Shown here one piece after another: positions 1-45,609 of a DNA stretch of 45,609 bases. Source of the DNA: Acidobacteriota bacterium (GTDB lineage: Bacteria > Actinomycetota > Acidimicrobiia > Spongiisociales > UBA5794); contig JADFIY010000002.1 in the NCBI GenBank assembly GCA_022566415.1, positions 1 to 45,609 on the forward strand, in the 5' to 3' direction. Position numbers and translations under genes: made by a program. A model generated the notes under the pieces. That model searched no databases, was not told the DNA's origin, and worked only from the letters and a program-made list of their open reading frames with translations. Positions within the stretch are counted from its first letter, which is position 1, and every line of letters starts with the position of its first letter.

Positions 1-627
1 CTGGTCCCTTCCGAACGGCTCGCCTTCTGCCGTGGCCTGGACCTCGACGAGTTTCCCTTCGCCGGTCATCACCACGTTGGCGTCTACCTCGGCTCCCACG
101 TCCTCCGTGTACTCGAGGTCGAGCAACACCCCGTCACCTACCAACCCCACCGACACCGCAGCCACGTGGCCGGTGATCGGAGAGCGCGCCAGCTTCCCCT
201 CGGCGACCCGAGCGTCGAAGGCGTCGGCGAGCGCAACCCAGGCCCCAGTTATGGCGGCGGTGCGTGTTCCACCGTCGGCCTGGAGCACATCGCAGTCGAC
301 CCTGGCGGTCAGCGGGCCCATCGCAGCCGGATCGACCACGGCGCGGAGGGAGCGCCCGATCAGCCGCTGGATCTCTTTGGTGCGACCACCCGAAACCGAG
401 CTCCTCCGCACCCGCTGCGGGCTGGAGCCGGGCAACATCGCGTACTCTGCGGTGACCCATCCCTCGCCGCTCTCCCTCATCCAGGGTGGGATGTCGTCGT
501 CGAACGCCACCGTGCACAGCACCCTGGTCCGTCCCATTTCCATCAGCACGGAGCCCGGCGTCATGTCGGTGTATCCGCGGCTGATCGACACCGGTCGGAG
601 CGCATCCGCGGCCCTGCCTTCTCTCAT
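1..627 (-). CDS. rph: Ribonuclease PH, 3' end cut by the window edge
   Basis: Minus-strand translation [72 protein letters not shown]...[21 protein letters not shown]...[20 protein letters not shown] is canonical RNase PH; start ATG at 627 overlaps the stop of the upstream gene (ATGA). Confidence 0.92.
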
Positions 628-1388
628 CGCTCCTCCTCGATCATGAATGAGGCGCCGGGCATTGCCGAGTCGACCGGCCCGCCGAAGGTGTCCTTGGCCT
701 CAACAACGGCCGTTGCCGGATCGACACCGTTGGCAAAGTGGGTAACCACCAGACGCCTCACCCGCGCTGCTTTGGCCGTCGATCCGGCCTCGGCCGCGGT
801 CAAATGGTACGGGTAGGTGTCGCCGACTCGTTCTCCGGCGATGGATGCTTCGCACAGCAGCAGGTCGGCACCATTCGCCAGTCCCGTCAGATCGGAACCG
901 GGACCGGTGTCACCCGAGTATGTCACAACGGCGTCGCCGGTTTCGACCCGCGTAACCAACGCCGGGACCGTATGGATCGCCTTTCCAAACCGCAGCTTGG
1001 TGCCGGCAACATCGACCTCGTCGCCGGGAGCGACCTCGGTGACGTCGAAGACGGTGTGGAACACGTGCCCCTCGCCGGCTCTGGCGAAGGCGGACAGATG
1101 CTCGGCGGCACCTTGCGGCACGAACACCGGGATGGGCACGTTCCCGGATGGCCCGTGGGCGAGATACCCGTACAAGCCAAACAGATCCGAGCAGTGGTCG
1201 ACGTGGATGTGGCTGATCACGACCGCCGACAACGTACCAGGGTCCATGTGACCGGAGAGGGCCATGAAGGTGCCGGTGCCGGCGTCGAGCCAGATGGATG
1301 TCGCTCCACTCGTCAGCAGATATCCCGACGCTGGATTCGTCCTCGTCGGTGAACCACCGCTCGACCCCAAGACGGTGAGCGTGGTCAT
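624..1388 (-). CDS. MBL-fold metal-dependent hydrolase (Rv1339-like cyclic-nucleotide phosphodiesterase family by position)
   Basis: HIHVDHCSD (HxHxDH) motif, [23 protein letters not shown]-terminus; directly upstream of rph as in mycobacteria. Confidence 0.85.
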
Positions 1389-1663
1389 CGTCTGAACAAT
1401 GTGAGGGCCGCGATCCACAACACAGCAACGAGGGTGCCGGTGGCAGTTGGCAGCCACACCCGCTTCGGCCACCCCCGCCACGACCAGACGGTGGTGACCA
1501 GCCAAACGCTGAGCAGCCCGACCACCACCCACCACGGCGCAACCAGCCAGGAGGCAAGGATGAAGACCAGCGCGGCGAATTGCAGCCCGGCTCCGATGAG
1601 GGCGAACAGGGCGCGGTACGCCTCCGGCGTGTGATCCTCGGAAGGCAGGTTACCGACGCTCAA
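1385..1663 (-). CDS. Small integral membrane protein (TTG start proposed)
   Basis: ~92 aa with three hydrophobic segments (FALIGAGLQFAALVFILASWLVAPWWVVVGLLSVWLVTTVW...LVAVLWIAALTLF); in-frame TTG at 1663; overlaps both neighbours by a few nt. Confidence 0.6.
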   Translation of the reverse strand: MSVGNLPSEDHTPEAYRALFALIGAGLQFAALVFILASWLVAPWWVVVGLLSVWLVTTVWSWRGWPKRVWLPTATGTLVAVLWIAALTLFRR

Positions 1664-2276
1664 GAACGACCTCGGTTGGGATCCCGCCCAATACACGGAA
1701 GGCCCGCACCTCCTCGGCGCCGACGCCGAGGATGATCGACACCCAGTCGGGATCGAGGCCGACCAGATCGGAGGGGGACGGTACAGGAGGCGATGCCGGG
1801 TGGGAGTGGAAGACCCCGCCGATCTCCCATCCGTGGCGACGGGCATGGCTCCACGCCTGAAAGTGCTCCTCGGGATCGATGGTGTAAGACGCAGCAGAAT
1901 GGTCGATGTTCGTCAGGCAGTAGACCATGGTGACCGAACCGTCGTCCCCGACGGCAAACAACCCGCAGGCTTCCTCGGGTGCGTTGAAACGGGCATGCTG
2001 GATCATCGCTTCGACCGCTTCTGCGGGAACAGCGAGCGAGGCCACGCCCAGCGCAGCTCGCGCCGTGTCGGCCCGGTCGGCACGAACCACCACCCGTACG
2101 CCGTACCGGTTGAAAAATCCGGGGTTGAGACCACCCTCGTCATCGGCCATCACCAGGGCGTCGATGCCCTCTGCAGACAGTCGTGCCCGCGCAATATCCG
2201 CATCAGAACGGGTGGAATACACCCACACCGTGACGAGATCGTCAGACTTGCGTGCGACCGGCGACTGGCGACTCAA
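1650..2276 (-). CDS. DUF2007-like domain fused to M67/JAMM metallopeptidase (Mec-like)
   Basis: N-terminal VTVWVYSTRSDADIARARLSAEGIDALVMADD resembles DUF2007; C-terminal EEACGLFAV...GGVFHSHPASPPVPSPSD is the JAMM motif (HxHP...SxxD). Listed start is TTG; the real start may be a downstream GTG. Confidence 0.8.
   Translation of the reverse strand: MSRQSPVARKSDDLVTVWVYSTRSDADIARARLSAEGIDALVMADDEGGLNPGFFNRYGVRVVVRADRADTARAALGVASLAVPAEAVEAMIQHARFNAPEEACGLFAVGDDGSVTMVYCLTNIDHSAASYTIDPEEHFQAWSHARRHGWEIGGVFHSHPASPPVPSPSDLVGLDPDWVSIILGVGAEEVRAFRVLGGIPTEVVLERR
2254..2274. repeat. Three tandem heptads gcgaccg-gcgactg-gcgactc
   Basis: Read directly; 7-bp periodicity. Confidence 0.55.
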
Positions 2277-2359
2277 GATATGTCCTTGTCGAAAACCTTG
2301 ACCAGGTCGGTGGCTTCGATGAGTGCCATCGGCGGCGAGCCTACCGGCCGCCGCCGGGC

Positions 2360-3592
2360 TCAGGTCCGCGGCACCGGGTCCCGGAGGATCGGCTGGGTCA
2401 TGCAGCGACTTCCGCCGCGGCCGCGGCCGAGTTCTGCGGCGTCAAACTCGATCACCTCGATGCCATGTTCGGTGAGGCGCTGGTTTGTCGCGCGGTTTCG
2501 CTCGTAGGCGACCACCACACCTGGCTCGATGGCGAGGGTGTTGTGACCGTCGTCCCACTGTTCGCGTAAATGCCGGATCGCGTCTCCCTCGGTGGAGACG
2601 AACTCGAGGTCGTCGTTGCCGAGCGCATCGCGCAGCGCCCGGCGCAGTGAGTCATAGGCCGTCACGTCGAGAGCTCGCTCCGAGCCGGGCCGGATCACAT
2701 GCACCTTCGAACCGTCGAGGACACCAGGGAACACGTTGAACAGGTTCACATCAACCATGGTGATGACCGTGTCCAGGTGCATCACCGCCCGCTCCTTCCT
2801 CAGGTGAACGACCACGACGTTGCGCACCGGCGAGTCGGCGAACAGGTTCCTGGCCAGCATCTCTACCGCGGCCGGGGTGGTTCGCTGGCTGAGCCCGACC
2901 ATGATGGTGTCCTCGGAGAGGACGAGCACATCGCCCCCCTCGATGCTTGCCGGGAGATGCTCATCCGGGCCGTCGCCGTACCAGGTGGGCCTGTCGCTGT
3001 CGGCGAACCGCGGATGATGGTCGTAGATCACCCGCACGATCTTCGACTCGTGCTCCCTGGCACTGTTTGCCATCACGCTGGATACCAGCCCGTTTCCGAT
3101 CCAGGAGGCGTTGTCTCGCATGAACAGCAGGTTCGGGAGCGGTGGCAGGACATAATGCAGCTGATCGGCAACCAGGTCCCCGTACAGGTGGTCGACGCCC
3201 CACTCCTCGAGCTCGGGCTCGAGCAGACCCCCGATGACCAGGTCGCTCACCCGCTCCACCGGCTCATCGCGCAGCCTCGCCTGCATCGACTCGGCGATGC
3301 GGGGACCGATACGAGCGGGGGCAAAGACGGTTTCGATGATTTTGTCGCGCACCACATCGTCACCGAGCACCTCTCGGAGCAGCTCGTCGAAGTAGAGGAC
3401 CTCCACCCCCCTGGACCGCAGGATGTCGGTGAACCGATCGTGCTCCTCCTGAGCTCGCTCCAGCCAGATGAGATCGTCGAAGAGCAAGTCCTCCTTGCTC
3501 TCCGGTGTGATCCTGGCGATGCCAAGACCGGGGCGGTGCACCATGACCGTCCGGAGTGGCCCGATTTCCGAGGAGACAAGCGGCGCGGTCAC
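2360..3592 (-). CDS. arcA: Arginine deiminase
   Basis: [76 protein letters not shown] start at 3592 overlaps the upstream small ORF stop (GTGA). Confidence 0.93.
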
Positions 3593-3750
3593 TGGGTCTC
3601 TTCTTTGGCCGCCTGGCGCAATCGCTCGACGAGCGCCGGATCCCCGTCGACCATCAGATCTTCGATCGGACCGCGTCCCCATAGCCACAGATCCATGGAT
3701 ACCAGCGTCGAGTCCGACCGAATGTGCGTGAGGTAGGTCTCACAATCCAT
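3589..3750 (-). CDS. 53-aa small protein translationally coupled to arcA
   Basis: [53 protein letters not shown]; 4-nt overlap with the arcA start. Confidence 0.55.
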
Positions 3751-3819
3751 GGCAGGGAGGGTACCCCGCCGGTCAGGCGAGTAGCCGGGTGGCCGGTGCC
3801 CCTGACCGGAAGAGAGGCA

Positions 3820-3880
3820 CGACGCAAGTCGGAAGACGCGTCCGGCTTGCGACATGGGACTTGCGACTTGGGGTTGCGAC
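3820..3880. repeat. Degenerate heptad repeat (cttgcga/catggga/cttgcga/cttgggg) with a weak left arm
   Basis: cttgcga at 3846 and 3860; gacgcaag at left. Confidence 0.5.
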
Positions 3881-4161
3881 CTCAGACATGGTGAAGACCC
3901 GGAGAACTTCAGCGATTCCTCGCCGCCGTGAGAGGACCAACCCACGGTCTCCGGGTCCCGGTGGTCCGAGTTGGAGTCGCCACCTGCCCCGTGGGGCGAA
4001 CGGCCACTCCTTCCTAGTTGCGGCCGTTAGCGCTCGGCCACCTCCGGGGTCCTATAAGAACTTTCACTCAAGCTGGACCACCTCCTCTCTCCGTAACGGG
4101 GATTGTGCCACACAACGGCGCTATTGGCTACGACGGTTTGTGGTGCCGACCGGTCTGGCGG

Positions 4162-4212
4162 GTCGCAAGACGCAAGACGCAAGAGCCCGGCTTGTGACTT
4201 GTGACTTGCGAC
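4162..4212. repeat. Inverted heptad-repeat hairpin abutting the DinB stop codon
   Basis: gtcgcaagacgcaagacgcaagagcc / ggcttgtgacttgtgacttgcgac: left arm (cgcaaga)n is near-complementary to right arm (cttgtga/cttgcga)n. Confidence 0.7.
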
Positions 4213-4722
4213 TCAGGTCTTCTTCGGCATATAGCCGGTGTTGTCGTCGATGAGCTCGCGCACGATGTCGGCGTGACCGGCATGGCGGGCGGTCTCCTCG
4301 ACCATGTGGCCGACGATCCAGCGGAGCGAGCGCGAAACCCCGTCGCGGCTCACCGCGGCGAGATCGTCGAGATCGGCGCTGTCGATGATCCCGTTGCTGT
4401 CCGCCACGGATACCTCGTACAAGGTGACGATGTCGGCGATGGACTCTTCGGCCTCGACGCGGAAGTCGGCGTCCGGGTCATCGTCCGACCACGGGAAATC
4501 GACCTCCCTGCCGGCAAAATTGTATTCAAACCACCACCGCTCCACCCAGGCCAGGTGCTTGACCAGGCCGAGCATGTTGGTGCCCGACCGAACCATGGGC
4601 CGCCTTGCGTCCCCTTCGGATAATCCATCCAGCTTCCACACCATGACGGCCCGGTTGTTGTCGAGGAAGGCAAGCAGCGTTTCCTTCTCTGACCCATGCT
4701 TGGGCGTCGTTCGCACTTCCAT
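4213..4722 (-). CDS. DinB-superfamily (DUF664-like) protein
   Basis: MVRSGTNMLGLVKHLAWVERWWFEYNF...SLRWIVGHMVEETARHAGHADIVRELID, typical DinB/DUF664 layout. Confidence 0.85.
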   Translation of the reverse strand: MEVRTTPKHGSEKETLLAFLDNNRAVMVWKLDGLSEGDARRPMVRSGTNMLGLVKHLAWVERWWFEYNFAGREVDFPWSDDDPDADFRVEAEESIADIVTLYEVSVADSNGIIDSADLDDLAAVSRDGVSRSLRWIVGHMVEETARHAGHADIVRELIDDNTGYMPKKT

Positions 4723-4739
4723 GCGGGGAGGCTACCGGG

Positions 4740-5522
4740 TCAGACGCAGAGGCCGTCGGCGTCCACCCCACGGCTGCACAGGGCGGTGCGTTCCACCGTG
4801 TTCAAAGCGAAGCCGTCGGTCACCTCTTCTCCGAAAATGTGGAGCCGGTACCCGTATACCGAATCGTCGCCTAGGCCGATCACGTCGTAGGTGACCTCAC
4901 CGAGCTCACCTTGGGTCGGGGCAACCGACATGACGATCCTGGACGCCGGTTCCGAGGATGCCAGCGACCTGGCCACGATCAGGCCGAGGGCGCTCATCGA
5001 TTCGGCGATCGGGAGCTCACCGAGGAGAGAAACAACCTCCGCGGTCGCATCGTCGGTGGCCCCGGCGTAGGCGGCAAAAGACAGGTTCGACCAGCCAACC
5101 GCGTCACCGGTGTCATGCTCAAACCAGATGGCGCGACCCAGATCCCTGGCGGTCCCGGTTGCGGTAGCCGTACCGGTGGGTTCGATGGTGTCGAGGATCG
5201 GGTTGAAGGCTCCGGGTGCGGCGCGGACGTTGAGCACGTCGTCGTAGGCGAGGCCGACCACTGCGAGCACGTCACCCGACGCTGGGCCAAGGTCGGTCGG
5301 GACCCCGGCAAGGGTTGGAGTCGTCTCCACGATCGCGGTGGTCGTGGTCAGATCCGTCCCTGTCGCCGTTTCGGCGCTCGTGGTGGTAGTGCTCGAGGCA
5401 GCCGTTGTCGTAGGGGTGTCGGAGGCGTCCGCCGACGTCGTCGTCTCCGCCGTCGTCCCGCAGGCCGCGGCAACCACGCCCAGGACCAGGATTACGAAAA
5501 GTGCCAGCCGAGAACTCATCAT
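4740..5522 (-). CDS. Secreted lipoprotein with Thr/Ser-rich linker and SH3b-like segment
   Basis: MMSSRLALFVILVLGVVAAACGTT (lipobox AAAC), T/S/A-rich linker, DDVLNVRAAPGAFNPILDTIEPTG. Confidence 0.7.
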   Translation of the reverse strand: MMSSRLALFVILVLGVVAAACGTTAETTTSADASDTPTTTAASSTTTTSAETATGTDLTTTTAIVETTPTLAGVPTDLGPASGDVLAVVGLAYDDVLNVRAAPGAFNPILDTIEPTGTATATGTARDLGRAIWFEHDTGDAVGWSNLSFAAYAGATDDATAEVVSLLGELPIAESMSALGLIVARSLASSEPASRIVMSVAPTQGELGEVTYDVIGLGDDSVYGYRLHIFGEEVTDGFALNTVERTALCSRGVDADGLCV

Positions 5523-5619
5523 CGCGACCTCCCGAGGTCCCTCGATCATTCCGGACCTGACTCGCTGCCGATAGAGGCTAACGGCAGCCCCGACGAGGGA
5601 CAGGGACCTCCAGAGCAGG

Positions 5620-5647
5620 AACTGGCAACTGGCAACTGGCAACTGGG
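5620..5647. repeat. Four tandem heptads aactggc x3 + aactggg
   Basis: Exact reading of 5620-5647. Confidence 0.9.
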
Positions 5648-5654
5648 ACTCGCT

Positions 5655-7112
5655 TCAGCCGGCCACCTTCGCATTGAACCCCTCGATCAGCTCGTCGATG
5701 GGGTCGATCAGCGCCTGCACCGAGGTCCAGTAGTCCTCGTCGTACCATTGCGCCTGGATCTCGTCATAGGTCTTCCCCTGCTGCTCGACCCAGGTGTAGT
5801 ACTTGAGGTTGTGGATCCGCTTCCGGTCGTAGTACCCGAGCTCGTGCACGTGGTCGATTCCGGCACCGAGCAGGTAGCGGTGGTACGCCCCCGCCGCATC
5901 GAGAGCGGTGAACTCGCCGCGCTCGGCATTGAGCTCTTCGAGACGACTGCCGTACATCTCCATCGAGTCGGTGCCTACGGTGACGACGACGTCGTTCGAT
6001 CCCAACTCGAAATAGCGAGCGAACTTGATCGCCGACAGCAGATTCCCCGCCCCGGATATCCCGAGCAGAGGCAAGTCAGCGATCAGATCGGGCTTGACCC
6101 CCTGGTCGATGAGATAATCGATCCCGGCGGGCTCGTTGAACAGCCGGATGAGGCTGATTGTTGCCTCGTCGTCGAGGCCGATCACCATGTCGGTGTTCTT
6201 GACGTTGTGCACCCACGGGATGTGCTTGTCTCCGATTCCCTCGATCCGGTGCTCGCCGAACCCGTTGTACAGCATGGTCGGGCATTGCATCGCCTCGCCG
6301 GCGGCGATCTTCGAGGTCGGGTACATCTGCTTGAGGTAATCCCCGGCGGCAATGGTTCCTGCCGAGCCGGTAGCGAGCGTGACACCGCGGAAGGTGTCGC
6401 CGGGACCCATCGCCGCTTCGAGGGCCTCTGCCATCGCAGGCCCGGTCACCGAGTAGTGCCACAGGTAGTTCCCGAACTCGTCGAACTGGTTGAAGATGAC
6501 TAGGTCCTCACCGAAGAGGCTCAGCTCATTGCACTTGTCGAAGATCTCCTTGACGTTCGACTCGGAGCCCGGGGTCTTGATGATCTCGCCTGCGACGTTC
6601 TCCAGCCAGTCAAAGCGTTCCCGGCTCATCCCCTCGGGGAGGATGGCGATCGACTCGCAGCCGAGCAGGTTGGAATCGTATGCGCCGCCCCGGCAGTAGT
6701 TGCCGGTCGACGGCCACACCGCCTTCTGGGTCGCCGGATCGAACTGGCCGGTGACCAGGCGCGGAACGAGGCAGCCAAACGCAGCGCCCACCTTGTGCGT
6801 CCCGGTCGGAAACCACTTGCCGACGAGCAGAATGATGCGGGCGTCGACACCGGTGAGCTCCGGCGAGAACTCGATGGTGTTCACCGGTCCGAAGCCACCA
6901 CCGCTATCGGTCGGCTCATTGTGCCAGGTAATCCGGTACAGATTGAGCGGGTCGAGATCCCACAGCCCCACCGAACCAAGCTGGGCGACGATCTCGGCCG
7001 GGATCAACGACGGATCACGCATCTGCTTGAAGGTGGGGATGCGGAAGTTGCGCTCTCGTGCGATTTCGACCGCAGAATCGAGCACGGCGTCGTTGACGGT
7101 CAGATCGATCAT
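5655..7112 (-). CDS. Fold-type-II PLP-dependent enzyme (cysteine-synthase/TrpB-like, 485 aa)
   Basis: GTHKVGAAFG (candidate PLP lysine), PSTGNYCRGGAYDSNLLGC, GSAGTIAAGDYLKQMYP, AGNLLSAIKFARYFELGSNDVVVTVGTDS. Confidence 0.8.
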   Translation of the reverse strand: MIDLTVNDAVLDSAVEIARERNFRIPTFKQMRDPSLIPAEIVAQLGSVGLWDLDPLNLYRITWHNEPTDSGGGFGPVNTIEFSPELTGVDARIILLVGKWFPTGTHKVGAAFGCLVPRLVTGQFDPATQKAVWPSTGNYCRGGAYDSNLLGCESIAILPEGMSRERFDWLENVAGEIIKTPGSESNVKEIFDKCNELSLFGEDLVIFNQFDEFGNYLWHYSVTGPAMAEALEAAMGPGDTFRGVTLATGSAGTIAAGDYLKQMYPTSKIAAGEAMQCPTMLYNGFGEHRIEGIGDKHIPWVHNVKNTDMVIGLDDEATISLIRLFNEPAGIDYLIDQGVKPDLIADLPLLGISGAGNLLSAIKFARYFELGSNDVVVTVGTDSMEMYGSRLEELNAERGEFTALDAAGAYHRYLLGAGIDHVHELGYYDRKRIHNLKYYTWVEQQGKTYDEIQAQWYDEDYWTSVQALIDPIDELIEGFNAKVAG

Positions 7113-7205
7113 GTGGGTTCCCTTTGTGTGACTGGTTGCTGCGCGTCGGTTAGGTCGTGGTGCTGCGGTTCCCGCTCTTGGCCACGGGCCACATCGGGCC
7201 CGGGC

Positions 7206-8498
7206 TCAGCGGATTGCATCTCGCATGCCTGAATCGGATTGTGCACTACTCGCTTCGCCTCCGAGAGCTGCTTTCAGGGCATCGAGTGTGGGCTCGACCC
7301 GGATGGGCTCGGTGCCGGCGGCCGCCACCGCCTGCAGCGCCGATGCGACATCTTTGAGCCCGCTGCCGGTGGCCAGGACGACGACGCTGTCCTCGGCGCC
7401 GACCAGACCCCGTTTCGAGGCTGCCAGCAGTCCCGCATACGACGCCGCGCCGGCCGGCTCGGCGAACACGCCGCTGCCCCGGGCGAGCTGCGGAATGGCC
7501 GCCAGGATCTCGTCGTCGCTCACCCGCAGGTAGGCGCCACCGGTCTCGGTGACCGCGGCCATGGCCTTCACCCTGTCGCGGGGCAGGTCGGCGCTGATCG
7601 AATCCGCCACCGTATCGGCGGCAATGGCCGGCTTGGTGAGGACGTCCTCGCCGCTCTCGAAGGCCTGGACCAGGTAATCGCTGCCGGCGGCCTGGATGCC
7701 GAAGATGCGTGGAGCGATGTCGATCCAGCCAAGGGCAAGCGCATCCTTGACCGCCTTGTGCACACCGCCGATGATCGAGCCGTCGCCGACGCTGACGAAG
7801 ATGGCGCCCGGCACCTCCCAGCCCAGGTCCTCCAGAATCTCCAATCCGGCGGTCTTCTTTCCCTCGGTCATGTACGGGTTGTATCCGGTGTTGCGGTTGT
7901 ACCAGCCGTACTCGGCTGCCGCCTCCATGCACAGCCCGAAGGCGTCTGTGTAGGAGCCCTCGACGAGCACGACCGTCGACCCGTAGGCGAGGAGCTGGGC
8001 GATCTTGGCCTCGGGCGCCGATCCAGGTACGAAGATCACGCTGTCGAGATCGACGCTGGCCGCCATCCCGGCCAACGCCGCCGCGGCGTTGCCCGTGCTG
8101 GCGGTGGTGACGACATCGGCTCCCCACTCCAGTGCCTTGGCAACGGCTATCGCCGAGGCCCGGTCCTTGAGCGAAGCGGTGGGTTGGCGCCCCTCGTCCT
8201 TCACCCACACCCGGCTCACGCCGGCGACCGAAGCCAGACGAGGTGCGTTGTACATCGGCGTCCCGCCAACGGTCAGCGGCGGGACTCTCGAATCGGAGGC
8301 GATCGGCAGCAGCGGGCCGTAGCGCCACATGGTGTGGTTGTGGTTCTCCGCGAGCGATTCCTTGGTGAATGTGGAACCGATCTGGTCGTAGTCGTATTGG
8401 ACGTCGAGGATGCCTTCGTCACCGTGGCGCGGGCACACATAGCCTGCGAAGTCGGCGGGGTAGGTGGCGTCGCACACCACGCATGCCAACCCGATCAC
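7206..8498 (-). CDS. Threonine-synthase-like PLP enzyme with N-terminal Cys/His cluster
   Basis: MIGLACVVCDATYPADFAGYVCPRHGDEG; PTASLKDRASAIAVAKALE; ASTGNAAAALAGMAA; GDGSIIGGVHKAVKDAL; VVLATGSGLKD. Confidence 0.82.
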   Translation of the reverse strand: MIGLACVVCDATYPADFAGYVCPRHGDEGILDVQYDYDQIGSTFTKESLAENHNHTMWRYGPLLPIASDSRVPPLTVGGTPMYNAPRLASVAGVSRVWVKDEGRQPTASLKDRASAIAVAKALEWGADVVTTASTGNAAAALAGMAASVDLDSVIFVPGSAPEAKIAQLLAYGSTVVLVEGSYTDAFGLCMEAAAEYGWYNRNTGYNPYMTEGKKTAGLEILEDLGWEVPGAIFVSVGDGSIIGGVHKAVKDALALGWIDIAPRIFGIQAAGSDYLVQAFESGEDVLTKPAIAADTVADSISADLPRDRVKAMAAVTETGGAYLRVSDDEILAAIPQLARGSGVFAEPAGAASYAGLLAASKRGLVGAEDSVVVLATGSGLKDVASALQAVAAAGTEPIRVEPTLDALKAALGGEASSAQSDSGMRDAIR

Positions 8499-9436
8499 GG
8501 AACGATCCTGGTACCCGTCTCCCCGGCGACGGCTCGCTCGATGTTCTCCGGGTTGGTGATGAGCGCTTCCTTGCCACCACCTTCCAGGTACTGGACGACT
8601 GCCCGCATCTTTGGCGCCATTGAGCCCTCTGCGAAGTGGGTGCCCTCGTCGAGGTACCGCTTCACCTCATCGAGGGTGAACTCGTCGATCCATTCCTGGT
8701 CCGGCGTGCCGAAGTTGAGGGCGCACTTTTCCACCGCGGTCGAAATCAGCAGCAGGTCGGCGCCGACCTCGTTGGCCAGCAACGCCGAGGCGAGGTCCTT
8801 GTCGATGACCGCGGCGACACCGTGGAGATCTCCGTTGTCGTCGGCGACGACAGGGATCCCTCCTCCGCCGACACCGATGACCACGTTGCCGGCGTCGAGG
8901 AGCTGGCGGATGATCTCGATCTCCACGATCCTCTTCGGCTTGGGTGAGGCCACCACCCTTCGCCAGCCGCGGCCGGAGTCCTCTGTGCAGTCCCATCCGT
9001 CGTCCTCGATACGGCTCTGTGCCTGTTCTGAGTCCATGAACGACCCGATCGGCTTGGATGGGTTGTCGAAGGCCGGATCGTTGGGGTCGACCTCGACTTG
9101 GGTGACAACCGTGGCAACGTTCTTGTCGATTCCCCTGGCCCTGAAGTCGTTGATCAGGTTCTGCTGCAGCATGTAGCCGATGGCGCCCTGGGTATCGGCG
9201 CCGCAATAGTCGAGGGGTACCTCGTGCAGCTCGTTGCTAGCCAGTTCGGAGCGCCGCAGGATGAACCCGACCTGGGGACCGTTGCCATGGGTGATGGCGA
9301 CGTCCCAGCCGTCTTCGACCAGCGAGGCAATATGCTCGTCGGTCACCGCGGCGGCCTCGTACTGGTCCTGGACGGTCTGATGCTGGGCGTCGGGAATCAA
9401 TGAATTTCCCCCAATGGCGATGACGGCAAGCGGCAT
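8495..9436 (-). CDS. arcC: Carbamate kinase
   Basis: MPLAVIAIGGNSLI; THGNGPQVGFILRRSE; VGVGGGGIPVV; VIDKDLASALLANEVGADLLLISTAVEKCALNFG; FAEGSMAPKMRAVVQYLEGGGKEALIT. Confidence 0.95.
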   Translation of the reverse strand: MPLAVIAIGGNSLIPDAQHQTVQDQYEAAAVTDEHIASLVEDGWDVAITHGNGPQVGFILRRSELASNELHEVPLDYCGADTQGAIGYMLQQNLINDFRARGIDKNVATVVTQVEVDPNDPAFDNPSKPIGSFMDSEQAQSRIEDDGWDCTEDSGRGWRRVVASPKPKRIVEIEIIRQLLDAGNVVIGVGGGGIPVVADDNGDLHGVAAVIDKDLASALLANEVGADLLLISTAVEKCALNFGTPDQEWIDEFTLDEVKRYLDEGTHFAEGSMAPKMRAVVQYLEGGGKEALITNPENIERAVAGETGTRIVP

Positions 9437-9438
9437 TG

Positions 9439-10389
9439 CTACTCCACGGCTCCGAGCACCGAGGCGAGCAGTGCCATCCGCATCACCACACCGTTGTACG
9501 CCTCTTGCCAGTAGCGGGCGTGTTTGAGATGGTCGACCTCGGGGAGTAGCTCGTCCATCCGCGGCAGCGAGTGCAGGATGATCGAGTCGCCCTTGGCGCG
9601 CTTCATAACCTCAGCGGTGATTTGATAGTTGGGCGGGGTCAGCCCGTAATCGTCCTGCTTCTCCTGCCGGGACTGGGTGTAGTCGGGCTGGACCACCGGC
9701 TCCATGTAAATCACGTCGGCTTCTGCGATCACGTCGTCGATGTGCTCGGCGATCCGCCAGGTGGTGCCCTTCTCGTCGAGCTCGGCGAGGAAATCCTTGG
9801 TCGGTGACATCTCCTCCGGAGCCAGGATCACCATTTCGGCATCGAACTGGGATAGGGCATAGCCGAGTGAATGCATGGTCCGCATCCGGTGATCACCGAT
9901 GGCGATGAAGGTGAGCCCGTCGATGGTGCCCTTCTCCTTGTGCACCGTGTACAGGTCGGTGAGCACCTGGGTTGGGTGCTCGCCCCATCCGTCTCCGGCG
10001 TTGATCACCGGGATCGATGTCCAGTGTGCCGCCTCTTGAGGGGCGCCCTGGTCGAAATGGCGCATGACCAGCACGTCGCCGTAGTACTCGAGCATGTGCA
10101 CGGTGTCCTTGATCGACTCCTGGTAGAAGTCGCCGGCGCGGGTCATCTTGGCGTCGGCGAACCCGGTGACCGCGCCGCCAAGGCGGTGCATGGCGGCTTC
10201 GTGGGCGAGGCGGGTGCGGGTCGACGGTTGATAGAAGGCGGTGACCAGCGTCTTGTCGGCGAGAAGGTCGGTGTTGCGCCTTTCCCTGGCGATGGGCTCG
10301 AGGCGATCGGCGATGCCGAACAGGTGATAGAACTCGTTCCGCTCGAAGTCCTTGAGCGACAGGATGTCGCGTCCGGCAAAGCTACGCAT
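9439..10389 (-). CDS. Aspartate-transcarbamylase-like carbamoyltransferase with non-canonical substrate loop
   Basis: FYQPSTRTRLAHEAAMHRLGG; WGEHPTQVLTDLYT; IILHSLPRMDELLPEVD; YWQEAYNGVVMRMALLASVLG. ATCase MTRVQKER region reads MEPVVQPD. Confidence 0.85.
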   Translation of the reverse strand: MRSFAGRDILSLKDFERNEFYHLFGIADRLEPIARERRNTDLLADKTLVTAFYQPSTRTRLAHEAAMHRLGGAVTGFADAKMTRAGDFYQESIKDTVHMLEYYGDVLVMRHFDQGAPQEAAHWTSIPVINAGDGWGEHPTQVLTDLYTVHKEKGTIDGLTFIAIGDHRMRTMHSLGYALSQFDAEMVILAPEEMSPTKDFLAELDEKGTTWRIAEHIDDVIAEADVIYMEPVVQPDYTQSRQEKQDDYGLTPPNYQITAEVMKRAKGDSIILHSLPRMDELLPEVDHLKHARYWQEAYNGVVMRMALLASVLGAVE

Positions 10390-10465
10390 GGTGCCTCCTC
10401 AGGCCGAGGTTCGCCGGTGCCGAAACGTGGCGAAGCCGGCATCAGATCGTTGGTCTTGGCCGATT

Positions 10466-10482
10466 GGTCGTACGATAGTACC
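10466..10482. promoter_or_regulatory. Imperfect palindrome GGTcgTAcgataGTACC-like, candidate GntR operator
   Basis: ggtcgtacgatagtacc in the divergent intergenic region between the carbamoyltransferase and GntR genes; outer GGT/ACC and inner TA/TA are symmetric. Confidence 0.4.
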
Positions 10483-10513
10483 ATTACTCACACCATGCCA
10501 GCGGCTTCCACCT

Positions 10514-11245
10514 GTGATCACCCGTAATCCATCCCTGACCGAGCAGGTGAAGGCCAACCTCAAGGAGCGCATCCTCAACGACGGGTTCGAAGAGGGGCGG
10601 ATCCCTCCCGAGGCCGAGCTCGCCGCCGAGCTCGGGGTGAGCCGAACCACGGTGCGAGACGCGCTCGGCCGCCTCGAGCACGAAGGCGCCATTTCCCGGA
10701 GGCAAGGGTCGGGGACGTTTGTCAACAAGCCCGTGCTCCAGATCAAATCCCGGCTCGAGGAGATCTGGTCTTACGAACAGGTGCTCGAGGATCACGGGTA
10801 CACCCCGTCGGTGGACGTGTTGCGGGTGGAGACGGGTCCGGCCGACAATTCCACCGCAGCGGTCCTCGACCTGGACGGCGATTCCAACGTGCTGGTCATC
10901 GAGAAGCTGTTCCTGGAGGACGATCGACCCGTGGTGTTGACGGTCAACCGCATCCCCACCGACATCGTGACCGACGCCGAGTACGAGCGCCACAGCGCCA
11001 CTCCCGTCTACGAGTTTCTGGAGGAACAATGTGGCCGCACCCTCTCCTACTACCTCTCCGACATCGTGCCGGTGCAACTCGACGACGAGCAGGCCGGACG
11101 CCTCGGTGTCGAGCAGGGAACCCTTGCCGTCTCTTTCGATGAAGTCGGCTACGACCAGGACAACGCCCCCGTGGTGCACGCCACCTCGTACTTCCGTGAC
11201 GACCTGCTCCGATTCCGCCTGATCAGGAGACGGCCCGGAACATGA
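10514..11245 (+). CDS. GntR-family (HutC/UTRA type) transcriptional regulator
   Basis: VITRNPSLTEQVKANLKERILNDGFEEGRIPPEAELAAELGVSRTTVRDALGRLEHEGAISRRQGSGTFV; C-terminal UTRA-like domain. Confidence 0.9.
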   Translation: MITRNPSLTEQVKANLKERILNDGFEEGRIPPEAELAAELGVSRTTVRDALGRLEHEGAISRRQGSGTFVNKPVLQIKSRLEEIWSYEQVLEDHGYTPSVDVLRVETGPADNSTAAVLDLDGDSNVLVIEKLFLEDDRPVVLTVNRIPTDIVTDAEYERHSATPVYEFLEEQCGRTLSYYLSDIVPVQLDDEQAGRLGVEQGTLAVSFDEVGYDQDNAPVVHATSYFRDDLLRFRLIRRRPGT

Positions 11246-11270
11246 CCACGACCAACAGAAGGAGCACCTG

Positions 11271-12245
11271 ATGCAGACCCACCTACGCGGCCGTGACATG
11301 ATCACCACCCAGGAGTGGACCAAGGACGAACTCGACACCGTGATCGACGTCGCCGTCGACCTCAAGCGACGCCGCGCCCTTGGCGAGCCACACGCGCTGC
11401 TCCGCGACAAGGTGCTGGCCATGTTGTTCTTCTTCTCCAGCACCCGCACCCGAGCGAGCTTCGAGGCCGGAATGGCCCAACTCGGTGGCCACGCCATGTT
11501 CCTCGACTCCACCTCGACTCAGATCGGGCACGGTGATACCTGGAGGGAGATCGGCGAGATCCTCGGCCGATACGACGACGGGATCGCCATCCGCCAAGTC
11601 GACTGGGGAATCGGCAACGACTACATCAGGGCGGTGGCCGAGGCCAGCCGCACCCCAGTGCTCAACATGCAGTGCGACTGGTATCACCCGTTCCAGGCTC
11701 TGGCGGACCTGCTGACGATCATCGAGCACAAGGGCGATCCCCGGAGCCTGACCGTGAACGTGAGCTACGCCTATGCGGCCAGCTACCAGAAGCCGATCAG
11801 CGTGGCGCAGAGCGAGATCTTGTTGTTGACCCGGTACGGCGCCAACGTCAGGCTCACCCGACCCCCCGAGTTCACGCTGATGCCAGAGATCCTTGTCCAA
11901 GCGGAGGAGAACGCCAAAGCCGCGCACGGCTCGTTCGAGGTGATCGAAGATTTCGACGAAGGGATGAAGGGTGCCGACGTCGTCTACGCAAAGAGCTGGG
12001 GCTCCATGCTCACCACAGACGACCTCGACGAGTCGGCCAAGATCTCAGAGCAGTACACCGATTGGATCACCGACGAACGCCGCATGGCGATGGCCGACGG
12101 CGATGCCATCTACATGCACCCGCTACCGGCGGACCGCAATATCGAGGTCACAGACGAGGTGATCGACGGCCCGAACAGCCGGGTCTTCGACCAGGCGGAG
12201 AACCGCCTCCACGTCCAGAAAGCGGTGATGGCGCTCACCATGTGA
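11271..12245 (+). CDS. Ornithine-transcarbamylase-superfamily carbamoyltransferase (YgeW/OTC-like)
   Basis: FFSSTRTRASFEAGMAQLGGHAMFLD; CDWYHPFQALADLLTIIEHKG; DAIYMHPLPADRNIEVTDEVIDGPNSRVFDQAENRLHVQKAVMAL. Confidence 0.87.
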   Translation: MQTHLRGRDMITTQEWTKDELDTVIDVAVDLKRRRALGEPHALLRDKVLAMLFFFSSTRTRASFEAGMAQLGGHAMFLDSTSTQIGHGDTWREIGEILGRYDDGIAIRQVDWGIGNDYIRAVAEASRTPVLNMQCDWYHPFQALADLLTIIEHKGDPRSLTVNVSYAYAASYQKPISVAQSEILLLTRYGANVRLTRPPEFTLMPEILVQAEENAKAAHGSFEVIEDFDEGMKGADVVYAKSWGSMLTTDDLDESAKISEQYTDWITDERRMAMADGDAIYMHPLPADRNIEVTDEVIDGPNSRVFDQAENRLHVQKAVMALTM

Positions 12246-12417
12246 GTGAGTAGGCTCCGCGGGGATCGGAGGGCGTGTTCATCATCGATCCGCAGCCCAT
12301 CGAGATCGTTGTTCGAGGTGTCGTCCCACCACACGTCGTGCACGGAGGTCGTGAAGACGAGCCGGCCGGCGGATGGCGCCCGGAGCATGACCAACCAACC
12401 ATGAAAGCAGCGGGCGC

Positions 12418-13350
12418 CTACTTCGGATTAGCGCGGAACCAGTCCACCGTGGTCGGGATCGACTCGTCCAGAGGGGTTGCGTGCTGGTCAAAGGCGGATT
12501 CGAAAGCGCTCGAGTCGACGACAAACGGATCTTCGAGCTGATACAGCACCTCTTTGACCTCGCGCACGTTTCCGTTGAACAGTGCGACCAAGTTGATCAT
12601 GAAGGGCGGCATCGGTGACACCGTCGAGTCTGTCCCGGCCGCCTCGCTGATCTTCTCAACGAAGCCGCGGGTCGTGGTTATCGAGGCATTGGGTAGGTGC
12701 CATGCCCTCCCGTCCGCTTCATCGCGGACGCCCAGGGTCGCCAGACCTGCTGCGATATCGGGTATGTAGCTGTAGGTGTGCGGCAGATCAGGGTCGCCCA
12801 TCACCCGTGCGTTCTTCCCGGCCAGGACCGGATAGAACACGCGCTCGCCCATCTGGCTCAGCAGCCCGCCGGGCCCGAAGTAGTCGGCGGCGCGACCAAT
12901 GGCCACCCGAACCTTGCCCGCCTCGTGAGCGCCGAGGAGCTCCTCAGCCATCTGCGCCCGTACCCGTCCCTTGGCGCCGGTCGCTGCGTAGGGCAGATCC
13001 TCGGTGAGAGGCGCGCCGCCGGTGGGACCGTACATGTACAGGTTCTCGAACGAAACCAGTTTTGCCTCCGCTGCTGTAGCCGCTTCCACGACGGCGGCCT
13101 GTAGCGGCGGAAAGAGCTCTGGCCACTTGGTGTACGGGGGGTTGAGGCATTGGTAGACGACCGCGGCCCCGTGAGCAACCTCCGCGGTGAACCGTGGATC
13201 GGAGACGTCACCTCCGAGGATCTCGACCCCGTCTGGGGCGTCGGCATGGCCGCTTCGATTGACTGCGATCACCTGCTCTTCCGCAGCCGCGAGCTGTTCG
13301 ACAAGGGCCAGACCAACCGCGCCGGTACCAAATATCACATGAGCCGCCAT
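12418..13350 (-). CDS. NAD(P)-dependent epimerase/short-chain reductase-like protein
   Basis: MAAHVIFGTGAVGLALVEQLAAAEEQVIAVNRSG; ENLYMYGPTGG; RAADYFGPGG; YSYIPDIAAGLATLG. Confidence 0.8.
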   Translation of the reverse strand: MAAHVIFGTGAVGLALVEQLAAAEEQVIAVNRSGHADAPDGVEILGGDVSDPRFTAEVAHGAAVVYQCLNPPYTKWPELFPPLQAAVVEAATAAEAKLVSFENLYMYGPTGGAPLTEDLPYAATGAKGRVRAQMAEELLGAHEAGKVRVAIGRAADYFGPGGLLSQMGERVFYPVLAGKNARVMGDPDLPHTYSYIPDIAAGLATLGVRDEADGRAWHLPNASITTTRGFVEKISEAAGTDSTVSPMPPFMINLVALFNGNVREVKEVLYQLEDPFVVDSSAFESAFDQHATPLDESIPTTVDWFRANPK

Positions 13351-13641
13351 GCCTCCCCTTCCGTTGGCAACCGGGAGCGCCTTGAACATCGCGCTCCAGG
13401 GTCGTGGGATCGCCACGATACCGCCCACCACGATCGTGCATATTTTGGGCGGGCTCCACCCCGATGACCATGACGCCGGGTTCGGGCAGAAGGGACTCAT
13501 TTCAAGCCCCGACCTGTGCGGGTGACGCGGCCGCGCATCGCAGGCGACACCGATCACCGACCACGAACAGAAACGCAGACTCGCCGGTTTGCGCGGTAAC
13601 GGCACGTCGGCGCGCGTCTTCCCACCCTTCGATATCGGTCG

Positions 13642-15579
13642 CTACATCCAATCGAGTGGCGCCACGGTTACTGGTTCCGCGATGCCTTTGGCGTCAACGT
13701 CGTACTGGTCGCCAACGCGGAACGTATCGTCGAGCTCGACCACCGCCTCGTGGCTCAGCAGGATCTCGTCGCCGGCAGCAGCGGAACCAATGCGGGCTGC
13801 GAGATGCACCTGCTGACCGACCAGCTCTCCATCCGCTTCCAGGATCGGGCCGGCATGGATGCCGATCCTCACCTTCGGTGCGAAGCCAGTGTCCTTCCGG
13901 TGCTGACGCAAGGTACGTTGGATTTCGATGGCGCACCTGGCGGCGTCGTCCGGGGACTCGAAGGTCGCGAAGAATCCGTCCCCCGTGTGGTTGACCTCGT
14001 CGCCGCCGTTATTGACGAAGATATCCCGCAGCGTCCGGTCGTGCCACGCGATGAGGTCTGCCCACGCGTCGTCTCCGATGGCGCCGATCAGGCTGGTCGA
14101 GGCCACAATGTCGGTGAACATCATCGTGCGCACGGCCGGTGTCATCGCGGCGGCTCCTGCCTGGGACATCTCGGCCAGCCGCGCCAGGTCCGCGCGAGCG
14201 CCGAGCTCCTCGAACTGGCTCTTCGCGGCGTCGAGCTCGAGCTTCCCCATCTCGGCCGACCCACTCGCCGTCAGCGCCAGGGCGAGGTCGCAACGGGCCC
14301 GAGCGGTTTCGTACGGAAGTCTTTCAACGACCAGGTCGTCGACGACCTTCTGGTGCAAGGCGACAGCGTCGACCTGGCGGCCCTCGGCGGAGGCGATTCG
14401 CGCCGAGCCCTGGGTGGCGAACGTACGCAGCAGATCGGAGTCGAAACGCTCTGCCAGCTCAGCCAGCTCAGCCGAGTGGCGCTCGGCCGGCTCGGAGAGA
14501 TCGGCCGCTAGAGCGATCTCGATCGAGCTCGGCAACAGCTTGGCCCGTGTCAGGAGATCCTCGATCCCGTCCAATGCAGATTCGATCATCGAAGAGGCCG
14601 CCGCGGCATCGCCATCTGACAGCTTCAACAGCGCCATCCCCGGCATCGGGCTCGACCCCAACGAATGCGCTTTGCGGAAAGCCTCGTCCGCGGCGTCGCG
14701 GTCACCGAGGTTGAGACGAATCATTCCCAGCTCATTGAACGCCGCCGCCATGTAGGGGCCGAAGTCGCCCAGCTCGTCCGCGGCGCGGCTCGCCTCGGCC
14801 TCGGCATCGGACCAAGCGCCCCGCAGCCGCATCATCTCGGAACGATGGATCCGGCAGATTCCCGGGTATCCGGAGGCATTTCCCTGTTCCTCACACCACC
14901 GCATGGCCTGATCGCTCCACTCGGCGGCGCGGCGATAGTCCGCCATCGACGCGCAGACGTCGATCATGTTGCAGTAGATGCGCCCGGCGACGCGTGGCCC
15001 CACCTCGCCGGTGACAACACTGATCATCGAATCCTCCATCAACGCCATGCCACGCTCAACGTCACCCGCGGCAATCGAGAAGCGTCCCTGATCATGAAGG
15101 CCGAGCACTTCGACTTCGCGGTCGCCGGTGTCCCTCCCGATCTGCTCCACCTGTGACGCCAGCTCGAGTGCTTCCTGGAGGCCGTTCTCGCTGCCGGCCG
15201 CGAACACGGCCTCGAGGCGGCGAAGGTTGCCGAGCGTCGGCGTCGGTGGCTCGTCTTGGAGAAGACGAGAGGCTCGCGCCATCCACCCTCGTGCCGCCGA
15301 CGGCTGGAGGCGCAACGCATGGTGCTCGGCGAGGTCGACCGCCAGCCGTGCGGCGTCGATGTTGCGGCCGGCTCCCGAATATGTCCTGAAGGCGCGTTCC
15401 TGAGCAGCGATGGTGTCGTCCAGGCTTCCACACCACCAGGCGGACTCTGCCAATGCTTCGAGGTGCTCGGGCTCGCGTTCCTCGGCGTCGAGCAGCGGGA
15501 GCAGTTGCTCGTAGGCAATTGCCCACTCGTGTCGCTCCCAGGCACGCATCCCGGAGGCAATGTTCGTCTCCGACATCAA
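13642..15579 (-). CDS. TPR-repeat protein with C-terminal class III adenylate/guanylate cyclase domain
   Basis: C-terminal TMMFTDIVASTSLIGAIGDDAWADLIAWHDRTLRDIFVNNGGDEVNHTGDGFFATFESPDDAARCAIEIQRTL; N-terminal ~450 aa helical TPR-like. Confidence 0.82.
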   Translation of the reverse strand: MMSETNIASGMRAWERHEWAIAYEQLLPLLDAEEREPEHLEALAESAWWCGSLDDTIAAQERAFRTYSGAGRNIDAARLAVDLAEHHALRLQPSAARGWMARASRLLQDEPPTPTLGNLRRLEAVFAAGSENGLQEALELASQVEQIGRDTGDREVEVLGLHDQGRFSIAAGDVERGMALMEDSMISVVTGEVGPRVAGRIYCNMIDVCASMADYRRAAEWSDQAMRWCEEQGNASGYPGICRIHRSEMMRLRGAWSDAEAEASRAADELGDFGPYMAAAFNELGMIRLNLGDRDAADEAFRKAHSLGSSPMPGMALLKLSDGDAAAASSMIESALDGIEDLLTRAKLLPSSIEIALAADLSEPAERHSAELAELAERFDSDLLRTFATQGSARIASAEGRQVDAVALHQKVVDDLVVERLPYETARARCDLALALTASGSAEMGKLELDAAKSQFEELGARADLARLAEMSQAGAAAMTPAVRTMMFTDIVASTSLIGAIGDDAWADLIAWHDRTLRDIFVNNGGDEVNHTGDGFFATFESPDDAARCAIEIQRTLRQHRKDTGFAPKVRIGIHAGPILEADGELVGQQVHLAARIGSAAAGDEILLSHEAVVELDDTFRVGDQYDVDAKGIAEPVTVAPLDWM

Positions 15580-15696
15580 GCTCCGACCTGTCCGGCAGAA
15601 GACGCCACTCTAGTGAACCGCCAACGCGCGACCAGCAGCCGCGCGGCGCTATCGGGATCGACCCCCGCCGGTGAACCGCTCGACGTGCACGGTGCG

Positions 15697-16281
15697 TCAG
15701 CCATCAGACAGAAATGCCTGGTAGTCCTGTGGCGTGTTGATATCCCGGGGCGCGGTTTGGGCGACCGTCACCCTGGCGACCCTTCCCGAGTCGTCGTACG
15801 ACAGTATCCGCCACAACACCTTCGGCCCTTCGACCTTGGCGGCCTCGTCGAGCGCGGCCCTTGACAGGAGGAACGGGTGGCTGGCCCGATCGAGATACGC
15901 CGTCATCGCCGCCCACGGCGACTCCGCTTCCCACCAGTCGATTACGGTATCGATCACCTCGGAAGAGATCCCGGGCATGTCTGCGGGCAGGGTGACGAAA
16001 GCATCGGCCTCGACCGATTTCGCACCTCGCACCACCGAAGCCATGTTGGGTAGGTGAAAGTCCGGGTTGAAGATCACGGTCGCCCGCTCGGTGACCAGTG
16101 AGTCGCCCACCGCCTTGGCGTTCGCTCCGGTGACGACAACGACATGATCGAGTCGCGACGCCTCCGCGCTGGCGATCACGACATTGAGCAGAGTCGATCC
16201 TCGGTACGGCAAGAGCTGCTTTGGCTCGCCCATGCGGATTGCCGATCCGGCGGCGAGCACAATGCCTGCGATGGCGGCCAT
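15697..16281 (-). CDS. MocA/YgfJ-like molybdenum-cofactor nucleotidyltransferase
   Basis: IAGIVLAAGSAIRMGEPKQLLPYRGSTLLNVV...LPADMPGISSEVIDTVI...DINTPQDYQAFL. Confidence 0.87.
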   Translation of the reverse strand: MAAIAGIVLAAGSAIRMGEPKQLLPYRGSTLLNVVIASAEASRLDHVVVVTGANAKAVGDSLVTERATVIFNPDFHLPNMASVVRGAKSVEADAFVTLPADMPGISSEVIDTVIDWWEAESPWAAMTAYLDRASHPFLLSRAALDEAAKVEGPKVLWRILSYDDSGRVARVTVAQTAPRDINTPQDYQAFLSDG

Positions 16282-16282
16282 C

Positions 16283-18502
16283 TCAGACTCCTGCGATGTC
16301 CTGGGGACGCACCGGCACCCTGTTCAGGGGCCTGCCCGTCGCCGCCCGAATGGCGGCCACGACTGCGGGCGTCGAGCTGATCGTCGGGGACTCACCGATG
16401 CCCTTGGCGCCGAACGGCCCCCAATGGGCAGGCTCTTCGATCAGGCGTGAGCCCACATCGGGCATATCGAGCAGGGTGGGGATCAGATAGTCGGTGAAGG
16501 TCGGGTTCAGGATGACTCCATCCTCCACGATGAGCTCTTCCATGATGGCGAACCCGACCCCCTGGGCGATGCCGCCCTCGAGCTGGCCGACGATGGCTTG
16601 CGGGTTGAGCGCCTTGCCCACATCCTGAGCGGTGTCGATCTGGACCACTCGCACCAGCCCAAGCTCCGGATCGACGTCGACCACGGCCCGATGTGCCGCC
16701 ACCACGAAACCGGCGTGGGGATTGCCCTGACCGAACTCGTCCGGTTCCTCGGTCGGCGGGTGCCGGTAACGAACCCATTGCTCGATTGGGCCGTCGGCGG
16801 TCACCGCGTCGAGGGTCGCCACCAGCTCGCCTCTGTCGTACACCCCGTCGTTGGTGAGCTCGTCACCGCCGAACTGTTGGAGGATCTTGTCGCGGAGCCC
16901 GACGGCGGCCTCATAGACGGCGCCACCGGTCATCTGGGTCTGTCGCGACGCCGAAGTCGACCCGGCCGAGCCAATCTGCGAGGTATCGGCGGAAAGCCAG
17001 GCAACAGCCTCTATGCCCAGCACGGTGCGGGCGATTTGCTCACATATCGTCACCAAGCCTTGGCCTACCTCGATTGCGGCGGTGTGGATCTCCAAACCCG
17101 CCGGGGTCAGGATGAGGAGAACCTCGGAGAAGTCGTCGAACGCCTCGGAGAATGCCAGGTTCTTGAGGCCGAGGGCAAAGCCAACACCCCTCACCACCGC
17201 GTCCTTCGGCGTGGTCAGACCGGTTCCTCCTGGAAGGCGCCTCGGGTCGTCGGGAATTGCCGCGTCCGGCATCGGGATCGACTCGAGCTCATCGATGACT
17301 CGCAGCGTCGGCAGCGAGCCCTCAACGATCTGACCCGACGTTGCCAGCGGGTCTCCCGGGCCGAGGGCATTTCGCCGACGCACCTCGAGCGGGTGCAGCC
17401 CGAGCACCTCGGCGAGCCGGTCCATCTGACTCTCGTAGGCAAAACACACCTGCACCGCCCCGAAGCCGCGCATCGCCCCTGCCGGTGGATTGTTGGTCCT
17501 GGACACGGCGGCGTCTACAAAGACGTTGTCGCATTTGTACGGGCCAACGGTGAAGAACGAGGCGTTGGCGAGCACAGCATGGCTGGTGTGAGCGTAAGCG
17601 CCGCCGTCGAGGACCATGTCGACGGTCACCTTCACCAGCCTCCCCTCATCATCGGCCTCGTGCCGGTACCGCATCCGAGCAGGATGGCGCTTGACGTGGC
17701 CGGCGAACGACTCGGTCCGGTCGTACACGATGCGCACCGGGCGGCCGGTCCGTAACGCCAGCATCGCAACATGGATGTGCAGCGAGATGTCCTCGCGGGC
17801 TCCGAAGGCACCGCCGATCCCGACAGGGTGGCACCGGACGTCGTCGGGCTCCATGCCGAGGCTGGCGATGATCTGGGCGTGGTCGATGTGGATCCACTGG
17901 CTGGTCACATGGAGATCCACCCCACCGCTGCCATCCGGGATCGCCAACCCCGCTTCGGGGCCGAGCGGGGCCTGATCCTGGATGGCGGTCTCGTACTCAC
18001 CCTCGATCACCACCGACCCTGCGGCGTCGGCGTCACCGCGGCGGATCACCATGTCGCGATAGGTCTCCCCCGCCGCTCTCGCCTGGTCGGGGTCGGTGAC
18101 CGGTGGGAGCGGCTCCCACTCGACGATGATCGCCTCAACCGCGGCCCTGGCCGTCTCCTGGTCATCGGCGGCCACGATCGCAACCGGCTCTCCCCAATAC
18201 CGGGCAACGCCATCGCACAATACGGGCTGATCCGGCTCCACCTGGCCGAAGGTGGGACGGCCGGGAACGTCGTCCTGGGTGAGGACCGCCCTGACGCCGG
18301 ACATGACCACGGCGGGGGTGATGTCGAGCTCGACCAACCTGGCGTGCGCATACGGGCTGCGCAGCGTGGCCCCCCACAGCATGCCGTCAATCCACAGATC
18401 TGAGCCGTAGGCGAAGTTGCCGCTGAGCTTGGCGACGCCGTCCGGCCGCGGCGCGTTCTCACCGATCCCGGCGGCAACGCGTTCCTTGGTGCCGACGGTC
18501 AT
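16283..18502 (-). CDS. Xanthine dehydrogenase family, molybdopterin-binding subunit
   Basis: RPDGVAKLSGNFAYGSDLW; GGAFGAREDISLHIHVAMLALRTGRPVRIVYDR; AGAMRGFGAVQVCFAYESQMDRLAEVLGL; QLEGGIAQGVGFAIMEE; GPFGAKGIGESP. Confidence 0.93.
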   Translation of the reverse strand: MTVGTKERVAAGIGENAPRPDGVAKLSGNFAYGSDLWIDGMLWGATLRSPYAHARLVELDITPAVVMSGVRAVLTQDDVPGRPTFGQVEPDQPVLCDGVARYWGEPVAIVAADDQETARAAVEAIIVEWEPLPPVTDPDQARAAGETYRDMVIRRGDADAAGSVVIEGEYETAIQDQAPLGPEAGLAIPDGSGGVDLHVTSQWIHIDHAQIIASLGMEPDDVRCHPVGIGGAFGAREDISLHIHVAMLALRTGRPVRIVYDRTESFAGHVKRHPARMRYRHEADDEGRLVKVTVDMVLDGGAYAHTSHAVLANASFFTVGPYKCDNVFVDAAVSRTNNPPAGAMRGFGAVQVCFAYESQMDRLAEVLGLHPLEVRRRNALGPGDPLATSGQIVEGSLPTLRVIDELESIPMPDAAIPDDPRRLPGGTGLTTPKDAVVRGVGFALGLKNLAFSEAFDDFSEVLLILTPAGLEIHTAAIEVGQGLVTICEQIARTVLGIEAVAWLSADTSQIGSAGSTSASRQTQMTGGAVYEAAVGLRDKILQQFGGDELTNDGVYDRGELVATLDAVTADGPIEQWVRYRHPPTEEPDEFGQGNPHAGFVVAAHRAVVDVDPELGLVRVVQIDTAQDVGKALNPQAIVGQLEGGIAQGVGFAIMEELIVEDGVILNPTFTDYLIPTLLDMPDVGSRLIEEPAHWGPFGAKGIGESPTISSTPAVVAAIRAATGRPLNRVPVRPQDIAGV

Positions 18503-18960
18503 GTGCCGTCCCCCGCCAGCCGGTCGAAGGCGCGGAGCAGCGCTCCGTAGCCGGTGCAGCGACAGATGTTGCCGGAGAACGCCTCTCGCATCGCTTCCTC
18601 GTCGGGGTTGGGGTTGGCTGCGAACAGATGGGCGGCGGTGATGACAAAGCCTGGGGTGCAGAAGCCACATTGCACCCCGCCCTCGTCGAGGATCGCCTGT
18701 TGGATCGGGTGTAGGACGCTGCCGTGGGCGATCCCCTCGACCGTTGTGATCGTCGTCCCTTCACAATCGCCCACCATGACGAGACAAGAGCACAGGTTGG
18801 CGCCGTCGACGATCACCGAACACGACCCACACTCACCCTGCTCGCAGGCGTTCTTGGATCCGGCAAGACCGAGGTTGTCGCGGAGCACCGTCAGCAGGCT
18901 CTCCCACCCTGCGACGGTGGCGCTGCGTTCCTCTCCGTTGATGGTGAAGGTGACGATCAT
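18499..18960 (-). CDS. Xanthine dehydrogenase family, 2Fe-2S subunit
   Basis: KNACEQGECGSCSVIVDGANLCSCL and VQCGFCTPGFVITAAHL...FSGNICRCTGYGALLRA; all 8 cluster Cys present. Confidence 0.95.
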   Translation of the reverse strand: MIVTFTINGEERSATVAGWESLLTVLRDNLGLAGSKNACEQGECGSCSVIVDGANLCSCLVMVGDCEGTTITTVEGIAHGSVLHPIQQAILDEGGVQCGFCTPGFVITAAHLFAANPNPDEEAMREAFSGNICRCTGYGALLRAFDRLAGDGT

Positions 18961-19760
18961 GCGGCCAGGCACCTCTCCACCAGGCGGCGGGCGAGGACCC
19001 CGGAAGCGTGTCTCCGATAGGCCTCCGTCGATCGGTGATCGGAGATCGGTCGAACCTCGTCGGAGACGATGCGGGCGAACTCTGTCAGCGCCGCATCGGA
19101 GATCGATGTCTCCGCGTTGATCATCTCCTCTGCTCGGTAGGCGCGGATCGGCACGGGTGCCACCGAGCCCAGCGCCACCCGGAACCCGTCTTCGCCTCGG
19201 GCAACAACGCAGTTCACCATGGCGATCACCATCACATTGCGAACCCCAACCTTGGCGAACTCCTGGGAGACCGGCATGTGCTCGGGCAGGAGAATCGCGG
19301 TGATGATCTCGTCGGGAGCGAGCGTCGTCTCTTTCACCCCGACGAAGAACTCGTCCCACGCGATGATCCGGGTACCACGCCTCTGCGAGGCGACCTCGAT
19401 CTCGGCATCGATCGCCGCGATCCAGGGCAGCCCATCCCCCGCCGGGCTCGCCGTCGCCACGTTGCCACCCAGGGTGCCGGCGGCACGGATCTGCGGCGAT
19501 CCGATGGTCCGGGCGAGTTGAGCGAGGGCTCGGTGCGGACCGTCCTCGAGACGCGCCCAGGTCACCGCAGCCCCGATGCGCCGACCTTCCCACTCCAGCA
19601 GCTCCTCGCAACTGCGCACCGCGATGACTCCGGCTGGGCGGTGATAGCTGAGATTCACCTCCACCATGAGGTCGGTGCCCCCGGCGAGCAATTCTGCCTC
19701 AGGGTGCTCGGCCCTCGCATCGAGCGCGGTTGATAGATCACCAGCAGCCAAGAAGTCCAT
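18957..19760 (-). CDS. Xanthine dehydrogenase family, FAD-binding subunit
   Basis: LLAGGTDLMVEVNL; IGSPQIRAAGTLGGNVATASPAGDGLPWIAAIDAEI. Confidence 0.93.
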   Translation of the reverse strand: MDFLAAGDLSTALDARAEHPEAELLAGGTDLMVEVNLSYHRPAGVIAVRSCEELLEWEGRRIGAAVTWARLEDGPHRALAQLARTIGSPQIRAAGTLGGNVATASPAGDGLPWIAAIDAEIEVASQRRGTRIIAWDEFFVGVKETTLAPDEIITAILLPEHMPVSQEFAKVGVRNVMVIAMVNCVVARGEDGFRVALGSVAPVPIRAYRAEEMINAETSISDAALTEFARIVSDEVRPISDHRSTEAYRRHASGVLARRLVERCLAA

Positions 19761-19810
19761 TGGCGTAAACCTAGCCGACCCTTCGTCACACCCCGTCTCA
19801 GCGAGAAGAG

Positions 19811-21178
19811 CTAGCCCAACAGCCGATTGGCCGCCGCGTTGTGCCGCTCCAGCAACTGCGGCAGGTCGATGCCTACGATCTCCCCCTCGGTCACCACCGC
19901 ACGTCCGTGGACGTAGGTGTGGTCGACAGCGACCGGAGCGGCAAACAGCACCGCGGCCAGCGGATCGCCCAGGGCTCCGGCGTACTCGACCCGGTCCAGG
20001 GAGATCGCGGTGAAGTCGGCGGCCTTGCCGGGCTCGAGCGAACCGACGTCGGTCCGGCCGAGCACGGCGGCCGACCCTCTCGTTGCCAGCCGCAGCGCCT
20101 CGCGGGCCGAAAAAAGGGGGCCTTCCTCACCGGCGGCGTCGAGCCGGGCGAGCAGCATTGCCTGACGGGCCTCGCCAAGCAGATGGCTGCCATCGTTGCT
20201 CGCCGAACCGTCGACCCCCAACCCGGTCCTCACCCCGGCGGCGAGATACTTGCGCAGCGGGCCTATGCCCGAGGCGAGGCGCATGTTGGACGTCGGGCAG
20301 TGGGCCACGCCGGTGCCCGCCGACGCCATACGGGCGATCTCGGCGTCGTCGACAAAGACGCCGTGGGCGTACCACACGTCTTCTCCGGCCCAGCCCAGAT
20401 CTTCCATCAGCTCGACGGGCCGCATCCCACAGAGCCCAAAACAGAACTGCTCCTCGTCGAGGGTCTCGGCCACGTGCGTGTGCAGATGTACTCCGTACGC
20501 CCGGGCCAGGGCGGCAGCCTCCCGCATCAGATCGGTCGTCACCGTGAACGGCGAGCACGGGGCGACGACGACGCGCAACATGGCGCCCGGTTCGGGATCA
20601 TGAAACGTCTCAATCGCTACCTGGGTTTCGGAAAGGATGACCGATTCGCTCTCGACGACCGAGTCCGGTGACAGCCCGCCGTCGCTTTCCCCGAGTGACA
20701 TCGATCCCCGGGCCAGGTGGACCCGGAGCGGGATCGCCTCCGCAGCCTCTACCTGGTCTTCAAACGATGAGCCGTTGGGATACAAGTAAAGGTGGTCCGA
20801 CGAGGTGGTGCATCCAGACAATGCCAGCTCGGCGAGGGCGACCTGGGTTGAGAGCGAAACGTCTTCCGGGGTCATCCGCGCCCAGATCGGATACAGGGCG
20901 CGCAGCCAGTCGAACAGACCGGCGTCTTGGGCGCCGGGTACCGCCCTGGTCAGCGTTTGATAAAAGTGGTGGTGGGTGTTGATCAGCCCGGGCAGGACAA
21001 CGTGGCCGGAGAGATCGAGCACCTCGTCGGCATCGTCGGGAAGGTCCACGGTCGGCCCGACCTGTTCGATCCATCCGTCTACCGCATACAGGCCCCCATC
21101 ATCGATCTCGGTGCCCGCATCATCCATCGTCGCCAGCACGGTGGTGTGTTTGATCAGAAGGCTGCTCACGGGCGCCAA
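19811..21178 (-). CDS. 8-oxoguanine deaminase-like amidohydrolase
   Basis: VVLPGLINTHHHFYQTLTRA; HLHTHVAETLDEEQFCFGLCGMRPVELMEDLGWAGEDVWYAHGVFVDDAEI; GLGVDGSASNDGSHLLGEARQAMLLAR. Confidence 0.88.
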   Translation of the reverse strand: MAPVSSLLIKHTTVLATMDDAGTEIDDGGLYAVDGWIEQVGPTVDLPDDADEVLDLSGHVVLPGLINTHHHFYQTLTRAVPGAQDAGLFDWLRALYPIWARMTPEDVSLSTQVALAELALSGCTTSSDHLYLYPNGSSFEDQVEAAEAIPLRVHLARGSMSLGESDGGLSPDSVVESESVILSETQVAIETFHDPEPGAMLRVVVAPCSPFTVTTDLMREAAALARAYGVHLHTHVAETLDEEQFCFGLCGMRPVELMEDLGWAGEDVWYAHGVFVDDAEIARMASAGTGVAHCPTSNMRLASGIGPLRKYLAAGVRTGLGVDGSASNDGSHLLGEARQAMLLARLDAAGEEGPLFSAREALRLATRGSAAVLGRTDVGSLEPGKAADFTAISLDRVEYAGALGDPLAAVLFAAPVAVDHTYVHGRAVVTEGEIVGIDLPQLLERHNAAANRLLG

Positions 21179-21211
21179 CAGTAGAGCTTCGCCGGTCGCG
21201 GCAACGACGAA

Positions 21212-22060
21212 CTAGTGATCGCCGCCCAACGAGCTCGGATCGAACGGGAGCGGTCCGGTGAGCTCGGGCGATAGTGTCTCCACATTCCACACACCCACCC
21301 AGCGGGATTGGCCATCGGGGCCGGTGAAGTCCTGCACGATGCGCAGCGCCGCCCCGGTTTCGTCAAGCCAGACGTCCGCTCGGTCCCCGCCATCAACAAG
21401 AGCCAACCGAACGGTTGCCGTATCAGCCACCCGCTCGTAGCCCACGATTTCGGGTTGGGCGTCGAGCACCAACGCGGCGGCGCTTTGTGCCATCGACCAA
21501 TCGGAAAGAGGTCCGAACACCGGCCATTCGAACCCAACTGCCTCGTGCCAGGTTCCGTCTTCCTCTGGGTACATCGTTCCGAACCCCGGCACCGCGATCT
21601 GGCGGTATCCCGACGGTGCGTCCCAGATGACGAGCCCATCGAAGTAGGTGATGGTCATTTGCTGGTTGAGCTGGCTTGTATCGAGCCCTTGCCCCACCAG
21701 TACTTCGAGCCCATCGACAGCCGCAAGGGAACTCGATATCCGAGCACGCGGGTGCGGCATCCCAAAGGCGCCAACGAGCGGCTCCAGCTCATCGATCGAG
21801 GGAAACCCAGCGGGTCGGGGGATAACAACGCCGGGTAAGGCTTGGACCGCAGCGGCTCGAGCTGCGACCGTACCGGCACCATCGGTCGTGCTTGCAACGA
21901 ACGTAGCTCCGGGGGGGACCCGTGCCGTCGCGACCCCCGTGGTGGTGCTGGTGGCAACGGTTGCCGCGAGGTCGGTGGCCCAATCGCTGGTTTCGGCGCG
22001 AGCTGTCGCACAGGCGGTGACGAGGACCGCCGGGAGCAGGAACAATGCCCAACGGGTCAT
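21212..22060 (-). CDS. Putative lipoprotein
   Basis: MTRWALFLLPAVLVTACATARAETSD (lipobox VTAC), low-complexity A/T linker. Confidence 0.65.
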   Translation of the reverse strand: MTRWALFLLPAVLVTACATARAETSDWATDLAATVATSTTTGVATARVPPGATFVASTTDGAGTVAARAAAVQALPGVVIPRPAGFPSIDELEPLVGAFGMPHPRARISSSLAAVDGLEVLVGQGLDTSQLNQQMTITYFDGLVIWDAPSGYRQIAVPGFGTMYPEEDGTWHEAVGFEWPVFGPLSDWSMAQSAAALVLDAQPEIVGYERVADTATVRLALVDGGDRADVWLDETGAALRIVQDFTGPDGQSRWVGVWNVETLSPELTGPLPFDPSSLGGDH

Positions 22061-22204
22061 GAACCAATGATCGGCGGTGACTCCCAGACCTTGATGGGCC
22101 GCTCGACTCCAATCGTTGACGCAGCCCGCATCTGATGAGAACACCGGCATCGGTAGAATGTGGAAAACCGTCGCTATGCGCGCCTGAGAGGAGCGATCTC
22201 GACC

Positions 22205-22936
22205 GTGATCCGCACCTACCACCGACCCACAACGCTCGAGGACGCTCTCTCTCTGCTGGAGTCGGACGACGCCGCGGTCCTCGCTGGGGGCACATCGCTG
22301 ATCCCCTCGCTGATCCCCGCCGGTACAGCAACGGCGGTCGTCGACCTCCAGGACCTTGACCTCGACACCATCGGTCTCGACAACGACCGCATCGCCATCG
22401 GTGCGATGGCACGCATCAGGGACCTCGTCGAGTCCGATCTGGTGCCGTTGATCCTGCGTGACCTCGCCAGACGCGAGGCTCCGAACACGATTCGCAACGC
22501 GGCAACGTTGGGAGGAACCATCGCATCGCGGGATCCGGAGAGCGAGCTGGTTGCCGGCCTGCTCGTCCACGACACCAGGGTCACGATCGTCACCGGCGAC
22601 GGACCGCAAACGGTCGCTCTCCCCGACTACCTCGCAACACCGACGCCCGGGATCATCACCGGTGTCACCATCGAGCGCGGAGGGGCCGCGAAAGCACAAC
22701 GGACAGGGCGCACCCCCGCCGACCGGCCGATCGTGATGGCGGTGGCGCGGCGCACCGACGATGGGGCGGTGCATCTCGCCCTGACCGGGATCGCGGCATT
22801 CCCCGTGCTCGTCGATGTCGGCGAGCTCACCGCGTTCGACCCGCCAGGAGACTTCCGCGGCACCACCGAATACCGGCGCCATCTCGCCGAGACCCTGGCG
22901 GCTCGCGTGATCACCGCGGTCGGTGAATCCATATGA
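22205..22936 (+). CDS. FAD-binding Mo-hydroxylase subunit, YgfM-like
   Basis: TYHRPTTLEDALSLLESDDAAVLAGGTSLIPSLIPAGTATAVVDLQDLDL; EAPNTIRNAATLGGTIASRDPESELVAGLLVHD; stop overlaps the xdhD-like start. Confidence 0.85.
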   Translation: MIRTYHRPTTLEDALSLLESDDAAVLAGGTSLIPSLIPAGTATAVVDLQDLDLDTIGLDNDRIAIGAMARIRDLVESDLVPLILRDLARREAPNTIRNAATLGGTIASRDPESELVAGLLVHDTRVTIVTGDGPQTVALPDYLATPTPGIITGVTIERGGAAKAQRTGRTPADRPIVMAVARRTDDGAVHLALTGIAAFPVLVDVGELTAFDPPGDFRGTTEYRRHLAETLAARVITAVGESI

Positions 22937-25839
22937 AGATCAACGTCACCATCAACGGTGAGCCGATGACGCTCGACTGCGAGCCCCACGACTCGCTCCG
23001 CCGAGTGCTGCGTAGGGAGGGGTTCTTCAGCGTGCGGTTCGGCGCCGAAACCGGCGAGACCGGTGCGGCGGCAGTGCTCGTCGACGGGAAGCTGGTCTCG
23101 GCGGAGATTCTGCTCGCCGCCCAGGTCGACGGACACCGGATCGAGACGATCGAGGGCCTGGCCAAGCCGGGGAGCATCCATCCCATCCAAACCGCATTCA
23201 TCGAGAGCGGGGCCATGCAATCGGGGTACTCGACGCCGGCGCAGATCCTGGCCGCCAAGGAACTGCTCGACGTCGAAGCCAGCCCAACCGAGGCCGAGGT
23301 GCGCGACGCTCTGACCGGGGTCCTCGACCGGGAGACCGGCTACATCCGGCCGGTCCACGCCATCCTCCGAGCCGCCGCAGCCATGCGCGGCGAAGAGGTC
23401 GAAGACGTCGCGATCGAGCGCGTGGCGCCGCTCACCCAACCGCTTTTCGCCCACGAGGGGGCGGCGGATCTTGACGGTCTTCCCGTGCTCTCCCCACGCA
23501 TCGTACCCAGCCCCGAGGTCCCACAGACCAGCGTCGTCGGCCAACCGGAACCGAAGGTGGATGCCCTCAAGCTGGCCAAGGGGTACCCGGCCTTCGTCGA
23601 CGACATCGAGATTCGGGGCCTGCTCCACGCCAAGGTGCTGTACAGCCCACACGCCCATGCCCGGATCGTTGCCATCGACGACTCCAAGGCCCGTGAGCTC
23701 GACGGGGTGCGAGCCGTGCTCCATCACGAGAACGTCAAAAGGGTTCGGTACGCGTCCGGCGGGCAGAGCTACCCCAACCCGCTCCCTTACGACCAGGTGA
23801 GCTTCGACAACAAGGTCCGTTACGTCGGCGACCGGGTCGCCGCAGTCGCCGCCGATACCCCGGAGATCGCGCTGGCCGCCCTCGACCTCATCGACGTCAC
23901 CTACGAGGTGCTCCCTGCAGTGTTCGAGGAGAGTGACGCCATTGCCGAGGGTGCACCGGTGATCCACGACGAGCCAGACATGGAGGGCGCCCACGATGCC
24001 TCCAGAAACATCGTCCACCACATCGCCGCCGACAGCGGCGACGTCGATGCCGCCTTTTCCGAGGCCGATCGTGTGTTCGAGCAAACCCTGCGGGTGCACC
24101 AGGTACAACCCGCCCCGATCGAGCCGCACATCGCCATCTCGTGGTGGGACAGCGACGAGCGCCTGGTGATCAGAACCTCGACCCAGGTGCCGTTCCACAC
24201 TCGGCGGATGGTGGCCCCGCTCCTCGGCCTCGCCGTGAAGAAGATCCGCATCATCAAACCACGCATCGGTGGTGGCTTCGGGGTCAAGCAAGAGATGCTG
24301 ATCGAAGACATCGTCGGTCACCTGACGATGGCGACCGGTAAGCCGGTGCGACTCGAGTTGACCCGCCACGAGGAGTTCGTCTCCAGCAGGACCCGGCATC
24401 CCCAGACCGTGACCTACAAGACCGGGGTAACCAAGGACGGTCGGCTCGTCGCCCAGGAAATGCGCATCCTCGCCAACACCGGCGCCTATGGCACCCATGG
24501 GCTCACCGTGCAGATGGTCTCAGGGTTACGCGGCCTCAGTTCGTACAACTGCCCAAATAAGCGCTTCCGCTGCGATGTGGTCTACACCAACATCCCGGTG
24601 CCCGGTGCCTACCGCGGCTACGGAGCCCCGCAGGCGCTGTTCGCTCTCGAAGCGCACATGGAAGATATTGCCGCTGCCCTCGACATGGATGCTATCGAGT
24701 TCCGGCGCCTCAACTGGACCACGGTCGGCGACCCCATCGACATCGCCCCCCTCCTCAGCGAGGGCGGCGACGTCGACGAGGCAGTGGTGCCGGTGATCAC
24801 TTCCAGCGGCCTCGAGGAGTGCGTAGCACAAGGTCAGCGAGCCATAGGCTGGGACCGCAGGAGCGATCCGGAATGGCGCGCTCCCTCCGACCGGCCCCAT
24901 ATCAGGCGCGGCCTCGGATTCGCCATGTGTATGCACGGCACCGCCATCCCCGGCCTCGACATGGGAGCCGCCAGCATCAAGATCAATGATGACGGCTCGT
25001 TCAACCTGCTGGTCGGCGCCACCGACCTTGGGACGGGAGCGGACACCGTGCTCGGCCAGATCGCCGCCGAGGTACTGGGCGTTCCTCTCGACGACATCCT
25101 CGTCTACGCCGCGGACACCGACATGACGCCGTTCGACACCGGCGCCTATGCCTCAAGCACCACCTACATCTCAGGCATGGCGGTGAAGCACGCCTCCGAA
25201 GAGGCGCGGAGCCAGGTGGTCGACCGTGCCGCCCGCATCCTCGATACCACGGTCGGCGAGATCGACCTGCACGACGGAAACGCCTGGTCAACAGACGGGC
25301 GATCGGTGAGCATCGAAGAAATCGCGCTGTCCACACTGCACCAAGAGCAGCAGCACCAGATCATGGGTACGGCGTCGTACGTCTCCCCCGAGTCGCCTCC
25401 GCCATACGCAGCCCAATTCGCCGAGATCGAAGTGGACATCGACACCGGCCAGGTGACGGTCACCTCGCTGGTCATGGCCGTCGACTGCGGGGTGCCGATC
25501 AACCCGGTCACCGCCTCCGGCCAGGTCGAGGGTGGAATGATTCAGGCGCTCGGCTACGGCCATTGCGAAGAGATGGCGTACGACGAAGACGGCCGGATGG
25601 TCAACGCCAGGTTCGGCCCATACAAGATCTACCGTGCGGACGAGATGCCACGCATCGAAGCCATCCTGGTACAGACCATGGAAAAGAGTGGACCGTTCGG
25701 TGCCAAGGCCATCGCCGAGATCCCGAAGGACGGGGTTGCGCCGGCAATGAGGAACGCCATCGCCGACGCCACCGGCGCCAGAATCGACGCCATTCCCCTC
25801 ACGCCGGAACGGGTCTGGCGAGCGCTGCAATCGGTGTGA
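22933..25839 (+). CDS. xdhD: XdhD-like molybdopterin hydroxylase with degenerate (Cys-less) N-terminal 2Fe-2S domain
   Basis: N-terminus VRFGAETGETGAAAVLVDGKLVSAEILLAA...GAMQSGYSTPAQILAAKELL...LDRETGYIRPVHAIL aligns with the 2Fe-2S fold without cluster Cys; Mo domain GGGFGVKQEMLIEDIV, GAYRGYGAPQALFALEAHMED, GPFGAKAIAE. Confidence 0.88.
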   Translation: MKINVTINGEPMTLDCEPHDSLRRVLRREGFFSVRFGAETGETGAAAVLVDGKLVSAEILLAAQVDGHRIETIEGLAKPGSIHPIQTAFIESGAMQSGYSTPAQILAAKELLDVEASPTEAEVRDALTGVLDRETGYIRPVHAILRAAAAMRGEEVEDVAIERVAPLTQPLFAHEGAADLDGLPVLSPRIVPSPEVPQTSVVGQPEPKVDALKLAKGYPAFVDDIEIRGLLHAKVLYSPHAHARIVAIDDSKARELDGVRAVLHHENVKRVRYASGGQSYPNPLPYDQVSFDNKVRYVGDRVAAVAADTPEIALAALDLIDVTYEVLPAVFEESDAIAEGAPVIHDEPDMEGAHDASRNIVHHIAADSGDVDAAFSEADRVFEQTLRVHQVQPAPIEPHIAISWWDSDERLVIRTSTQVPFHTRRMVAPLLGLAVKKIRIIKPRIGGGFGVKQEMLIEDIVGHLTMATGKPVRLELTRHEEFVSSRTRHPQTVTYKTGVTKDGRLVAQEMRILANTGAYGTHGLTVQMVSGLRGLSSYNCPNKRFRCDVVYTNIPVPGAYRGYGAPQALFALEAHMEDIAAALDMDAIEFRRLNWTTVGDPIDIAPLLSEGGDVDEAVVPVITSSGLEECVAQGQRAIGWDRRSDPEWRAPSDRPHIRRGLGFAMCMHGTAIPGLDMGAASIKINDDGSFNLLVGATDLGTGADTVLGQIAAEVLGVPLDDILVYAADTDMTPFDTGAYASSTTYISGMAVKHASEEARSQVVDRAARILDTTVGEIDLHDGNAWSTDGRSVSIEEIALSTLHQEQQHQIMGTASYVSPESPPPYAAQFAEIEVDIDTGQVTVTSLVMAVDCGVPINPVTASGQVEGGMIQALGYGHCEEMAYDEDGRMVNARFGPYKIYRADEMPRIEAILVQTMEKSGPFGAKAIAEIPKDGVAPAMRNAIADATGARIDAIPLTPERVWRALQSV

Positions 25840-25846
25840 CCAAGTC

Positions 25847-26644
25847 GTGACAGCAAATCAACCGCTGCTTGCCGAGATGTCGACGGCAATAGCCGAGCGA
25901 CGGCCGGTCGTGCTCGCCACCATCGTTGCCACCAGACGATCGGTGCCACGCCACTCCGGTACCAAGATGCTCATTTACTCCCAGCGTGAGCAGTCGGGGA
26001 CCATCGGCGGTGGCGAGCTGGAGTCGCGGGTGATCGAGGACGCACTCGAAGCGCTGCGCACCGGCAAGACTCGTCTGGAGACATACGCCCTTGTCGACCC
26101 CGATCGGGGGGACCCCGGCGTTTGCGGTGGAGAGCTGACCGTCTACCTGGAGCCGTACATGCCCCCACACACCATCTTTGTCATCGGCATCGGCCACGTT
26201 GGTGCGGCCGTCGTCGACCTCGCCCACTGGCTTGGCTATCGAACGATCGCGAGCGACGACCGAGCCGAACGGGTCAGCGAGGAGGCGCTGCCTGATGTCG
26301 ACGTGCGAATTGCCGGCTCCGTTGCCGCTGCCCTCGCCGCGGCGCCGGTCACCGAAGACACTTCGGTTGTGGTCGTCTCCAGGAGCGTCGACATCGACCT
26401 GGACGCCATCCCCCGGCTGCTGGAGACCCCGGCCCGCTACATCGGCGTCATGGGCAGCGAGCGGCGCTGGATCACCACCAAGCAACAGCTCGTCGAAAAC
26501 GGCCTCGCCGAGGCCGCTCTCGATCGAATCCACGTCCCGGTCGGCATCGAGCTCGGTGCCGAGACCGTTGAGGAGATCGCAGTATCGATCCTCTCTGAGA
26601 TCATCAAGGAGACCCGTTCGGCAATCATTCAAGAAGACGACTGA
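25847..26644 (+). CDS. xdhC: XdhC/CoxI-family Mo-enzyme maturation factor
   Basis: VVLATIVATRRSVPRHSGTKMLIY; GTIGGGELESRVIEDALEAL; VFVIGIGHVGAAVVDLAHWLGY-type Rossmann motif; YIGVMGSERRW. Confidence 0.9.
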   Translation: MTANQPLLAEMSTAIAERRPVVLATIVATRRSVPRHSGTKMLIYSQREQSGTIGGGELESRVIEDALEALRTGKTRLETYALVDPDRGDPGVCGGELTVYLEPYMPPHTIFVIGIGHVGAAVVDLAHWLGYRTIASDDRAERVSEEALPDVDVRIAGSVAAALAAAPVTEDTSVVVVSRSVDIDLDAIPRLLETPARYIGVMGSERRWITTKQQLVENGLAEAALDRIHVPVGIELGAETVEEIAVSILSEIIKETRSAIIQEDD

Positions 26645-27432
26645 TGCCGGAGAACCTGGTCGTCGTGCGTGGTGGCGGGGACATTGGGACGGGCACGGCG
26701 TGGCGGCTCAACCGAGCAGGGTTTCCCGTCGTTGTTCTCGAAATTCCGCGGCCGCTCACGGTGCGACGCACCGTCGCTTTTTCCACCGCGGTTACCGAGG
26801 GAACCATCGTGGTCGAAAATGTCGAGGCGGTGCTCGTCGACACACCAAACGACGCCATCGGGGCCACGGCAGACGCGGTTGCCGTGCTGGTGAGCGAAAC
26901 CATTCCGCAGTTCCCGACTGCGGTTTCCGTTGTCGTCGACGCTCGGCTCGCCAAGAAGCCTCTCGACACCACCCGGGGTATGGCGCCTCTGGTGATCGGC
27001 CTTGGTCCCGGCTTTGTCGCTGGTGACAACTGCGACGCCGTGGTTGAGACCAACCGGGGGCACCATCTCGGGCGTGTGATTTGGGAAGGTGCGGCGGAAG
27101 CGGATACCGGGGTTCCTGGCCGGGTAGGCGGTGAGTCCTCGGGCCGTGTGGTCCGGGCCACCGCCGACGGCAGCGTCGAGTGGGACGTCGAGATCGGAGA
27201 GCTGGTCACCGCGCAACAGACCCTCGGCCGGATCGGCGAAGGCAGAGTGCCTGCACCGATCGCCGGCGTGGTTCGGGGCCTGATCGCCCCCGGCCCGGTC
27301 AGAAATGGTCTCAAGATTGGCGATATCGATCCGAGGGCACACCTATTGACATGGTTCGAGATCTCGGACAAGTCTCTGTCCGTCGCCGGCGGAGTCCTCG
27401 AGGTGGTGATGACGTGGTTGCACCAGCGGTAG
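26644..27432 (+). CDS. yqeB: YqeB/EF2563-family selenium-dependent molybdenum hydroxylase system protein
   Basis: LVVVRGGGDIGTGTAWRLNRAGFPVVVLEIPRPLTVRRTVAFSTAVTEG; LVIGLGPGFVAGDNCDAVVETNRGHHLGRVIWEG. Confidence 0.92.
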   Translation: MPENLVVVRGGGDIGTGTAWRLNRAGFPVVVLEIPRPLTVRRTVAFSTAVTEGTIVVENVEAVLVDTPNDAIGATADAVAVLVSETIPQFPTAVSVVVDARLAKKPLDTTRGMAPLVIGLGPGFVAGDNCDAVVETNRGHHLGRVIWEGAAEADTGVPGRVGGESSGRVVRATADGSVEWDVEIGELVTAQQTLGRIGEGRVPAPIAGVVRGLIAPGPVRNGLKIGDIDPRAHLLTWFEISDKSLSVAGGVLEVVMTWLHQR

Positions 27433-28133
27433 GCGAATCGTTGACGGACCGACTCGGCCTGGGCGAGCGTGATTTGGTCTCATTCGTCGGAGCGGGTGGC
27501 AAAACCACGCTGATGCTCAAGCTCGGCCGTGAGCTGGCCGACGCCGGACACCGCGTGGTGATCACCACCACGACGAGGATGAGCACCGATGAGGTCGAGT
27601 CCCCTGTGGTCGACCCCGGCGGGGCGGTCGAAGCGAATCTCGAACGGGGAGGGGTGGTGTACGTCGTACACCGCGGGGCGGAGTCGAAGATGACCGGGCC
27701 GTCCCCGGCAGAGGTGAACGCAATGTTCTCGTCCACGTCGGCCGACTACATCCTGGTAGAAGCCGACGGAGCCAGGGGCCGGTCACTCAAGGCTCCTTCC
27801 CAGTTCGAGCCGGTCATACCATCGGCGTCGACCGTTGTCGTCGTCGTCACCGGGATCGATGCCATCGGACGTTCGATAGCCACCGCCTGCCACCGCCCGG
27901 AACGCGTGGCGGCCATCCTGGAGCGACCGCTCACCTACCACCTCGGTCCGAGAGACGTGGCGCGGGTACTTACGAGCGCTGCGGGTGGAATGAAGGAGGT
28001 TCCCCCAAACGCCAGGGTCGTCGTCGCCGTGACCAAGGTCGGATCGGACGACATCGAAGCTGCCAGAGACCTCACCACACAAGTCGTCGCCGACCCCGAC
28101 ATCGACCGCGTCGTGGTGATACCGCGGTCGTAG
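27414..28133 (+). CDS. yqeC: YqeC-family putative selenium-dependent hydroxylase accessory protein
   Basis: LVSFVGAGGKTTLMLKLGRELADAGHRVVITTTTRM; DYILVEADGARGRSLKAPSQFEPVIPSAST. GTG start overlaps the yqeB 3' end. Confidence 0.9.
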   Translation: MVAPAVGESLTDRLGLGERDLVSFVGAGGKTTLMLKLGRELADAGHRVVITTTTRMSTDEVESPVVDPGGAVEANLERGGVVYVVHRGAESKMTGPSPAEVNAMFSSTSADYILVEADGARGRSLKAPSQFEPVIPSASTVVVVVTGIDAIGRSIATACHRPERVAAILERPLTYHLGPRDVARVLTSAAGGMKEVPPNARVVVAVTKVGSDDIEAARDLTTQVVADPDIDRVVVIPRS

Positions 28134-28137
28134 TTTC

Positions 28138-28566
28138 CTAGATCGGGGGTGACCAACCTTCGCGATCCTTCGTCCGCACCACGAACCTGAGACTGGACCA
28201 GGTGGCGTCGACCGCGGCCACCTTGTTGTCAACAAGGCCAGCGTCCAACCCCAGGGTTTGGACCACGCCGAAGTCGAGCTCGGTGTCGATACCGGTTGTC
28301 TGTTTTGGCCAGGCCACCCACAACCCCCCGTCGGATGGGAGCAACCCGATGGCTCGGGTGAAGCGCGATTCCAGCTCGGCAGCCGTGGTGGCGAAGACGA
28401 CCAGTACCGGACATGGCGCTCGCGGCGAGCGGACGAGCGCTGCGCCCGTCGGGAGCGGGTCGAGCAGCTCCGTAAACGACGGCGGCGACCCAAACGTCCC
28501 GACCCGATCGCCGGCCGTGATGCCGAGCTTGCGGCTGAGCGGGGTGCCAGAGTATCCGGCGATCAT
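28138..28566 (-). CDS. DUF3052 family protein
   Basis: MIAGYSGTPLSRKLGITAGDRVGTFGSPPSF...LPSDGGLWVAWPKQTTGIDTELDFGVVQTLGLDAGLVDNKVAAVDATWSSLRFVVRTKDR. Confidence 0.85.
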   Translation of the reverse strand: MIAGYSGTPLSRKLGITAGDRVGTFGSPPSFTELLDPLPTGAALVRSPRAPCPVLVVFATTAAELESRFTRAIGLLPSDGGLWVAWPKQTTGIDTELDFGVVQTLGLDAGLVDNKVAAVDATWSSLRFVVRTKDREGWSPPI

Positions 28567-28573
28567 GGGTGGC

Positions 28574-28696
28574 TCAAACCTCCGGGTCGGCGACGAACGT
28601 TCCTGCGGCGCCCAAGAGCTGGTCCTTCTGCTCCAGCTCATCAACCACCCAGTCGGTGAGCGCCTCCATCGAGATTTGGCGAAATCGGTCGCCCAT
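28574..28696 (-). CDS. 40-aa ORF resembling the extreme N-terminus of YgfK (putative selenate reductase subunit)
   Basis: MGDRFRQISMEALTDWVVDELEQKDQLLGAAGTFVADPEV; good SD (AGGAG, 5 nt before ATG); directly downstream of the ssnA-like gene. Confidence 0.45.
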   Translation of the reverse strand: MGDRFRQISMEALTDWVVDELEQKDQLLGAAGTFVADPEV

Positions 28697-28712
28697 GGCT
28701 GCTCCTAGCTCA

Positions 28713-29735
28713 TCACAGTCTGGCGTGCAGACGCTCGGCCTGCTCCGCTGCCCTGGCTCGCACCTCGGCGGCATCGACGCGGGTCGGTGCGCCGTCGGTG
28801 TAGACGATCTCGCCATCGACCTTGACCTCGAGGGGCCGGATCCCAGGGGTGAAGGCGATGTGCCAGGGGTCCATCGGGTCATAGGACCAGGTGACTTCGT
28901 CGGTGCGGGCCTCTGGCATGAGATCCCAGCCGGTCTCCAGCCACGACCATGCAGTGTCCGGGCCGCAGGTGACGTCGACCGAGCGTTGCATCACGTAGGC
29001 GAGCCGGAAGGACTCGACGACGTTACCGCCGATCCCGTCGGTGCCGAGGGCCACCGGGTTGGTGAACCGGGCAGGTTTGGCGTAGCCGACCTCATTGTTC
29101 AGGTTCGACATCGGGTTGTGGAGGATCGTGCCGCGAAGGCTGTGGTTGGTTGGGAGGTGGACGCAGTGGGCGAGCAGCCAGGCGTCGCTGGTCAACCCAT
29201 CGAGCCGGTCAGGGGCCTCGATGTCGCCGACCCCCTCGGCGACGTGGATGTGGGCCCCGACCCCGAGCTCGTCGGCGAGGGCCGCTGCGGATCTCAGGGA
29301 CTCGTCGCTACAAGTGAATGCAGCATGGATGCCGACCAGGCCGTTTCCTCCTGCCTTGATAAAGCGCTCGTTTTCCTCGAGGCCGCGCTTTGCCCCTTCC
29401 GCCCCGTTTCGGTCGGTGATGCCATAGGCACAGAGCACTCTCACCCCGACCTCGGCACAAGCCGCGGCGATGACGTCGAGGCTGCCCTCGATGGCGTTTG
29501 GGGACTCGTGGTGGTCGACGATCGCCGTTGTGCCCGACTCCAGGGCCTCGAGAGCCCCGAGCATGGCGGACCAGCGAATCATCTCGAGGTCGAGGGCGGC
29601 GTCGAGGCGCCACCAGATCTGCTCGAGGATCTCCTGGAAGTTGGTTGGGGTCTTCGGAGGCGGGGGCATACCCCGAGCCAGGGTCGAATACAGGTGGTGA
29701 TGGGCACAGACCAGGCCCGGCGTCTTCGCCGCCAT
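28713..29735 (-). CDS. ssnA: SsnA-like amidohydrolase lacking the usual N-terminal segment
   Basis: MAAKTPGLVCAHHHLYSTLARGMPPPP...EILEQIWWRLDAALDLEMIRWSAMLGALEALESGTTAIVDHHESPNAIEGSLDVI...ALGTDGIGGNVVESFRLAYV; SD GGAGG upstream of ATG 29735. Confidence 0.8.
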   Translation of the reverse strand: MAAKTPGLVCAHHHLYSTLARGMPPPPKTPTNFQEILEQIWWRLDAALDLEMIRWSAMLGALEALESGTTAIVDHHESPNAIEGSLDVIAAACAEVGVRVLCAYGITDRNGAEGAKRGLEENERFIKAGGNGLVGIHAAFTCSDESLRSAAALADELGVGAHIHVAEGVGDIEAPDRLDGLTSDAWLLAHCVHLPTNHSLRGTILHNPMSNLNNEVGYAKPARFTNPVALGTDGIGGNVVESFRLAYVMQRSVDVTCGPDTAWSWLETGWDLMPEARTDEVTWSYDPMDPWHIAFTPGIRPLEVKVDGEIVYTDGAPTRVDAAEVRARAAEQAERLHARL

Positions 29736-29817
29736 TCGAACCTCCCTCTTCGCCATGAGTTTCGCAGGTGCGACGTGTTTCGGGCGCCGGCGATATGTGC
29801 TTGCCCAGATGCCCGGC

Positions 29818-30117
29818 ATGAGTCATCCTGTCACCAAGACAATGGGTGTTCTACACATCGCGGTCGGCGGCGGAGCAGCAACTCTCGTGTTGCTGGCGAT
29901 GACTCGAGCCATCGGCGGGCCTATCGGGGCGGCGACGCTCTTGCTCGCCGTCGTCGTCGTCGCACTGACCATCGGTGTCGGCACCGCCGCCGGCGTCACC
30001 GTCTGGAAGGAGCGACGGGGAGGAGCGGTGTCGTGTAGCTCATGTCACCGACCGATGACGCAGATAGGCGACTACCGAGTATGCGCCAACTGTGATGGGA
30101 TCGTCGCCCGCCGCTGA
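29818..30117 (+). CDS. Small membrane protein with C-terminal zinc-ribbon-like CxxC motifs
   Basis: Two hydrophobic helices then SCSSCHRPMTQIGDYRVCANCDGIVARR. Confidence 0.55.
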   Translation: MSHPVTKTMGVLHIAVGGGAATLVLLAMTRAIGGPIGAATLLLAVVVVALTIGVGTAAGVTVWKERRGGAVSCSSCHRPMTQIGDYRVCANCDGIVARR

Positions 30118-30123
30118 TGCTCG

Positions 30124-33100
30124 CTACAAGGCGGCAGCCTGGTCGCCGACCTCGTCGATCTCGGCGATGGTCGGCAGCGCGCCAAGACCCGCAAGCGGAG
30201 TCCTGGCTTCGGCGAATCGGTCCGCCGCGTCGTCGAGTCGCCCGAGGCCGGCCAGGCATCGCCCCGCTCCGTACAGCGCCAGGGCATGTTCCAAGACATA
30301 GCCGTAGTGCGCCCACTCTCGGGCGACCTGCTCGTACCGGTGCAGAGCCTTCTCGATCTCACCCGCCTCCTCCGCAAAAACGGCGTTGGCCGCGTCGCGA
30401 CCGATACGGCACCGGGAGCCCGGAGCCGCAGGGGCGCTGGCCAGGTCCTCAGCGTTCTCGATCTCGCCGACCGCGACTAGCAGCCGCACGGCCTCGGCGA
30501 GGTGCAAACCGCGGTAGATCGTTGCCCGCCCTTCCGTGATCGAGATGAACTCATCCAGCAATGCTCCGCCTCGTGCCGGCTCACCCCGGGCCAGCTCGAT
30601 CTGCGCCGAAATGAGGAGCGCCGGGCCCAGCAGCTGCAAGTCTCCAATCTCGCGCAGCGCCGGGAGATAGTCGGCCTGCAACTCCTCAGCCTCCGCGACC
30701 TCACCCCTCCATACCTGGATCAAGGCTCGATAACTTTGCGCCCATGGCCGGTATTGCGAGGAACCCTCTTCCCAATGCTCGACAAGAAAGTCGCTCGTAG
30801 CCAGCACGTCCGCCCAGCGGCCTAGATCGAACAACACCCACATCGACTCGGCCTTGGCCCAGTCGGCCTGAGCCCCCCTTGCTTCTACGACCTCGATGCC
30901 GCGCTCGTAGATCTCGAGCGCCTCAGCCGCCCCGGTTGCCAACCACGTATGGTCCGCCAGGTTGATGTGGGCAATGACGAGCTGCCGCGCCGAAACCGCC
31001 GTTGTCTGGGCGAGCGCGAGCGATTGTCGCAGATCGGCCATTCCGCGATCCACGTCGCCCAGGTGAAAACGGGCGATGCCTCTGACGGAGAGGCCGCGTG
31101 CCCTCGCCGGCTCCAAGTCCAACTCGTCGGCGACTGCGAGACCTTGCTCCGACCATTCGAGCTGCTCCTCGGTCCGACCCTGCAACATGTAGTTACCGGC
31201 CCGGGTCATGTACGCATCCGCCAGATAGCCCGAAGGGGGCTCCGACTCGAGCAGGTCGATGGCCTCGTCGAGTGCCCCGGTACCGGCGCCGGTCCCCGAG
31301 GTGAACCACCGCGACAGGTGGGTCAATCGCAGCGCGTTGCCTGCGGTGAGCCGGTCGTCATTTGCCTTGGCGAGAGAAGCAGCCTTCTCGAAAAGCTCGA
31401 TGGGCGACCCGATTCCGGCGTCTCCCATGGCCTCACCGGCCTTGAGCAACACGCCGGGGTATGCCGCATCGCCGGGGCCCATCAGGTCCAGGGCCTTCTG
31501 GTAATAGTCACATGCCCGCGTCGTGTCGAGCGGAAGCGCACGGTCGCCGGCCATCTCGAGGGTACGGGTCGCCTGCTCCCTGAGCTGTGCGGTATCCACC
31601 TCGCCGGCGGCCCGGGCGATCTCGAGGGCACTCACATAGTGATGAGCGAGCAGCTCGGCATGGTCCGACGCCCGCTCCCCCGCGCTCGATTCGATCCACT
31701 CCGCAACCGTCCGGTGCTTGCGTGCCCGCGCCGCCCGCGGGATTCTCCCATAAGCCACATCGCGGGTGAGGGCGTGCCAGAAGGCATACTCCTGCTCACC
31801 CTCCACCGACGAGTTGCGCACCGGCCGGATCCACTCCCTGGTCACCAGTCGGCGCAGGGCGCCTCGCACCTCGCGGCTCCCACTGGTGGCGGTGAGGGCG
31901 CCTTCCCAGAAGACCTTTCCCACCACGGAAGCGTTCTCGATGGCGCGGCTCTCTTCCTCCGACAGCAGATCGAGGCGGGAGCTGATCAAAGCCTGCACCG
32001 TCTCCGGGACCGGGATGGATTCTTGCGACGCTTCGTCCAGTTGGGCGTGGCCATGCAACATGCCACGGTCGTTCAACATGCGGACGAACTCCTCGGCATA
32101 CAGAGGAACCCCGCCGGCGCGCTCGAGCAGCGTTCGCTGGGTCTCGACGGGGAGCACGGTCTGTTCGAGCAGCGTGGAAAGCAGCTTGGCGATGTGCTCG
32201 TCGCTCAACGGCGACAGCGCCATCGTCGTCGAGTTCCGCTGGCCGCCGCCCCATGCCGGGTGTGCTTCATAGAGCTCGGGACGGGTGGTGCAGATGACCA
32301 TGATCGGTGCATCCGCCGACCACACCAGCAGGTCCTCGAGAAACTCCACCAGTGCTGCGTCCGCCCAGTGCAAGTCCTCGATGACCATGATCAGCGGTTG
32401 AACGGCGGCCATATCTTCGAGGAATCGACGCCACGCGGTGAATGCCTCAGAGCGGTCACCGCTCTGCACGTCGCCACCGGCGCCCACCAGTGGGCCCAGC
32501 TGGGCCGAGAGCCACTCACGGTCGCTGACATCGGTGGTGAGGGCCTCCAACGCCGTTGCCAGCTTCTCTTTCGCGACCTCCGGGCTGTCCGACTCTCGGA
32601 TCCCTGCTTGTCCCTTGACGATCTCGCCGAGCGCCCAGAAGGTGATCCCCTCGCCATAAGGGAGATTGCGACCCTGACGCCACCACACGATCTCCGGCTG
32701 ATCGTCGGCCCATTGCCAGAACTCGTTGACCAGCCGCGACTTCCCAACGCCCGGGGCGGCGGCGATCGTCACCAGCTGGAGTGTTCCGTCGTCGATCACA
32801 CGGCGGTAAATCTCGGTGAGCAGGCTCATCTCCGAGTCCCGCCCTAGGAACGGGGTGGGCGCCCGGACGGCGGCGTCGACGCCATACCGGCCGCGGGGCT
32901 CGATCGCCCGCCACACCACAAGCGGTTTGGCCTTGCCCTTGACCTCCACGGAATCCATATCCTCGTATTCGATGACCAATTCGGTGGCGCGATGGGTGGC
33001 CTCGCCGACAACGACTCCGCCGGGCGGTGCTATCGACTCGAGGCGGGAAGCGGTATTGACCACGTCGCCGACGATGTGTTCCCCCTGCCCGCCGGTGGTG

Positions 33101-33522
33101 ACCATGGCCTCGCCGGTGTTGATCCCGATCCGCACCGACAAGTCGAGGCCCTCACGTTCCTCGTTCATCTCATCGACCGCGGCCTGGATACGGAGCGCCA
33201 CCCTGACCGCGCGCTCCGGGTCGTCTTCGTGGGCGGTCGGTGCGCCGAAGACCGCCATCACACCATCGCCGATGAGCTTCTCCACGGTGCCGTCGAAACG
33301 CTCGATCTCCTCTCGAACCCGCTGGTGGTACGGGGTCAGCCGGGCGCGGACATCCTCGGGGTCGGCTTCGTCCGACTCGGCGGTGAACCCGACCAGATCG
33401 GCAAAGAGGATGGTGAGGAACCGCCGCTCCTCGGTTGTCGTCGTGGTGAGAGACGTGCCGCAGTAGGCGCAGAAGACCGCGTCTTCCACGTTCTCTTTGC
33501 CGCAGGATGGACAGTTCGTCAC
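30124..33522 (-). CDS. Zn-ribbon + class III adenylate cyclase + AAA/NTPase + TPR regulator
   Basis: MTNCPSCGKENVEDAVFCAYCGTSL; FLTILFADLVGFTAESDEADPEDV; VEKLIGDGVMAVFGAP; FLGRDSEMSLL; VTIAAAPGVGKSRLVNEF; long TPR-like C-terminus. Confidence 0.92.
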   Translation of the reverse strand: MTNCPSCGKENVEDAVFCAYCGTSLTTTTTEERRFLTILFADLVGFTAESDEADPEDVRARLTPYHQRVREEIERFDGTVEKLIGDGVMAVFGAPTAHEDDPERAVRVALRIQAAVDEMNEEREGLDLSVRIGINTGEAMVTTGGQGEHIVGDVVNTASRLESIAPPGGVVVGEATHRATELVIEYEDMDSVEVKGKAKPLVVWRAIEPRGRYGVDAAVRAPTPFLGRDSEMSLLTEIYRRVIDDGTLQLVTIAAAPGVGKSRLVNEFWQWADDQPEIVWWRQGRNLPYGEGITFWALGEIVKGQAGIRESDSPEVAKEKLATALEALTTDVSDREWLSAQLGPLVGAGGDVQSGDRSEAFTAWRRFLEDMAAVQPLIMVIEDLHWADAALVEFLEDLLVWSADAPIMVICTTRPELYEAHPAWGGGQRNSTTMALSPLSDEHIAKLLSTLLEQTVLPVETQRTLLERAGGVPLYAEEFVRMLNDRGMLHGHAQLDEASQESIPVPETVQALISSRLDLLSEEESRAIENASVVGKVFWEGALTATSGSREVRGALRRLVTREWIRPVRNSSVEGEQEYAFWHALTRDVAYGRIPRAARARKHRTVAEWIESSAGERASDHAELLAHHYVSALEIARAAGEVDTAQLREQATRTLEMAGDRALPLDTTRACDYYQKALDLMGPGDAAYPGVLLKAGEAMGDAGIGSPIELFEKAASLAKANDDRLTAGNALRLTHLSRWFTSGTGAGTGALDEAIDLLESEPPSGYLADAYMTRAGNYMLQGRTEEQLEWSEQGLAVADELDLEPARARGLSVRGIARFHLGDVDRGMADLRQSLALAQTTAVSARQLVIAHINLADHTWLATGAAEALEIYERGIEVVEARGAQADWAKAESMWVLFDLGRWADVLATSDFLVEHWEEGSSQYRPWAQSYRALIQVWRGEVAEAEELQADYLPALREIGDLQLLGPALLISAQIELARGEPARGGALLDEFISITEGRATIYRGLHLAEAVRLLVAVGEIENAEDLASAPAAPGSRCRIGRDAANAVFAEEAGEIEKALHRYEQVAREWAHYGYVLEHALALYGAGRCLAGLGRLDDAADRFAEARTPLAGLGALPTIAEIDEVGDQAAAL

Positions 33523-33640
33523 GGGGAGACTCTACGCAGGCCGCACGTCTTCACCGTTGAGGCGCCGCGGCCATCCTGAGCCTCGCACGTGCTTGGAGAC
33601 ACACTCAGTGAGCCCGTAAGCACGTACGACGAAGAAGAGC

Positions 33641-33993
33641 GGTGGAGGTGGGGGGAATCGAACCCCCGTCCCATGAGGTTTCAGCGTCGGCATCTCCGAG
33701 CGCAGCCGACAGCGAGCTTTCGGAACCCTGGAGACGCCGTCGGCAACTTCTCCTGGGCCCTAGCCGGAATTGTCTTACCCCGCCGGTCCCGGCACCCCGG
33801 CGGGAGCATCCTGCATTGCGTTGCCCGATTCCGGCGAGGCAGGCACCCTCCGGGCGGACACGCCGCTTAGTTAGGCAGCGAGTGCGAAGTTGTCTTCGGC
33901 ACTTATGGTTGTTCCCGGTTCTTTAACGAGGTTCCGGGGATCTCGGCTCGCTTCCGGCGCCTCAACCCTCACAGTCGAAACCATGTCACCCCC
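33641..33993 (-). ncRNA. ssrA: Transfer-messenger RNA
   Basis: Minus strand 5' GGGGGTGACATGGTTTCGACTG pairs (7 bp) with 3' CACCTCCACC; T-arm GGGGGTTCGATTCCCCC; tag reading frame GCC-GAA-GAC-AAC-TTC-GCA-CTC-GCT-GCC-TAA = AEDNFALAA*. Confidence 0.96.
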
Positions 33994-34069
33994 GAAGGGG
34001 AACGCGAGACGCGTTCTTGGGTACATTGTAGCGTTCGAAGCGACGTCCCGATTGTGCTTCGATAGCAGG

Positions 34070-34606
34070 GTGAGCAGCGATGCATGGGACGAGCGCCACC
34101 GCAGCAACGACACACCGGGCATGCCGTCCGCCTTCGTGACCGTCGAGCTCGCACCGCTCCTCCCAGACGGCGGGCGGGCCATCGATGTCGCCGGAGGACG
34201 TGGAAGGAATAGCGTGTGGCTGGCGGATCGAGGCTGGGAGGTCACCCTCGTCGACTTCTCACCTGTCGCGCTGTCCCAGGTCGACGATGAGCGGATCACC
34301 ACCATCGAGACCGATCTGGAGAGCGACCTGTTCCCAGAGGGTCCATGGGACCTCATCCTGGTGGTTCACTACCTCGACCGAGGGCTGTTCCCCACAATGA
34401 TCGCCCATCTCAGCGACGGTGGGTTGCTCGCTTTCGCTATCTCCACAGAACGCAATCTGGATCGCCACCAACGTCCGCCGCTGGCCTACCTCCTCGAGCA
34501 AGGCGAAGCCCCCGACCTGGTCCGCGGCCTCGACCTTCGGTTCTACGCCGAAGGATGGACCATCGAAGATCGCCACCAGGCGCGCATAGTCGCGCGCAAG
34601 CGCTAG
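34070..34606 (+). CDS. SAM-dependent methyltransferase
   Basis: VSSDAWDERHRSNDTP...AIDVAGGRGRNSVWLADRGWEVTLVDFSPVALSQV; GPWDLILVVHYLDRGLFP. Confidence 0.82.
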   Translation: MSSDAWDERHRSNDTPGMPSAFVTVELAPLLPDGGRAIDVAGGRGRNSVWLADRGWEVTLVDFSPVALSQVDDERITTIETDLESDLFPEGPWDLILVVHYLDRGLFPTMIAHLSDGGLLAFAISTERNLDRHQRPPLAYLLEQGEAPDLVRGLDLRFYAEGWTIEDRHQARIVARKR

Positions 34607-34610
34607 GAGG

Positions 34611-34811
34611 CTCCGCAAAAGGGGCACGATCCGGTCTCCGTTGGCGAAGCCCATTGCGGAGCCGTGGCCCGAGCGGCCCGCCGCGAAGCGGCAAGAGCGG
34701 AAAAAATGGCGCTCCGCAAAAGGGGCACGATCCGGTCTCCGTCGGCGAAGCCCATTGCGGAGCCGTGGCCCGAGCGGCCCGCCGCGAAGCGGCAAGAGCG
34801 GAAAAAATGGC
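34611..34811. repeat. Nearly perfect 101-bp tandem duplication
   Basis: ctccgcaaaaggggcacgatccggtctccgt(t/c)ggcgaagcccattgcggag...gcggaaaaaatgg twice (starts 34611 and 34712). Each unit has ctccgcaa...ttgcggag and gccgc-gaa-gcggc inverted repeats. Confidence 0.95.
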
Positions 34812-34876
34812 TCCACTTCTGTCGAGACGACCTGTCACCTATCGGTGCACGCTCTAGAAAGGAACCTCGGACTCGG

Positions 34877-35329
34877 CTAACGCCTGCGGGCGCGATCCAT
34901 CTCCCGCTGCTGCTCCCGGTCGGCGATCTTCTGTCGCTTGTCGTAGGTTCGCCGACCCTTTGCCAGAGCGAGCTCGACCTTGGCCAGGCCGTGCACGAAG
35001 TAGATCTGAAGCGGCACCAGCGTCAGGCCCTGTTCGTTGACCTTCCCGGCGAGCCGATCGATCTCCCGTCGGTGCAACAGCAGCTTCCTTCGTCGCTCCG
35101 GCTCGTGGGCGTCGACCGAAGCGTGGCTGTACGGCCCGATGTGGAGATGCTCCAGCCAGAGCTCACCGTTGTGGAGTGAGGCGAACGCATCCTTGAGCTG
35201 CACCTGCCCGGCCCTGAGACTCTTCACCTCGGACCCTGTGAGTACGATTCCCGCCTCGAAGGTGTCAAGCACCTCGTAGTCGTACCGTGCACGGCGATTT
35301 CTCCCAACGACCTTGCGACCTTCGGCCAT
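34877..35329 (-). CDS. smpB: SsrA-binding protein
   Basis: NRRARYDYEVLDTFEAGIVLTGSEVKSLRAGQVQLKDAFA...HEPERRRKLLLHRREIDRLAGKVNEQGLTLVPLQIYF...RRTYDKRQKIADREQQREMDRA. Confidence 0.97.
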   Translation of the reverse strand: MAEGRKVVGRNRRARYDYEVLDTFEAGIVLTGSEVKSLRAGQVQLKDAFASLHNGELWLEHLHIGPYSHASVDAHEPERRRKLLLHRREIDRLAGKVNEQGLTLVPLQIYFVHGLAKVELALAKGRRTYDKRQKIADREQQREMDRARRR

Positions 35330-35420
35330 GCCGGCGAGCGTAACGAGTCGCTTCTCGAAAGCGACGTAGAGACGACGTAGTCAGCGGCGAGCGTACTGCG
35401 AGCCGCCCAGCAAGCATGGC

Positions 35421-36626
35421 TTAGAAATAGCCGGCGGGGTTCACCGCATCGCCGCTGAGCCTGACCTCGAAATGCAGGTGGGGACCTGTCGACAGCCCGG
35501 TCGATCCGCAGTATCCGATGACCTCACCGGCGCCCACTTTGTCACCGGCGGAAACCGCATAACCCGACTGATGAGCGTACAGGGTGACCATCCCGCCCCC
35601 GTGGTCGACCATGACCGTCCTCCCAAAGCCGCCCTTGACGCCTGCAAGAATCACCGTCCCCGCCTCGGCAGCCACGATCGAATCCCCTGAGTTGCAGTTC
35701 ATGTCGATTCCGTTGTGCATCCGCGGATAACCGAGGATCGGGTGGTAGCGAAGCCCGAAGCCCGACGAGATCGCACCCGGGACCGGCCGGACCAGTTGGC
35801 CCGGTGCCCTTCCACCGGTTGTGGCCCGCTCGGCGATCAACGTCCGGATGCCGTTCTCCTCCGCTTCCAGGGCGGCAAGCTCGCCGTCGAGCTCGGCGAT
35901 CTGTGCCTCGACAGCTGCCAAAAGCGACCGCTGCCGCTCCAGCTCCGCCTCGAGCTCGACGCGTGTGGCATCCAATTCGGCCTGGACTCGTTCCATCTCG
36001 TCGCGGGTCGCATCGAGCGAGACGACCTCAGCGGCCAGCGCGGCTTCCGTCGCTTCGATCTCGCTCCCGGTGCGTTCCTCGTCCGCGAGAAGGACCTCGA
36101 ATCGTTGCGCGGCTACCGCACCACTCTCGGTTACACGCTCCAGATATCCGATGGCAAGGATCAGGTCGTTCCACGCCGTGGCCGAAAACGCGATCTCCGG
36201 CACCCCGGTGCCGGCCGACATGTAGGTCTCCACGGCCCAGGCCGCGACATCGGCCCGAGCAACGGCAAGCTCGGTGCGAGTGATCGCCAACACCTGGTAC
36301 TGCTCGTGCAGGCCGGTTCTCGCCTCCCTGAGCGCCTCTTCCTTTATGACGAGTTGGGCCCTGACCAGGCCCAACTCGTCATCAAGGGCATCAATGGTTG
36401 CGACGACCTCATCCATTCGCGCCCTGGCTGCCCTGACATCCCCAGCGAGGTTCGTGCTGTTGGCTGCGGCCGAGTCGATCTGCTCGGAGAGGGCATCGAT
36501 CTGATGCCTCACGTCGTCAAGCTGGTCATCCAGATCATCTGCGGTGGCGGCGGGCACCATGCCTGCGATGACAACGAGTGTGGCTAGGGCGGCAAGGGCG
36601 GCAACCAGCCGCCGATTGGGGCTCAT
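35421..36626 (-). CDS. EnvC-like coiled-coil M23 (LytM) peptidase-domain protein
   Basis: Signal-like [29 protein letters not shown]; long coiled coil; GFGLRYHPILGYPRMHNGIDMN...VMVDHGGGMVTLYAHQ...STGLSTGPHLHFEVR. Confidence 0.93.
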   Translation of the reverse strand: MSPNRRLVAALAALATLVVIAGMVPAATADDLDDQLDDVRHQIDALSEQIDSAAANSTNLAGDVRAARARMDEVVATIDALDDELGLVRAQLVIKEEALREARTGLHEQYQVLAITRTELAVARADVAAWAVETYMSAGTGVPEIAFSATAWNDLILAIGYLERVTESGAVAAQRFEVLLADEERTGSEIEATEAALAAEVVSLDATRDEMERVQAELDATRVELEAELERQRSLLAAVEAQIAELDGELAALEAEENGIRTLIAERATTGGRAPGQLVRPVPGAISSGFGLRYHPILGYPRMHNGIDMNCNSGDSIVAAEAGTVILAGVKGGFGRTVMVDHGGGMVTLYAHQSGYAVSAGDKVGAGEVIGYCGSTGLSTGPHLHFEVRLSGDAVNPAGYF

Positions 36627-37513
36627 GTCCGCAGGTACTTGTGAACCGCCAGACTCAATCCACTGCCTGCGAGGCCAGCGACAACCCCGAAGATCAGCAC
36701 GAGTGCCCCACTCCGAGCGAGGTAATCGGACTGGATCCCGATGTTGATCCAATCCGGGAGTTCTGTGAGCTGATTCGATGCGATACGGAGGCCCCCTACG
36801 ACAACGAGCACCGCAAGGCCCGCCCCGACGAAGCCCTCGAACGCTCCTTCGAGGAGGAACGGTGTGCGTACGAACCAGTTTGAGGCGCCGACCAGGTTCA
36901 TGATCTCGATCTCTTCGCGGCGCGAGTAGATCGCCATGTGAATGGTGTTAGCGATCAGAGCAACGGCAGCTATCCCGAGGGCGATTGCGAGAAACAGGGA
37001 CATGATCTGGAGGCCGTCGCGCAACGAGATCATCCCGTCGATCGCTTCTGCGGCAGACTCGACGCTCAGCAGCCCCGGCATCGCCTCGGCCCTGGTCACA
37101 ATCGTCTGATAGTCGTCTGGATTTACCGGCTTGATCCTCAGCGAGGCCGGAACGATGCTCGGGTCGTCCTCGATCACCCGCAGCGCCGCCGGCCGGTTCG
37201 CCAGCAGAATGCGAGCCTCCTCGAGAGACGCTGTCTTGGACATGAAGAACACCTCGTCGACCTCGGGCCACGACTCCATCTCGGTCTGCAGGTCGGTGAT
37301 CCCGCTCGGCGACACATCGTCGCGGATGTAGGCGCTCACCCTGACGTCTTCTGCCCATTGCAGGGTGTTGATCCGGACGACCTCCCCCAGCACAAGCGTC
37401 CCGAAGGTGAGGGTGAGCGAAACGAACACGGCGAGCACGGCACCCAGAACAACCAGGCCGTTGCGGCTGATGTTGGTGACTGCTTCGCGCAGTGTGTAGG
37501 AGAGGCCCGTCAT
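36623..37513 (-). CDS. ftsX: Cell division protein FtsX
   Basis: [32 protein letters not shown]-terminal [43 protein letters not shown]; overlaps ftsE and the M23 gene. Confidence 0.95.
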
Positions 37514-38391
37514 CCGCCGTCTCCCTCCACAGCGGCCTCGGCGACGACCTCGGTCGGTTCGGAGGAGATCGCTTCGTCCACCCTGTTCTCAGTGGGAGTT
37601 TGGCCTGTGTCGGCTGTCTCCACCTCCGTTTGGGCCGATGCAGGGTTGGTGGTGCGGTCGTCGTCGGTCACGGCTCGGTCGACCGGCTCCTCCCGGTCCT
37701 CGGTAGCTCCGCTGGCCCCGTACACGCCGCGGCTCTCATCGCGTATCACCCTGCCCCGGTCGAGCTGGACGACGCGTCGCCGCATCGCGTTCACGATGGC
37801 GTGGTCATGGGTTGCCATGACCACGGTGGTCCCTGTCCGGTTGATGTGGTCCAGGATGCGCATGATCCCAACCGACGTTGCCGGGTCGAGGTTGCCCGTC
37901 GGCTCGTCGGCAAGCAGGATCAGCGGTCGGTTGACGAATGCTCTGGCGATCGACACTCGCTGCTGCTCGCCGCCGGAGAGGCTTCGCGGCATGCGGTCGG
38001 CCATCGCGGACAGGCCAACGAGCTTGAGCACTTGGGGAACCTGGGAGTGAATGGCCGTCCGCGACTTGCCGGTGACCTCCATGGCGAAGGCGACGTTCTC
38101 GTACACGGTTTTGTTGGGCAGGAGCTTGAAGTCCTGGAATACCGTGCCGATGGAACGCCGCAGCTGTGGGACTTTCCATGGCGATAACGCGGAAGCATGT
38201 TTCCCGGCGATCCATATGTCGCCGTTGGTAGGGAGCTCGTCCCGCATCATCAGCCGAATCAGTGTCGACTTGCCGGAACCGGACGGTCCGACCAGGAAAA
38301 CGAACTCGCCCTTGTTGATGTTGAGCGCGACATCCTTGACGGCGACTACGCCACCTTCGTAAACCTTTGTGACGTTTTCGAGTCGGAGCAT
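37510..38391 (-). CDS. ftsE: Cell division ATP-binding protein FtsE with long acidic C-terminal tail
   Basis: [97 protein letters not shown]. Confidence 0.96.
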
Positions 38392-38480
38392 TGAGAAACC
38401 CGCGTCGCCTACGCACCCGCCGGCCGATGCGAGGTTACCCAGGGACTGGACATAGGAGGTGGATTAAGGGGGAGAGTCAC

Positions 38481-38805
38481 CAGTTCCCAGTTCGCTCGCT
38501 GGCTCGGTTCCAGTTCCCGGCAGGAACGGAACACGAAGTGTGTGGGAAGTCGGGGCTGGTAACTGGAAACTGGGAACGCGTTCTCAGTTCGCTCGCTGCG
38601 CTCGCTTCCTGTTCCCAGCAGGACCGCGACAAGGCGTGTCTCGGAACTTGGTAAGCGGAACTGGGAACTGGCAACTGGTATCTGGCAACTGTTTCCCAGT
38701 TCGCTCGCTGCGCCCGCTTCCAGTTCCCAGCAGGACCGCGACAAGCGTGTCTCGGAAGCCAGAACTGGTACTCGGGGCTGGAAACTGGGAACTGGGAACT
38801 GGGAT
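38481..38805. repeat. Three imperfect tandem ~100-110-bp repeats with cagttccc/gggaactg inverted arms
   Basis: cagttcgctcgct at 38488, 38585 and 38697; cagcaggaccgcgacaa(g)gcgtgtctcgga in copies 2 and 3; each copy ends in aactggg/aactggc heptads. Confidence 0.85.
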
Positions 38806-38820
38806 CTACGATGTGGGGCG

Positions 38821-40017
38821 ATGGACCCCGCACCCTTGGATCACGAGGCAGTAGCTGGCACGCTCGCCCCATTCGGGCACAGCAGCGGGCTTCCTGCCGC
38901 CGCATACCACTCACCCGAGGTGTTTTCGTGGGAACATGATCGGTTGTTCAACGGCACCTGGTTCTGTGTGGGCCGGGTCGACGACCTGGTGCAGCCGGGC
39001 CAGGTCAGGGGAATCCAAGTGGGAAACGAGACGGCCGTGATGGCGCGGGACGGGAAGACCGTTCGCGCCTTCTCCAACGTCTGCCGGCACCGCGGACACG
39101 AGTTGGTGCCGGTGGGAGAGGCGCGGGATACCCGATTCATCCGCTGCCCATATCACGCCTGGACCTATCGGTTGGACGGCTCGTTGAAGACCGCCCCCAC
39201 GTTCACCAACCCTTTGGATGAGGCGGACTACTCGCTCGTACCCATCCGGGTCGAGACCTGGGGGGGTTGGGCATTCGTCAACGTCGACGGATCCGCGCCT
39301 GCTCTCGAAGAGCACGTGGGAAACCTCAACGACCTCCTGGGCACGTACCGCGCGGCAGGCCTGGCGGTTGCGCACCAGAAGAACTACCTCGTCGCCGCCA
39401 ACTGGAAAGTCATCGTGGAGAACTTCAACGAGTGCTACCACTGCACCTCGATCCACCCCGCGCTGTGCGAGGTGACCCCGGTCGGTAGCGGCGCCGATCT
39501 CGAGCCGACCGGCCTGTGGTGGGGTGGGACGATGGATCTCAAGGACCACGTTGCGACCATGTCGATCGACGGGACCACACCACAACCCCCGCTTCCCGGA
39601 CTCGAGGGAACGGCCCTCCGTAAGGTGCTCTACGTCAGCCTCTTCCCCAATCTGTTGATCTCGGCGCATCCCGACTATGTCTTGGTGCACCGCCTGACCC
39701 CGCTGAGCCCGGCGGAAACGGAGGTGGAGTGCGCCTGGCTGTTTCCAGCGGGCACCGTGACTGATCACGACTTTGACCCCGCTTACGCCGTCGATTTCTG
39801 GGACCTCACTAACCGGGAAGATTGGGCGGTGTGCGAGGGCGTGCAGCGTGGCACAGGCAACTTCGGCTACCGGCCTGGGCCGCTGAGCTCGTGGGAAGCC
39901 ACCGTCTACCAATTCCTCACCATGATTGGTCGTGCCTATCTGGGTGAGGGACTAACGCCGTCTCCGGTAGAGGAACGGGTGACCAGTGGATCAGTAGCAA
40001 AAGAAGTAGCGAAGTAG
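38821..40017 (+). CDS. Rieske non-heme iron oxygenase alpha subunit
   Basis: CRHRGHELVPVGEARDTRFIRCPYHAWTYRLDG Rieske site; ENFNECYHCTSIHPAL mononuclear iron site. Confidence 0.93.
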   Translation: MDPAPLDHEAVAGTLAPFGHSSGLPAAAYHSPEVFSWEHDRLFNGTWFCVGRVDDLVQPGQVRGIQVGNETAVMARDGKTVRAFSNVCRHRGHELVPVGEARDTRFIRCPYHAWTYRLDGSLKTAPTFTNPLDEADYSLVPIRVETWGGWAFVNVDGSAPALEEHVGNLNDLLGTYRAAGLAVAHQKNYLVAANWKVIVENFNECYHCTSIHPALCEVTPVGSGADLEPTGLWWGGTMDLKDHVATMSIDGTTPQPPLPGLEGTALRKVLYVSLFPNLLISAHPDYVLVHRLTPLSPAETEVECAWLFPAGTVTDHDFDPAYAVDFWDLTNREDWAVCEGVQRGTGNFGYRPGPLSSWEATVYQFLTMIGRAYLGEGLTPSPVEERVTSGSVAKEVAK

Positions 40018-40066
40018 CGAAGTAGCGAAGTCGATCTACTGATCTACTGATCTATTGATCTACTTC
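40003..40066. repeat. Octad tandem inverted repeat spanning both convergent stop codons
   Basis: (gaagtagc)x3 then (gatctact/gatctatt)x4; outer gaagtag...ctacttc is an inverted repeat. Confidence 0.85.
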
Positions 40067-41167
40067 TTCCCAGCCCTTCTCCACTGCAAATACTCATCGA
40101 TGAACGGATCGAGGTCACCGTCGAGGACCCCCTGGACGTTGCCGACCTCGAGGTTGGTACGCAGATCCTTGACCATCTGATATGGCTGGAGAACGTATGA
40201 GCGGATCTGATGACCCCAACCGGCTTCGGTCTGGTCACCTCGAATCGCGTCGACCTCGGCCTGTTGCTGTTGGCGGGCTCGCTCGGCCAGGCGGGCGGCG
40301 AGGAGCTGTGTTGCCCTCGCCCGGTTCTGGATTTGGGACCGCTCCGCCTGACACGACACGACAATGCCGGTCGGGATGTGCGTGATCCTGACCGCAGAGT
40401 CGGTCTTGTTGACGTGCTGGCCTCCCGCACCCGAGGACCGGTAGGTGTCGATGCGGAGATCCTCTGGGTTGATTTCGATCTCCTCGACATCGACTTCTGG
40501 GATGACGTCGACCCCGGCGAAGGCCGTGTGGCGCCTGGAGTTTGCATCAAACGGGCTGATGCGCACCAGCCTGTGTACGCCGCGCTCCCCTTCAAAGGAT
40601 CCATAGGCGTGATCTCCGGAAACCGTGATCGTCGCCGACTTGATCCCGGCTTCGTCACCGACCTGGTACTCGTCGATTTCGACCGAGAAGTCCGATCGCT
40701 CCAGATAGCGCAGGTACATCCGGAACAGCATCTCCGTCCAGTCCTGGGCATCGACGCCTCCGGCACCGGCATGGATGGAGACGATGGCCGTCCTGTCGTC
40801 GTACGGCCCGAAGAAAAGGGTCTCACGCTCGAGCCTGGCCATCGTGGTCTCCAGGCCGATCAGCTCAGACCCCGCCTCGTCCAGACTCTCCTGGTCACCT
40901 TCCTCAACACCAAGCTCGATCAGCACCTCGGAGTCGTCGAGCGTTCCGGCGATATCCGAAACCTGCTGGATGATTCGCTCGTGGCTGGCCAGACGCCTGG
41001 TGACTTCCAACGCCCGACCCCGGTCCGCCCACAGATCAGGGTCGGCAGCTTGCTCCTTCAGCTCGGCGAGCTCGGCTTCCTTGCCGGGAACGTCAAAGGA
41101 ACCTCCGCGCGTCGTCAAGGCGCGAACGGAGGTCGTCGAGCAAGGCGCGGAGGCTGGCCGGTTCCAT
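40060..41167 (-). CDS. prfB: Peptide chain release factor 2, expressed by programmed +1 frameshift at 41092-41098
   Basis: Frame 0: MEPASLRALLDDLRSRLDDARRFL-TGA; then +1 DVPGKEAELAELKEQAADPDLW...YRSSGAGGQHVNKTDSAVRITH. Shift site CGGAGG TTC CTT TGA C. Confidence 0.96.
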
Positions 41168-41191
41168 GGTCGGTGAGCGTACCGCGGTCTA

Positions 41192-41260
41192 TGCCCTTTC
41201 CCCCACCACCACTGTGCCCTTCCCCCCACCACCACTATGCCGTGTTCCCCCTCCACAACC
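41192..41260. repeat. Three 23-bp tandem repeats, G-rich on the minus (prfB-sense) strand
   Basis: tgccctttcccccaccaccactg / tgcccttccccccaccaccacta / tgccgtgttccccctccacaacc starting at 41192, 41215, 41238. Confidence 0.85.
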
Positions 41261-41262
41261 GG

Positions 41263-43410
41263 TCATTGGATGTCGGCCGATTCCTCGCTGCCGAGCAGGC
41301 TCTTCAGCCATTGCGCACCGTTGGTGCGCTTACCCTGCAGCGGCACTCCGGCCTCGACACGGAGCTTCCCTGTGCTGGCATCCTCGAGGTGCGTACCTCG
41401 ATAGTCGGGCGGCGCCGGCGCATCCTCCGCCTTGGCAGCCGTGATCCGATCCGCGCGCTCCAACTCGAGCGTCACCAGCGATTCATCGATCGCCTTCAAC
41501 TGGGTGACGGTGGCGGGAAGGTCGTAAGCGGTAGCGACCGCAGTCGCCATATCGGCGCGGTAGTCGTGGCCGAAGGACCCGAATTCGCCTGGCACCATCA
41601 CCATTGCATTCATGGCATCAACGCCAACCTGGAGGAAGGTGCCGAAGGGGAACCATTCCATGTCATCGGGGACGTTGCGGCCGCGTCCGCCCGACAGCCA
41701 CTCCGGCTCTTGAATCATCACGTCGGGTGACATCACCGCAATCGGATCATTGTGGTGGCTCAAGACGGTGGCACGGAGACGACGACGCTCCGCTGCTTTG
41801 AGCGTTCCCATTTCGCTCGGGTTGTCGAATACGGCGACGGTTCCCTTTGGCACGAGATCGCTCCGGCCGGACGCCATCCCGTTCCTCGACCACTTGGCCA
41901 GCCCGGGAAGCCCGACCCACAATGCCTTGTCGATGCCGTAATGGTCGAACCCATCGACCCCCTGGTACATGACCACATCCGAACTCGCCCAGGCGCCGAG
42001 ACTTTCCCCGAACACGTAGACCTTCGGTCGTTGATCCTCAGGCATCCCAGCCAGGCGATTTCTGATGCTCCACAACAGCGCTCGGAACTGCTGGCGGCCA
42101 AGGGCCACCTTCTGCACCGACAGGAACGAGGGAAACCGGCCGTACTGGATCACACAGGTTGCGATGTCCCCCCTGGTGAGGAACTCGGCACTCTCGATCA
42201 TCGTCTGGTCTACCCACCCGGTCCCGGTTGGCGACACCAGGAGAAGATGAGACCGCTCGAAGGCGCCGGTGCGCTCCAGCTCGCGCATGGCGAGCTCGGT
42301 GCGGCCCATGGGATAGATGGGCTCGGAGTTGTATCCGACGTAGATGCGGATCGGTGCGGCTGTGGCCGGCTCGCCCATGACCTCTTCGATAAGTGCCGTG
42401 GAGGTGACGTCGGTCACGTAGCGGCGTCCCTGCAGGCCGAGATCACCGAACGTCGAGACGCTCTCCTCGCTACCCGAAACGAGCGGCGACACAGGGGGCA
42501 TGGCATAGGCGGGCTCTATGTTCTCGTTGGATCGCCCGATATAGCCGACCCCTGCGTTGTACGCGGTCACCGCACCGGCCGTCCACAGCGCAGCGTTGGC
42601 GATGCCGCCGATCACCCGTTTCGACGGGCCGGGACCCAGGTAGCCCACCATGGCTTTTCGTGAGCCGATGTATGCCTTACCCAGGCCGGCTCCGACGGCA
42701 TAGACCGCGTAACCGACACCAAGCGCCTTCGGGAAGTCATTTTTCTGTTCGATCGGCCATCGCGGTATCACCGACTTGCGGTGTTCGAGGTTGCGCCGTC
42801 CCCAGATGGCAAAGGCGGCACTGATCCCGATCGCGCTCAGAACGGGTCGGGTGATTCGCCCGCGACGATACCGCTTCTTCAGCGTGTTGGAGACGTCGTA
42901 GAGGGCACCGGATGCCGAGACGGCAGCCAACACCTGACCGGCGCTCTTCGCCCCGGCTCGCCACAACGCCCGGTCATCACGATCCGGCAGGTTCGCCAGG
43001 GCAACACCGACTCCGCCAATCGCGGCTCTCGCCGTCAACCTCAGCGGAAGCCCGGCGCGTCGGGGAAGGAGCGCCTTCATCCCCTGCTCCACTCCGGTCC
43101 CAAGCGCTCGGGCCGCTAAGGCCGACGCACCAGCGGCGATCCCCTGGTGCACCGATGTCCTCGGCATGAGGGATGGCTCGAAAGCCGCCACCGTAGCGAC
43201 CGCCTCGAACGGGCCGCTCGGCGATCCAAGAAGCGGGTTGAACCAGTCGGCAGTGCGCAGGGTGGCGGAGCGCCAGAGGGGATCGCCCTGCCCATCCTCA
43301 GCCGCTTGGACCTCCTCGACCACCGCAGACGCCTCTTCAAGAGCAGCCGAGGCGCCTTGGAGCGCTACTGAAGCCGTTTCGTTCAGCGTCCTTTGCTCGG
43401 TCTCGTCCAC
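41263..43410 (-). CDS. Alpha/beta-hydrolase family membrane protein (Abhydrolase_9 type)
   Basis: GRTELAMRELERTGAFERSHLLLVSPTGTGWVDQTMIESAEFLTRGDIATCVIQYGRFPSFLSVQ...KVYVFGESLGAWASSDV; hydrophobic N-terminal half. Confidence 0.85.
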   Translation of the reverse strand: MDETEQRTLNETASVALQGASAALEEASAVVEEVQAAEDGQGDPLWRSATLRTADWFNPLLGSPSGPFEAVATVAAFEPSLMPRTSVHQGIAAGASALAARALGTGVEQGMKALLPRRAGLPLRLTARAAIGGVGVALANLPDRDDRALWRAGAKSAGQVLAAVSASGALYDVSNTLKKRYRRGRITRPVLSAIGISAAFAIWGRRNLEHRKSVIPRWPIEQKNDFPKALGVGYAVYAVGAGLGKAYIGSRKAMVGYLGPGPSKRVIGGIANAALWTAGAVTAYNAGVGYIGRSNENIEPAYAMPPVSPLVSGSEESVSTFGDLGLQGRRYVTDVTSTALIEEVMGEPATAAPIRIYVGYNSEPIYPMGRTELAMRELERTGAFERSHLLLVSPTGTGWVDQTMIESAEFLTRGDIATCVIQYGRFPSFLSVQKVALGRQQFRALLWSIRNRLAGMPEDQRPKVYVFGESLGAWASSDVVMYQGVDGFDHYGIDKALWVGLPGLAKWSRNGMASGRSDLVPKGTVAVFDNPSEMGTLKAAERRRLRATVLSHHNDPIAVMSPDVMIQEPEWLSGGRGRNVPDDMEWFPFGTFLQVGVDAMNAMVMVPGEFGSFGHDYRADMATAVATAYDLPATVTQLKAIDESLVTLELERADRITAAKAEDAPAPPDYRGTHLEDASTGKLRVEAGVPLQGKRTNGAQWLKSLLGSEESADIQ

Positions 43411-43456
43411 GGCGTCCCCAATCAGAATAAGTCGCAGACTGTAGCCGGGCGGTCCC

Positions 43457-45609
<2,153 letters not shown>

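Follow-up and report, generated by a model that had tools for sequence, protein, structure and literature searches.

A six-gene block at positions 5655-12245 of the window, the whole 45,609-nucleotide stretch of DNA from an uncultured actinobacterium that was analysed, probably encodes the final section of a variant of the reductive (oxygen-independent) purine/urate degradation pathway. In this variant, a pseudo-aspartate transcarbamylase (pseudo-ATCase) would stand in for YgeY and a pair of PLP enzymes for YgeX. Placement of the block in the reductive urate pathway is well supported. In the established pathway, urate is turned into pyruvate by way of yanthine and 2,3-diureidopropionate (Li 2025, PMC12507026; for the chemistry see also PMC12990295).

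Gene content of the window and genome

The block is composed of two transcarbamylases, a carbamate kinase, two PLP enzymes and a GntR regulator (Table 1). It was proposed in the initial annotation and is real: its six reading frames are intact and lie as called. Gene ends in the minus-strand run overlap or almost abut (8495/8498 and 9436/9439). The carbamate kinase scores above curated profile cut-offs (395.5 vs 266 and 377.5 vs 358 bits). Because the block is conserved across dozens of genomes, it is not due to chance.

Table 1 Features of the block and purine genes in the window
Feature	Position	Strand	Remarks
PLPa, fold-type II PLP enzyme	5655..7112	-	CysK/CBS-like core
ThrC-like PLP enzyme	7206..8498	-	threonine-synthase-like PALP
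Carbamate kinase	8495..9436	-	YqeA/ArcC type
Pseudo-ATCase	9439..10389	-	STRT, HPTQ, HSLP; RxQ lost
GntR-family regulator	10500..11245	+	UTRA ligand domain; true start ~10,500
YgeW-like knotted transcarbamylase	11271..12245	+	STRT, HPFQ, HPLP, KSW
MocA-like molybdenum cofactor nucleotidyltransferase	15697..16281	-
Xanthine dehydrogenase (XDH) trio	16283..19760	-
XDH PucD-like Mo subunit	about 16283-18500	-
XDH 2Fe-2S subunit	about 18499-18957	-
XDH FAD subunit	18957-19760	-
8-oxoguanine deaminase-type amidohydrolase	19811..21178	-	644.5 vs cut-off 532 bits
YgfM-like FAD subunit	22160..22936	+
XdhD-like Fe-S/Mo subunit	22933..25839	+	39% identity to E. coli XdhD
XdhC-family, YqeB, YqeC maturation genes of selenium-type Mo hydroxylases	25847..28133	+	starts: xdhC 25847, yqeB 26644, yqeC 27429
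SsnA-like amidohydrolase	28713..29819	-	short form usual in class

The pathway components SsnA, XdhD/YgfM and a YgeW-type enzyme are all present in the window. For the step that YgfK, UacX or an F420 reductase takes in the established pathway, YgfK has no match in this metagenome-assembled genome (92% complete); a check of 26 other genomes recovered it in 24. As noted initially, the window contains no ygeX, ygeY or hyuA; in the whole genome, YgeX and YgeY have no match above cut-off. The best hydantoinase/dihydropyrimidinase gene is located on contig 106. It may serve pyrimidine breakdown, since its neighbours encode a class III aminotransferase, a carbamoyl amidase and a semialdehyde dehydrogenase. 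Glu606 of E. coli XdhD was considered as a urate-reductase marker and found uninformative: the residue is Asp in the window XdhD, Glu also occurs in the PucD-type subunit, and the loop is gappy.

Two atypical transcarbamylases

The protein encoded at 11271 carries KSW (AKSWGSML) where OTC has the ornithine-binding DVW.SMG, and HPLP where OTC has HCLP. The knot loop of YgeW type (WAYSPSYGKPLSVPQ) is matched by YAYAASYQKPISVAQ, plus AKSW. In the tree, the protein shares one clade with E. coli YgeW, against ArgF (100/97). Its scores are below the NCBIfam YgeW equivalog cut-offs (177 vs 453 and 167 vs 500 bits), and its HPLP also departs from the HCLP of YgeW, which some relatives have. Judged by sequence, it is YgeW-like and not the equivalog.

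The pseudo-ATCase at 9439 retains the carbamoyl phosphate motifs of PyrB, STRT and HPTQ, in the motif alignment. The aspartate-binding motif RxQ is replaced by EPVVQP/A (EPVMQP once), accompanied by HSLP, in all 20 pseudo-ATCases aligned; RxQ and HPLP/HPGP are present in 15/15 PyrBs of relatives and in E. coli PyrB. The window protein has VQP, other members VQP or VQA. By motifs, it shows the full group 3 set of Barba 2013 (STRT, HPTQ, HSLP, VxP). Pseudo-ATCases form a clade apart from PyrB (support 100/100). A second ATCase is encoded in 17 of the 19 class genomes that carry a pseudo-ATCase. Motif loss and these separate genuine copies rule out a biosynthetic PyrB. An AlphaFold model of the pseudo-ATCase was poor (mean pLDDT 58.9, shallow alignment) and was left aside.

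Two PLP enzymes

In sequence and fold, both PLP enzymes resemble the threonine synthase and cysteine synthase/cystathionine beta-synthase families. PLPa differs from the latter in that its CysK/CBS-like core is extended by about 80 residues at the N-terminus and 90 at the C-terminus, and it scores far under all CysK/CBS cut-offs. Its catalytic residue is Lys107, in FPTGTHK. Foldseek places PLPa among CysK/CBS enzymes and indicates no specific activity. The ThrC-like enzyme is a paralogue: the genome encodes a separate ThrC that exceeds cut-offs, and a biosynthetic ThrC reading of the gene at 7206 was rejected on this ground. We propose the two enzymes as partners that would consume diaminopropionate in place of YgeX.

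Linkage and co-occurrence in other genomes

The five enzyme genes recur together in Acidimicrobiia and Anaerolineae, next to xanthine dehydrogenase, XdhD, SsnA, YgfK or hydantoinase genes. All five were found in 13 of 40 loci of relatives; most adjoin XDH, XdhD, SsnA or 8-oxoguanine deaminase. In a GTDB-wide scan, 80 loci were examined: PLPa comes after the ThrC-like gene in 55 of them, and other purine/ureide genes are present in 58. A Desulfobacula locus (L152) contains an E. coli-like cluster with the ThrC-like gene and PLPa, without YgeX.

Co-occurrence was surveyed in 148 genomes of the class, which are not independent samples as they belong to one class. With this proviso, SsnA is present in 42/42 PLPa genomes versus 12/106 others (Fisher p 2e-26) and in all 19 pseudo-ATCase genomes (Fisher p 4e-10). 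Within the order, the association with PLPa persists (28/28 versus 0/8). The short SsnA occurs in 49 class genomes; 42 have PLPa, the other 7 all have YgeX, and none lacks both (p 4e-6). PLPa and YgeX are found together in four class genomes, and at locus L177 PLPa adjoins YgeX with no ThrC-like gene. PLPa may thus be something other than a simple substitute for YgeX.

Distribution of the pseudo-ATCase is complementary to that of YgeY. In 21 loci YgeW is accompanied by at least one of the two genes: by the pseudo-ATCase alone in 12, by YgeY alone in 8 and by both in one (L149). Gene order illustrates the swap: locus L186 reads YgeY-YgeW-CK-ThrC-like-PLPa-hydantoinase (see also L175 and L163), and L122 and L193 read ATC-YgeW-CK-ThrC-like-PLPa. 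No YgeY above cut-off was found in the class.

Proposed pathway and alternative readings

We infer substrates, reaction directions, products and the division of labour within each enzyme pair as follows. XDH would produce urate, which XdhD-YgfM would reduce to yanthine. YgfK and SsnA would act next, reducing and opening the ring, after which a hydantoinase would give 2,3-diureidopropionate. The YgeW-like enzyme would then remove one ureido group by phosphorolysis and the pseudo-ATCase the other, also by phosphorolysis, instead of the hydrolase YgeY. Carbamate kinase would use both carbamoyl phosphates to make ATP. By analogy, 2,3-diaminopropionate would be converted to pyruvate and ammonia by the ThrC-like enzyme and the CysK-like PLPa, instead of YgeX. 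We regard as evenly balanced the more specific proposal that double phosphorolysis raises the yield of this stage from one ATP per urate to two, and that the PLP pair is a diaminopropionate-degrading system distinct from YgeX.

That each transcarbamylase removes one ureido group had already been suggested in the initial annotation, with 2,3-diureidopropionate as a possible substrate; the reductive urate pathway is now known to pass through this compound (PMC12507026). Three observations had been named there as speaking against the idea, namely an arginine-pathway OTC at 11271, a biosynthetic PyrB at 9439 and a lack of Mo hydroxylase genes near related blocks. Each was looked for and none was found: the YgeW grouping and separate ArgF, the distinct pseudo-ATCase clade without RxQ, and the recurrent XDH/XdhD neighbours support the suggested roles, which sequence comparison leaves as predictions on the chemical side.

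The same annotation had considered an ordinary arginine deiminase pathway, in which arcA at 2360 would work with an OTC encoded at 11271 and the carbamate kinase, the other neighbours being unrelated. An arcA-like gene is indeed located 2 kb away (468.9 bits versus a cut-off of 414 for NF002381, under the cut-off for TIGR01078), and the best profile matches of the 11271 protein are OTC profiles, though below cut-off. However, arcA does not accompany the block, and no conserved arcA-arcB-arcC linkage was seen, in either the 40 class loci or the 80 GTDB loci. Moreover, the 11271 protein lacks the OTC motifs, and a genuine ArgF with DVWASMG and HCLP is encoded on contig 229. We therefore reject this reading as highly improbable. 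Somewhat less remote, yet still improbable, is a role of the pseudo-ATCase in the oxidative (uricase-allantoin) pathway, as an allantoate/ureidoglycine carbamoyltransferase. Such an activity was demonstrated for Rubrobacter Rxyl_2847, a pseudo-ATCase beside carbamate kinase (PMC4016543). In our case, the absence of uricase from 18 of 19 pseudo-ATCase genomes disfavours it; within the order, uricase is present in 4/8 genomes without the block versus 1/28 with PLPa. The motifs fit Barba group 3 (HSLP, VxP) and not group 1, that of Rxyl_2847 (HPLA; PMC4016543), and the surrounding genes are those for SsnA, XdhD and YgfK rather than for uricase or allantoinase.

The block could also belong to the reductive urate pathway but catalyse other steps. 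For instance, the pseudo-ATCase might work in the synthetic direction, PLPa might racemise diaminopropionate, or one of the PLP enzymes might eliminate urea from albizziin. The genomes and locus combining PLPa with YgeX are in line with such roles, as are PLPa's sequence and fold, which assign it no more closely than to a beta-substitution/elimination family of CysK/CBS type. In addition, which ureido group leaves first is unsettled even in E. coli (PMC12990295). We consider these roles rather unlikely, as the swap in the YgeY slot, the pairing with carbamate kinase and the complementarity with YgeX favour degradation.

Comparison with known systems

The reductive urate pathway itself (2025) and a pseudo-ATCase beside ygeW (noted in 2013, PMC4016543) are already known. 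No description of a version with two transcarbamylases or with the ThrC-like/PLPa pair was found in the open-access literature. If our proposal holds, both activities would be new and would occur in Acidimicrobiia, Anaerolineae and further lineages. Two widespread families misannotated as aspartate carbamoyltransferase and as threonine or cysteine synthase would gain functions. A second ATP would be obtained from the same intermediate, and energy-yielding, oxygen-independent urate use would extend beyond gut bacteria to Actinomycetota and Anaerolineae from the environment. The apparent exchange of the extra enzymes for YgeY and YgeX also gives a clean way into the question of which ureido group goes first.

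With the E. coli cluster (ygeW-ygeX-ygeY-hyuA-yqeA and ygfK-ssnA-ygfM-xdhD; PMC12507026), the window shares a YgeW-like enzyme, a YqeA-type carbamate kinase and homologues of YgfM, XdhD, SsnA, YqeB, YqeC and MocA; YgfK is found in its relatives. In contrast, YgeX and YgeY are absent from the window, which has the pseudo-ATCase and two other PLP enzymes. The hydantoinase is outside the cluster, possibly shared with pyrimidine breakdown, and a GntR protein takes the place of the sigma-54 regulator YgeV.

Features of the window pseudo-ATCase are divided between two groups in Barba 2013 (PMC4016543). Its motifs are those of group 3, whose members lie beside asparaginase and a Na+ symporter. Its location next to a ygeW homologue and xdh genes is that reported for group 2 (Nocardioides JS614), whose motif is GX[SC]. 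Neither group was given a function, and a PLP pair is not part of that description. Rxyl_2847 is likewise an RxQ-less ATCase homologue beside carbamate kinase in purine breakdown, but has HPLA and acts in an oxidative pathway with uricase and allantoinase (PMC4016543). The clostridial variant with UacX and UacY also replaces the ureido-removing step of the reductive pathway (PMC12507026). UacY is a hydrolase that yields no carbamoyl phosphate, whereas the replacement proposed here would add a second energy-yielding step.

Organization of the block

The window makes up a single contig of draft genome G000 (2.57 Mb, 92% complete), whose class is probably Acidimicrobiia. The six genes listed in the initial annotation are all there as stated: PLPa (a CysK/CBS-like PLP enzyme), its proposed ThrC-like partner, carbamate kinase, a pseudo-ATCase, GntR and a YgeW-like knotted transcarbamylase. 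The ends of the four minus-strand genes overlap or almost touch, save for a 93-base gap ahead of the last gene. The GntR frame is open from 10352 and its HTH domain starts around residue 60, so that the true start should be near 10,500. The window also carries the XDH trio, ygfM, xdhD, xdhC, yqeC and a short ssnA, as well as an 8-oxoguanine-deaminase-type gene and yqeB, both above their cut-offs. The gene set immediately behind xdhD suggests a selenium-type molybdenum hydroxylase. Two proteins with adenylate/guanylate-cyclase domains are also encoded.

Features of the window and of other contigs and loci discussed in the text
Feature	Source	Position	Strand
Arginine-deiminase-like gene	window	2360-3688	
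PLPa	window	5655-7112	-
ThrC-like	window	7206-8498	-
Carbamate kinase	window	8495-9436	-
Pseudo-ATCase	window	9439-10389	-
YgeW-like	window	11271-12245	+
Cyclase-domain proteins (one with TPR-like region, one with AAA ATPase domain)	window	13642-15579; 30124-33522	
XdhC-family, YqeB, YqeC	window	25847-28133	
Dihydropyrimidinase, class III aminotransferase, carbamoyl amidase, semialdehyde dehydrogenase	G000 contig 106 (L109)	1-4642	
Tandem knotted transcarbamylases	L126	3546-5631	
Tandem knotted transcarbamylases	L153	11151-13246	
Family 2 glycosyltransferase	L193	8961-9908	
Family 2 glycosyltransferase	L169	9018-9977	

Two unlike transcarbamylases

We aligned 62 transcarbamylases, among them E. 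coli PyrB, 15 PyrBs from the class and 20 copies of the pseudo-ATCase family. STRT and HPTQ occur in all 20 copies, as does the arginine at the position of E. coli R167. They also have EPVVQP/A where PyrB has RxQ, and HSLP where PyrB has HPLP/HPGP, whereas RxQ is retained in 15/15 class PyrBs and in E. coli PyrB. In the tree, the family is a 100/100 clade separate from PyrB. Loss of RxQ, presence of HSLP and this separate clade rule out a biosynthetic PyrB. The motifs are those of the group 3 pseudo-ATCases of Barba et al., who also observed, in Nocardioides, a pseudo-ATCase gene adjoining xdh genes and a homologue of ygeW (PMC4016543). A second, genuine-type ATCase is present in 17 of the 19 class genomes bearing the pseudo-ATCase; none was found in G000 or G018, which may reflect draft incompleteness.

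The YgeW-like protein has the knot loop and the KSW motif found in YgeW. It scores under the YgeW equivalog cut-offs, hence its name. Absence of the ornithine motif DVW.SMG and clustering with YgeW against ArgF in the tree rule out an arginine-pathway OTC. An ordinary arginine deiminase pathway had been considered as a competing explanation. The arginine-deiminase-like gene lies 2 kb off the block and no relative keeps it there; arginine deiminase occurs in 0/40 fetched class loci, which argues against this pathway.

The PLP enzymes

The ThrC-like protein reaches 290 bits with one ThrC profile (cut-off 303) and 172 bits with another (cut-off 167). A separate ThrC, over both cut-offs, is encoded on G000 contig 145. 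PLPa matches CysK/CBS profiles far under cut-off. Its confident AlphaFold model (pLDDT 88.9, pTM 0.91) shows fold type II; its nearest matches, across some 330 residues, are cystathionine beta-synthase and cysteine synthase, and PLPa has additional segments at both ends. The PLP lysine is invariant among the relatives compared. Since CysK/CBS-type enzymes act on beta-substituted alanines, diaminopropionate would fit as a PLPa substrate, although this is not proof.

Distribution within the class

As the initial annotation had proposed to check, neighbourhood and co-occurrence with Mo hydroxylase genes are conserved. All five cassette genes (the block without GntR) are present in 13 of 40 class loci and four in others, usually beside XDH, XdhD, SsnA or 8-oxoguanine deaminase. 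PLPa is found in 42 of 148 class genomes. SsnA accompanies it in 42/42 and the pseudo-ATCase in 19/19, bearing in mind that shared ancestry makes p-values overstate independence. Among the 49 short-SsnA genomes, 42 have PLPa and the other seven all have YgeX; four have both and none has neither. No YgeY exceeds its cut-off in the class. Uricase occurs in 5/148 genomes, only one of which has the block. Of 26 other genomes examined for YgfK, 24 have it in full or shorter form, but it was not found in G000; its absence and that of genuine PyrB there reflect either draft gaps or real losses.

In five loci (L036, L037, L038, L045, L047), the ThrC-like/PLPa pair lacks transcarbamylases and adjoins two AguB-like nitrilase-family carbamoyl hydrolases, as if both ureido groups were removed by hydrolysis. 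A second PLPa clade has a different ThrC-like partner. By eye, its loci (L056, L058, L060-L067) lie amid housekeeping-looking genes (RNase PH, ClpP, ComM-like); SsnA is nonetheless present in all its genomes.

Distribution beyond the class

A GTDB-wide scan gave at least 584 stretches with PLPa homologues. The best 80 of these are mostly from Anaerolineae and other Chloroflexota, with Desulfobacterota, Myxococcota, Halanaerobiales, Synergistaceae, Clostridiaceae and one Mycoplasmatota; a ThrC-like gene is upstream of PLPa in 55, within 1.3 kb in 51. Several Anaerolineae show the order ATC-YgeW-CK-ThrC-like-PLPa, others YgeY-YgeW-CK-ThrC-like-PLPa-hydantoinase. Where YgeW accompanies either gene (21 loci), 12 have the pseudo-ATCase only, eight YgeY only and one both. 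Two Chloroflexota loci (L126, L153) carry, next to carbamate kinase and the PLP pair, tandem knotted transcarbamylases from two further, different deep lineages, an independent two-transcarbamylase arrangement. In Desulfobacula (L152), the PLP pair is found without YgeX in an otherwise E. coli-like cluster; in the Mycoplasmatota locus (L177), PLPa adjoins YgeX. Eight actinobacterial genomes outside the class have the pseudo-ATCase, again near YgeW-like, kinase, XDH or SsnA genes, with YgeX or the ThrC-like/PLPa pair wherever the contig is long enough. Read by eye, some loci in Anaerolineae have genes for a nucleoside ABC transporter and for the F420 cofactor on their flanks. In two Anaerolineae loci (L193, L169), a family 2 glycosyltransferase gene with no obvious ureide link separates ThrC-like from PLPa.

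Proposed pathway

The established pathway runs from urate via yanthine, ureidomethyl-hydantoin, 2,3-diureidopropionate, a mono-ureide and diaminopropionate to pyruvate; YgeW makes one carbamoyl phosphate and YgeY hydrolyses the other ureido group (PMC12507026; commentary PMC12990295). The block very probably belongs to this reductive urate pathway. In the simplest reading, the pseudo-ATCase would stand in for YgeY and the ThrC-like/PLPa pair for YgeX. These specific roles are less secure, between an even chance and fairly probable. PLPa and YgeX occur together in a few genomes, and PLPa may not simply substitute for YgeX. Phosphorolysis, which is thermodynamically unfavourable (as PMC12507026 notes for YgeW), has to be pulled by carbamate kinase. 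Neither hydantoinase nor YgfK is in the window. G000 contig 106 carries genes that look like reductive pyrimidine breakdown, and the G000 hydantoinase may serve that route.

Li et al. counted YgeX by Pfam family PF00291 (PMC12507026, figure legend). Both PLP enzymes of the window belong to PF00291, so the variant would probably not have stood out in that survey.
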